Assembly (NCBI GenBank): GCA_001604585.1
Contig: LVBW01000015.1
Coordinates: forward strand, 1 to 36,998
Source: Puniceicoccales bacterium Verruco_02
GTDB taxonomy: Bacteria > Verrucomicrobiota > Verrucomicrobiia > Opitutales > Oceanipulchritudinaceae
Length of the DNA stretch: 36,998 nt
Reading direction: 5' to 3'
In this document: positions 1 through 36,998 of the stretch, in pieces
How positions within the stretch are numbered: the first letter of the stretch is position 1
Layout: every line of letters begins with the position of its first letter
The notes under the pieces: model-generated
What the model was told of the DNA's origin: nothing
The model's database searches: none
What the model saw: the letters and a program-made list of their open reading frames with translations, nothing else
Program-made: the position numbers and the translations under genes

Positions 1-1
1 A

Positions 2-229
2 CTTGCCTGCCTGCCGCGGGATGCCGCACCCTCTTCCGGGGTAGTGCTGGCCATCGGCCCGGAGGGCGACTTTTCCGACAGGGAATACGACCTGTTTGAA
101 CAGGCTGGCTTTTTGCCGGTAAGCCTCGGGTCCCTTGTCCTGCGTTCGGACACAGCCGCCACTGCCGCACTGTCCATTGTATCGGCTGCACTACGCTTTG
201 CAGCTTGCCCTTTGTCAGATAATCGTTGA
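2..229 (+). CDS. rsmE: 16S rRNA (uracil-1498-N3)-methyltransferase RsmE, C-terminal fragment
   Basis: Only the last 75 or so codons are inside the window; the reading frame is open from the left edge to the TGA at 227-229. RsmE methylates N3 of U1498 in 16S rRNA using S-adenosylmethionine. The fragment carries the family's C-terminal SAM-binding knot signature: IGPEGDFS (from about base 53), then LGSLVLRSDTAATAAL, which corresponds to the usual LG-x-x-ILR-x-ETA motif. The family normally ends shortly after this alpha helix, so the C-terminus appears intact. The next gene on the same strand begins 168 bases later, so the two are not tightly coupled. Identification rests on these two motifs. 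Confidence 0.88.
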   Translation, partial: LACLPRDAAPSSGVVLAIGPEGDFSDREYDLFEQAGFLPVSLGSLVLRSDTAATAALSIVSAALRFAACPLSDNR

Positions 230-397
230 AAAACAAAGTGATGTGTCTCTAGCGAATAACAAGCCCCAGCATTGGCCGGACAGCCATCAGCATTGTTCAG
301 TGGAAGCCTTCCTGCGTTTTCTCTCGCGCGACGCCTTGTCCGGGCATTCAAGGGGCCGAATATTTTTTCCCAAGGAAGGGGTCTTGAGCGAACTAGG

Positions 398-2662
398 ATG
401 AACTCCCATCGTGTACTGGCCGTACTAGACGATACTCGGGCCTTGGCCTCTTTGCATGACATGCTGGAAGCGGAGGGCCTCATGACTTTGGTCCATGCTG
501 GCGACCCCAATCAGGCGCTCATACTGGCAGTGGACGGCAAGGCCGATGTCGCACTAGTGGACACCTCCACACCGGGTTTGGAGTCGGGGCTGTCGGCCTT
601 TGCCTCAGATTTGGGCCTTCCCGTCGTGTATCTCTGCCGCGAAGACGGACCCTCGTCCCCCGGCCCCTTGTATGTCAAGTTGCCCTGCAAGCCTGGCGAG
701 CTATCCGCAATGATTCGTGCCAGCGCCCATTGTCACGAGCTTGAGAAGGCCGCCGCGCAGTCTGCCCAAAGCACCGGGACTCTTCTTTCGCTAATGCCGC
801 AGATAGTGATCCACATGGATAGCGAGGGCCGCATCCTTGGGATCAACCCGGCGGCAGAGCTTTTTGCGCGCTCATCTGAACAGAAGGCAAGGGGTAGGCA
901 TTTTTCCAGCCTTTTTCAGCTACGCCGTACAAGCACCGATGCGGCACTGGACAATCCTGCACAGCTTCGCGGCAGCGGCCCGGACCTGAAAGACCTTTTG
1001 CTCCTTCGCTCTCCGGGCGGGGAGGACTGCTCGGTGCGGGTCAACTGTGCCACGATACGCAATGGACGGGCAGAGGGCGCTTCAAGCCTGCTAGTTCTGG
1101 AAGATGTCACCCGCATGAGCCGCTGTGCCGCCGACAGGCTGCTTCTGGAAGGGGCGCAGGAATTGACCGGCGACGCCATCCTTGTCACAACGCCCGGCAG
1201 CGAGGATGGACAGCCACGCGTGCGCTTCTACAACAAGGCATTTTCCCGCCTTATTGCGCAAGGGGATGCAGATTTGGAAGGGCGTAGCTTGGCCGGACTC
1301 TTCCAGCAGGGGCTGGACGAGATATGGGCTGCCGTGATGGACGGGCTGCGCTGCGGACGCGAGTGGACCGGGCAGGTCAACATGAAGCTCTTCAGCGGAG
1401 TGGAGTTCAACGCGCAGGTATCTGCCAACCCCATTATGGACGCCGCCGGGCGGCACCTTGGCTGCGTGTTCTGCATTCAGGACCGCACCCACCTGCACCG
1501 CCTCGAAGAAAGCATACGCCAGTCGCAGAAAATCGAGGCCGTGGGGCGTCTGGCAAGCGGTATAGCACACGATTTCAACAACCTTCTCTCTGTCATCAAC
1601 TCCTACTGCGACCTTCAGATACTCAAGCTCGACGAGGGTAGCCCCGCCATGCGTTACGCCCAGCAGATACGCGCCGCCGGGCGCAAGGGCGTGGACCTTG
1701 TCAGCCAACTGATGACGTTCAGCCGCAAGGACAGGCCCAATCCGACCCAACTGGACCTCTCGCACGTGGTCGAGGACGTGAAAAGTATGCTCCGCCGCGT
1801 AATCCGCGAGGACATCGAGATGGAGACTTCTTACGAAGAGCACCTGCCGAGCGTGAAAGCCGATCAGGGGCAGATAGAGCAGGTGCTTTTGAACCTCTGC
1901 GTCAATGCTCGCGACGCCATGCCCAACGGCGGCAGGCTGCACATTGACGTATCCACCCGCCAGTATGAAAAGACCGTGATGCGCAGCCAAGGCAGCATCA
2001 GGCCAGGCAATTACGTGGTCCTGTCTGTCGAGGACAGCGGCTGCGGCATGGACGAGGAGACCCAGAAGCGCATATTCGACCCCTTCTTCACCACCAAGGA
2101 GATAGGCAAGGGCACGGGCCTTGGTCTTGCCACCGTGCACAGCATAATGAAGCAGTACGGCGGGCATATCGTCGTACGTTCTCGCCCCGGCGAAGGTTCG
2201 CGTTTCGAGCTGCTTTTCCCTGCCGAGGGGGGGCGCAGCGGCGAGGCAGGGCTGCATGGCGAGCATGGGCATAGTGTGGAGTCTCCCACGGGCAGTGAGA
2301 GGATATTCATCGTCGAGGACGATGAGACCTTCCTCGACTGCATAAGCGGCCTTTTGCGCCTGCACGGCTATCAGGTATATACTGCCTACGATGGCAGCAG
2401 CGCCATGGACATGATGGCTCGGCTGGACTACGAAGTGGATCTTCTAGTCTCGGACATCGTGCTGCCCAAACTGTCCGGCAGAGAGGTGGCGGCCCGCCTC
2501 ATGGAAAAGCGCCCGCAGGCAAGAGTGATATTCATGACAGGTTACGACGACCAGCTAGACAGCTTCTATTCCCTGCCAGGAGATGCCATAGTGCTTGAAA
2601 AGCCCTTCCCTCTGAACACTCTGCTTGTAAAGGCCAGAGAGCTGCTGGACTCTGCCAAATAG
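398..2662 (+). CDS. Hybrid sensor histidine kinase (REC-PAS-PAS-HisKA-HATPase-REC)
   Basis: A predicted cytoplasmic hybrid kinase of 754 residues. Visible order: an N-terminal receiver (residues 1-115; LDD acid pocket at 10-12, candidate phospho-Asp D55 in ALVDTSTPG, Lys in VKLPCKP); two PAS-like regions (about 125-240 and 260-375); HisKA with the GIAHDFNNLL box (His391); HATPase with N box NLCVNARDAMPNGG, G1 DSGCGMDEE and G2 GKGTGLGLATV; and a C-terminal receiver (about 628-750) with phospho-Asp D686 in VSDIVLPK. No membrane segment is seen. The frame stays open upstream to 272, but the ATG at 398 fits a receiver start (MNSHRVLAVLDD) better than the basic, low-complexity extension. No Shine-Dalgarno stands at ideal distance. 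CheA follows about 120 bases downstream on the same strand, so co-expression is possible. No cognate output regulator is adjacent. Confidence 0.88.
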   Translation: MNSHRVLAVLDDTRALASLHDMLEAEGLMTLVHAGDPNQALILAVDGKADVALVDTSTPGLESGLSAFASDLGLPVVYLCREDGPSSPGPLYVKLPCKPGELSAMIRASAHCHELEKAAAQSAQSTGTLLSLMPQIVIHMDSEGRILGINPAAELFARSSEQKARGRHFSSLFQLRRTSTDAALDNPAQLRGSGPDLKDLLLLRSPGGEDCSVRVNCATIRNGRAEGASSLLVLEDVTRMSRCAADRLLLEGAQELTGDAILVTTPGSEDGQPRVRFYNKAFSRLIAQGDADLEGRSLAGLFQQGLDEIWAAVMDGLRCGREWTGQVNMKLFSGVEFNAQVSANPIMDAAGRHLGCVFCIQDRTHLHRLEESIRQSQKIEAVGRLASGIAHDFNNLLSVINSYCDLQILKLDEGSPAMRYAQQIRAAGRKGVDLVSQLMTFSRKDRPNPTQLDLSHVVEDVKSMLRRVIREDIEMETSYEEHLPSVKADQGQIEQVLLNLCVNARDAMPNGGRLHIDVSTRQYEKTVMRSQGSIRPGNYVVLSVEDSGCGMDEETQKRIFDPFFTTKEIGKGTGLGLATVHSIMKQYGGHIVVRSRPGEGSRFELLFPAEGGRSGEAGLHGEHGHSVESPTGSERIFIVEDDETFLDCISGLLRLHGYQVYTAYDGSSAMDMMARLDYEVDLLVSDIVLPKLSGREVAARLMEKRPQARVIFMTGYDDQLDSFYSLPGDAIVLEKPFPLNTLLVKARELLDSAK

Positions 2663-2782
2663 ACAATAGGGCGTGTGTACACGGCAGATGGGTGTATGGC
2701 AGGCCTCGAAACACCTCGGCATCTGCCTCTTTATTCAGGACCTGCTTGCTCCGATCAACTATTGATTTAACATTGACTCTAC

Positions 2783-5380
2783 ATGTCCCTCAGCGAAGAC
2801 AAAATCAGCGCCTGCGATTCCATTTTGAACCGGATAGCGACCGAGCTAGTGCTGGCCAGTCCCGGCAGTGACGACGGTCTGGTGCCTGTGTATTCGCTGA
2901 TGAGCGGACTGGCAGCAGAGGTGGATGGAGCCGATTCTGTAATGCACCAGGCCTGTGTGCATGTACGCCGCGCTCTTGACGAACTCTTGGACGAGTCCTG
3001 CCCGTTTGACGAGCGCACTTTGGAGTATGTAAGCAACTTCACCTCTTGGGCACAGGACGGGCTTCTGGCCCTGCGCAACGGCGGGGAACTGTTGCCCTTT
3101 TCGGCAGCGCCCTGGATGGGTGACGATGGCGAACCGGCCATGAACTCCACAGAGAAGAGCTGCAACGGCATAATTAACAGCATCGCGACCGAGCTTGTGC
3201 TGGCCAACGCGGGGAGCGACGAGGGTCTTGTGCCCATCTATTCGCTTACCTGCGAGCTAATCGACGCATCCGCCACCCTGCCCAAGATACAGGTATCGGC
3301 CAAGAACATGCGCCGTGCGCTGGACCGGCTCCTGGACAATGCCAGACCCTTCGATTTCGACACACTGGGCTACACTGGTGCCTTTGTGGCTTGGGCGCAG
3401 GAGTCGATGCGCAAGATTATAGAGGGCGACGAAGGGCAGGTAAACGTGTTCGAGGCAATGGAGGGCACCGCCCCGGCAGAAACTGGCGAAGAGCACATTT
3501 TTTCCGCAACTACGGTGCCTGCAATACCGCGTGCGCCCGTGCCTTCCGGCGAAGTGGAGCAGATCGTGGCCCCTTCCGGCATCGACGAGCACAGCGATGT
3601 GGACGTGATGCTCCAGATAAACGACGAGGATGCCGAGATACTGGGCGAATTCCAGACCGAGGCCATCGAACATCTGGAGAATATCGAGGCCGCAGTGCTG
3701 GTTCTGGAACAGGATCCGCACGATTCGGACAGCCTCGCACTCATTTTCCGCGCCTTCCACACTATCAAGGGCGTGGCCGGCTTCCTGCACCTAGTCCCCA
3801 TTCAGGCCCTAGCCCACCAGGTGGAGAGCCTGCTGGACCATGCGCGCAATCAGAAGCTCACGCTCGATTCGCGCATGATCACGCTCATTCTCAAGGCCAA
3901 GGACACGCTCCAGAGCCTTGTGGACCAGATTACGGCCGCCCTTGAGAAGGGACGAAAGCCCGACCGCGTAATCCCCGTTTCCATGCTGATTCGCTCGGTG
4001 CAGGATGCCGCTCAGGACGGCTTCGACATAGCCGCTGGCCGTGCCCCGACACTGCGCAACGAGGCTATAGCCGTGGAAAAGCGTGCCGCAGCCGCAAAAG
4101 CCGCAAGCGTGGCCGAGGAGCAGGACGATGAAGATGATGTGGCCGCCGCCCCCGCCCAGTCCACCCAGCGAAGCGGCCCATCTGTCGCCGCGCAGCCCTC
4201 TGGCAATGGCGCAGGCAGTGCCTCCACGATCAGGGTCAAGACCACCAAGCTGGACAACCTCATGGACATGGTGGGCGAACTGGTCATCGTGCAGAGCCAG
4301 TTGTCCGAGTCCAGCCGCGCCGCTGGTGCGCACGACGACAATTCCGCCCTTCAGCAGAACATTTCCCAGCTCCAGCGCATAACCCGCGAGCTTCAGCACA
4401 CTAGTATGTCGCTGAGGCTCATACCCATCAAGCCGACCTTCCAGAAGGTCAGCCGAATGGTGCGCGACATAGCCAGTCAGGTGGGCAAGAAGGTGGACTT
4501 CATCACAGAGGGTGAGGATACCGAGTTGGATCGCAACGTGGTGGAGCAGATTAACGATCCGCTGGTCCACATGATCCGCAACTCGCTAGATCACGGGCTG
4601 GAGGACGAGGCTGCGCGCCTTGCATCCGGCAAGGCCCCGGTGGGCAGGATCGTCCTCAAGGCGTACCATCAGGGCAGCAGCATTGTCATAGAGCTGTCCG
4701 ACGATGGGCGTGGCATAGACCCTAGCCGCCTGATTAAGAAGGCGCGCGAGAGGGGCCTTGTGCGCGAGGACCAGAATCTTGCCCGTCAGGACATACTGAA
4801 CCTGATATTTGAGCCAGGCTTTTCCACGGCGGAGAAAGTTACGGACATTTCAGGCCGCGGTGTAGGCATGGACGTAGTAAGGCGCAACATCGAGAAGTTG
4901 CGCGGCAAGGTGGAGCTGGAGAGCGAAGTGGGCAAGGGCACTATCTTCAAGATAAAGCTGCCCCTCACAACGGCCATTATCGACGGCCTAGTCGTGCGCG
5001 TTGGCGGGGATCGCTTCATTCTGCCCACAACCTCGGTCAAAGTGGCCCTGCGCCCAGAGAAGAACCAGATTACAAAGATCAAGGGCAAGGCCGAGGTGTT
5101 GGACCTTCGCGGCAAGACCATACCGCTTGTGCGCCTGCATCAGAAGTTTGGCATAGATACCGACATTACCAACCACTGGGACGGAATCGTCGTGATTATA
5201 GAGACTTTCGGCAAACCCTACGGCCTTCTCGTGGACGACATGCTCTCCAAGCAGGAAGTGGTCATCAAGAGCCTTGGATCCATGATGAAGGGCATAGCCG
5301 GAGTGGCAGGCGGCGCGATTCTTGGCGATGGCACTATCGCCCTGATTCTTGACCCATCGGGCCTAATTGGCGTAGTGTAG
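2783..5380 (+). CDS. cheA: Chemotaxis histidine kinase CheA with duplicated N-terminal module
   Basis: CheA couples chemoreceptor arrays to phosphorylation of CheY-type regulators. The 865-residue protein has an Hpt/P1 domain (about 270-375) with phosphorylatable His326 in FHTIKGVAGF. An Ala/Pro/acidic linker follows, then P3 dimerisation (about 480-545, MDMVGELVIVQSQL), HATPase/P4 (about 545-705; HMIRNSLDHGLE, DDGRGID, GRGVGMDVV) and a CheW-like P5 regulatory domain to the end. No obvious CheY-binding P2 and no receiver are seen. The N-terminus is odd: two similar modules of about 90 residues (11-100 and 127-215; shared IATELVLA, GSD-x-GLVP-x-YSL, RRALD-x-LLD, WAQ) precede P1. ATG 2783 is the first start of this frame that keeps the whole duplication. 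No cheW, cheY, cheB or cheR lies in the window. The receptor at 18176-19783 is a plausible partner in the same array (inference). Confidence 0.93.
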   Translation: MSLSEDKISACDSILNRIATELVLASPGSDDGLVPVYSLMSGLAAEVDGADSVMHQACVHVRRALDELLDESCPFDERTLEYVSNFTSWAQDGLLALRNGGELLPFSAAPWMGDDGEPAMNSTEKSCNGIINSIATELVLANAGSDEGLVPIYSLTCELIDASATLPKIQVSAKNMRRALDRLLDNARPFDFDTLGYTGAFVAWAQESMRKIIEGDEGQVNVFEAMEGTAPAETGEEHIFSATTVPAIPRAPVPSGEVEQIVAPSGIDEHSDVDVMLQINDEDAEILGEFQTEAIEHLENIEAAVLVLEQDPHDSDSLALIFRAFHTIKGVAGFLHLVPIQALAHQVESLLDHARNQKLTLDSRMITLILKAKDTLQSLVDQITAALEKGRKPDRVIPVSMLIRSVQDAAQDGFDIAAGRAPTLRNEAIAVEKRAAAAKAASVAEEQDDEDDVAAAPAQSTQRSGPSVAAQPSGNGAGSASTIRVKTTKLDNLMDMVGELVIVQSQLSESSRAAGAHDDNSALQQNISQLQRITRELQHTSMSLRLIPIKPTFQKVSRMVRDIASQVGKKVDFITEGEDTELDRNVVEQINDPLVHMIRNSLDHGLEDEAARLASGKAPVGRIVLKAYHQGSSIVIELSDDGRGIDPSRLIKKARERGLVREDQNLARQDILNLIFEPGFSTAEKVTDISGRGVGMDVVRRNIEKLRGKVELESEVGKGTIFKIKLPLTTAIIDGLVVRVGGDRFILPTTSVKVALRPEKNQITKIKGKAEVLDLRGKTIPLVRLHQKFGIDTDITNHWDGIVVIIETFGKPYGLLVDDMLSKQEVVIKSLGSMMKGIAGVAGGAILGDGTIALILDPSGLIGVV
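2813..3427 (+). repeat. Imperfect tandem duplication inside cheA (two ~270-bp units)
   Basis: Bases 2813-3082 and 3161-3427 encode related modules, roughly 45% identical by eye over 89 residues, with one single-residue indel. The first 30 codons are clearly similar at DNA level as well. The units are joined by a linker of about 26 residues. This is an internal protein-domain duplication, not a mobile repeat. Confidence 0.8.
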
Positions 5381-5399
5381 CGGTGCCCTTGTGTATTAT

Positions 5400-5410
5400 C
5401 CTGTCAGGAA
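5400..5410. promoter_or_regulatory. Palindromic CCTGTCAGG element upstream of autotransporter gene
   Basis: The 11-mer CCTGTCAGGAA contains the odd-centred palindrome CCTG-T-CAGG. It ends 42 bases before the ATG at 5453. The same 11-mer occurs at 34980-34990, 41 bases before the ATG of the DUF418 gene. The repeated sequence and near-equal spacing suggest a shared operator, but two instances are little evidence. Confidence 0.3.
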
Positions 5411-5452
5411 CACCTTGCCCGCAGCAGCATTTACGTGGATACTGAGCGCATT

Positions 5453-8400
5453 ATGTGCTACATTTCTTCGCGCTTGTTGTTGCTAGGCATATTGCCGCTC
5501 ATCGGCTCTGGCTCAATGCAGGCTGACACGGAGTCATTACTACCGCTATCGTATGACCTTCGTAATATCGGTGGGCGTTCCTATATAGGAGCAGTGCGCA
5601 ACCAGGGCGATGCAGGAACCTGCTACGCCTTTGCTGCGTGTGCAATGGGCGAGGCAGCTTACAATCTGCATCACAATTTATATGGCAGTAATGTGGTGGA
5701 CTTTTCAGAGTCCTACATATCATGGAGTATGATGCCTCTTTACGATGGCCTGAATGGCGCAGACGGTGGTGATACAAGGGCGGATTTTCTTCAGGCAATG
5801 GTTGACTACGGTGTGTGCAGCGAGAAGGACTTTCCCTATACTGACGTTGATCCTGGCAAGGAGAACTACGTCTATGATGTGCCTACAGTGAAGTTCAACA
5901 ACTGGAACTTCCTGCCCGCCTACGACGTATATACGATGAAGCAGGCAATGCTGAAGTTCGGCGCCATCGGCGTAGGTATTACGCTGGATGAAGACATATA
6001 CGATTACGATGGAGGTGTGTATATCAACAGTGAAACTTCATCCAATAGATTATGCGAGCTTGATGCGTCGTTTAACCATCTGGTTGCTGGCATAGGCTGG
6101 CAGGACGATGATAGTAGCCCCAGCGGAGGATATTGGATATTGCGAAACTCCTGGGACGCAGACTGGGGAGAAGAGGGATACTTCAATATGGACTATGTAT
6201 CAGCAAGAGCGACGCTGCTACCTATGTACATAAACTATGGAGCATGGGTGGGGGATGATTTTTCTATTACGATCGACGCCGACATACATACCGGCTCAAT
6301 GGAGCTGATTTCCTCTGAAGATGTGGCCTTCGGGGTGTATGAATGGGGCGGCAACAATGCCTCAATCACCAATAACGCCAATGTCGTCGTTGAACACTAT
6401 GCGCAGGGGTATGCGGTGGTGCACGGGCTATTCCTCTGGGCTGGCGAGAACGCATTTCTTACGAACAACGGCTCTGTTCTCAGCTCTGTCAAGGTGGACG
6501 GGGGCATCGCGACAGCATATGGTATATGTTTCCAAGGCAAAGACTTGTTGCTTGCATCCGATTCTCTTGTCGATGTCCGTGCCAGTGCGGATGGCCTGCA
6601 TCGTGCCACAGCCTACGGTGTTCGTTATCACGGGTTCAATACCCTTTCAGAGAGTGGAAGCTTTGTGAATAGGGGAAGTATAAATGCTGAATCAACAGGC
6701 GATGATTCCTGGGCTTATGGTGCCTATGTCATGAACGCTGCAAGCGTGCGCAATGAGGGTAATATCTACGTAAAGGCAGGGAATACCGCTGCTGGAATGC
6801 TTCTGTATGAAGTTAAGGATGCAGTCAATACGGCGCGCATAGAAGCCGTGGCATCGACTGACTCAGCATGTGGGGTGTATGCTCAACACACCAGCCTCGT
6901 CAATGAAGGCCACATTTTGGGAGTGGACGACGAGGGGACTGCCAACACCTTCGGGCTGTATGCGATAGATTCCTATATCGTCAACGCAGGCATCTTGGAA
7001 GCTGCTTCGGCATACGGTGAATCCACTGCTGTGTATCTAATAGAAGGGGCTATAGTCAACGACTATGGAGCCTATATAAGCGCAATTGCGATAGATGGAG
7101 ACTCTTACGGCATAGATGCAGAGAAATCATCCATTGTGAACAATGGAACTATTCGTGCTGAGTTCAATGCTTTGTATGATTGCAATCTCTCTGGTGAGGG
7201 TGTGATTCTCGGCAGTCTCACTGTTAATAACACAGTCATCAGTCCCGGCAATTCGCTCGGAATGATGTATATAGACAGGGATTTCCTGAGTGAGGGAGGT
7301 CTCACCATGAATATTGAGTTCGCCAACGGCGCGTGGGACGAGTTGGTCGTTGGTGGCTCGGCAACAATCGAAGGCACGGACAATGTGGTGAATTTGTTTC
7401 ACGAGGGATATCTTGCCTCTGGAGATTTCCTGTTTATAGAGGCTGGCTCAGGTGGGTATGGAGCCATACAGACTGTCAACACGGCTGCTATGTTCGAGGC
7501 CGCTATACAGGCGCGCACCGATGGTTTCGCCCTGTCCATAGATAGGCACAGCTATTCCGACTTCGCTCTTCAGCAGGAATACAAGGCTATGGGCATTGCG
7601 CTCGACGCTGCCCGACCGCTTGCAGAGGGTGAATTTGCCGCAATGCTCAATCGCTTTGATTCCTACCTGCACGCGGAGGCCGTACAGGCAGGAGTAAGCG
7701 ACCTGTTTCCAACGATGAACAGCGACGCTTCGGCGTCTGCGCTCTCGCTCATGCAGGAAGGAAACGTCTTTGCCGCACGCCATGCGAAAGGTCTGCCAGC
7801 CAAGGCTTTGGAAAGCGATCGCCGCTTCGGCACCTGGTTCAGTGTGATGAACGCAGATGCAGATATAGCAGCTTCTGGTGCTTATGCTAAGCTGAAGGCA
7901 GACACAAAGGGCTACGGAGCCGGTGCCGAATACGCTATTACGAATAATTGGACTTTGGGGGTATCCGCAACGAACGCCAAGCAGAAGCTTAGCCATATTG
8001 GCAGTGCCGACAAGGGCAGTGCGAAGGCGGATCAGGTCTTTGTCAGCGCAATGTGGGACCGCAGGCCCGGTGCCGAGGGGCCATACGCCGGAGTTTCGCT
8101 TGGGCTGGCAAGGCTGGACATGGACAGCAGGCGCATCGTGGGCGAGGAAGCCAACATGCTCGAAGGCGCACACAAGGGCAGCGGTCAGAGTCTCTGGATT
8201 GGTGGCGGCTGGGATCTTAACAACAGCTTTTGGACCACGCGGCCATTTGTTGACTTCCAGTATTCGCGCATGAAAGAGGACGCATATACGGAACGCGGTA
8301 ACGGTGGAGCGGCGCTCTTCTTCGATGAGCGCGATAGCGACTCATTATTGGCAGGCGTAGGCATGAGCGTGTCTGCGAACTTTCGCTTCGGCAGCACCGT

Positions 8401-8659
8401 GATTATACCGGAGCTGCGCATCATGCGCCAGAACGAGCTGCTGGCAGAGCCGCCCCCCCTCATGGGCCGCTTCGCACAAGGGCCGCTGTTCCGGGTGGAG
8501 CAGAGGGATATGTCGGGCTCCCGCACGACGATGAACGCCACCGTGCGGACGATAATTGACGAGCGCGTGATGGCGACAATCGACTTCGAGCGTCGCGAAT
8601 ATGAGCTGAAGGACAGCGCAAGCGACTCTTTGAGCGCAAGGCTGCATCTGCGCTTTTAG
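5453..8659 (+). CDS. Papain-like (C1A) cysteine protease-autotransporter
   Basis: This 1068-residue protein is predicted to cross the inner membrane via a signal peptide (hydrophobic LLLLGILPLIGSG core; likely cleavage after SMQA near residue 24) and then use its own C-terminal barrel. The passenger begins with a papain-fold peptidase: catalytic Cys57 in QGDAGTCYAF, His209 in FNHLVAGIGW and Asn232 in LRNSWDADWGEEGYF, the Cys-His-Asn order of family C1A. Residues of about 285-620 hold short beta repeats of the type VN-x-G-x-I-x-A (NEGNIYV, NEGHILG, NNGTIRA), suggesting a beta helix. From about residue 791 an autotransporter barrel starts (FGTWF...), ending in RLHLRF with the expected terminal Phe. 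ATG 5453 was chosen over an in-frame GTG at 5435 because it places the signal sequence at the terminus. Substrate and surface release are unknown. Confidence 0.85.
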   Translation: MCYISSRLLLLGILPLIGSGSMQADTESLLPLSYDLRNIGGRSYIGAVRNQGDAGTCYAFAACAMGEAAYNLHHNLYGSNVVDFSESYISWSMMPLYDGLNGADGGDTRADFLQAMVDYGVCSEKDFPYTDVDPGKENYVYDVPTVKFNNWNFLPAYDVYTMKQAMLKFGAIGVGITLDEDIYDYDGGVYINSETSSNRLCELDASFNHLVAGIGWQDDDSSPSGGYWILRNSWDADWGEEGYFNMDYVSARATLLPMYINYGAWVGDDFSITIDADIHTGSMELISSEDVAFGVYEWGGNNASITNNANVVVEHYAQGYAVVHGLFLWAGENAFLTNNGSVLSSVKVDGGIATAYGICFQGKDLLLASDSLVDVRASADGLHRATAYGVRYHGFNTLSESGSFVNRGSINAESTGDDSWAYGAYVMNAASVRNEGNIYVKAGNTAAGMLLYEVKDAVNTARIEAVASTDSACGVYAQHTSLVNEGHILGVDDEGTANTFGLYAIDSYIVNAGILEAASAYGESTAVYLIEGAIVNDYGAYISAIAIDGDSYGIDAEKSSIVNNGTIRAEFNALYDCNLSGEGVILGSLTVNNTVISPGNSLGMMYIDRDFLSEGGLTMNIEFANGAWDELVVGGSATIEGTDNVVNLFHEGYLASGDFLFIEAGSGGYGAIQTVNTAAMFEAAIQARTDGFALSIDRHSYSDFALQQEYKAMGIALDAARPLAEGEFAAMLNRFDSYLHAEAVQAGVSDLFPTMNSDASASALSLMQEGNVFAARHAKGLPAKALESDRRFGTWFSVMNADADIAASGAYAKLKADTKGYGAGAEYAITNNWTLGVSATNAKQKLSHIGSADKGSAKADQVFVSAMWDRRPGAEGPYAGVSLGLARLDMDSRRIVGEEANMLEGAHKGSGQSLWIGGGWDLNNSFWTTRPFVDFQYSRMKEDAYTERGNGGAALFFDERDSDSLLAGVGMSVSANFRFGSTVIIPELRIMRQNELLAEPPPLMGRFAQGPLFRVEQRDMSGSRTTMNATVRTIIDERVMATIDFERREYELKDSASDSLSARLHLRF

Positions 8660-8788
8660 CAGAGATGTTTGATAACGAAGCGCTTCCTTTGGACGCTGGG
8701 GAGAATTATAGCTTGCTCAGTGTTTTTCTGGCTAGGCAATAATAACCACCGGCAATTCGATCGCGTTGAGACGAGTGGCACATTATAA

Positions 8789-8885
8789 GATAGCGTATTG
8801 AATCTTTCGCTCATCTTCGTGGTTCCTTCAGGTCTACCAGTCAGAGCTTCTCTTTTCAATTGTGCGAAAGATTCAATACGCTATC
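8789..8885. repeat. Perfect 22-bp inverted repeat with 53-bp spacer
   Basis: Bases 8789-8810 and 8864-8885 are exact reverse complements over 22 bases (left arm begins GATAGCGTATTG, right arm ends CAATACGCTATC). Pairing stops sharply at both ends. The repeat lies in the 269-base gap between two convergent genes (stops at 8659 and 8929). It could be a bidirectional terminator or mRNA-stabilising hairpin, a miniature mobile element, or a recombination substrate. No poly-T tract follows either arm closely, so a simple rho-independent terminator is not obvious. Apart from this repeat, 8660-8928 holds nothing recognisable. Confidence 0.9.
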
Positions 8886-8928
8886 AAATAACGGCCTTGT
8901 GCGGTATCGGTCAGCGAAACCAGTCGGA

Positions 8929-11040
8929 CTATTCGCGCACTGCTTTGCGCGCGGCGCTCTCGTCCATTGCCCTTGTGGGTAGAAAGAAGCTGAATGTCGT
9001 ACCGATATCCAGTTTGGTCTCGAAGGAAAGACGCCCTTCAAGTTGCGTGGCCAGCCTGTGCGCAATAGTAAGGCCAAGCCCAAGGCCGCCGTGGCGGCGC
9101 GTCCTGCTGCTATCGCCCTGGCTGAAGGGGTTGAATAGGTTGCGCGCCAGTTCAGGCTCTATGCCCGGCCCCGTGTCGCTAACCTTGAACATGACGCCGC
9201 TTTTGCCGTCCTTGTCCTTGCTAAGCCATGACACGGAGAAGCGTACCTTGCCTGCGTCGGTGAACTTCACCGCATTGTCCAGCAAGCTGGAAAGGATGCG
9301 GGATAGCATCTCGTTGTCGCTCTCGATAAAGTCCGGCATACGCTGATCCATGTCGAGGTCGAACTCGATATGTCCCTTCTGCTGGCAGGCGATGCGGTAA
9401 CGTTCGGCAAACTGATATACAAGGGCAGTGAGCGAAATTGGCTCCGGGTTCTTGCGCCCTTCACCAGCTTCCAAGCGGGCCAGATCCAGAATGTCCGTCA
9501 GAAGGCGCAGCAGGTTCTGCCCGCTTTCCACGATGCGGTCCAGATAGCCGATCTGTTCCTCGTTCAGGGGAGTCTCGCGCAGGACACTCGCAAAGCCAAG
9601 GACGCCGTTCAAAGGGGTGCGCGTCTCGTGACTCATCACCGAAAGGAACTGCGTCTTTACCTTGTCCGCCCTCTCGGCCTCCTGTTTTGCCTTGAGTAGG
9701 TTTTCCTCCACCTGCCGTTTTTCCGTCATATCCAGTGCCAGAACGACGATGGAATCGGTGCCGCCGTCCTGACCGGGCAATGGCTCGCACATGGTGAGGA
9801 ATATCCTCTCGCCGACCTTCTGCTCCATGCTGGAACGTTTGCCGCGCAAGGCGGCCTCGAACTGGGAAAGGCGGTCCTGCCCGCGAAGGATGCTGCTAAT
9901 GGGGCGGCCCTCGTCGCGCTCCTTGGACATGCCGTATGCATCCAGATCCCGGCCCTCGGCCAGTGTGAGCACGCCATCGTGCGATACGACGAGAACTATG
10001 CCGTTAATGTAGCGCAGTATGGTGCCAAAGAAGCGGTCGCGGTGTATGAGCTTGTCCCCGCTGGACTTGGTCATGTTTTCGCTCTGGCGATTGCTCTGCT
10101 GGGCGTAGGCAAGCTGCACGGCCTCGGCCAGAATGCCAAAGTCGCCCTTGGCCCCTCCAATTATGTCGGGATCTCCGACACGCAGATACCGCTTCAACTT
10201 GCGAATGGGCCTGCCAAGGCTTAGGTAGCCTACCAATGCGCTGAGTAGAAAAAGCCCCCCCAGGCAGCCAAGTGCGGCATATGTGCGCAGTTCCAACTGT
10301 GCCTGCATTTTGTCGATAATAGCCAGAGAGCGGGTCTCGACAACGTAGGCGATGGTGTCTCCAAGGCGGCTGGAAATGGGGAGGCGAGCAGTGATTGCGG
10401 AAGGGGAAATTGACTCGGCCCCTGACAGGGAAAGGGCCATGTTGCCGGTGAATACGCGGATGGATACCCCCATGCTGTCGCTTGCCCTTGCGATTGTTAC
10501 GCCGTCCCACTTGCGCAAGGCCACTACAAAGCCGCGCGGGGCGCTGCCGCGTCTGATGTCGCTTGCGGGCTGAACAGGTGCGTAGGCAATCTCCCAGAGT
10601 ATGCCTTTGTCCAGAGTGTAGAAGTGGCCGAAAAGGCTGCCAAGCTGTGCATCGCGAAGCTCGGATAGAAAGAAAGGCTCCAGTTCCACCGTTCTTCCGG
10701 GGGCAAGGAAGCTGCTGCGCGCACGCATGGACATGTCGAAAAGCCAGACGCAGTCCGCCTCGTAAAGTGGGGCGAGTGCGCGGCTGTTGTCCACCCAGCG
10801 TTCGGCCACCCTTCCAGTTGCGAAATCTTCAAAAGGCTCTGTCAGAGAATACTCTGTGACGAAAGACTGAAGGCGCTTTGCGCTGCCCTCAAGCATTGCC
10901 TTGAGGCGAACAAGCTCTTCCTTGCGCGACGCTGCGAAGGCTTCTTCGACAACGGCTCGCTGCTCCTTGACGTAGAATACGTACGCACCCGTTACGGCGG
11001 CGAATACCAGCACAAGGAAGAATGTGAAGCGTCGGTACAC
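8929..11040 (-). CDS. Membrane-bound sensor histidine kinase
   Basis: A 703-residue sensor kinase anchored in the inner membrane. TM1 is residues 5-24 (FTFFLVLVFAAVTGAYVFYV), followed by a periplasmic sensor of about 230 residues, TM2 at about 257-278 (LGCLGGLFLLSALVGYLSL), and a short linker. A PAS-like segment follows (about 340-445, ending VLALDMTEKRQVEE). HisKA carries the box FLSVMSHETRTPLNG (His471). HATPase has N box SSLLDNAVKFTDAG, DTGPGIE and GGLGLGLTIAHRLA. No receiver is attached. The start is GTG at 11040. The gene is downstream of rpmB on the same strand but separated by a strong terminator, so it probably has its own promoter. No response regulator is adjacent; its partner cannot be named from the sequence. 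Confidence 0.88.
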   Translation of the reverse strand: MYRRFTFFLVLVFAAVTGAYVFYVKEQRAVVEEAFAASRKEELVRLKAMLEGSAKRLQSFVTEYSLTEPFEDFATGRVAERWVDNSRALAPLYEADCVWLFDMSMRARSSFLAPGRTVELEPFFLSELRDAQLGSLFGHFYTLDKGILWEIAYAPVQPASDIRRGSAPRGFVVALRKWDGVTIARASDSMGVSIRVFTGNMALSLSGAESISPSAITARLPISSRLGDTIAYVVETRSLAIIDKMQAQLELRTYAALGCLGGLFLLSALVGYLSLGRPIRKLKRYLRVGDPDIIGGAKGDFGILAEAVQLAYAQQSNRQSENMTKSSGDKLIHRDRFFGTILRYINGIVLVVSHDGVLTLAEGRDLDAYGMSKERDEGRPISSILRGQDRLSQFEAALRGKRSSMEQKVGERIFLTMCEPLPGQDGGTDSIVVLALDMTEKRQVEENLLKAKQEAERADKVKTQFLSVMSHETRTPLNGVLGFASVLRETPLNEEQIGYLDRIVESGQNLLRLLTDILDLARLEAGEGRKNPEPISLTALVYQFAERYRIACQQKGHIEFDLDMDQRMPDFIESDNEMLSRILSSLLDNAVKFTDAGKVRFSVSWLSKDKDGKSGVMFKVSDTGPGIEPELARNLFNPFSQGDSSRTRRHGGLGLGLTIAHRLATQLEGRLSFETKLDIGTTFSFFLPTRAMDESAARKAVRE

Positions 11041-11163
11041 AGTGATTGAGCTTGGTTATCGCTATACAGCGGACTCACAAAGAAATAAAGACAAAACCCT
11101 AGGAATCAACACCTCATATGCAGATATGTTCATTCACAGGGCAGGCGGCTTGCGTGTACATGG

Positions 11164-11194
11164 AAAACCCGGTCTGACCTATGCCTAGACCGGG
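11164..11194 (-). terminator. Rho-independent terminator after rpmB
   Basis: On the minus strand CCCGGTCT (11194-11187) pairs with AGACCGGG (11175-11168), an 8-bp GC-rich stem with an 11-base loop, followed at once by TTTT (11167-11164). It lies 60 bases past the rpmB stop codon. Confidence 0.85.
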
Positions 11195-11253
11195 CTTGAA
11201 AGTCTTGCATCCGGTTGCGAGTGTCGCGGACCGGTATGTGGCGAGCAAGCAGA

Positions 11254-11484
11254 CTAGGCCTTGGTGACCTTGCCAGCCTTGAGAGCCTTGGTGCATACCC
11301 AGAGGCGCTTGACCTGCCCGTTTTCAAGGCGGACGCGCACGCGCTGCACATTCGGGCGGAAGGTGCGCTTGCTTACCTTGGTGATGGATGTGCCGATACC
11401 GCCGCTTTTCTTGGTCAGACCCTTGCGGTGGATGATTCCGCCCCTGACGGGACGCTTACCTGTGATTGCGCAAATACGTGCCAT
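11254..11484 (-). CDS. rpmB: 50S ribosomal protein L28
   Basis: A 76-residue basic protein with the bL28 pattern: MARICAITGKRP at the start, then SKRTFRPNVQRVRV and a C-terminal LWVCTKALKAGKV. L28 is a component of the large ribosomal subunit. Length is typical. The ATG at 11484 has a good Shine-Dalgarno, AAGGAG (complement of 11494-11499). The zinc-ribbon cysteine set found in some L28 versions is absent. The usual partner rpmG is not next door: upstream is lptF on the same strand, 183 bases away, and downstream is a strong terminator. Confidence 0.96.
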   Translation of the reverse strand: MARICAITGKRPVRGGIIHRKGLTKKSGGIGTSITKVSKRTFRPNVQRVRVRLENGQVKRLWVCTKALKAGKVTKA

Positions 11485-11667
11485 TGCCGTGTTCTCCTTG
11501 AGGAAAAGCTGCTTAACTTAGGCATTGGCCGGACGCTGGCAAGCGCGAAACGCCGGATGAGCGAAAAAAGACGTTCGAGCTGCCTCTGCGGCCAGTGCGT
11601 CAAGGAACCATTTCTGGACGCAGGGATGAGGCGGGGTGGGCTAGATGCAGCGTAAGTTCTGGCCGCA

Positions 11668-12828
11668 TCAGTGTTTGTTGGATCGGCGCATCAGTAACAG
11701 TGCCAGCCCCATGAACAGTATATTCGGCCCCCATACAAGTAGTTGCGGATATGCCGATGGGGTTCGCTCGGCCCACCCTGCCATGAAGACGAGGAGGAAG
11801 TACGCCATGCTAAGCGCCAGCGCCAGTGCCATGTTGGCATACGTTTCCTGTCTTCCCACCCGTATCCCAAGCGGGATGCCCAGCATGGCAAGCGACAATA
11901 CGCTGTATGCGAAGGCAAAGTTGCGGCTTATATAATACCCTGTCCTTGTATGCTCGACGAGCGCGGCGTTGCCTTCGGCTGCATCGGCTGCCTCTGCCAT
12001 GCGTCTGGCCGCAGTGGCCCGCGCCTCCAGTAGCTGCTCCAGCGACATGTTAGACAGTTTTGCGGGCTGGGCCTCGGCGCGGCGTGCAGGGAGCAGCTTG
12101 TCGAGCGACATTGCAAAGCTAGTATGTGCGAACTCGGCCTCCACGGACACCTGGCCGAGGTCTTCGACGCCAGCCGCACTGCGGAACTGCCCAGTTGCCT
12201 GGTACACACTCAGGATGAGGCTGTTCTTGTCTAGGTCGTAGCTGATGGTGCCCTCCTTTGCGCGCAGAAACTGGCGCAGTTCCCTGTCCGGCCCCAGAAC
12301 CCAGAGCCAGACATTGCCGAGGCGCTCCCCTTCGCGTTCGCCAACGTAAATCACATAGCCGGGGAAATCCCGCACAAAGCGGCCCGGCACGATGAAACGA
12401 AGGGGTTCCTCGTGGACTATGCCCGAGAGCATCTGCCTGTACTGGGTGCGTGCAATGGGGGCGTACACATTGTTGACATACATGCAGAGGCCGCTTCCCA
12501 GCATGGCTATTAGCAGGATGGGCGAACTAATGCGCCAGATGGATACCCCGGCGCTTTTGAGGGCAACTATTTCGTTGCGGGCGGACATTCGCCCAAGAAC
12601 GAGCAGTATAGCCACAAGCAGGCCCATCGGTGCTGCGTAGGACAGGGTGAAGGGCAGCAGAAGGGCCATCATGCGAAATGCCGTGATGGCGTCGAGTTGA
12701 CCGGAGGCGAGCCGTTCGAGCACGTCGCGCATGGCATTGGCCGTCACCAAGACAAAGGTGAATAGAGCCATGCCAGAGAGCGTCGCAGTGGCAACGGACG
12801 AAAATATGTATCTATGCAGAAGCTTCAC
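11668..12828 (-). CDS. lptF: LptF/LptG-family lipopolysaccharide export permease
   Basis: A 386-residue inner-membrane permease of the YjgP/YjgQ (LptF/LptG) family. These proteins form the transmembrane part of the LptB2FG ABC transporter that extracts LPS from the inner membrane. The N-terminus (MKLLHRYIFSSVATATLSG) and the cytoplasmic-loop region GRMSARNEIVALKSAGVS are family hallmarks. There are three membrane segments in the first 110 or so residues, a soluble periplasmic region of about 180 residues, then three C-terminal segments. Choice of F over G is tentative because the paralogue is not in the window. The start is a GTG overlapping the exosortase stop codon (GTGA), indicating translational coupling. 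Confidence 0.87.
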   Translation of the reverse strand: MKLLHRYIFSSVATATLSGMALFTFVLVTANAMRDVLERLASGQLDAITAFRMMALLLPFTLSYAAPMGLLVAILLVLGRMSARNEIVALKSAGVSIWRISSPILLIAMLGSGLCMYVNNVYAPIARTQYRQMLSGIVHEEPLRFIVPGRFVRDFPGYVIYVGEREGERLGNVWLWVLGPDRELRQFLRAKEGTISYDLDKNSLILSVYQATGQFRSAAGVEDLGQVSVEAEFAHTSFAMSLDKLLPARRAEAQPAKLSNMSLEQLLEARATAARRMAEAADAAEGNAALVEHTRTGYYISRNFAFAYSVLSLAMLGIPLGIRVGRQETYANMALALALSMAYFLLVFMAGWAERTPSAYPQLLVWGPNILFMGLALLLMRRSNKH

Positions 12829-13859
12829 GCCTGTCCCTGCTCCTCTTTGGCAGTATTGTCATCGCCCTTGGCCTGCGCATTCTGCGAGGGTTCAGCTTCG
12901 GCAAGCTCTGGCAACTTGAAGTTAAATACCGGCAAGAGGCATAGAAGGAGTATAACCGTAACGCCCAGTACAGCGTAACCTGTTACATCGTGGACAGTGC
13001 CCGCGATAGCCTCAGAGCCGTAAGCGTAAGCCCAGCTTGTAAGGAAGAGACCGCGGGCAAGATTGGTTGCGAAGGCGAGCAGCAGGGCCGTCCCCACCAT
13101 CAGCACCTTCTTCCATAGCTTGTCCAGAAACACGGCGGCCAGGAAAGAGCCAGCAAAGAGGCAGCCGGTGAGCGAGCGGATGCCCGAGCAGGCCTCTTCG
13201 ACGCCGACCTCGCCCTTGGGCAGTATGAGCACATTGCCGCGGCGCTCGATGAGCATCCCCAGCATGTCGAACACACCGAACACCACCGCAGTCACCTTGT
13301 TGAGTAGAAAAACGCTGATCATGCTTTCGACGGCGCTCATCAAGGGGGCGGAGATTATCCAGACAAGGGCCGGGAAGAGCAGCATCCCGAAAAAGGCTAA
13401 CCTGCCTTTGTTGTCGAGGTAGGCACCGTCCGTCCTTCTGTCGGAAAATACCAGTGCAGAGGATAGCACTATGCCTGCAAAGCCGTTCGTCATTAAGAAA
13501 GAGCCGGGCAGGCTGATACCCGTGTAGCCGCGGTAAAGCACGCCGAGAACGAAAACGAGCACCGAGCCTGTAAGGCAGATGCCGCCAATGGCGTCCAGCC
13601 AGCGCTTTGGGCCTTGGGGTGAAGATTCGGGCAGGGGCGAGGGGTTGAAAATGCGCAATATGGCTGGCCAGCGATCGTAGAGGACGAATGCGCAGAATAC
13701 GGGCACGAGGTAGCCGAAGCTGTAATCCTCCTTGATGGACCACCAGTGGGAGAGGTCATACACTATCCACGCGGCCAGCAGAAGGCAGGCTATGGAGGCC
13801 AGTCTCAGTTGAAGGGGCAGTCGCGCAAAGCTCATTGCCTCTGAGAAATAGATTGCCAT
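12825..13859 (-). CDS. xrt: Exosortase
   Basis: A polytopic inner-membrane transpeptidase of the exosortase/archaeosortase family, 344 residues from the chosen ATG at 13859. Exosortases cleave C-terminal sorting signals (PEP-CTERM type) of secreted proteins. The catalytic triad is visible: Cys224 in EEACSGIRS, Arg269 in NLARGLFLT and His290 in GTVHDVTGY. There are about eight hydrophobic segments. The open frame continues upstream through the tRNA-Pro gene, giving a spurious peptide, so the start must be at 13859 or at the second Met at 13835. The stop overlaps the lptF start by four bases. No PEP-CTERM substrate or EPS cluster is seen in this window. Confidence 0.88.
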   Translation of the reverse strand: MAIYFSEAMSFARLPLQLRLASIACLLLAAWIVYDLSHWWSIKEDYSFGYLVPVFCAFVLYDRWPAILRIFNPSPLPESSPQGPKRWLDAIGGICLTGSVLVFVLGVLYRGYTGISLPGSFLMTNGFAGIVLSSALVFSDRRTDGAYLDNKGRLAFFGMLLFPALVWIISAPLMSAVESMISVFLLNKVTAVVFGVFDMLGMLIERRGNVLILPKGEVGVEEACSGIRSLTGCLFAGSFLAAVFLDKLWKKVLMVGTALLLAFATNLARGLFLTSWAYAYGSEAIAGTVHDVTGYAVLGVTVILLLCLLPVFNFKLPELAEAEPSQNAQAKGDDNTAKEEQGQA

Positions 13860-13960
13860 GAGGCGACTATCAAGGCGCGAAACCGGGAATCGTAGCCTCT
13901 CCTCTCTTCGCAGGTTCCCATTGCGCGTTGTGCGTTGGGCTGAAGCGGACCAAATTGAAA

Positions 13961-14038
13961 TGGTCGGGGCGACCGGATTCGAACCGACGACTTCTTGCTC
14001 CCAAAGCAAGCGCTCTAGCCAGACTGAGCTACGCCCCG
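13961..14038 (-). tRNA. tRNA-Pro (anticodon TGG), CCA encoded
   Basis: Read on the minus strand from 14038. The acceptor stem CGGGGCG pairs with CGCCCCG. The D arm is GCTCAGTCTGGCTAGAGC, the anticodon arm CTTGC-TTTGGGA-GCAAG gives anticodon TGG, and the T loop is TTCGAAT. The discriminator A is followed by a genomically encoded CCA (13963-13961). The T stem includes two wobble pairs. It lies about 100 bases upstream of the exosortase gene on the same strand. Confidence 0.96.
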
Positions 14039-14182
14039 ATTTGTTGATGGACAGGGGTTTACGCATACGCATGGCCACCTGTTGCCTCTGAAAGGTCTGG
14101 ACTCTACCGTTTCGGCTAAGGAGTGCAAAGGAAAAATGTCACGCTTGGGAGTGGGCGGGTGCCATTTGGGCAAGAGCGCAAT

Positions 14183-14218
14183 AAAAGGCCCCGGCTCCTA
14201 TCTTGGAACCGGGGCCTT
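14183..14218 (-). terminator. Rho-independent terminator after transaldolase gene
   Basis: A 14-bp stem (14185-14198 with 14205-14218, one wobble/mismatch, 6-base loop) rich in GC. On the minus strand it is followed by TTTT (14186-14183, including the stem's last two bases). It lies 26 bases beyond the transaldolase stop. Confidence 0.88.
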
Positions 14219-14244
14219 GTAAATAATCTGGCTGTGCGAACAGC

Positions 14245-15207
14245 TTAGGCCAGCACTTCCTTTTCGATTATCTTGGCTAGCTTGGTCGTGTCGGCATTGA
14301 AGGCGCGGATGCCCTCGGCCAGCTTTTCGGTGGCCATGGCGTCTTCGTTCAGGTGCCAGCGGAAGCTCTTTTCGGATACGTCCAGGCGCTGGATGCTCTC
14401 GTGCGCTGCGGCGCTGGCGGAGAGCTTGCGCAGTACCGGGGCCTCGCTCTTGGCTAGGTCGGCCAAGAGGTTGGGGGAGATAGTGAGCAGGTCGCAGCCC
14501 GCAAGCTCTGTAATCTCGCTCAGGTTGCGGAAGCTGGCACCCATGACCTCGGTCTTGTAGCCGAACTTCTTGTAGTAGTTGTAGATCATCGTGACGCTCT
14601 GCACGCCGGGATCTTCAGCGCCCTTGTAGTCGTGGCCGGTCTTGCCCTTGTACCAGTCGAGGATGCGGCCGACGAAGGGGGAGATGAGCGTTGCTCCGGC
14701 CTCAGCGCAGGCAACGGCCTGTGCCAGGGAGAAAAGGAGTGTCATGTTGACGTGGATGCCTTCCTTTTCGAGGATCTTGCCCGCCTGTATGCCTTCCCAA
14801 GTGGAGGCTATCTTGATAAGGATGCGCTCGCGCGGGATGCCTTTTTTCTCGTACATCGAGATTATCTTGCGCGCCTTGGCCACGGTGGCCTCGGTGTCGA
14901 AGGAAAGATTGGCGGCAACCTCGGTGGAAACGCGGCCGGGGATGATCTTAAGGATCTCGCATCCGAAGAGGACGAGCAGGCTGTCTATGATGTTGTCCAC
15001 TAGGCCCTGTCCTACCTGAAGGCCGCTCTTTTCGTTCTCGGCAATGGCCAGATCGAGCAGGTGCTCGTACTTTTCCTGCTGCACTGCCTTGTAGATCAGC
15101 GTCGGGTTGGTAGTGGCGTCCAGGGGCGAGAACTCGCGGATGGATTCAAAATCGCCCGTGTCGGCGACCACTTTCGTATGGGTCTTGAGTTGTTCGAGAC
15201 TGTTCAT
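14245..15207 (-). CDS. tal: Transaldolase
   Basis: Cytoplasmic pentose-phosphate enzyme that moves a dihydroxyacetone unit between sedoheptulose-7-phosphate and glyceraldehyde-3-phosphate. The 320-residue length matches the long TalB-type class. Motifs: [15 protein letters not shown] near the N-terminus, the Schiff-base lysine in [13 protein letters not shown] at Lys132 (the same number as the catalytic lysine of E. coli TalB), and [35 protein letters not shown]. It starts with ATG at 15207 and forms a monocistronic unit with a strong terminator downstream. The 297-base gap to the divergent barrel-protein gene must contain its promoter. Confidence 0.96.
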
Positions 15208-15395
15208 GTTTATGTCGTTGAAAGTTACTATTTTGGGGTTCGCAGGTCAACTTGTGCTTGCCAAGATACTCAAAACCGGGCTTTCTCCGCCTGCAAGCTC
15301 CCAAGTGCTCAAATTCGAGCATTTCTGTTCTAACACTTTTCTGAAGTATGGCCAGAGATGAACAAATCGAATTTTTCAGTGACAAATTTTCCTGT

Positions 15396-15415
15396 TTGGC
15401 ATTGCAGCGGCTATA
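15396..15415 (+). promoter_or_regulatory. Possible sigma-54-type promoter upstream of outer-membrane protein gene
   Basis: TTGGCATT-GCAG-CGGCTATA has the GG (15398-15399) and GC (15410-15411) dinucleotides ten bases apart, as required for -24/-12 promoters, and the TTGGCA half matches the consensus. The -12 half is weak (CGGC instead of TTGC). The predicted transcription start is about 80 bases before the ATG at 15505. A GAFTGA-bearing activator is encoded elsewhere in the window. The rest of 15208-15504 shows no other clear element. Confidence 0.25.
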
Positions 15416-15504
15416 GTGCCGTAGAGACATGCGACTTTGAACGCATTTCTCCAGTCAAACCGTCATTTCCCCTGGTCCGACCAACACTAACTAGGAACTG
15501 AATA

Positions 15505-16215
15505 ATGAAGAAGAATATCGCTATGTTCGCCGCCCTCGCCCTGGGCGCGTTCTCCACCAACGCACAGGCATCCCTGTCCGTAACCTCGTCCTTCGGCTAT
15601 GAGTCCGAGTACGTGTTCCGTGGTGTGCAGTTTGCCGATGCCATCATCACACCCTCCGTTGACGTTGCCTATGGCGACTTCTACGCTGGCCTGTGGTTTG
15701 CCGTCCCGGTGGAAAATTCCGGCGCATACGTCAACGAGATGGACCTCTACGTCGGTTATAGCAAGGCCATCACGAGCCTTGTCACTATCGACGTCGGCCT
15801 GACCCGTTACGCTTACGACAACACCTTCACAAGCTTCCTCGACAAGGACAACACCCTCGAAGGCTTCTTCGGTGTATCGCTGGACACCATCCTCAGCCCC
15901 TCGCTCTACGGCTACTATGACTTCGACCTACAGGTGTACACCGTCGAAGCAAAGATCGGTCACTCCATCACCGTGTCCGACAAGGTGAGCGTGGACCTGG
16001 GCCTGTCCGGCGGCTATGCCCGAGATGACTACTACGACTACGCTTTCTACGGCGTGACCGCAGACCTGTCCTACGCCATCAACGACAGCAGCAAGTTCGG
16101 TGTGGGCCTCCGCTACTCCGGCAGCGACGACTACGGCATCTACGGAAGCGCCACCAACATCAAGCTCGAGAAGAGCATGTTCTGGTACGGCCTCTCCTTC
16201 AGCACCGGCTTCTAA
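15505..16215 (+). CDS. Outer-membrane beta-barrel protein, TorF/Gcw_chp-like
   Basis: A 236-residue exported protein: signal peptide MKKNIAMFAALALGAFSTNAQA cleaved before SLSV, then alternating aromatic/polar strands ending in the outer-membrane signature FSTGF (terminal Phe). The first mature strands, FGYESEYVFRGVQFADAIITPSVDV, followed by YGDFYAGLWF, resemble the Gcw_chp/TorF putative-porin family. That family is known mainly from sequence, and its substrate is unclear. The ATG at 15505 is preceded by AGGAA (15493-15497). The coding sequence is GC-rich with strongly biased codon use, compatible with high expression. It is transcribed divergently from transaldolase and followed by a possible terminator. 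Confidence 0.78.
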   Translation: MKKNIAMFAALALGAFSTNAQASLSVTSSFGYESEYVFRGVQFADAIITPSVDVAYGDFYAGLWFAVPVENSGAYVNEMDLYVGYSKAITSLVTIDVGLTRYAYDNTFTSFLDKDNTLEGFFGVSLDTILSPSLYGYYDFDLQVYTVEAKIGHSITVSDKVSVDLGLSGGYARDDYYDYAFYGVTADLSYAINDSSKFGVGLRYSGSDDYGIYGSATNIKLEKSMFWYGLSFSTGF

Positions 16216-16254
16216 GCTCTGCTGATCTAGCTCGGTTTACCATTCATACTTTGG

Positions 16255-16285
16255 ACCCGCGTCGGGCAACTGGCGCGGGTTCTTC
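16255..16285 (+). terminator. Possible terminator after the barrel-protein gene
   Basis: ACCCGCG (16255-16261) pairs with CGCGGGT (16274-16280) across a 12-base loop and is followed by TCTTC. The tail is poor in T, so efficiency is uncertain. The remainder of the 291-base gap to 16506 shows no gene. Confidence 0.45.
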
Positions 16286-16506
16286 GTCGATGTGGGAAAG
16301 GGTCTTAACAGATACGCGCATGCAGCCGTTCATAGCTCTGATAGCTCAGGCCTTGCCCTCTCAGGTGTCTGTAACAAATATCTTACATAGGCACCGCACC
16401 GAATGCCTGAAGTCTTTACTTGCCAGCCCCACTTGGCTAAAAGTTACAGAAGCGCCATTTTCCGGACATGATTCCGCCGGACTGATGTGCCATCTTGCCC
16501 ACCGAC

Positions 16507-18120
16507 ATGCAGGTTCTTGTTGCCGACGAAGATATTGCCTCAAGGGTCATGGTCGAGACCGTGCTCCGGGAACGCGGGCACACAGTGCGCAATTGCGACG
16601 ATGGTTTTGAATCCGCAAAACTGCTGTCAGCGTCTCCCCGTCCGCGCATGGCTCTTATATCCAACACCTTGGAACGCCTTCGCGGTTTGGATGTCAGTCG
16701 CTTCCTCTCTGCCACCGGCAAGAAGGGGGGCGTGTATCTACTCCTTGTTTGCGACGTTCTGGACATGGAGTTGATGGAGCTTTGCCGCAGGGCAGGGGTG
16801 GACGATGTGATTATTCGCCCCTTTAGCGCGGCCCAGTTTGCGGCTCGCTTGGAAGTGGCGGAGCGCTACATAGAAATGGAGGAAGAGCTACTGCGAATGC
16901 AGGGCATCATCCAGAACCTTTCCGCATACGAGACGCCCATGCAGAAAAAGGCCCGCGCCCTTCGCGAGGCCAATGCAGCCCTGCTGGGGGTGAAAAAGGA
17001 AGAGGAGCCGCAGACCGCTTCAGCAGCCCCGGAGCAGAAAGCTGCCCAGGTGCGCGGCACTGCCGCGGCCGCGCCTCGCCCCGCTTCGGCCCGTCCTGTG
17101 GTGGAGGAAGTCCGACACGAGAGGGTGTACCGAGGCTTTCAGATTGTCGCCGACAAGCCCTCGCCTCATTCCGATGCTGCCGCACACCCAGCGCCTGCCC
17201 AGTCCGGAAAGTCCGCCCCGCAGGCTCCTCGCCCCGCACAGCCACAAAAAGCCGCACAAGCCCCAAGTCCCGCCGCCCCTGCAAGCCAGAGCGTGTCTCA
17301 GGCCGAGCTTGACGCCATGCTGGGGGGCGCGGTCGATATGCCCCACCACGAAGAGCAGCAGGTTCTTGCCAGTGCCCAGCAGGTGCAGGACGAGGAACTG
17401 GCCGATGAGGAGCTGATACACCCCTTCGAGTTTGACGAAATTATCCTAAGCGTATTTTCGGGCATGGGCGTCACGCTCAAGAGCGAGTTGCCGCCCAAAC
17501 CTCTGGCCGAAGGGGCCGTATTCGCCTCCTGGGTTGGGGTGGCCATGCCCAAGGCACCGGTATGGATGGACGTGATGCTGCTTGCAGGAGCGGAGGCTGC
17601 CAGCGCCGTCACCAAGGAGTTGCTTGGCCAGTCCAAGGTGAGCGAATCAGATATCTGCGAGATGTTTGCCGAGCTTCAGAACATGGTGCAGGGATCACTG
17701 CGCCGCTATTTGGAAGAGAACGGGCACAAGCCAGTGCTTCAGCTTGCAATCCCAAGGGCCGCGAGGCGCGACACACTCCCTCCCCTTCCGAGCGATGGAG
17801 TGCTGGTGGAGAGCGGCTTCAGCATCAACGGCGAGCCTATACTGGCCGTCCTATTCGAGCACAGGCAGTATGAGACTTACGACAGCGCAACACATCTTAA
17901 GTGCTACGACTTTGTCTGCGACGCGGTACAGTTGGAGAACTCTACTGGCGAACTTATTGTCGCCGGGGCCATCGTCCGCGCCCGCGAGAAGGGCATCATC
18001 GAAGGCAAGCCGGGCCGTACCCTGCCTTTCCGCGCAATGAGGGCATCGCCCCTAGCAAAAGCCATCGGCCCCGGCCTTCTATTGGAAGCTCCGGGCACTG
18101 CTGTCTGCTGCAAGGACTAA
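16507..18120 (+). CDS. Pseudo-receiver/CheX-like phosphatase-domain fusion protein
   Basis: A 537-residue cytoplasmic protein in three parts. Residues 1-120 form a receiver-like fold: the acid pocket ADED (6-9) is kept, but the phospho-Asp position falls in MALISNTLE (Ser52/Asn53) and the conserved Lys is replaced by Arg in VIIRPFS, so phosphorylation is unlikely. A coiled-coil-like helix and a long Ala/Pro-rich linker (about 160-265) follow. From about 300 there is a CheC/CheX-like domain with the catalytic E-x-x-N motif (Glu389 and Asn392 in AELQNMVQGSL). CheX-type domains remove phosphate from CheY. The last 100 or so residues are unassigned and may contain a further small beta domain. ATG 16507 was preferred to a TTG at 16495 because receivers normally start close to the first strand. 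Role in chemotaxis is inference. Confidence 0.68.
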   Translation: MQVLVADEDIASRVMVETVLRERGHTVRNCDDGFESAKLLSASPRPRMALISNTLERLRGLDVSRFLSATGKKGGVYLLLVCDVLDMELMELCRRAGVDDVIIRPFSAAQFAARLEVAERYIEMEEELLRMQGIIQNLSAYETPMQKKARALREANAALLGVKKEEEPQTASAAPEQKAAQVRGTAAAAPRPASARPVVEEVRHERVYRGFQIVADKPSPHSDAAAHPAPAQSGKSAPQAPRPAQPQKAAQAPSPAAPASQSVSQAELDAMLGGAVDMPHHEEQQVLASAQQVQDEELADEELIHPFEFDEIILSVFSGMGVTLKSELPPKPLAEGAVFASWVGVAMPKAPVWMDVMLLAGAEAASAVTKELLGQSKVSESDICEMFAELQNMVQGSLRRYLEENGHKPVLQLAIPRAARRDTLPPLPSDGVLVESGFSINGEPILAVLFEHRQYETYDSATHLKCYDFVCDAVQLENSTGELIVAGAIVRAREKGIIEGKPGRTLPFRAMRASPLAKAIGPGLLLEAPGTAVCCKD

Positions 18121-18172
18121 ACCGCTCCACGGGGCGGTAAAGTAACAAGGCTCCCCTTGCGAGGAGCCTTGT
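18121..18172. terminator. Bidirectional terminator between convergent genes
   Basis: ACAAGGCTCC (18145-18154) pairs perfectly with GGAGCCTTGT (18163-18172) around an 8-base loop. A smaller hairpin, ACCGCTCC with GGGGCGGT (18121-18138), lies just before it, directly after the CheX-fusion stop. The main hairpin ends 4 bases from the stop of the minus-strand chemoreceptor, so it can serve both genes. Confidence 0.75.
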
Positions 18173-18175
18173 CAT

Positions 18176-19783
18176 CTAGTGCTTGAAACCGTTCTTCGAG
18201 GTGCTATTGAATGCCAGAGTCCTTTGCTTTTGGCGCGCTGGCAGAGTGGCTTTTTCAGGTCTGTTCGCGGCCAGAGGTCTGCGCTCCTGCATTATAGGTT
18301 CGCCTAGGCCGATAAGCTGCCTGCCTTCGCCAAGCATTGCCTGCCTGCTCCGGCGCTGGCTCTTTTCGACCAAGGCTACAAGATCGCCCACAGTCTCGGC
18401 AAGAGTGTCGGCATGTGCGTTCAGCTCCTCGGACGCCGAGGCCGTCTCCTCGGCGTTGCTAGCGTTACTTTGCGTCACCTTGTCCATTTCGGACACTGCG
18501 AGGGTAAGCTGCGATATACCGCGGTCCTGCTCCTGAGTGGCGCTTGCTATCTCGCTTACAAGGTGATTCATCTCGCGGGCCTTGACTACGATAGTGTCGA
18601 GGCTGCCGGCCACCTTTGCTGATAGCTGCACGCCCTGTTCGCTACTCTTCACTGCGCCCTCGATTTTGACCGATGTTTCCTTGGCGGAGTTGGCGCTACG
18701 CTGGGCAAGGTTGCGCACTTCTTCGGCCACTATGGCGAAGCCTGCACCGGCCTCCCCGGCGCGCGCGGCCTCCACTGCTGCATTGAGCGCAAGAATGTTG
18801 GTTTGGAAGGCTATTTCGTCGATAGTCTTGATGATTTGTGAAATTCCTGCCGAGGATGTCTTGATAGCATCCATGGCCAGTTGCATCTGTCGCATCTGGT
18901 CAGCGCTTTGATCGGCTGCCGAGCGCATCTGGTCGGCCAGTTCCTTCGCCTGTGCTGCGCTCTGTGCGTTGCCGGCCGTCATAGATGACATTTCCTCAAG
19001 CGAAGAGCTTGTCTCTTCGAGACTTGCAGCCTGTTCGCTAGCCCCTTCGGCGAGCATGTTGCTGGCCGAGGCAACTTGCGAAGAAGCCGCCGCTACCTGG
19101 GCCGCCCCCTCATCTATCGTGCTTATGGCCTTCTTAAGCGCCGCCGTTATCTTCCTTGTGATGATTGTGCAGGCTGTGAACGCAATGGCCAAGGCCGCTA
19201 TCAGAGCAACCGTTATGCTGTAATTGGCTCCGCTCGCGCTCATGGCTACGGATTCGCCACGGTCCTTGCTGCGCTTAATGTTGAAGTCAACATATTCGTC
19301 CAGTATGGCACGGTATGTTCTGTATTCAGGAAGAAGCGTGGTGTTGATGTAGTCAATAGCCTCCGCCTTGCTCTTGTTTGTAGATATATCAAATAGCTTT
19401 ATGCGAATATCTCCATAGCGGGCGGCGGAAGCGTTCAGCTTGTCGAATAGGGCCTTGTCCTCGGCGTCGCTAATCATCGTAGTGTACTGTTTGTACAATT
19501 CTTGGTTGGCCTTGTATAATATGTCATATCTATTGGCTATATCGGCCATGCCATCAGCGTCAGGAGTGCGAATATGTCTTTCTACATACGCATACCCCCA
19601 TGTGATGTTATTTTTGATCTGGAGCATCAGGACTGTTCCGGGCATCTCCTTCTCTATCAAATGCTTGGTTTCTATGTTGATAGCGTTGGTCGATATTAGC
19701 CCAATAGCTCCTATCGAGAGGGTGAGTGAGGTTAATATGGCAAAGCCCAATGTGAGGCGTTTTTGTATAGTAAGATTGCTCAT
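18176..19783 (-). CDS. Methyl-accepting chemotaxis protein
   Basis: A 535-residue transmembrane chemoreceptor. TM1 is about residues 11-33, followed by a periplasmic helical sensor of about 155 residues resembling the four-helix-bundle MCP type, then TM2 (about 186-208, ITVALIAALAIAFTACTII). The cytoplasmic signalling domain contains the highly conserved hairpin tip IDEIAFQTNILALNAAVEAARAG, then GFAIVAEEVRNLAQRSA. Such receptors signal to CheA through CheW. The HAMP region after TM2 is short and poorly conserved. The basic tail after about residue 465 is not part of the standard domain and has no visible NWETF-like CheR/CheB tether. ATG 19783 fits the N-terminal membrane segment. It is the only receptor gene in the window. 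Confidence 0.95.
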   Translation of the reverse strand: MSNLTIQKRLTLGFAILTSLTLSIGAIGLISTNAINIETKHLIEKEMPGTVLMLQIKNNITWGYAYVERHIRTPDADGMADIANRYDILYKANQELYKQYTTMISDAEDKALFDKLNASAARYGDIRIKLFDISTNKSKAEAIDYINTTLLPEYRTYRAILDEYVDFNIKRSKDRGESVAMSASGANYSITVALIAALAIAFTACTIITRKITAALKKAISTIDEGAAQVAAASSQVASASNMLAEGASEQAASLEETSSSLEEMSSMTAGNAQSAAQAKELADQMRSAADQSADQMRQMQLAMDAIKTSSAGISQIIKTIDEIAFQTNILALNAAVEAARAGEAGAGFAIVAEEVRNLAQRSANSAKETSVKIEGAVKSSEQGVQLSAKVAGSLDTIVVKAREMNHLVSEIASATQEQDRGISQLTLAVSEMDKVTQSNASNAEETASASEELNAHADTLAETVGDLVALVEKSQRRSRQAMLGEGRQLIGLGEPIMQERRPLAANRPEKATLPARQKQRTLAFNSTSKNGFKH

Positions 19784-20056
19784 GGAGGGAAACGTACATT
19801 GTGCGCTATTGTGATAGTTGCGCGTTGGTTATCTTCGTGAATGGGAAGCTAAGAAGCTGCTTGTGCATGTGCCTGCTGTTGACAGGTCATGCGCAGGCAT
19901 CGAGTAAGCGAGGCAGCACTAAGTCTATCGACCACTTGGTACGAAAGTTGTTACGCTTTGTAGGGGCGTCAAGTTGCGCTGGGCGATTTTTACAACTTTG
20001 AAATATACGCCCTATGTCTTGGTAATCAGACGAATTATGCGCAATCCATGGAATCA

Positions 20057-20072
20057 ATGTGCGCACGCACAT
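20057..20072. promoter_or_regulatory. 16-base perfect palindrome
   Basis: ATGTGCG-CA-CGCACAT reads with perfect dyad arms of seven bases around a CA centre. It lies about 275 bases upstream of the chemoreceptor start codon and about 180 bases past the glgA stop. A protein-binding site is plausible; a stable hairpin is less so with a two-base centre. Confidence 0.4.
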
Positions 20073-20147
20073 GTCACCCAAAGGGTTGCGGGATTGACTA
20101 ATCTTCGGGCTTGTCTTGTTGACGTTTGAGCTACCTTCGTAATGGTA

Positions 20148-20162
20148 TTAGAGTAACTCTAA
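20148..20162. promoter_or_regulatory. 15-base perfect palindrome
   Basis: TTAGAGT-A-ACTCTAA has seven-base arms around a single A. It lies about 90 bases beyond the glgA stop on the minus strand, in the same non-coding region as the palindrome at 20057. A possible operator; no regulator is identified. Confidence 0.4.
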
Positions 20163-20252
20163 GCACTGCCTGTGCTTCTATGGCAATGGCGCTGTGCCTG
20201 TATCGCCAGCCCGACATACACGGGCATATGGGATGGTCCCAATCCTTCACAA

Positions 20253-21734
20253 TCACCCAATGCCAAGCTCGCCCTGACCGTTGCGGGCTTCGACCGCCCA
20301 ACGATACACATTGGAGTAAGCATTTGCGCTGCTATCCCATGAGAAATCCTGCCTCATGGCGCGGGAGCGCATATTGTGCAGGCGCTCCGGGTTGCCATTC
20401 CATAGCTCCAGCGCCCGCAATATGCACTTGTAAAGGGCGTCCGAGCTAGGCTCGTCAAAGAGAAAACCAGTGCCCGTTCCATCCTCGGACCTGTACTGGC
20501 GGACAGTATCCACAAGGCCACCTGTTGCACGCACAATCGGGATTGTGCCATAGGCCATTGCGTAAAGCTGGCCAAGGCCGCAGGGTTCGAAGCGGCTGGG
20601 CATGAGGAAAAAGTCCGCGCCGGCATAGATGAGGTGGGCGCGCTCGTCGTCGAAACCGATCCAAGTGCCGAAACGTCCCTGATACCTGCCGTGAAACTCG
20701 CTGAAGGCGTATTCAAGCTCGCTCTCGCCCGTGCCCAGTATGACAAACTGAACATCGTCGCGTTCCATGAGGCGAGGCACTGCGTGGCGAAGCAGGTCCA
20801 GCCCCTTCTGCTCGTACAGGCGCGAAACCACGCCCATGATGGCCTTCTTTGGGTCGTAGCGAAGGCCGAAACGCTCGCAGAGCAGCTTTTTCGACTCTTC
20901 CTTTGGGCCGAGGTTGACGGCGGAATAGGGCGCGGGGAGCGTCTTGTCGTGCTGTGGGTTCCATACCGAGGTGTCAATGCCGTTGAGCACTCCGATAAGG
21001 TCTGCAGAGCGGAAGCTGAGTATGCTGTTAAGCCCGTGCCCCCCTATAGGCTCCTGAATCTCCCGCGCGTAGGTCTGGCTGACAGTGGTGACTTTGGTGG
21101 CGTGGAATATGCCCCCCTTCATCATCGAGACTGCGCCCATCGCCTCCACATGGTCCGCACGGAAAAGCCACTCCGGAAGGCCAAGGAAGCTGATTATGGA
21201 GCGGTCGCAGTAGCCCTGATGCTGGATGTTGTGGATTGTGATGATGCTGGCCGCGTTGCCCAGTTTGGTACCCGCGTAAACGGTGTTGAGCATCACCGGC
21301 ACCAGGCCCGTTGGCCAGTCGTGCGCGTGTACGACATCCGGCATCCAGTCCATCCAGAAGCAGATCTCGAGCGCGGCGCGGCTGAAAAAGCCGAAGCGGC
21401 GATCGTTGTCCGAGTGCCAGCCCCAAGGGCCCTCATAGATTTCCTGTCTAGCGAAGAACTCGTCGTACTCTATAAAGTATGCAGGCACCGTGCTGCCGGG
21501 CAGAATGCGCTCCCACACTCTGGCGTAACGCATACCGTTGCCCGTGGGGACGGTGAGGGGCTTGTTCTGCGGTTTCCAGTTTTCATCCCTGCGAATACTG
21601 CCGTAGAGCGGGCAGACAAGGCGCACATCGTGGCCTAGCTGTTCGAGGGCCTTTGGCAGGGCGCCGGTCACGTCGGCGAGGCCGCCCACTTTGGCAAAGG
21701 GGGCAATCTCGGGGGTGATGATGAGAATTTTCAC
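20253..21734 (-). CDS. glgA: Glycogen synthase (ADP-glucose)
   Basis: A GT5 glycosyltransferase of 493 residues that extends alpha-1,4-glucan chains from ADP-glucose in the cytoplasm. The N-terminal ADP-glucose-binding motif K-x-GGL is present with Lys15 in EIAPFAKVGGLADV. Others are VVHAHDWPTGLVPVML, and near the C-terminus FFLMPSRFEPCGLGQLYAMAYG followed by RATGGLVDTV. Length is normal. It starts with GTG at 21734. No other glycogen genes (glgB, glgC, glgP) lie in this window. A small hairpin stands just before the start codon. It is divergent from ispH. Confidence 0.97.
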   Translation of the reverse strand: MKILIITPEIAPFAKVGGLADVTGALPKALEQLGHDVRLVCPLYGSIRRDENWKPQNKPLTVPTGNGMRYARVWERILPGSTVPAYFIEYDEFFARQEIYEGPWGWHSDNDRRFGFFSRAALEICFWMDWMPDVVHAHDWPTGLVPVMLNTVYAGTKLGNAASIITIHNIQHQGYCDRSIISFLGLPEWLFRADHVEAMGAVSMMKGGIFHATKVTTVSQTYAREIQEPIGGHGLNSILSFRSADLIGVLNGIDTSVWNPQHDKTLPAPYSAVNLGPKEESKKLLCERFGLRYDPKKAIMGVVSRLYEQKGLDLLRHAVPRLMERDDVQFVILGTGESELEYAFSEFHGRYQGRFGTWIGFDDERAHLIYAGADFFLMPSRFEPCGLGQLYAMAYGTIPIVRATGGLVDTVRQYRSEDGTGTGFLFDEPSSDALYKCILRALELWNGNPERLHNMRSRAMRQDFSWDSSANAYSNVYRWAVEARNGQGELGIG

Positions 21735-21746
21735 TGTGAGAGAATC

Positions 21747-21765
21747 GGGCTTCTTTCTGAAGCCC
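21747..21765 (-). promoter_or_regulatory. Hairpin in the glgA leader
   Basis: GGGCTTC (21747-21753) and GAAGCCC (21759-21765) form a 7-bp stem with a 5-base loop ending 12 bases before the glgA GTG codon. Its position next to the ribosome-binding region could affect translation initiation. No T-tract follows, so it is not a standard terminator. Confidence 0.4.
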
Positions 21766-21914
21766 TAGCTATTGAGACTAGTACAAGGCTGCCCTAGAGC
21801 ACAAGCATTGAGAATCAGGCCTGCACGATGTTATATCGGCATCATAGCGGAATGTGTTGCTTTATAGCTGGAGGAACAAGGTGGGCGTCTCCATGCTCTT
21901 GCAGACATCGAGCA

Positions 21915-22772
21915 ATGAAGGTAATCAGGGCAAAGAGTGCAGGTTTCTGCTGGGGTGTGGAGCGGGCGATAGGCATTGCGCGCAACCATGCCGACGCCGG
22001 AAAGCGCAATGTGTATTCCGACGGGCCGCTAATCCACAACCGCCAGATGATGGAAAAGCTGGAGGCCGAGGGCATACACGAGGTGGGCGACTATCAGAGC
22101 CGGGGCGCTCTTGCGCTCGACAGCGAGGGCGTGCTCGTTGTGCGTGCGCACGGCATTTCGCCAGAGCGCAGGGAGTATCTAAAGAGCCTGGGGCTGGAAT
22201 TTCGCGACGCCACCTGCCCGGACGTGGGCATCGTGGCCGGGAAAATCCGCCGCATGGCCCGCAACGGCTACTCAACCATCATATTCGGCGACCACGATCA
22301 CCCCGAGGTAATAGGCCTTCTCGGTTACACCGAAGGGCGGGGCCACCCCGTGGAGAGCGAGGCCGACATAGACGCCCTGCCAGAGCTGGGCGAGAAGGTC
22401 TGCATGGTGTCGCAAACCACGATGTTTACCGACGATTTTGCCAAGCTCTCTGCCTACGTACGCTCCAAATACCCGGAACTAGTCGTGTTCGACACCATCT
22501 GCGGGGCCACCAAGGCGCGCCAGAGCGACATCGAGGTGCTCGTTCGCGAGGGAGCACAGGCAATCGTCGTCATCGGCGGGCACCATTCTGCCAATACCCG
22601 CAAGCTGGCGACTCTGGCCGAAAAGAGCGGCCTGCCCACTTTTCACATAGAGACGGCGGCCGAGTTGGACTCCGGAGCCTTCGCAGGCTTTGAAAGGGTG
22701 GGGGTGACAGCCGGTGCCTCGACGCCGGACTTTCTCATCGACGCGGTGTGCGAAAAGCTTGCCGCGATGTAG
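21915..22772 (+). CDS. ispH: 4-hydroxy-3-methylbut-2-enyl diphosphate reductase
   Basis: IspH performs the last step of the MEP isoprenoid pathway, converting HMBPP to IPP and DMAPP with an iron-sulfur cluster. The 285-residue protein starts MKVIRAKSAGFCWGVERA with cluster ligand Cys12. The other ligands are in RDATCPDVG and DTICGATKARQ. Substrate-binding histidines lie in GPLIHN and VRAHGIS, the catalytic-loop Glu in GDHDHPEVIG, and VSQTTMF is conserved. The frame is open upstream to 21828, but the ATG at 21915 gives the family's N-terminus, where Cys12 follows the first strand. It has its own transcription unit, divergent from glgA. Confidence 0.96.
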   Translation: MKVIRAKSAGFCWGVERAIGIARNHADAGKRNVYSDGPLIHNRQMMEKLEAEGIHEVGDYQSRGALALDSEGVLVVRAHGISPERREYLKSLGLEFRDATCPDVGIVAGKIRRMARNGYSTIIFGDHDHPEVIGLLGYTEGRGHPVESEADIDALPELGEKVCMVSQTTMFTDDFAKLSAYVRSKYPELVVFDTICGATKARQSDIEVLVREGAQAIVVIGGHHSANTRKLATLAEKSGLPTFHIETAAELDSGAFAGFERVGVTAGASTPDFLIDAVCEKLAAM

Positions 22773-22857
22773 CGCGTCATTGACAGCCCAAGCTGCACTG
22801 GCAGCGGGCTTGGCTACGGACTCAGGATGAAGGCCCTTGCCTTGCGATAAAGTCGGT

Positions 22858-22884
22858 TAAGTGTCATATTGCACCTGCCGATAA
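22858..22884 (+). promoter_or_regulatory. Sigma-28 (FliA)-type promoter of the lipoprotein gene
   Basis: TAAG (22858-22861), 15 bases, then GCCGATAA (22877-22884). The -10 element equals the enterobacterial FliA consensus in all eight positions, and the -35 core matches TAAA in three of four at exactly consensus spacing. Transcription would start near 22891, just before the ATG at 22899, giving a very short leader. Confidence 0.6.
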
Positions 22885-22898
22885 AGAGCCGTCGGAAC

Positions 22899-23579
22899 AT
22901 GTCCGCCCGCATTTCAATATTCGCGTTCGTCATCTGCTCCCTGCTATCGCTGGGGGGCTGTTTTTCCACGAGCGGAAAGGGCGACACTCCGCGCGAGCAG
23001 TTCCGCTCCACATATCAGCCGCGCAACATAAGTAGCGATGCTGAGCTGCCGGTGACGCTGCGCCGCGTAGTGCTGCTCCCAGCCTGTTGGGACGCCGATC
23101 CGGATTCGGACTTTCTGCCCTACCTGGACAGCCTGCTCAACCTGTCCCTTCAGCGAAGCGGGGCCTTCGAGATTGTGCCAATTGGCAGGGCACAGATGCA
23201 CAAGCTCTTCGGCAAGGAGCAGTTCTCCTCTGCGGGCATCCTGCCGGACAATCTCTTGCCCGACATTATGAATCTCTACGCCGCCGACGGCATCGTGTTT
23301 GTCGATGTCACGGTGAACCGCCCATACAGGCCGCTGGCGCTGGGGCTTCGCGCCCGCATTCTGGACATACGCACAATGAAGGTCGTGTGGAGCGTGGATG
23401 CGCTCTTCGACAGTTCTGACCCAGCCGTGGCCAGAGCCGCATCAGCCTATGCCCGGCGCAGCACTTTCAACCCACACCCGGTGGACGTCAGCTCGGGCAT
23501 CCTCCAGAGTCCCAAGGCATTTGCGAACTTCGCGGTCGATACCCTCTTTGCCACACTGCCGCTGCGCTCAAATGAGTAG
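22899..23579 (+). CDS. Predicted lipoprotein under a sigma-28-type promoter
   Basis: A 226-residue secreted lipoprotein of unknown function. The signal sequence MSARISIFAFVICSLLSLGGC has a clean lipobox (LGGC, lipidated Cys21). The mature part, from VTLRRVVLLPACWDADPDSDFLPYLDSLL through ALGLRARILDIRTMKVVWSVDALFD, alternates strands and helices. The pattern (RVVLLP..., ...SGAFEIVPIGR..., DGIVFVDVTVNRPY..., LRARILDIRTMKVVWS) recalls periplasmic lipoproteins with a CsgG/LpoB-like or TolB-N-like fold, but no family is claimed. The frame opens at TTG 22869, which lies upstream of the predicted promoter -10 box; ATG 22899 is therefore preferred. The FlgM-like gene follows 121 bases downstream with a second promoter of the same type, so a flagellar envelope role is a reasonable inference. 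Confidence 0.75.
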   Translation: MSARISIFAFVICSLLSLGGCFSTSGKGDTPREQFRSTYQPRNISSDAELPVTLRRVVLLPACWDADPDSDFLPYLDSLLNLSLQRSGAFEIVPIGRAQMHKLFGKEQFSSAGILPDNLLPDIMNLYAADGIVFVDVTVNRPYRPLALGLRARILDIRTMKVVWSVDALFDSSDPAVARAASAYARRSTFNPHPVDVSSGILQSPKAFANFAVDTLFATLPLRSNE

Positions 23580-23650
23580 TGCCAAGAGCATGGGCCAAGG
23601 ATTCTTTTTCACGTCGCTGAGAAATAGCTGAAGTATTTTTCGTTCACGGT

Positions 23651-23677
23651 TAAAGTTGCCTCCTTTCGGGACGATGT
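23651..23677 (+). promoter_or_regulatory. Sigma-28 (FliA)-type promoter of the FlgM-like gene
   Basis: TAAAGTT (23651-23657) matches seven of the eight -35 consensus bases (TAAAGTTT). After exactly 15 bases from TAAA comes GACGATGT (23670-23677), five of eight matches to GCCGATAA. The predicted start near 23684 lies downstream of the two possible ATG codons (23656, 23674) but upstream of the GTG at 23701, which helps to choose the start codon. Confidence 0.5.
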
Positions 23678-23700
23678 TCTCCTCGTCCAAGGATATAACC

Positions 23701-24027
23701 GTGAATATCGACCCACTAAAAAGACAGCTTCCGACCGGCCTTGAAGGCGTGACGAGGCGTCATACCTCCGCTGGCGAGAAGCAGAGCACTTCCGCCGGAC
23801 AGGACGCGGTGCTGGACAACATCAACCGCCAGAACCTGCTGGAGCGCATCCGGGAAATTCCCGAGGCGCGCAGCGAAGTTGTCGAGATAGGGCGCCGTCT
23901 GGCCGAAGACCCGAACTATCCCTCCGACGAGCTTGTGGACAAGTTGGCCAACGCTCTTGCGGATCTGGAACCGGGTTGGCTGGACGCCTTGGGAACTGAG
24001 GAGGACTTGGGCAATGAACCCGCATAG
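23701..24027 (+). CDS. flgM: FlgM-like anti-sigma-28 factor
   Basis: A 108-residue, mostly hydrophilic protein. FlgM binds sigma-28 in the cytoplasm and is exported through the flagellum once the hook is complete. The start MNIDPLKRQ is like many FlgM N-termini, the middle is probably disordered, and the C-terminal segment has two predicted helices (NLLERIREIPEARSEVVEIG, then RRLAEDPNYPSDELVDKLANAL), comparable with the sigma-binding helices and the G-x-Y-x-(x)-D pattern of FlgM. GTG 23701 was chosen because AAGGA lies seven bases upstream (23689-23693) and the predicted promoter overlaps both earlier ATGs. Assignment rests on weak sequence similarity plus the promoter; another small flagellar regulator is possible. 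Confidence 0.55.
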   Translation: MNIDPLKRQLPTGLEGVTRRHTSAGEKQSTSAGQDAVLDNINRQNLLERIREIPEARSEVVEIGRRLAEDPNYPSDELVDKLANALADLEPGWLDALGTEEDLGNEPA

Positions 24028-24190
24028 TGTACAGCCCATCAAGGTAAGCATGTTGCGCCTGCCCGCCTTTCGCGACGTTAGCATCACAGGCCTAGTGCGC
24101 GGTGTGTCTGCAGGGCAAAAGCTGGACAGCGCAGACACGGCCCCCGGAATATGGAAGGCCCGCCTGCTGACTGCCCGCTTCTGCCTCTGA
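24014..24190 (+). CDS. Possible small protein overlapping the flgM-like gene
   Basis: A 58-codon ORF starting at ATG 24014, inside the last codons of the FlgM-like gene (14-base overlap) and ending TGA 24190. The product, MNPHSVQPIKVSMLRLPAF..., is slightly basic, with no signal peptide, membrane segment or known motif. The overlap would suit translational coupling, the place where flgN stands in some flagellar operons. It is much shorter than FlgN and not similar by eye. It may be non-coding. Confidence 0.3.
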   Translation: MNPHSVQPIKVSMLRLPAFRDVSITGLVRGVSAGQKLDSADTAPGIWKARLLTARFCL

Positions 24191-24219
24191 TTCGCCTCGC
24201 CCCGCATGGGCTACCGCGC

Positions 24220-26181
24220 TTAGAGCGGGAATGCGAATACCGTTGCGCTTAGCGGAGCAACCATCAGCCCTTCTGCGGCATTGATCGCGTCGGTTCTATC
24301 GATGTCCACGGCGCGGTCTTTGCCAGGTTCGTTGCGGCAATATTCGCTAGGTGCAGAGACTGCCCAGCGCGTTCCCATGCCTCGGACTGTCGCCCCCTTG
24401 AGTGCCAGCTTGATGGACTTTGCCTCCAAGGTCGGGTTAACTATGCCCACTGTCAGCGTCTTGCCGTCTTCGGACAGGGCCGCCACCACGTCCAGCGGGC
24501 CAAAATCCGCATCAATGAGCAAGGGGATGCTGCCGAAGTGCCTGCGGTAAAGCTCCAGCACAAGCCCCGTCGTTTCCATCTGTGCTGCCGTGCGGCTGGT
24601 CTTGATGGCACCGATTACGTTCACTGTCTGCGCGTAGAAGGCCATCTGGACTATGTCGCTCTGGCGGAAATACTCATGCAGACCCTCTGCTATGCCCAGC
24701 GCGTCCGCCATGTCGTAGGCGCAGCCAAGCTCCCCGTAACTGTATTCGCGGTGCCAGTAGTTCCACTCGTCCATCGTGATCGGGATTACGCGCCCCTTCA
24801 GGTTTGGCAAAGAGGCCTGAAGCCTGCGGTGCCCCTGAGCAGTCTCACGAATAGCTGTCTTCATCTGGACCACTGCCTCTTCCAGAGGGAAGCGCGACGA
24901 TTCCTCCCAAGGCAGGCGACCCCGATAGAAGTGCTCGGAGATAAGGTGCATGTAGTCGGCACAGTTCATGAGCATCCCCGTGGACCAGCAATGGCCGCTT
25001 TTTGCCTGTTCGGGGTCACTGTTGGTGTTGATTATCCCTAGTGCGCCCACGGCCGCCAGTTCTATGGATGGATCCTGTTCGAGCATGGCCTCGGCCACTA
25101 GGTTGTGCTTAATCTGATACTGGGAAAGGCTCATGAAGCCCAGCTGCCAAGTGCCGAACATCTCGTTGCCAACGCACCAATACTTGACCTTGTAAGGCTC
25201 TGGGTTCCCGTGGTTTGCGCGCCATGAACCGGCGAGAGTGTCGCTAGTGCCGTTGCAGTACTGCACCCATTGCGCGGCGCAGTAAGCGTCCCCAAAGCCA
25301 GTGTTGACTGCGATCATAGGCTCTGTACCGACGATGCGGCAGAAGGCAAGGAACTCGTCCGTTCCAAAGTCGTTGTGCTCCACGCCCGTCCATGCCGGGT
25401 TCTTGCGCGGCGGCCTGCGGTCGCGATCTCCTATGCCGTCGTGCCAGTCGTAGCCGCTTGTGAAGTTGCCCCCCGGCCAGCGGTATATTGTCCCGCCAAG
25501 CTCCTTGAGCAGTTCCAATGTATCCGCGCGCATTCCCTCCACGTTGTCCGCAGGCATGAGCGAGAGCGTGCCAATGACAAGTGCTCCCTTTTCTGCGAGA
25601 ATCTCCAGTGTGGCCTTGTCGCTCGTGGAGGGCGCTGTGAAGGCAAAGGAGAGCTTCGTAAATTCGTTCGTTGTGCACTCAAGAGCCACGGCCACATCCT
25701 TGCCGCCGCTACTCAAGCTGATGCGAAGGCGGGCAGCATCCTCGCTCTTGACCCAGATGTAGCCCGTATATTGCTTTCCTGCCACTACTCCTAGGTCGTG
25801 CTGGCGGATTCCCGAGCCTGAGCCAAGGCGCAGCGACTGCTTTCCTACGAAAGCATCCTTCTTAATCATCTCCACGCCCTTGGCTGGGCCGACGATTTCC
25901 CAAGGCGATGCGCCCACAACAGGGTAGTCCGTGTCCGTAAGGGAAGTGTAGGGGGCGTAATTCTCCGTGACCTCGAAGAAGAATTTGCGGTCTTCGAGCA
26001 TCTCGGCCCATATCCCGCCGTAGATGCAGCGGCCTAAGTGCTCGATGAACTGACCGTAGATGTAGGGGTTGATCGGAGCGGCGCTGCTCGAAGAGTCGAT
26101 ATTTAGTTGTGCAGTCTGTGCTGCTAGTGGGTTGACTTGTGTCATGGCCAAAAGGGCTGTGATCAATGGGCGGAGTCTCAT
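24220..26181 (-). CDS. Secreted alpha-L-arabinofuranosidase, GH51
   Basis: A 653-residue exported glycoside hydrolase that removes terminal arabinofuranose from arabinan or arabinoxylan. The signal peptide MRLRPLITALLAMTQVNPLAAQ is followed by a mature start with NPYIYGQFIEHLGRCIYGGIW, typical of GH51. A carbohydrate-binding-like beta region (about 95-215) leads into the TIM barrel (GTIYRWPGGNFTSGYDWHDGIGDRDRRP). The acid/base is Glu340 in KYWCVGNEMFG and the nucleophile Glu472 in ITMDEWNYWHREY; a C-terminal beta domain ends the protein. ATG 26181 has AAAGGA seven bases upstream; an in-frame TTG at 26199 lies upstream of this site and is less likely. No transporter or other arabinan genes are adjacent, so it appears a stand-alone degradative gene. 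Confidence 0.93.
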   Translation of the reverse strand: MRLRPLITALLAMTQVNPLAAQTAQLNIDSSSSAAPINPYIYGQFIEHLGRCIYGGIWAEMLEDRKFFFEVTENYAPYTSLTDTDYPVVGASPWEIVGPAKGVEMIKKDAFVGKQSLRLGSGSGIRQHDLGVVAGKQYTGYIWVKSEDAARLRISLSSGGKDVAVALECTTNEFTKLSFAFTAPSTSDKATLEILAEKGALVIGTLSLMPADNVEGMRADTLELLKELGGTIYRWPGGNFTSGYDWHDGIGDRDRRPPRKNPAWTGVEHNDFGTDEFLAFCRIVGTEPMIAVNTGFGDAYCAAQWVQYCNGTSDTLAGSWRANHGNPEPYKVKYWCVGNEMFGTWQLGFMSLSQYQIKHNLVAEAMLEQDPSIELAAVGALGIINTNSDPEQAKSGHCWSTGMLMNCADYMHLISEHFYRGRLPWEESSRFPLEEAVVQMKTAIRETAQGHRRLQASLPNLKGRVIPITMDEWNYWHREYSYGELGCAYDMADALGIAEGLHEYFRQSDIVQMAFYAQTVNVIGAIKTSRTAAQMETTGLVLELYRRHFGSIPLLIDADFGPLDVVAALSEDGKTLTVGIVNPTLEAKSIKLALKGATVRGMGTRWAVSAPSEYCRNEPGKDRAVDIDRTDAINAAEGLMVAPLSATVFAFPL

Positions 26182-26284
26182 GCGGAGTTCCTTTACCAAT
26201 GGGGGTTGTTACAAGGGGGTGTGCTGCATGACTGTGTCTTGGGCTTGCAGTCGGGCACCTGCATCCTTCATTGTTACGCGCAGA

Positions 26285-26848
26285 ATGTCCAACGCAGAAG
26301 TCTTAAGCATATTTGAAAAAACGGGAGCCTTGCTCAAGGGGCACTTCGTGCTTCGCTCCGGGCTGCACAGTGGGCACTTTTTCCAGTGCGCCCGCGTGTG
26401 CGAGCATCTGGATCAGGTGGGCAAGCTGGCGGCGATGCTGCTCGAAAAGGTGGAGGACAAGAGCTTCACCACGGTGCTTTCTCCCGCAATGGGCGGCCTA
26501 GTTCTAGGGCAGGAAGTGGCCCGTCAGGCAAAGGCGCGCTTCATATTCGCCGAGAAGGTGAACGACACCCTGGCTCTGCGGCGCAACTTCCGCATCGCGC
26601 ACGGGGAGAAGATACTGATCGTCGAGGACGTGATTACCCGTGGTGGCCGCGTCAACGAATCAATTGAAATCGTCCACGGGCGCGGTGGAGTGGTGACGGG
26701 TGTGGCTGTGCTTGTTGACCGTAGCGAAGGCAAGGCCGACTTCGGCGTGCAGCTAACCTCGCTTCTGGAAATGAGCTTCCCAACCTACAAGCCCGACCAA
26801 GTCCCTGCCGACCTACGCGCCATACCCGCCGTAAAACCGGGCAGCTAG
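26285..26848 (+). CDS. pyrE: Orotate phosphoribosyltransferase
   Basis: Transfers the phosphoribosyl group of PRPP to orotate in pyrimidine synthesis. The 187-residue protein shows KTGALLKGHFVLRSGLHS near the start, a catalytic-loop region FAEKVNDTLALRRNFRI, and the PRPP-binding motif ILIVEDVITRGGRVNESI. The last differs from the common VEDVxTTGGS by Arg replacing the second Thr, but keeps the acidic pair. The open frame runs upstream to 26069, overlapping the signal-peptide end of the minus-strand arabinofuranosidase; the ATG at 26285 removes that overlap and gives normal length. A terminator-like hairpin follows. Confidence 0.92.
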   Translation: MSNAEVLSIFEKTGALLKGHFVLRSGLHSGHFFQCARVCEHLDQVGKLAAMLLEKVEDKSFTTVLSPAMGGLVLGQEVARQAKARFIFAEKVNDTLALRRNFRIAHGEKILIVEDVITRGGRVNESIEIVHGRGGVVTGVAVLVDRSEGKADFGVQLTSLLEMSFPTYKPDQVPADLRAIPAVKPGS

Positions 26849-26890
26849 ACGCCAATCCCGCACGCTGCATTTGCCAGCAGCTTTCCTTTG

Positions 26891-26924
26891 AAAGCCTCGC
26901 AGCCCAGTGCGGCCGCGAGGCTTT
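26891..26924 (+). terminator. Terminator hairpin after pyrE
   Basis: AAAGCCTCGC (26891-26900) pairs with GCGAGGCTTT (26915-26924), a perfect 10-bp stem with a 14-base loop, followed by GCTTTG. The T-run is short. It lies 43 bases beyond the pyrE stop. Confidence 0.65.
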
Positions 26925-27010
26925 GCTTTGCAGGGCCGCAAAAGTGAATGCTCGACAAGATAAAGGACAGAAAATACTTACTAATAACCAACAATACCCC
27001 CTATTAACAG

Positions 27011-27877
27011 ATGAAGGTCTATATCAACGGCACGCTGTTTGAACAACAGGACGCGAAGATTTCCGTCTTCGATCACGGACTGCTGTACGGAGACGGCATA
27101 TTTGAGGGAATCCGCATCTACGACGGGTGCATATACAGACTTGAGGAACACCTCGAACGTCTGGAAAAGTCGGCCAGGGCAATCGTACTGGAGCTGCCTT
27201 GGACCCGTGCCGAGATTTCCGATGCTGTGGTGCAGTCCTGCCGCGCCAACAACCTTAAGAGCGGCTACATCCGCCTCATCGTCACCCGCGGCGTCGGCTC
27301 TCTGGGCCTTAGCCCCAAGACCTGCTCGGACCCGCAGCTCATCATCATCGCGGACAAAATTTCCCTCTACCCGGAGGAGTTCTACACTCATGGCCTGAAG
27401 ATCATCACCGTTGCCACCCGCCGCAACAACCCGGCAGCCCTGCCCCCGATGGTCAAGAGCCTGAACTACCTAAACAACATCATGGCCAAGATCGACGCCC
27501 AGAATGCCGGTTTCATGGAGGCTTTGATGCTCAACGACGAGGGCAACGTCGCCGAATGCACGGGTGACAACTTCTTCCTCGTGGACAAGGGCACGCTCAT
27601 CACTCCGCCCGTCTCTTCAGGCTCGCTAGCCGGCATAACCCGTGGCGGCGTTATCGACGCTGCCAAAGAGCTGGGCATCCCGCTCAAGGAGATGACCGTC
27701 AACCGCTACGACGTGTGGGTGTCCGACGAGATGTTCCTAACCGGCACGGCCGCAGAGCTGGTCCCGGTCATCGAGGTGGACGCCCGCCGCATTGGCGATG
27801 GCAAGCCCGGCCCCATCACGCTGAAGCTGCTCGAAGTGTTCCGTCGCAAGGTCCGCTGCGAAGGCCGCATGATATAG
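27011..27877 (+). CDS. ilvE: Branched-chain amino acid aminotransferase (class IV)
   Basis: A fold-type IV PLP enzyme of 288 residues that interconverts branched-chain amino acids and their 2-oxo acids using glutamate/2-oxoglutarate. Visible: SVFDHGLLYGDGIFEGIRIYDG near the N-terminus, PLP lysine Lys149 in PPMVKSLNYLNNIMAK, and the phosphate-cup and substrate motifs EALMLNDEGNVAECTGDNFFLV, PVSSGSLAGITRGGVID and LTGTAAELVPV. Most features match IlvE, and D-alanine aminotransferase is the main alternative. The ATG at 27011 begins MKVYINGTLF, as usual. It is a single gene between hairpin terminators. Confidence 0.92.
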   Translation: MKVYINGTLFEQQDAKISVFDHGLLYGDGIFEGIRIYDGCIYRLEEHLERLEKSARAIVLELPWTRAEISDAVVQSCRANNLKSGYIRLIVTRGVGSLGLSPKTCSDPQLIIIADKISLYPEEFYTHGLKIITVATRRNNPAALPPMVKSLNYLNNIMAKIDAQNAGFMEALMLNDEGNVAECTGDNFFLVDKGTLITPPVSSGSLAGITRGGVIDAAKELGIPLKEMTVNRYDVWVSDEMFLTGTAAELVPVIEVDARRIGDGKPGPITLKLLEVFRRKVRCEGRMI

Positions 27878-27932
27878 ATCTGGCTTCACCTGCATTGGTA
27901 GGCCATTTCGCCTGTTTGAGTCAGTTCAAGTG

Positions 27933-27965
27933 TCCCGTCAGTCGCCCTCCCGGTGGCTGGCGGGA
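27933..27965 (+). terminator. Terminator hairpin after ilvE
   Basis: TCCCGTCAG (27933-27941) pairs with CTGGCGGGA (27957-27965), nine base pairs with one G-T wobble and a 15-base loop, followed by TGTTTGTGG. It lies 55 bases past the ilvE stop. Confidence 0.6.
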
Positions 27966-28143
27966 TGTTTGTGGATGAGCGCAAGTTCCCTTGGGAGCGC
28001 GTCAGGCTGTCGCACTGTGCCGGGCTGCGGGAACGTCGCTCGTGCCTTGATGTCTCTGCGAATACAAAGCAATGATTGCGAAATTCGCCAAAATGCCGAT
28101 TAATTATAAGAAGAAACCCTAGCCCGCAGCCCTCCCAACAAAC

Positions 28144-28650
28144 ATGGCCGAATCACACAAATGTCAGATTTGCGGCAAGCCCGCCACCGTGCATCTTACT
28201 CAGATTAGCGGGGGCAAGATACACAAGTTCGACCTTTGCGACGAGTGTGCCCACGCCAAGGGCGTGACAGACCCTGACGGCTATTCCGTTAGCGAGGCCA
28301 ATGCTGGGAAGCCCGTGGCGCACAAACACCCCGCTGGCGAGAGCATCGTATGCGGGGTGTGCGGCATTACAGCCAAGGACTTCAAGAAGATGGGCCACTT
28401 TGGCTGCCCGTCCTGTTACGAGTATTTCGGCCCGATAATAACCCCCATGCTGGAGGGTATGCACCGCGACATCGAGCACCGTGGCAGGCAACCGGCACGC
28501 TCTTTGGCACGGCTTGCGCTAAGGAAGAAAATCACCCTTTTGGAAAGTGTGCTCTCCGACGCCGTGGCGGAGGAGCGCTTCGAGGAGGCAGCGCGCCTGC
28601 GCGACGAGCTTGGCGCGTTGAAAGACCAGCTTCAGGATCAGATAAGTTGA
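28144..28650 (+). CDS. mcsA: McsA, zinc-binding activator of protein-arginine kinase
   Basis: McsA stimulates the arginine kinase McsB and, in Bacillus, joins it in stress proteolysis by ClpC. The 168-residue protein has four C-x-x-C pairs in its first half (CQIC, CDEC, CGVC, CPSC), the paired zinc fingers typical of McsA, and a C-terminal UVR domain (LLESVLSDAVAEERFEEAARLRDELGALKD). ATG 28144 opens the frame directly before CQIC. Its last bases overlap the start codon of mcsB. A short perfect palindrome (GCGAA-A-TTCGC, 28078-28088) lies 55 bases upstream and could be an operator. No CtsR-type box was recognised. Confidence 0.94.
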   Translation: MAESHKCQICGKPATVHLTQISGGKIHKFDLCDECAHAKGVTDPDGYSVSEANAGKPVAHKHPAGESIVCGVCGITAKDFKKMGHFGCPSCYEYFGPIITPMLEGMHRDIEHRGRQPARSLARLALRKKITLLESVLSDAVAEERFEEAARLRDELGALKDQLQDQIS

Positions 28651-29750
28651 GCACCGCAAAAACAAGGATAGACGCCATACTGGACGCCGGAGAGCCTATG
28701 CTCTGTGGCGAGGCCGAGGCCTGCCCGGTGGTCATCACTACGCGCATCCGCCTGGCCAGAAACCTTGCCGGGCACCCATTCCCCGGATGGGCCAAGGAAG
28801 CCCAGCGCCGCACTGTGCTCGACCTTTGTCTTGGTGCGCTTGGCGGGGTGCCGCAGCTTCGCGGGGCTGTGACTCTGGCTATGGACACCCTGAGCCAGAC
28901 CGAGAAGCTCATACTTGCCGAGAGCCACCTCATAAGCCGCGAGCTTATGGAGTCGCGCCCCTTTGCGGGCATTGTGACAAGGCCCGAAGCGGGCTGCTCC
29001 ATCATGGTGAACGAGGAGGACCACCTGCGCATTCAGCTAATGCAGGGCGGGTTGGCCCTTGAAGAGCTGTGGGAAAGAGCATCGGAGCTTGATCAGTCGA
29101 TGGAGGGCCGCCTCGACTACGCCTTTTCCCCCCGCCTTGGCTACCTCACGTCCTGCCCAACGAACCTTGGCACAGGCATCCGCGCCTCTGCAATGATGCA
29201 CCTGCCCGGCCTTGTGATGAAAAACCACATAGACCAGCTCGTGCGCATGGTCTCGCAGCTTGGCATTGCCGTGCGCGGACATCTGGGTGAGGGCAGCGCG
29301 GCAAAGGGCAGCATTTTCCAAATTTCCAACCAGCAGACCCTAGGCGAGGACGAGGAGAGCATCATACGCCGCCTGCACAACGTAATCGACGCCATTACTG
29401 AGCAGGAGCTTAACGCCCGCCAGTGCCTCTTGGAGGAGAACGAGCCGCAGCTAATGGACAAAATCGGCCGGGCGAGGGGAGTTCTTCAGAACGGGCATCT
29501 TTTAAGCTCAGATGAGGCAATGGACATTCTTTCGCTGATTCGTCTCGCGGCGGATCTTGGTCTGGTCCCCAGCCAGTGGCGGGGCAGGGCGGACAGGCTC
29601 ATGATAGAGGCCCAGCCGGGGCATATGCAGCACCGGGTGGCGGCTGAGTTGGGCGCTACGCGCAGAGATGTTCTCCGCGCCGTACAGATGAGGGAAGAGT
29701 TTGCACAACTGCCAGCTCTTACCGAAGTTACAGGGGTGGCAAATTTGTAG
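28647..29750 (+). CDS. mcsB: Protein-arginine kinase McsB
   Basis: McsB phosphorylates arginine side chains, which in Firmicutes marks proteins for ClpCP. The 367-residue protein shows the phosphagen-kinase fold: VVITTRIRLARNLAGHPFP at the N-terminus, MVNEEDHLRIQLM, CPTNLGTGIRASAMMHLPGL (active-site Cys region), and a C-terminal RGVLQNGHLLSSDEAMDILSLIR region. The start is TTG 28647, in TTGA overlapping the mcsA stop. No in-frame ATG occurs until after the segment that should precede the first strand, so the TTG with coupling is the best start. ClpC follows after 12 bases. Confidence 0.94.
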   Translation: MSTAKTRIDAILDAGEPMLCGEAEACPVVITTRIRLARNLAGHPFPGWAKEAQRRTVLDLCLGALGGVPQLRGAVTLAMDTLSQTEKLILAESHLISRELMESRPFAGIVTRPEAGCSIMVNEEDHLRIQLMQGGLALEELWERASELDQSMEGRLDYAFSPRLGYLTSCPTNLGTGIRASAMMHLPGLVMKNHIDQLVRMVSQLGIAVRGHLGEGSAAKGSIFQISNQQTLGEDEESIIRRLHNVIDAITEQELNARQCLLEENEPQLMDKIGRARGVLQNGHLLSSDEAMDILSLIRLAADLGLVPSQWRGRADRLMIEAQPGHMQHRVAAELGATRRDVLRAVQMREEFAQLPALTEVTGVANL

Positions 29751-29762
29751 GAGGAAGCAGTC

Positions 29763-32294
29763 ATGTCTATGGAACCGATGAACAATTTCACACCGCGTGC
29801 CCAGCAGGTGCTGGCGCTCGCCCGCAAGGAGGCAGACCGTTTCCACCACAATTACGTTGGAACGGAGCACCTCTTGCTCGGCCTCATTCACCTTGGACAG
29901 GGCGTGGCGGTGAATGTACTTCAGAAGATGGGCCTCAGTCTGGAAACAGTCCGCGCCGCTGTCGAAAAGCAGGTGGGCACCGGGCCGCAGACCAAGCCCG
30001 TGGGCAACATCCCATACACCCCCCGCGTCAAGAAAGTTCTTGCGCTGGCGGGCAAGGAAGCGCGCTCGCTTAACCACAGCTACGTGGGCACCGAGCACAT
30101 ACTGCTCGGCCTGCTCCGCGAGGGCGAGGGCGTGGCTGCCCGCGTGCTGCGCAGTCTGGAAGTGGACATTGAGCGTTGCCGCAACGAGATACGCGCAGAG
30201 TTGGACCCGAACTTCTCCGAGGAACCCGGTGCACAGCCCGACGAGGGCATGTCGCCCGGCCCGATGGGTTCCGGTCCCAGCCCGATGGGCATGGGAGGCC
30301 CAGGCGAAGAGCGAGGCAAGGACATGAAGACGCCCGCCCTGAAGGCTTTCGGGCGCGACCTTACCGAGCTTGCCCGCAATGGCGAAATGGATCCTGTCAT
30401 CGGCCGCAAGGACGAGATACGCCGCGTAGTTCAGATTCTTTGCCGTCGCACCAAAAACAACCCTGTCCTCATCGGCGAGGCCGGCGTTGGCAAGACGGCC
30501 ATTGTCGAGGGCCTGGCGCAGGAGATAGCCAACGGCCTTGTACCCGAGATACTTGCGGACAAAAAGCTCATCACCCTTGACCTCGCCCTCATGGTGGCGG
30601 GGACGAAGTACCGCGGCCAGTTCGAGGAACGCATCAAGGCCGTGATGGACGAGATACGCCGCGCCAAGAACGTCATAGTCTTTATCGACGAGCTGCACAC
30701 AATCGTCGGCGCAGGCGCCGCCGAGGGCGCAATGGATGCCTCGAACATTTTCAAACCCGCCCTTTCGCGAGGAGAGCTTCAGTGCATAGGCGCAACCACC
30801 CTTGCCGAGTACCGCAAGTACATCGAAAAGGACAGCGCCCTGGACCGTCGCTTCCAGAGCGTGATGGTCGAGGCCCCGAGCGTGGAGGACTCGATAAAAA
30901 TTCTTAAAGGCATAGCGCCCAAGTACGAGGAGCATCACAAGGTGGCCTACACGCCTGCCGCGCTGGAGGCAGCCGTTTTCCTGTCGGAACGTTACATTAC
31001 GTCGCGCTTTTTGCCGGACAAGGCAATTGACGTTCTGGACGAATCCGGCTCGCGGGTCCGCATCGAGTCTCTGCGTCGTCCGCCCGAGATTGAGGATCTG
31101 GCGGGCGAGATAGAGCAGATCTGCGCCTCCAAAGAGGAAGCCATTGCACAGCAGCGTTTTGAGGACGCGGCCCGCCTTCGCGACCGCGAGAAGCGCCTGC
31201 GTGCCCAGCGCGAGGAGATGATCGAGGACTGGAAGCGCAGCCGCGAGGAGCAGCGCGTGACAGTCGATGTCGAGGACATGATGCAGGTTGTTTCCGGCTG
31301 GACGGGCATCCCGCTCTTCCGCATGGAGCAGAAGGAGAGCGAAAAACTGCTCAACCTCGAAAAAGAGCTTCAGGACAAGGTCATCGGGCAGAACGAGGCC
31401 ACGGTGGCCATTTCCCGTGCCCTGCGCCGCAGCCGTGCGGACCTGAAAGATCCGCGCCGCCCGATAGGTTCCTTCATGTTCATGGGGCCGACGGGCGTGG
31501 GGAAGACGCACCTTGCAAAGATACTGGCCGAGACGATGTTCGGAGATCAGGACTCGATGGTGGCAATCGACATGAGCGAGTACATGGAGAAATTCTCCGT
31601 GTCGCGGCTCATCGGCTCGCCTCCCGGCTATGTGGGCTACGAGGAGGGCGGCCAGCTTACAGAGGCCGTTCGTCGCAAGCCCTACTGCGTGGTGCTCTTT
31701 GACGAAATAGAAAAGGCGCATCCGGACGTGGTGCAGCTCCTCCTTCAGGTGCTCGAAGACGGCCGCCTAACCGACAGCCTCGGCCGTACGGTGGACTTCC
31801 GCAACACGATCATAATCATGACAAGCAACGTCGGCGCACACATCCTTCAGAAGGGCAATGTGCTCGGCTTTGGCGACTCTGACAACGATGCCAGCTTCGA
31901 GGCGCTCAAGAACCGCATTATGGACGAGGCCAAGAAGGTCTTCAAGCCAGAGTTCCTGAACCGCATTGGCACGATGGTTGTGTTCCGCCAGCTCCTGAAG
32001 CAGGATCTTGTCCGCATCATCGACCTTGAGATTTCCAAACTCGCCAAGCGTCTGCGCGATCGCGACATGCAGCTCAACGTGGACCTACTGGTGAAGGAAT
32101 ACATCATCGAAAAGGGCTACGACGAGAAGTTCGGCGCACGTCCGCTCCGCAGAGCTGTGGAGCAGTATCTCGAGGATCCGCTTGCGGAATCCATCCTGCG
32201 TGGCGAGCTGGAGAAGGGCAGGTCCATCCATGTCAGCATAGAGGACGGCAGGCCCGTCTTCAGGCAGGACCAGCCAGCGTCCAGCATGTCATAA
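29763..32294 (+). CDS. clpC: ATP-dependent Clp protease ATP-binding subunit ClpC
   Basis: An AAA+ unfoldase of 843 residues that feeds proteins to ClpP. Order: two Clp-N repeats (about 8-75 and 85-145, each with a YVGTEHxLLGL motif), a Gly/Pro/Met linker, AAA-1 with Walker [10 protein letters not shown] and Walker B VFIDELHT, a UVR-containing middle domain ([17 protein letters not shown], about 450-500), AAA-2 with GPTGVGKTH and [11 protein letters not shown], and a C-terminal D2-small domain ([21 protein letters not shown]). ATG 29763 is preceded by a strong AGGAGGA (29749-29755). As the third gene of mcsA-mcsB-clpC it is the likely target machine for arginine-phosphorylated substrates (inferred from Firmicutes). 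No clpP lies nearby. Confidence 0.97.
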
Positions 32295-32379
32295 GCGACA
32301 TATCGAGCGGTGCAGACGGCATATGTCTGCCTGCCCCCGACACTTATCTGCTACTGCCATTGTCAACAGAATAAAGCAG

Positions 32380-32414
32380 CAAGGCCCCCGGTCCTGAATG
32401 GTCCGGGGGCCTTG
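32380..32414. terminator. Bidirectional terminator between clpC and the flavodoxin-like gene
   Basis: A perfect 12-bp GC-rich stem: CAAGGCCCCCGG (32380-32391) with CCGGGGGCCTTG (32403-32414), around an 11-base loop. It lies between convergent genes, 27 bases past the minus-strand stop, and can end transcripts from both sides. Confidence 0.85.
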
Positions 32415-32441
32415 GTGTAATGCTAGGTTACACGCTCATCT

Positions 32442-32903
32442 CTACTTGCGTTCGATCTTGTCGAAGTGCTTCCATAGAGCGGCTTCGAGCTTGTGGATTT
32501 CGCGGCGGAAATCCGAGCCCATGTCCACGCGGGGCATCCAGCGTTTGCCACCCAGCTTTTCCAGCATATTGTCCACATTGCGCCCGCAGGCGCAGAAGTG
32601 CTCGTAATGCTCGTCGCCAAGGGCCAGCACGCTGAAAAGAAGCCTGTCCATACGGACCTTGCCCTGTTCCAAGTCTGTATAAAAGCGGCGCGCAAAGAAC
32701 GGTGGCTTTCCACGGTTCCAAGTCGAGATGACAATCAGGGCAGGGTCGCACTCCCGCGCGAGCTGTTCCGCGCTCACGTTGACAAGATCCTGCACCGATG
32801 CAGGAATGCCCCTTTTTGCCGCCATGCCTGCAATAGCCTCAGCCACCCAGCGGCTGTTGCCCGTCTCCGTCCCGTAATAAATGGATAGTGTGTTCTGAAC
32901 CAT
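32442..32903 (-). CDS. Flavodoxin-like protein
   Basis: A 153-residue FMN-type flavodoxin domain. The phosphate-binding loop is IYYGTETGNSRWVAE, and the later loops are VISTWNRGKPPFFARRFYTDL and SVLALGDEHYEHFCACGRNVDNMLEKLGG. This last pattern is close to the flavodoxin domain of CysJ/MioC-type proteins rather than to short electron-carrier flavodoxins. Flavodoxins pass electrons at low potential. No reductase domain is attached and no partner is adjacent. ATG 32903 starts MVQNTLSIYYG. The long AT-rich upstream region probably carries its promoter. Confidence 0.85.
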   Translation of the reverse strand: MVQNTLSIYYGTETGNSRWVAEAIAGMAAKRGIPASVQDLVNVSAEQLARECDPALIVISTWNRGKPPFFARRFYTDLEQGKVRMDRLLFSVLALGDEHYEHFCACGRNVDNMLEKLGGKRWMPRVDMGSDFRREIHKLEAALWKHFDKIERK

Positions 32904-33212
32904 TCCTGCGCTGTTCCTCTTGCGCGGTCCCCACCGCGCGTAAAAATTTAGTCAAATCCGAAAAGGAGTAGAAAAAACAGCATCGGGGCAATAGAAACTA
33001 ATCGGAAAGTCACAAAATCTCAAAATTTTCCCGCCCGATTTAACATTAAATCACAATAACGGCGTTTTTATAGCGTGGCATGTTCGGCCTCCGCCACCAT
33101 TGTTCGCAAAAGCCTGCCCACGCGGAGCTACTGACTGCAATGCGCTCTCGGCGGGATTTCCCCCACCGTGCCCAAGGTGGCGACGGGAAGCTTTGTGTTA
33201 CGCTTCGGGCGG
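32904..33212. other. Intergenic region with AT-rich block
   Basis: 309 bases between two minus-strand genes. Bases of about 32940-33075 are markedly AT-rich compared with the rest of the window and contain a perfect 16-base palindrome (33037-33052). A TATAAA on the minus strand (33072-33067) could be a -10 element for the flavodoxin-like gene, though no good -35 was seen. No coding sequence is supported. Confidence 0.6.
33037..33052. promoter_or_regulatory. 16-base palindrome upstream of the flavodoxin-like gene
   Basis: GATTTAA-CA-TTAAATC has perfect seven-base arms. It sits just downstream of a possible minus-strand TATAAA and about 135 bases before the flavodoxin-like start codon. Candidate operator. 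Confidence 0.4.
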
Positions 33213-34739
33213 TTATGGGATTTCCACGCCCTCTTCGCGATACTGCGTGATTTTGTTCCGCAGTGTCCTTGAGGATATGCCTAGGATGTCGGCGGCCTCG
33301 TTGCGCCGCCAGCCCTGCTGACGCAGTACGCCCAGAATGTGCTCTTTTTCCAGCTCTTCTAGGGTCTTCACCTTCCCATCCGGGGTAAGGGTGGAGATAG
33401 GAGCCGCGTCTGCTTCTGGCAATACAAATGGCGCAGGCTCGTCTGCGGCATCCTCCGCTACGTCGCCCTCACTGTCTTCTGGTGCGGGAGTGGGAGCTGT
33501 CGGGACGTGGGAGGGCGCCGCTGGCTTTGCCGGGGCCTCTTCCTCGAAAGGTATGTTCATGGCCGTGATTGGCACCTTGATAAGGCCAAGCATGTAGGGC
33601 TGCACCGGCTCTCCATCGTCGCATAGAATCACTGCGCGTTCGATGGTGTTCTGAAGCTCGCGCACGTTGCCCGGCCAGTTGTGCCGCATAATTAGGTCCA
33701 GTGTGGCCTTGCTGAACGTCGCTGCCTTCTTGTGCCCGTGTTTGCGGGAAAAGCGGTCTAGGAAGGCCTGCGCTATCTGGGCGATGTCCTCGCCGCGCTC
33801 GCGCAAGGGGGGCACCTCGATGGGGAACACGTTCAGGCGGTAGTACAAGTCCTCGCGAAAGTTACCCTTTTCGACTTCTTTAAGCAGGTTGCGGTTCGTT
33901 GTGGCCAGAACGCGCACATCGACCTTTATCGTGCGATTGCCGCCCACGCGCTCGAACTCCCGTTCCTGAAGAACGCGCAGCAGCTTGGCCTGAAGCCGGG
34001 GCGGGATTTCGCCAATTTCGTCGAGTAGTATCGTGCCGTTGTTGGCCAGTTCGAAGCGGCCCTCGCGGCGCTGGTTGGCCCCGGTGAAGGCCCCTTTTTC
34101 GTGGCCGAAAAACTCGCTCTCTATCAGAGTCTCGCTGATTGCGGCGCAGTTGACCTTGATGAAAGGCTGCCCGGCCCTTGGGCTTGCGCGGTAGAGTTCG
34201 CCCGCAACCAGTTCCTTGCCCGTGCCGTTCTCGCCCGTGACAAGGACCGTGGCCTCCGTCGCGGCGACCTTCTTTATCATAGTGCGCAGGTGACGCATCA
34301 CGGGGCTATTGCCTATGATGTCCGTCGTAGTCGTCTGCTCGTTGCTGAAGTAGCGGTTGACCTTGACGAGCTGGCTGTAAGCCTCGGCCTTTTTGAGGAT
34401 GACCTCTATCTCGTCCATCGAGCAGGGCTTGACCACGTAGTCGAAGGCTCCCTTGCGCATACACTCCACCGCGCCCTCGATGGTGCCATAGCCTGTGATG
34501 ACAACAACGAGCGGGGCCTCGGGCATTTCGGCCAGCCGTTCGAGAAGTTCCGTGCCCTCGCCATCTGGCAGGCGCATGTCCACGAATATGAGGTCGAACT
34601 GGTCCTTTGCCAGCAGCGCCTCGGCCTCGGCGATGCGGGAGGCTGTTGCCACAATGTAATGCTTGCGCCGCAGGTGCGTTTCCAGCGACTTGCGGATGAT
34701 CATTTCATCGTCCAGTACGATGATCTTTTCAAAAGACAT
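33213..34739 (-). CDS. Sigma-54-dependent NtrC-family response regulator
   Basis: A 508-residue transcription activator with three domains. The receiver (1-120) carries phospho-Asp54 in [11 protein letters not shown] and Lys in YVVKPCS. The AAA+ domain (about 140-375) has Walker A GENGTGKE, the sigma-54-contacting loop GAFTGA in [14 protein letters not shown], and [10 protein letters not shown]. After an Ala/Pro/acidic linker comes a Fis-type helix-turn-helix at the C-terminus ([27 protein letters not shown]). It activates RNA polymerase carrying sigma-54 after phosphorylation by a partner kinase. ATG 34739 gives the normal receiver start [12 protein letters not shown]; the frame extends 40 codons further upstream without receiver similarity. 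No kinase is adjacent. Two orphan kinases in the window (398-2662, 8929-11040) are candidates only. Confidence 0.94.
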
Positions 34740-34834
34740 TATGGGAGCGTTTGTTGATGTGGAGACCCGCTTTGCCAAGCGATCTGCATCTAATATGGAC
34801 TGGTCCGAACCCGCCGCGCCTCGCAGAGAGTCCG

Positions 34835-34858
34835 CCTGACAGGCGAAACTGCCTGTCA
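34835..34858. promoter_or_regulatory. Inverted repeat upstream of the NtrC-family gene
   Basis: TGACAGGC (34837-34844) and GCCTGTCA (34851-34858) are perfect inverted 8-mers separated by six bases. The left arm is also part of CCTG-A-CAGG (34835-34843), the reverse complement of the CCTGTCAGG at 34980 and 5400. It lies about 100 bases before the regulator's start codon, in the gap shared with the divergent DUF418 gene. Candidate operator. Confidence 0.4.
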
Positions 34859-34979
34859 ATGCGCAATATAATGCATGAATGGGCAGGTGCTCGTAAAGCC
34901 GGAAATATTTTCCGCAAGGACAAATCGGCGCGTTATAGTGTCATTGCTTTATGCAGCCGTTCGCAGTTATCTTTTACCG

Positions 34980-34990
34980 CCTGTCAGGAA
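34980..34990. promoter_or_regulatory. Palindromic CCTGTCAGG element upstream of the DUF418 gene
   Basis: CCTGTCAGGAA, identical to 5400-5410, ends 41 bases before the ATG at 35032. Together with the inverted repeat at 34835-34858 it places three related half-sites or sites in this divergent promoter region. Confidence 0.3.
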
Positions 34991-35031
34991 TGTGGTTGCC
35001 TTTGGGGTGGTGCATGTGTTTTTGCATTTGA

Positions 35032-36252
35032 ATGAGTACCCCTCTCACTGACCCTGCTGCGGACCCTCTCAACCGTTCGCGGCGTGTCGATGTCGTCGAT
35101 GCCCTGCGCGGCTTTGCCCTAGCCGGCATATTGCTCCTGCACAATGTGGAGAAGTATAACTTCATGTGGTCGCCCGACATGCAGATTGATCTTTTCCCGT
35201 CGCTGGATGGTCATGTGTGGACGGCGCTCTTTGCCGTGTTCGGCGGCAAGGCATATGCGATATTCTCGATGCTGTTCGGCTTCAGCTTCTGGGTGCAGTA
35301 CGAGCGTATGCAGGCAAAGGGCTACGACATGGGCGGACGCTTCGTGTGGCGGCTCTGTCTGTTGTTCAGCTTCGGCCTCTTGCATAGCAGCTATTACTCG
35401 GGCGACCTATTAATCTTTTACTCCTCGTTCGGCCTGTTGCTTGTAGCCATGCGCAAGGCGCCAGACTGGCTAGCGTTTGCAGTGTCGATAGTGTTGCTCA
35501 CCGTTCCTTTCCACTTGTACGAACTGCTGCGCCTATTGGCGGACCCGGACTTTGCTCCCATTCCCAAGAAGCTGTCCTGGCCATATTGGGGCCTCCTTGG
35601 AGAAGCTCAGGCTTATGCAAGCTTCCCGGAACTGTCCCGCGCATTCCTGACCAACGGCTTGAAGGCCAATGTGCTCTGGACTTGGGATGCAGGGCGCATG
35701 TTTCACATACCGGGTCTGTTCCTATTGGGTATGTTGGCCGCAAGACGCAAGCTGTTTACCGACATGGCCAGTAAACGCTGGGCCATTCTGGGATCAGTGG
35801 CGCTTGTCGCATACATTCCCTTGAATTACGCCAAGTCGAATGTGTGGGGCTGGTGCGAAGGGAGCGCGAAGCTCGGCGATGCCTTTTACGCGGTGCTTTC
35901 GCCCTACGAGGATCTTGCCATGCTGCTCTTCATGGTGTCGGCCTTCATTCTGCTCTGGCGCGCCGGGCTTGGGCGGCGACTGTTTGGCTGGCTTATCCCT
36001 TACGGGCGCATGAGTCTTACCAACTACATGACGCAGGGCCTTACGGGTGTAATCCTCTACAACGGCTGCGGCCTCGGGCTTTGGCACTACTTCGGGCACA
36101 CCCTTAGCATGATTACCGGTGTGTTCATACTGGTGTTGCAGGTGCTGTTTTCGCGCTGGTGCCTGAAGAATTTCGGGCAGGGACCGATGGAAAAGCTCTG
36201 GCGCCGGCTGATGTGGATAGGGCATAAGAGCGCGGCTGCAAAGAGCGCCTGA
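35032..36252 (+). CDS. DUF418-family polytopic membrane protein
   Basis: A 406-residue inner-membrane protein with about ten hydrophobic segments. The N-terminal signature RRVDVVDALRGFALAGILLLHN and the C-terminal GRMSLTNYMTQGLTG ... FSRWCLKNFGQGPMEKLWRRLMW are those of DUF418/YeiB-type proteins, distantly related to acyltransferase-3 membrane enzymes. Substrate and function are not known. ATG 35032 is used, and no clear Shine-Dalgarno precedes it. It is divergent from the NtrC-type regulator, with palindromic sites between the two. It is followed by the deaminase gene after 38 bases on the same strand, so co-transcription is possible. Confidence 0.9.
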   Translation: MSTPLTDPAADPLNRSRRVDVVDALRGFALAGILLLHNVEKYNFMWSPDMQIDLFPSLDGHVWTALFAVFGGKAYAIFSMLFGFSFWVQYERMQAKGYDMGGRFVWRLCLLFSFGLLHSSYYSGDLLIFYSSFGLLLVAMRKAPDWLAFAVSIVLLTVPFHLYELLRLLADPDFAPIPKKLSWPYWGLLGEAQAYASFPELSRAFLTNGLKANVLWTWDAGRMFHIPGLFLLGMLAARRKLFTDMASKRWAILGSVALVAYIPLNYAKSNVWGWCEGSAKLGDAFYAVLSPYEDLAMLLFMVSAFILLWRAGLGRRLFGWLIPYGRMSLTNYMTQGLTGVILYNGCGLGLWHYFGHTLSMITGVFILVLQVLFSRWCLKNFGQGPMEKLWRRLMWIGHKSAAAKSA

Positions 36253-36290
36253 AAAGCGTTGCGCCCCCATCCGCCCAATCGCTATTGCTA

Positions 36291-36806
36291 ATGGGCATGG
36301 ACGCAGAGCCCCGCTGCACTTGTCAGGATGCCTTGGACGACAGCCCCGCGCTGGTGGAACAGATCGCCTCGCTGGTCGATTCGATTGGTCGCCGCCCGAG
36401 CTGGGACGAGTATTTCATGGCAACTGCCTTCCTGATGAGCAGCCGTTCGGCCTGCGAGCGCCTGCATGTGGGCTGCGTGATGGTGTCCTCGGGCGAGCAT
36501 CGCAACCGCATCATTGCTGCCGGTTACAACGGCTTTCTGCCGGGCGCACCGCACATATCCCGCCTTCGCGACGGGCACGAGCAGGCCACGGTCCACGCCG
36601 AGCAGAACGCCATATCCGACGCGGCGAGGCGCGGTGTAAGCCTGCAAGGGGCAACGGCATACATCACGCACTACCCCTGTGTGAACTGTGCGAAGATTAT
36701 GGCCGCCGCGGGTATAAGGGCTATTAAATATCACTACGATTACCGAAACGACGAGATAGTGGGGGAACTGCTCAGCGCGTCGGGCATCTCGGTCGAGAAG
36801 CTTTAA
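36291..36806 (+). CDS. Deoxycytidylate (dCMP) deaminase
   Basis: A zinc-dependent deaminase of 171 residues (from the ATG at 36291) that makes dUMP from dCMP, supplying thymidylate synthesis. The zinc site is complete: His and catalytic Glu in TVHAEQNAISDAARRG, and two Cys in THYPCVNCAKIMAAAGI. SWDEYFMATAFLMSSRSACERLHVGCVMV at the front is typical of dCMP deaminase (ComEB-like). TTG 36285 and ATG 36297 are alternative starts. The short N-terminal stretch before PSWDEY (CTCQDALDDSPALVEQIASLVDSIG) is slightly longer than in the family's shortest members. It is convergent with the nspC fragment. Confidence 0.92.
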   Translation: MGMDAEPRCTCQDALDDSPALVEQIASLVDSIGRRPSWDEYFMATAFLMSSRSACERLHVGCVMVSSGEHRNRIIAAGYNGFLPGAPHISRLRDGHEQATVHAEQNAISDAARRGVSLQGATAYITHYPCVNCAKIMAAAGIRAIKYHYDYRNDEIVGELLSASGISVEKL

Positions 36807-36819
36807 TGGTCGCCTGTTG

Positions 36820-36998
36820 TCAGGCAAGCCTTGCCCTGAAGTCCTCGTATCCGAAGCTGCGTACTAGGGTCAGCTTCGTGCCCGCTTCGCTGCTCTTGTA
36901 GATGCTGGGCAGCTCCACGCCGTTGAATGTCGTGTTCTTGACAAAGCTGTACAGGGCCATGTCGCCGAATACGAGGCGATCGCCCGGCAGTAGCGGGG
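36820..36998 (-). CDS. nspC: Carboxynorspermidine decarboxylase, C-terminal fragment
   Basis: The frame runs from the right window edge to a TGA at 36822-36820, giving the last 58 residues. The segment LLPGDRLVFGDMALYSFVKNTTFNGVELPSIY matches the C-terminal barrel of NspC-type carboxy(nor)spermidine decarboxylases (compare the family's GD-x-(L/I)-VF-x-DMA-x-Y-(T/S)-x-VK-x-TTFNG-x-x-LPSI). NspC is a PLP enzyme of polyamine synthesis. The stop lies 13 bases beyond the convergent deaminase stop. The rest of the gene is outside the window. Confidence 0.85.
   Translation of the reverse strand, partial: PLLPGDRLVFGDMALYSFVKNTTFNGVELPSIYKSSEAGTKLTLVRSFGYEDFRARLA

What the first reader, a model, noticed from the sequence alone, without database searches (positions are those of the whole stretch)
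5453..8659. Papain-fold protease carried by an autotransporter
A complete C1A triad (Cys57, His209, Asn232) is followed by a beta-repeat region and an autotransporter barrel. Most known autotransporter proteases are serine proteases (SPATE, subtilase); a papain-like passenger is uncommon. No propeptide is evident between the signal sequence and the catalytic domain, although papain-type enzymes usually have one, so activation may differ.
Basis: partly seen in the sequence, partly recalled or inferred. Interest (0 to 1): 0.62.

Follow-up and report, generated by a model that had tools for sequence, protein, structure and literature searches.

The report
Surface-displayed papain-type autotransporter protease
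A little-studied Opitutales bacterium carries a gene for a papain-like protein-cutting enzyme mounted on its own outer-membrane export channel, a combination that is shared by a few relatives but has apparently never been studied in the laboratory.

Summary
ORF 5453-8659 (+, 1068 aa) encodes a signal peptide, a complete papain-family (C1) domain (PF00112, residues 30-247, E 5e-29; Gln51/Cys57/His209/Asn232), a confidently predicted beta-helix (about 271-700), a helical linker and a 12-strand autotransporter barrel (PF03797, E 2e-36; Foldseek hits EstA, AaaA, EspP, NalP). The genome is an Opitutales (Verrucomicrobiota) MAG. Five further Verrucomicrobiota MAGs encode the same architecture with invariant active-site residues; the protease is the most conserved part (50% mean identity to the window protein, against 34-38% for barrel and beta-helix). 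It is a real, selected family, but rare: among 372 Opitutales genomes, full-length relatives occur only in the window's own family. All six proteins start the catalytic domain within a few residues of the signal peptide, whereas the nearest non-autotransporter relatives have about 70-130 extra residues there, so the missing propeptide is real. Most likely it is a surface-tethered cysteine protease that stays unfolded, hence inactive, in the periplasm and folds outside. Activity, substrate and release are untested, and the catalytic domain could not be modelled confidently. C1-type autotransporters are mentioned in one census; none was found characterised. New variant of a known kind.

The parts
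5453..8659 (+). Papain-type autotransporter, 1068 aa, whole gene (alternative GTG start at 5435)
   Evidence: Open frame; five homologues with the same architecture
5453..5524 (+). Signal peptide, residues 1-24 (MCYISSRLLLLGILPLIGSGSMQA), cleavage site inferred
   Evidence: Read from the sequence; no signal-peptide program was available
5540..6193 (+). Peptidase C1 (papain) catalytic domain, residues 30-247; Gln51, Cys57, His209, Asn232
   Evidence: PF00112 E 5e-29; alignment to dipeptidyl peptidase I; invariant residues
6263..7552 (+). Beta-helix stalk, about residues 271-700, whose last part (about 591-700, with PGNSxG) resembles an autochaperone region
   Evidence: AlphaFold2, most blocks pLDDT above 80; the autochaperone assignment is by eye only
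7553..7822 (+). Alpha-helical linker, residues 701-790
   Evidence: AlphaFold2 helices 701-786
7823..8656 (+). Autotransporter beta-barrel, residues 791-1068, 12 strands, C-terminal Phe
   Evidence: PF03797 E 1.8e-36; AlphaFold2 and Foldseek to EstA, EspP, NalP and BrkA

Best explanation
It is a type Va autotransporter whose passenger carries an N-terminal C1A (papain-family) cysteine peptidase. Inferred working: Sec exports the precursor and signal peptidase cleaves just before the catalytic domain. The barrel is inserted by the BAM complex, and the passenger crosses the outer membrane C-terminus first and unfolded. The beta-helix folds outside and pulls the rest through, and the papain domain folds last, at the tip of the stalk. 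Keeping the catalytic domain unfolded in the periplasm would stand in for the inhibitory prodomain that soluble papains use. The product is a surface-tethered protease acting on extracellular protein, most likely for nutrition or for modifying surfaces nearby. Shown: domain order, conserved catalytic residues, barrel and beta-helix (predicted), absence of a propeptide, a BamA-family (Omp85) gene in the genome. Inferred: activity, surface exposure, folding order, substrate, retention on the cell.
For: Domain hits. Catalytic residues aligned to solved C1A enzymes and invariant in six proteins. The catalytic domain is the most conserved region, mean 50% identity to the window protein against 36.6% for the beta-helix and 33.8% for the barrel, which argues for selection on catalysis. 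Beta-helix, linker and 12-strand barrel predicted and matched to solved autotransporters. An Omp85 (BamA-type) protein is encoded in the genome. All six mature proteins begin within a few residues of the catalytic domain, while the non-autotransporter relatives have extensions. There is no Asn-Asn motif in the window protein's linker, so EspP-like self-cleavage is not evident.
Against: No confident model of the catalytic domain, so the fold is not independently confirmed. Activity and localisation are untested. The five named relatives are all from metagenome-assembled genomes, and neighbouring genes are not conserved, so no context points to a substrate.
Confidence: 0.8

Rival explanations
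1. The catalytic domain is a degenerate or non-proteolytic papain homologue used as a binding or adhesive head on an ordinary beta-helix autotransporter.
For: Inactive papain homologues are known (general knowledge); the canonical first disulfide Cys is replaced (Ala54 in the window) and the domain was not modelled well.
Against: Gln51, Cys57, His209, Asn232 and the NSW motif are invariant in six diverged proteins, and this domain is the most conserved part. The disulfide Cys is also missing in the non-autotransporter relatives L155 and L156.
Confidence: 0.1
2. The protease head is released after export, by its own activity or by another protease, and works as a soluble secreted enzyme (SPATE- or NalP-like) rather than staying tethered.
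For: Many protease autotransporters shed the passenger (established knowledge).
Against: No Asn-Asn motif in the linker of the window protein; only L026 of six has one.
Confidence: 0.3
3. Evolutionary rival: the papain head replaced the subtilisin head of an Opitutales subtilase autotransporter (head swap on a shared barrel).
For: The best barrel matches outside the family are subtilase autotransporters; one clade of papain and S8 barrels is not rejected (p-AU 0.31).
Against: In the barrel tree the papain forms are a clade of their own (99/98) with no supported sister; the S8 barrels form another.
Confidence: 0.2

Closest known systems
Type Va autotransporter proteases: SPATEs (S6, e.g. EspP, Hbp) and subtilase autotransporters (S8, e.g. 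NalP, SphB1, fusolisin)
   Same: Signal peptide, N-terminal protease domain, beta-rich stalk, helical linker, 12-strand barrel of the same fold
   Different: Catalytic domain is a C1 cysteine peptidase instead of a serine peptidase; no Asn-Asn cleavage motif seen in the window protein
Secreted C1 peptidases of other Verrucomicrobiota (L149, L152-L156)
   Same: Nearest catalytic domains found outside the autotransporter group, sharing YIGx(V/I)x(D/N)QG and mostly GxCYxF around the active site
   Different: They have about 70-130 residues between signal peptide and catalytic domain, and FG-GAP, fn3, InlB-type and other C-terminal domains instead of a barrel
Dipeptidyl peptidase I (cathepsin C), best match among solved structures
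   Same: C1A family, catalytic residues, Tyr after the active-site Cys
   Different: Only the catalytic domain aligns; no propeptide or exclusion domain here, and a different export route
Cysteine-peptidase autotransporters mentioned in the literature (census PMC5767081; Fusobacterium FN1449 in PMC12940168)
   Same: Same general idea of a cysteine peptidase passenger
   Different: The texts cite an InterPro entry (IPR025660, to my knowledge an active-site signature) and an active-site signature in FN1449, not a complete domain as here; no characterisation was found

Membership tests
Peptidase family C1 (papain) | Full-length match to the family profile above its cut-off | tested here: met
   PF00112 102 bits against a cut-off of 20.7, positions 1-203 of 220
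Peptidase family C1 (papain) | Gln, Cys, His, Asn catalytic residues in order | tested here: met
   Gln51, Cys57, His209, Asn232 aligned to dipeptidyl peptidase I, invariant in six
Peptidase family C1 (papain) | Papain fold | tested here: inconclusive
   Models at pLDDT about 25 and 34.5; Foldseek hits to cathepsins L and S at E 2e-4 have TM-scores of about 0.25
Peptidase family C1 (papain) | Inhibitory N-terminal propeptide (usual, not obligatory) | tested here: not met
   Catalytic domain starts within a few residues of the signal peptide in all six; the segment of non-autotransporter relatives is not found in them
Peptidase family C1 (papain) | Cysteine-dependent proteolysis | not testable with these tools
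   Needs an enzyme assay
Type Va autotransporter | C-terminal 12-strand autotransporter barrel | tested here: met
   PF03797 127 bits; 12 strands; matches EstA, EspP, NalP
Type Va autotransporter | N-terminal signal peptide and beta-helical passenger on the same chain | tested here: met
   Signal peptide read by eye; beta-helix 271-700
Type Va autotransporter | Autochaperone domain before the linker (frequent, not obligatory) | tested here: inconclusive
   PGNSxG-type region at about 598-700 by eye; no profile hit
Type Va autotransporter | Omp85/BamA machinery in the genome | tested here: met
   One Omp85 protein, E 5e-56
SPATE (serine protease autotransporter) | Peptidase S6 domain | tested here: not met
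   No S6 hit; C1 instead

The most novel reading that the evidence does not exclude
This is a lineage of genuine papain-head autotransporters in which export in an unfolded state and folding on the stalk have replaced the inhibitory prodomain, so that a normally zymogen-type enzyme is made without a zymogen.
Probability: 0.4. Interest if true: 0.6.

Novelty: new variant of a known kind. Interest (0 to 1): 0.45.

Why it matters
Protease autotransporters are known almost only with serine-protease heads. A complete C1A head on a classical barrel widens what the pathway carries. It also offers a natural test of whether unfolded export can replace the prodomain that papain-type enzymes normally need for folding and inhibition. 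It adds a protease autotransporter type in Verrucomicrobiota, where autotransporter barrels are common (118 of 273 Opitutales genomes searched) but little studied.

Tried and rejected
Head swap from Opitutales subtilase autotransporters: the barrel tree gives separate clades, and shared ancestry is neither supported nor rejected. Loss of the first disulfide Cys as an adaptation to autotransport: rejected as specific, since some non-autotransporter relatives lack it too. Other C1 proteins with long frames in Opitutales and the wider phylum as further papain autotransporters: none of those fetched has a barrel. Conserved gene neighbourhood or operon: flanking genes differ between the window, L007, L008 and L009. 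Structure of the catalytic domain: both AlphaFold2 jobs failed to give confidence there with six sequences. Plasmids: no record covers 80% of the query, the best matches are passenger-and-barrel only at about 24% identity. Search by family in other phyla was not possible, because search centres must be genomes already held.

Full report
What is there. The frame 5453-8659 on the + strand is open for 1068 codons. Pfam finds two main domains, Peptidase_C1 at residues 30-247 (E 5e-29) and Autotransporter at 795-1045 (E 1.8e-36), both far above their cut-offs. Against solved structures the best matches are dipeptidyl peptidase I and then cathepsins, which place Cys57, His209 and Asn232 on the catalytic residues and Gln51 on the oxyanion-hole glutamine.

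Structure. AlphaFold2 on the six-member alignment A2 gives a beta-helix over about 271-700 with most blocks above pLDDT 80, helices 701-786 and twelve barrel strands 792-1067. Foldseek places the model with AaaA, EstA, EspP, NalP, BrkA and AIDA-I. The N-terminal 266 residues came out at about pLDDT 25, and the catalytic domain alone at 34.5. Foldseek with that poor model still lists only papain-type enzymes among its first eighteen hits, but with TM-scores of about 0.25 or less, so this carries little weight. The papain assignment rests on sequence.

Where it comes from and how common it is. The window is part of a 2.7-Mb, 101-contig genome. Named relatives are Opitutales, Puniceicoccales and unranked Verrucomicrobia MAGs. 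Five further proteins have the same architecture: L023 (50% identity), L024 (37%), L025 (38%), L026 (32%) and L027 (37%). In a search of 372 Opitutales genomes with the whole protein, matches that include the protease part occur only in four genomes of the window's own family (17 family genomes held). C1 domains occur in 64 of the same 372 genomes, but the ones that were fetched, including the long frames, carry no barrel. In the wider phylum 79 of 387 genomes have a C1 domain, and none of the twenty loci fetched from it carries a barrel. Conversely, autotransporter barrels are common: 118 of 273 Opitutales genomes. Other phyla were covered only by a pattern scan of one genome per species (84,980 species), which found five relatives, all Verrucomicrobiota. 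More distant papain autotransporters elsewhere are not excluded.

Selection on the protease. Gln51, Cys57, His209 and Asn232 are invariant in the six proteins. Mean identity to the window protein is 50% in the catalytic domain, 36.6% in the beta-helix, 39.4% in the linker and 33.8% in the barrel. The enzyme, not the carrier, is the best conserved part.

The propeptide question. In all six proteins the signal peptide is followed within a few residues by the start of the mature-enzyme domain (LPxSYDLRN; cleavage sites judged by eye). The nearest catalytic domains outside the group belong to secreted, non-autotransporter proteins of other Verrucomicrobiota. These have about 70-130 residues before the catalytic domain. 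In four of them (L152, L153, L155, L156) the segment is homologous, about 68 residues long, and it matches no autotransporter form even at E 1 with all filters off; L149 and L154 have a different extension, which in L149 includes DUF333. Whether these segments are inhibitory is not known. The comparison shows that the missing extension is a property of the autotransporter group and not of its nearest relatives. SPATEs also lack a propeptide before their catalytic domain (own knowledge), so this is not unusual for an autotransporter.

Origin. In the barrel tree the six form one clade (99/98) without a supported sister, separate from the S8 (subtilase) autotransporters of another Opitutales family. 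Holding papain and S8 barrels together is not rejected (p-AU 0.31). In the catalytic tree five of the six group at 84/53 and the position of L026 is open. A single fusion is the simplest reading.

Mechanism. Established knowledge of type Va secretion suggests Sec export, BAM insertion, C-to-N translocation of an unfolded passenger and folding at the surface. A BamA-family protein is present. On this view the N-terminal papain domain leaves last and folds outside, and the periplasm is protected by the unfolded state rather than by a prodomain. This is inference. There is no Asn-Asn motif in the window's linker, so the head may stay tethered. The substrate is unknown and the neighbourhood gives no hint: upstream a hybrid kinase and a CheA-like protein, downstream a histidine kinase on the other strand, and other genes in the relatives.

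Compared with what is known. A census lists 'cysteine peptidase C1 (IPR025660)' among passenger types (PMC5767081). A Fusobacterium review reports that FN1449 carries a cysteine-peptidase active-site signature and calls a Fusobacterium protein the first cysteine protease autotransporter (PMC12940168). A recent classification of autotransporters does not contain the words cysteine protease or papain (PMC9289746), nor does the 2012 survey contain cysteine or papain (PMC3419190). No characterised papain autotransporter was found. Most subscription papers were not searchable.

Verdict. It is a new variant of a known kind (protease autotransporter with a C1 head). The most interesting part, export replacing the prodomain, is untested.

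Noticed in passing
window 28144-32294 (+): UVR-motif protein, ATP:guanido phosphotransferase domain (McsB-like) and ClpC-like ATPase in a row, resembling the mcsA-mcsB-clpC protein-arginine-phosphorylation set of Firmicutes, here in Verrucomicrobiota.
   Followed up: partly
window 11668-14078 (-): An exosortase gene directly beside an LptF/LptG permease gene.
   Followed up: no
L067, L068, L100, L103, L105, L107, L109, L110, L111: Nine Opitutales autotransporters with a subtilase (S8) head, mostly with a proprotein-convertase P-domain, in one family of the order.
   Followed up: partly
L011:3947-10489 (+) and L112:108-13025 (-): Giant autotransporter frames (2180 and 4305 aa) in the window's genome and a relative, whose barrels group together (100/100), apart from the papain forms.
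   Followed up: no
among the 27 autotransporters of alignment A3 (member not identified): One Opitutales autotransporter has an ice-binding-like domain and one has a cyclophilin domain.
   Followed up: no

Follow-up and report, generated by a model that had tools for sequence, protein, structure and literature searches.

The Vibrio H ring is composed of FlgT, FlgO and FlgP, of which FlgO and FlgP are outer-membrane lipoproteins, and cells that lose it are reported to have flagella that are fragile, are easily lost or lie in the periplasm (PMC6504787, PMC7990780). In Vibrio the genes of the H ring belong to the sigma-54 Class III, with the stators, MotX, most flagellins and FlgM placed in the FliA-dependent Class IV (excerpt of PMC6504787). 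PelC, which serves the export of Pel polysaccharide, is another lipoprotein of interest here. Twelve copies of it form a periplasmic ring (excerpt of PMC12141448). Our literature searches, judged by titles and the starts of abstracts, found no study of the Verrucomicrobiota flagellar regulon (FlgM, FliA, sigma-28), nor any report from this phylum of an FlgM or flagellar lipoprotein like those described below.

The window, a stretch of 36,998 nucleotides, is contig C32 of the 2.7 Mb genome (101 contigs) of an Opitutales-type member of the Verrucomicrobiota. It contains a gene for a 226 aa lipoprotein with a PelC/FlgT-like predicted fold and from a flagellum-linked family (22899..23579, plus strand, ATG start), followed by a gene for a 108 aa protein which we annotate as a divergent flgM, encoding the anti-sigma-28 factor (23701..24027, plus strand, GTG start; a separate mechanical ORF at 23933–24190 accounts for the end at 24190 given in the first-pass annotation, the flgM stop being at 24027). 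Window genes around the pair include ispH (21828–22772), a chemoreceptor gene (18176–19783, minus strand), an arabinofuranosidase gene (24220–26199, minus strand) and glgA. We think it fairly likely that the lipoprotein is a flagellar collar protein of the outer membrane, made late under FliA control, which is paired with its FlgM and would form a ring. Like the Vibrio H-ring proteins it is flagellum-linked and of envelope type, and its predicted fold is like a FlgT domain, but it is a single-domain protein whose gene has a sigma-28-type site, in contrast to the sigma-54 Class III H-ring genes of Vibrio (excerpt of PMC6504787).

The window also has several features of separate interest. A 1074 aa fusion of a papain-family protease and an autotransporter beta-domain (5435–8659) adjoins a cheA-like gene (2783–5380), an exosortase (EpsH family) gene (12825–14078) lies beside an LptF/LptG gene, and genes for a UVR-motif protein, an ATP:guanido phosphotransferase and a ClpC-like ATPase are found in a row (28144–32294), which we take to be an mcsA–mcsB–clpC-like cluster for protein arginine phosphorylation outside the Firmicutes.

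Sigma-28-type sites in the window and in relatives

The E. coli-type consensus for sigma-28 (FliA) is TAAA-N15-GCCGATAA. The two promoter strings reported in the first-pass annotation were located exactly where it had placed them, each with a TAAA-like -35 element, a 15 nt spacer and a GCCGATAA-like -10 element. The lipoprotein promoter (22858..22884, plus strand; hereafter site 1) consists of TAAG at 22858–22861, N15 and GCCGATAA at 22877–22884, and is found 22 nt before the ATG at 22899; the flgM promoter (23651..23677, plus strand; site 2) consists of TAAA at 23651–23654, N15 and GACGATGT at 23670–23677, and is found 31 nt before the GTG at 23701. Site 1 has one mismatch to the consensus and is the sole match in the window at this level or better. 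Site 2 has three mismatches and is among 32 window matches with up to three, where 17.7 are expected from shuffles, and by sequence alone it is therefore not above chance. A post hoc pattern devised from both sites, TAAR-N15-GNCGATR, matches the window twice, in each case at one of these sites (0.17 expected). Transcription from a sigma-28 promoter is taken to start about 7 nt downstream of the -10 element and, by arithmetic on this spacing, the lipoprotein transcript would have a leader of only about 4–18 nt.

The genome-wide scan proposed in the first-pass annotation gave a divided result. The exact consensus with a spacer of N14–16 has no match in the whole of the host genome, TAAR-N15-GNCGATA matches nine times compared to seven for a control pattern and is thus not enriched, and the motif is absent from the one host flagellin promoter examined, which has a sigma-54-like look instead; on the other hand, the site recurs before flgM and before the own-family lipoprotein genes in relatives. 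It is this conservation in relatives, and not genome-wide enrichment, that makes the window sites stand out.

We scored relatives by the best TAAA/G-N15-GCCGATAA match in the 130 nt before each start, with a threshold of 9 of 12, and used as controls 312 mechanically picked ORFs, which may include spurious ones and of which 33 reach the threshold. Sites scoring at least 9 were found upstream of flgM in 13/22 cases (Fisher 2.5e-7 against the controls), with an exact TAAA-N15-GCCGATAA at locus L147; this set covers 22 of 25 flgM genes, leaving out three flgM-like genes spotted later (L050, L051 and L149), and excludes L043 and L046, which are duplicates of L062 and L063. Such sites are also found upstream of fliD (6/13, p 0.002) and before the lipoprotein gene in six of the seven flagellated members of the window's own family (1.5e-5), and before none of 15 lipoprotein genes lying directly behind fliD. 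A site-1-type element is found 19–33 nt before the lipoprotein start in L061, L062 and L063, where it was first spotted by eye and scored afterwards, and also in L056 and L057. In the own family, the sites before flgM fit the E. coli-type consensus poorly (2/6 at 9 or above, p 0.13), and a TAAA-N15-element some 30 nt before the flgM GTG is kept in the window, L061, L062 and L063. In 12 other genomes of the order the exact sequence TAAA-N15-GCCGATA occurs 27 times, compared to 16 times for a control pattern, and nine of the 27 matches lie no more than 5 kb from the lipoprotein gene, including sites before fliD and flgM. The counts of 6/7 in the own family and 0/15 behind fliD indicate that the lipoprotein gene is preceded by a sigma-28-type site of its own precisely in those cases in which the fliD operon has been lost.

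These searches also revealed exact sigma-28-type sites before the genes of two similar proteins of unknown function in L187 and L202 (G079:C3:6585 and G183:C30:45908), both of which start like MSxRLLSxLxxIExAL and whose gene is a candidate for a further FliA-dependent gene, and a second FlgM-like match with an exact TAAA-N15-GCCGATA upstream at G046:C37:7453–7718.

A lipoprotein family in flagellated genomes

The window lipoprotein has no match to any Pfam or NCBIfam family. Its signal peptide and lipobox (LSLGGC; 22899..22961, plus strand) end with the lipidated Cys21 (codon 22959–22961), which is followed by Phe at residue +2. The cysteine is invariant in 17/17 aligned relatives, none of which have Asp at the next position. 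In E. coli, an Asp after the lipobox Cys decides against the outer membrane, and by this rule the lipoprotein points to an outer-membrane location.

Profile searches of 223 genomes of the order found the lipoprotein in 51 and flagellin in 61, with 49 genomes having both, two having the lipoprotein only (G120 and G219), 12 having flagellin only and 160 having neither (Fisher 3e-35, though the kinship of the genomes means that their independence is overstated). FliD was found in 32 of the 223 genomes, all 32 of which are lipoprotein-positive, and in 30 of these fliD and the lipoprotein gene are on one contig within 10 kb of each other. The FlgM-like gene is directly downstream of the lipoprotein gene in 25 of 27 loci examined, and in the two exceptions, G028 and G009, the FlgM-like match is elsewhere in the genome. 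In relatives with fliD the typical gene order is fliD–lipoprotein–flgM–fliS, plus a further small gene of about 125–140 residues, and in the window's own family, in which fliD was not found, the lipoprotein–flgM pair stands alone. The placement of the lipoprotein in the flagellar regulon made in the first-pass annotation finds support in this tracking of flagellin and fliD across the order and in the adjacency to flgM, together with the sites in the own family described above. Since the family is found almost only in flagellated members of the order, the lipoprotein probably belongs to their flagellum as a component that has gone unrecognised. We note that G214 and G154 have three lipoprotein matches each as well as multiple FliD matches, and appear to have duplicated flagellar clusters.

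The structure prediction that the first-pass annotation had called for was also carried out, and gave an AlphaFold2 model (5-sequence alignment) with a mean pLDDT of 81.5, residues 18–36 being below 50. This was compared with known structures using Foldseek and VIA-align, and among the matches listed PelC is the top structural match (Z 12.3, rmsd 3.0, 144 aligned, about 15% identity), with FlgT (3w1e; Z 10.5, rmsd 3.2, 134 aligned), a Chlamydia protein (Z 10.3, rmsd 4.5), an LPHT-ring chain (8z5n; Z 9.4, rmsd 3.4, 139 aligned), CsgG (Z 9.0, rmsd 4.9, 128 aligned), GNA1162 (Z 8.8, rmsd 7.4), TolB (Z about 8) and LpoB (Z 7.3) also recorded. A PelC/FlgT-type fold is thus predicted, and a role as a motor part is plausible and consistent with this model, but PelC/CsgG/TolB-type folds serve many systems and the predicted fold is no proof of a ring. 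The lipoprotein resembles PelC in combining this fold with an invariant lipobox Cys, and differs from it in not being encoded in a pel operon, the neighbours being ispH, glgA and the arabinofuranosidase gene in the window and fliD, flgM and fliS in relatives. With an E threshold of 1, neither the FlgO nor the FlgT Pfam model matches any of the 17 members, and the likeness is therefore one of fold and setting, and not of membership in the H-ring families. With E likewise limited to 1, 9/17 members match the GNA1162-like family (PF05643) weakly (best 2.9e-5), with the window lipoprotein itself having none; the lipoprotein differs from this family in its flagellar gene context, and our literature search found no paper in which GNA1162 appears together with the term 'flagellar'. 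The sheath, which the first-pass annotation had offered as another possible site of action, received no specific support, as there is only a weak HpaA-type fold similarity (Z 6.5–7.3).

The FlgM-like protein and the sigma factors of the host

An alignment of 22 members of the FlgM-like family shows a core of the form P-[DE]-x-R ... D-P-x-Y-P. When the profile of this alignment was compared with all PDB sequences, the top match was FlgM (9wsf_B, E 7.6e-5, positions 18–92, the next best match having E 0.12), and the match spans the C-terminal half, which is the sigma-28-binding part. Each of the two FlgM models, PF04316 of Pfam (best 3.4e-6) and TIGR03824 of NCBIfam (best 2.6e-6), is matched by three of the 22 members at E up to 10. 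The FlgM assignment of the first-pass annotation therefore holds at the family level, while the profile check which it suggested fails for the window protein on its own: this matches neither PF04316 nor TIGR03824, and there is no PF04316 match anywhere in the host genome. The window protein has no Pfam match and its only NCBIfam match is a weak one to BrxE; at 17 bits this falls far below the cut-off of 80, and we rejected an identity as a BREX protein.

We read the 108-residue protein as a true but diverged FlgM, with FliA binding as its candidate function. It is small like FlgM, with a poorly predicted N-terminal half and helices after it (32–51, 54–69 and 76–87) in a structure model of low confidence (pLDDT 60.1, 5-row alignment), and has a sigma-28-type promoter, in keeping with the Class IV expression of Vibrio FlgM (excerpt of PMC6504787). 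It differs from FlgM in its family-specific core, in being missed, as far as the window protein is concerned, by the FlgM models of Pfam and NCBIfam, and in its gene order, with a gene for a lipoprotein of outer-membrane type next to it and, in relatives, fliD and fliS as well.

The host has both FliA and flagellar export genes. The first-pass annotation would have been undermined by a genome without fliA, and we found the flagellar fliA on contig C40 flanked by flhF and motA/motB, with flhA and flhB further upstream. Five Flagellin_N matches were also found, and no FliD_N match in the host or its two genus mates. The host fliA has a TAAG-N15-TCCGATAC element 29 nt before its ATG, which was not seen before fliA of G001 or G002 (the choice of start in G002 is doubtful), and fliA upstream regions show no enrichment of sigma-28 sites across 18 genomes (MWU p 0.11). 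Three FliA/WhiG-type sigma genes in the host are above the curated cut-off; the two besides the flagellar fliA are at C95:54938–55621 and C24:12669–13346, and the C95 gene adjoins, by eye, a PP2C-like gene and a response regulator, which suggests another regulated pathway.

Most of 30 flagellin upstream regions have no clear sigma-28 site. In five own-family genomes (L111, L113, L114, L115 and L116) the sequence TGGCA[CT]-N7-GCT is found about 105–120 nt before the flagellin start, in a scan that excluded L132, L138 and L139 because of unreliable starts; these sigma-54-like elements score 7–9 of 11, and 17% of controls also reach 7. They suggest that the filament genes may be controlled by one sigma factor and the late genes by another. 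The host flagellin gene on C101 (L111:6981–9388, minus strand) is followed by FlbT (2.2e-37) and FlaF (1.4e-32), which are flagellin partners in alphaproteobacteria, and the presence of this alphaproteobacterial-type arrangement in a Verrucomicrobiota genome with no FliD match may possibly reflect the exchange of a filament module.

Alternative explanations and a proposed mechanism

The lipoprotein could belong to the flagellar regulon and still be a general envelope lipoprotein, similar to GNA1162, LpoB or TolB and acting in peptidoglycan or outer-membrane maintenance, and not a motor part. The weak GNA1162-like matches in 9/17 members and the predicted similarity to TolB and LpoB would agree with this, but we consider it unlikely, if not negligibly so, given that the family is almost exclusive to flagellated genomes (49/51) and that its gene is placed by fliD and flgM. 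Another view is that both sites are chance matches, the pair being transcribed by sigma-70 with gene order as the only link to flagella. That the host shows no enrichment of the motif, that site 2 alone is not above chance and that the leaders are very short all speak for chance, yet the element is at a similar distance in 6/7 flagellated family members, 15/15 lipoprotein genes behind fliD are without a site scoring at least 9, and consensus sites precede flgM in the wider order, making this explanation improbable.

We give still less credence to two further views. A FliA/WhiG-type paralogue (C95 or C24), and not the flagellar FliA, might read the promoters and bind the FlgM-like protein, as might be argued from the three sigma genes of this type that pass the cut-off in the host and from a paralogue in G010 (C10:157343) located some 4 kb from the lipoprotein–flgM pair. 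Against this, the lipoprotein-positive genomes G019, G027, G028, G029 and G034 show just one close FliA-type match, and both of the single-FliA genomes which were scored have sites upstream of flgM (L054 in G019 and L048 in G029). It is just as improbable that the 108-residue protein is an unrelated small protein which shares the flagellar gene order: the failure of the window protein to match any FlgM model and the lack of a PF04316 match in its genome would allow this, but FlgM comes first over the C-terminal half when the family profile is compared with the PDB, and three members match FlgM models directly.

Returning to the lipoprotein as a late collar protein, the mechanism we propose builds on the observed association with flagella, the order of the genes, the promoter elements conserved in relatives, the similarity to FlgM at the family level and the predicted fold. 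Both genes would be late (FliA/sigma-28) flagellar genes with promoters read by FliA. FlgM would keep FliA from acting as long as the hook is unfinished and would then exit via the flagellum, and the brake would be reset because the flgM gene would itself be FliA-dependent. The lipoprotein, as a FliA-dependent envelope protein, would be added once the hook extends beyond the outer membrane, and several copies would then probably ring the periplasmic face of this membrane around the rod and LP ring, where they may strengthen the passage of the motor through the outer membrane or the stator scaffold. We infer that a late collar which steadies the rod or stator scaffold is more likely than a role in penetrating the outer membrane, because the lipoprotein would be made with FlgM and, in relatives, with fliD after hook completion. 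We count against this reading the 12 flagellin-positive genomes without the lipoprotein and the two lipoprotein-positive genomes without flagellin, the lack of enrichment of the motif in the host genome and of sites in the fliA regions, the poor scores of the own-family flgM sites, the flagellin regions with no clear sigma-28 site or with a sigma-54-like element, the failure of the window proteins to match any Pfam family, and the very short predicted leaders.

These comparisons support the chain of claims in the first-pass annotation, which runs from FliA-type promoters and an FlgM to a lipoprotein in the flagellar regulon. More tentatively, and with the balance of probability slightly against it as a whole, we suggest that flagellated Opitutales-type Verrucomicrobiota build their motor with an outer-membrane collar of their own, formed by a lipoprotein of PelC/FlgT fold which is made late under FliA/FlgM as an analogue of the H ring, and that, as the adjacent fliD disappeared, the lipoprotein gene stayed under late control by gaining a sigma-28 promoter of its own. 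The presence of such a site before the lipoprotein gene where fliD has gone would then be a readable promoter gain that holds a gene in its regulon. For the flagella of the Verrucomicrobiota our findings provide a candidate for a structural component as well as an FlgM that had been hidden, and annotators could recognise FlgM where the standard models miss it. If the suggestion is true, there would be an H-ring analogue in the Verrucomicrobiota, a phylum for which the titles and abstract starts retrieved pointed to no study of the flagellar regulon.
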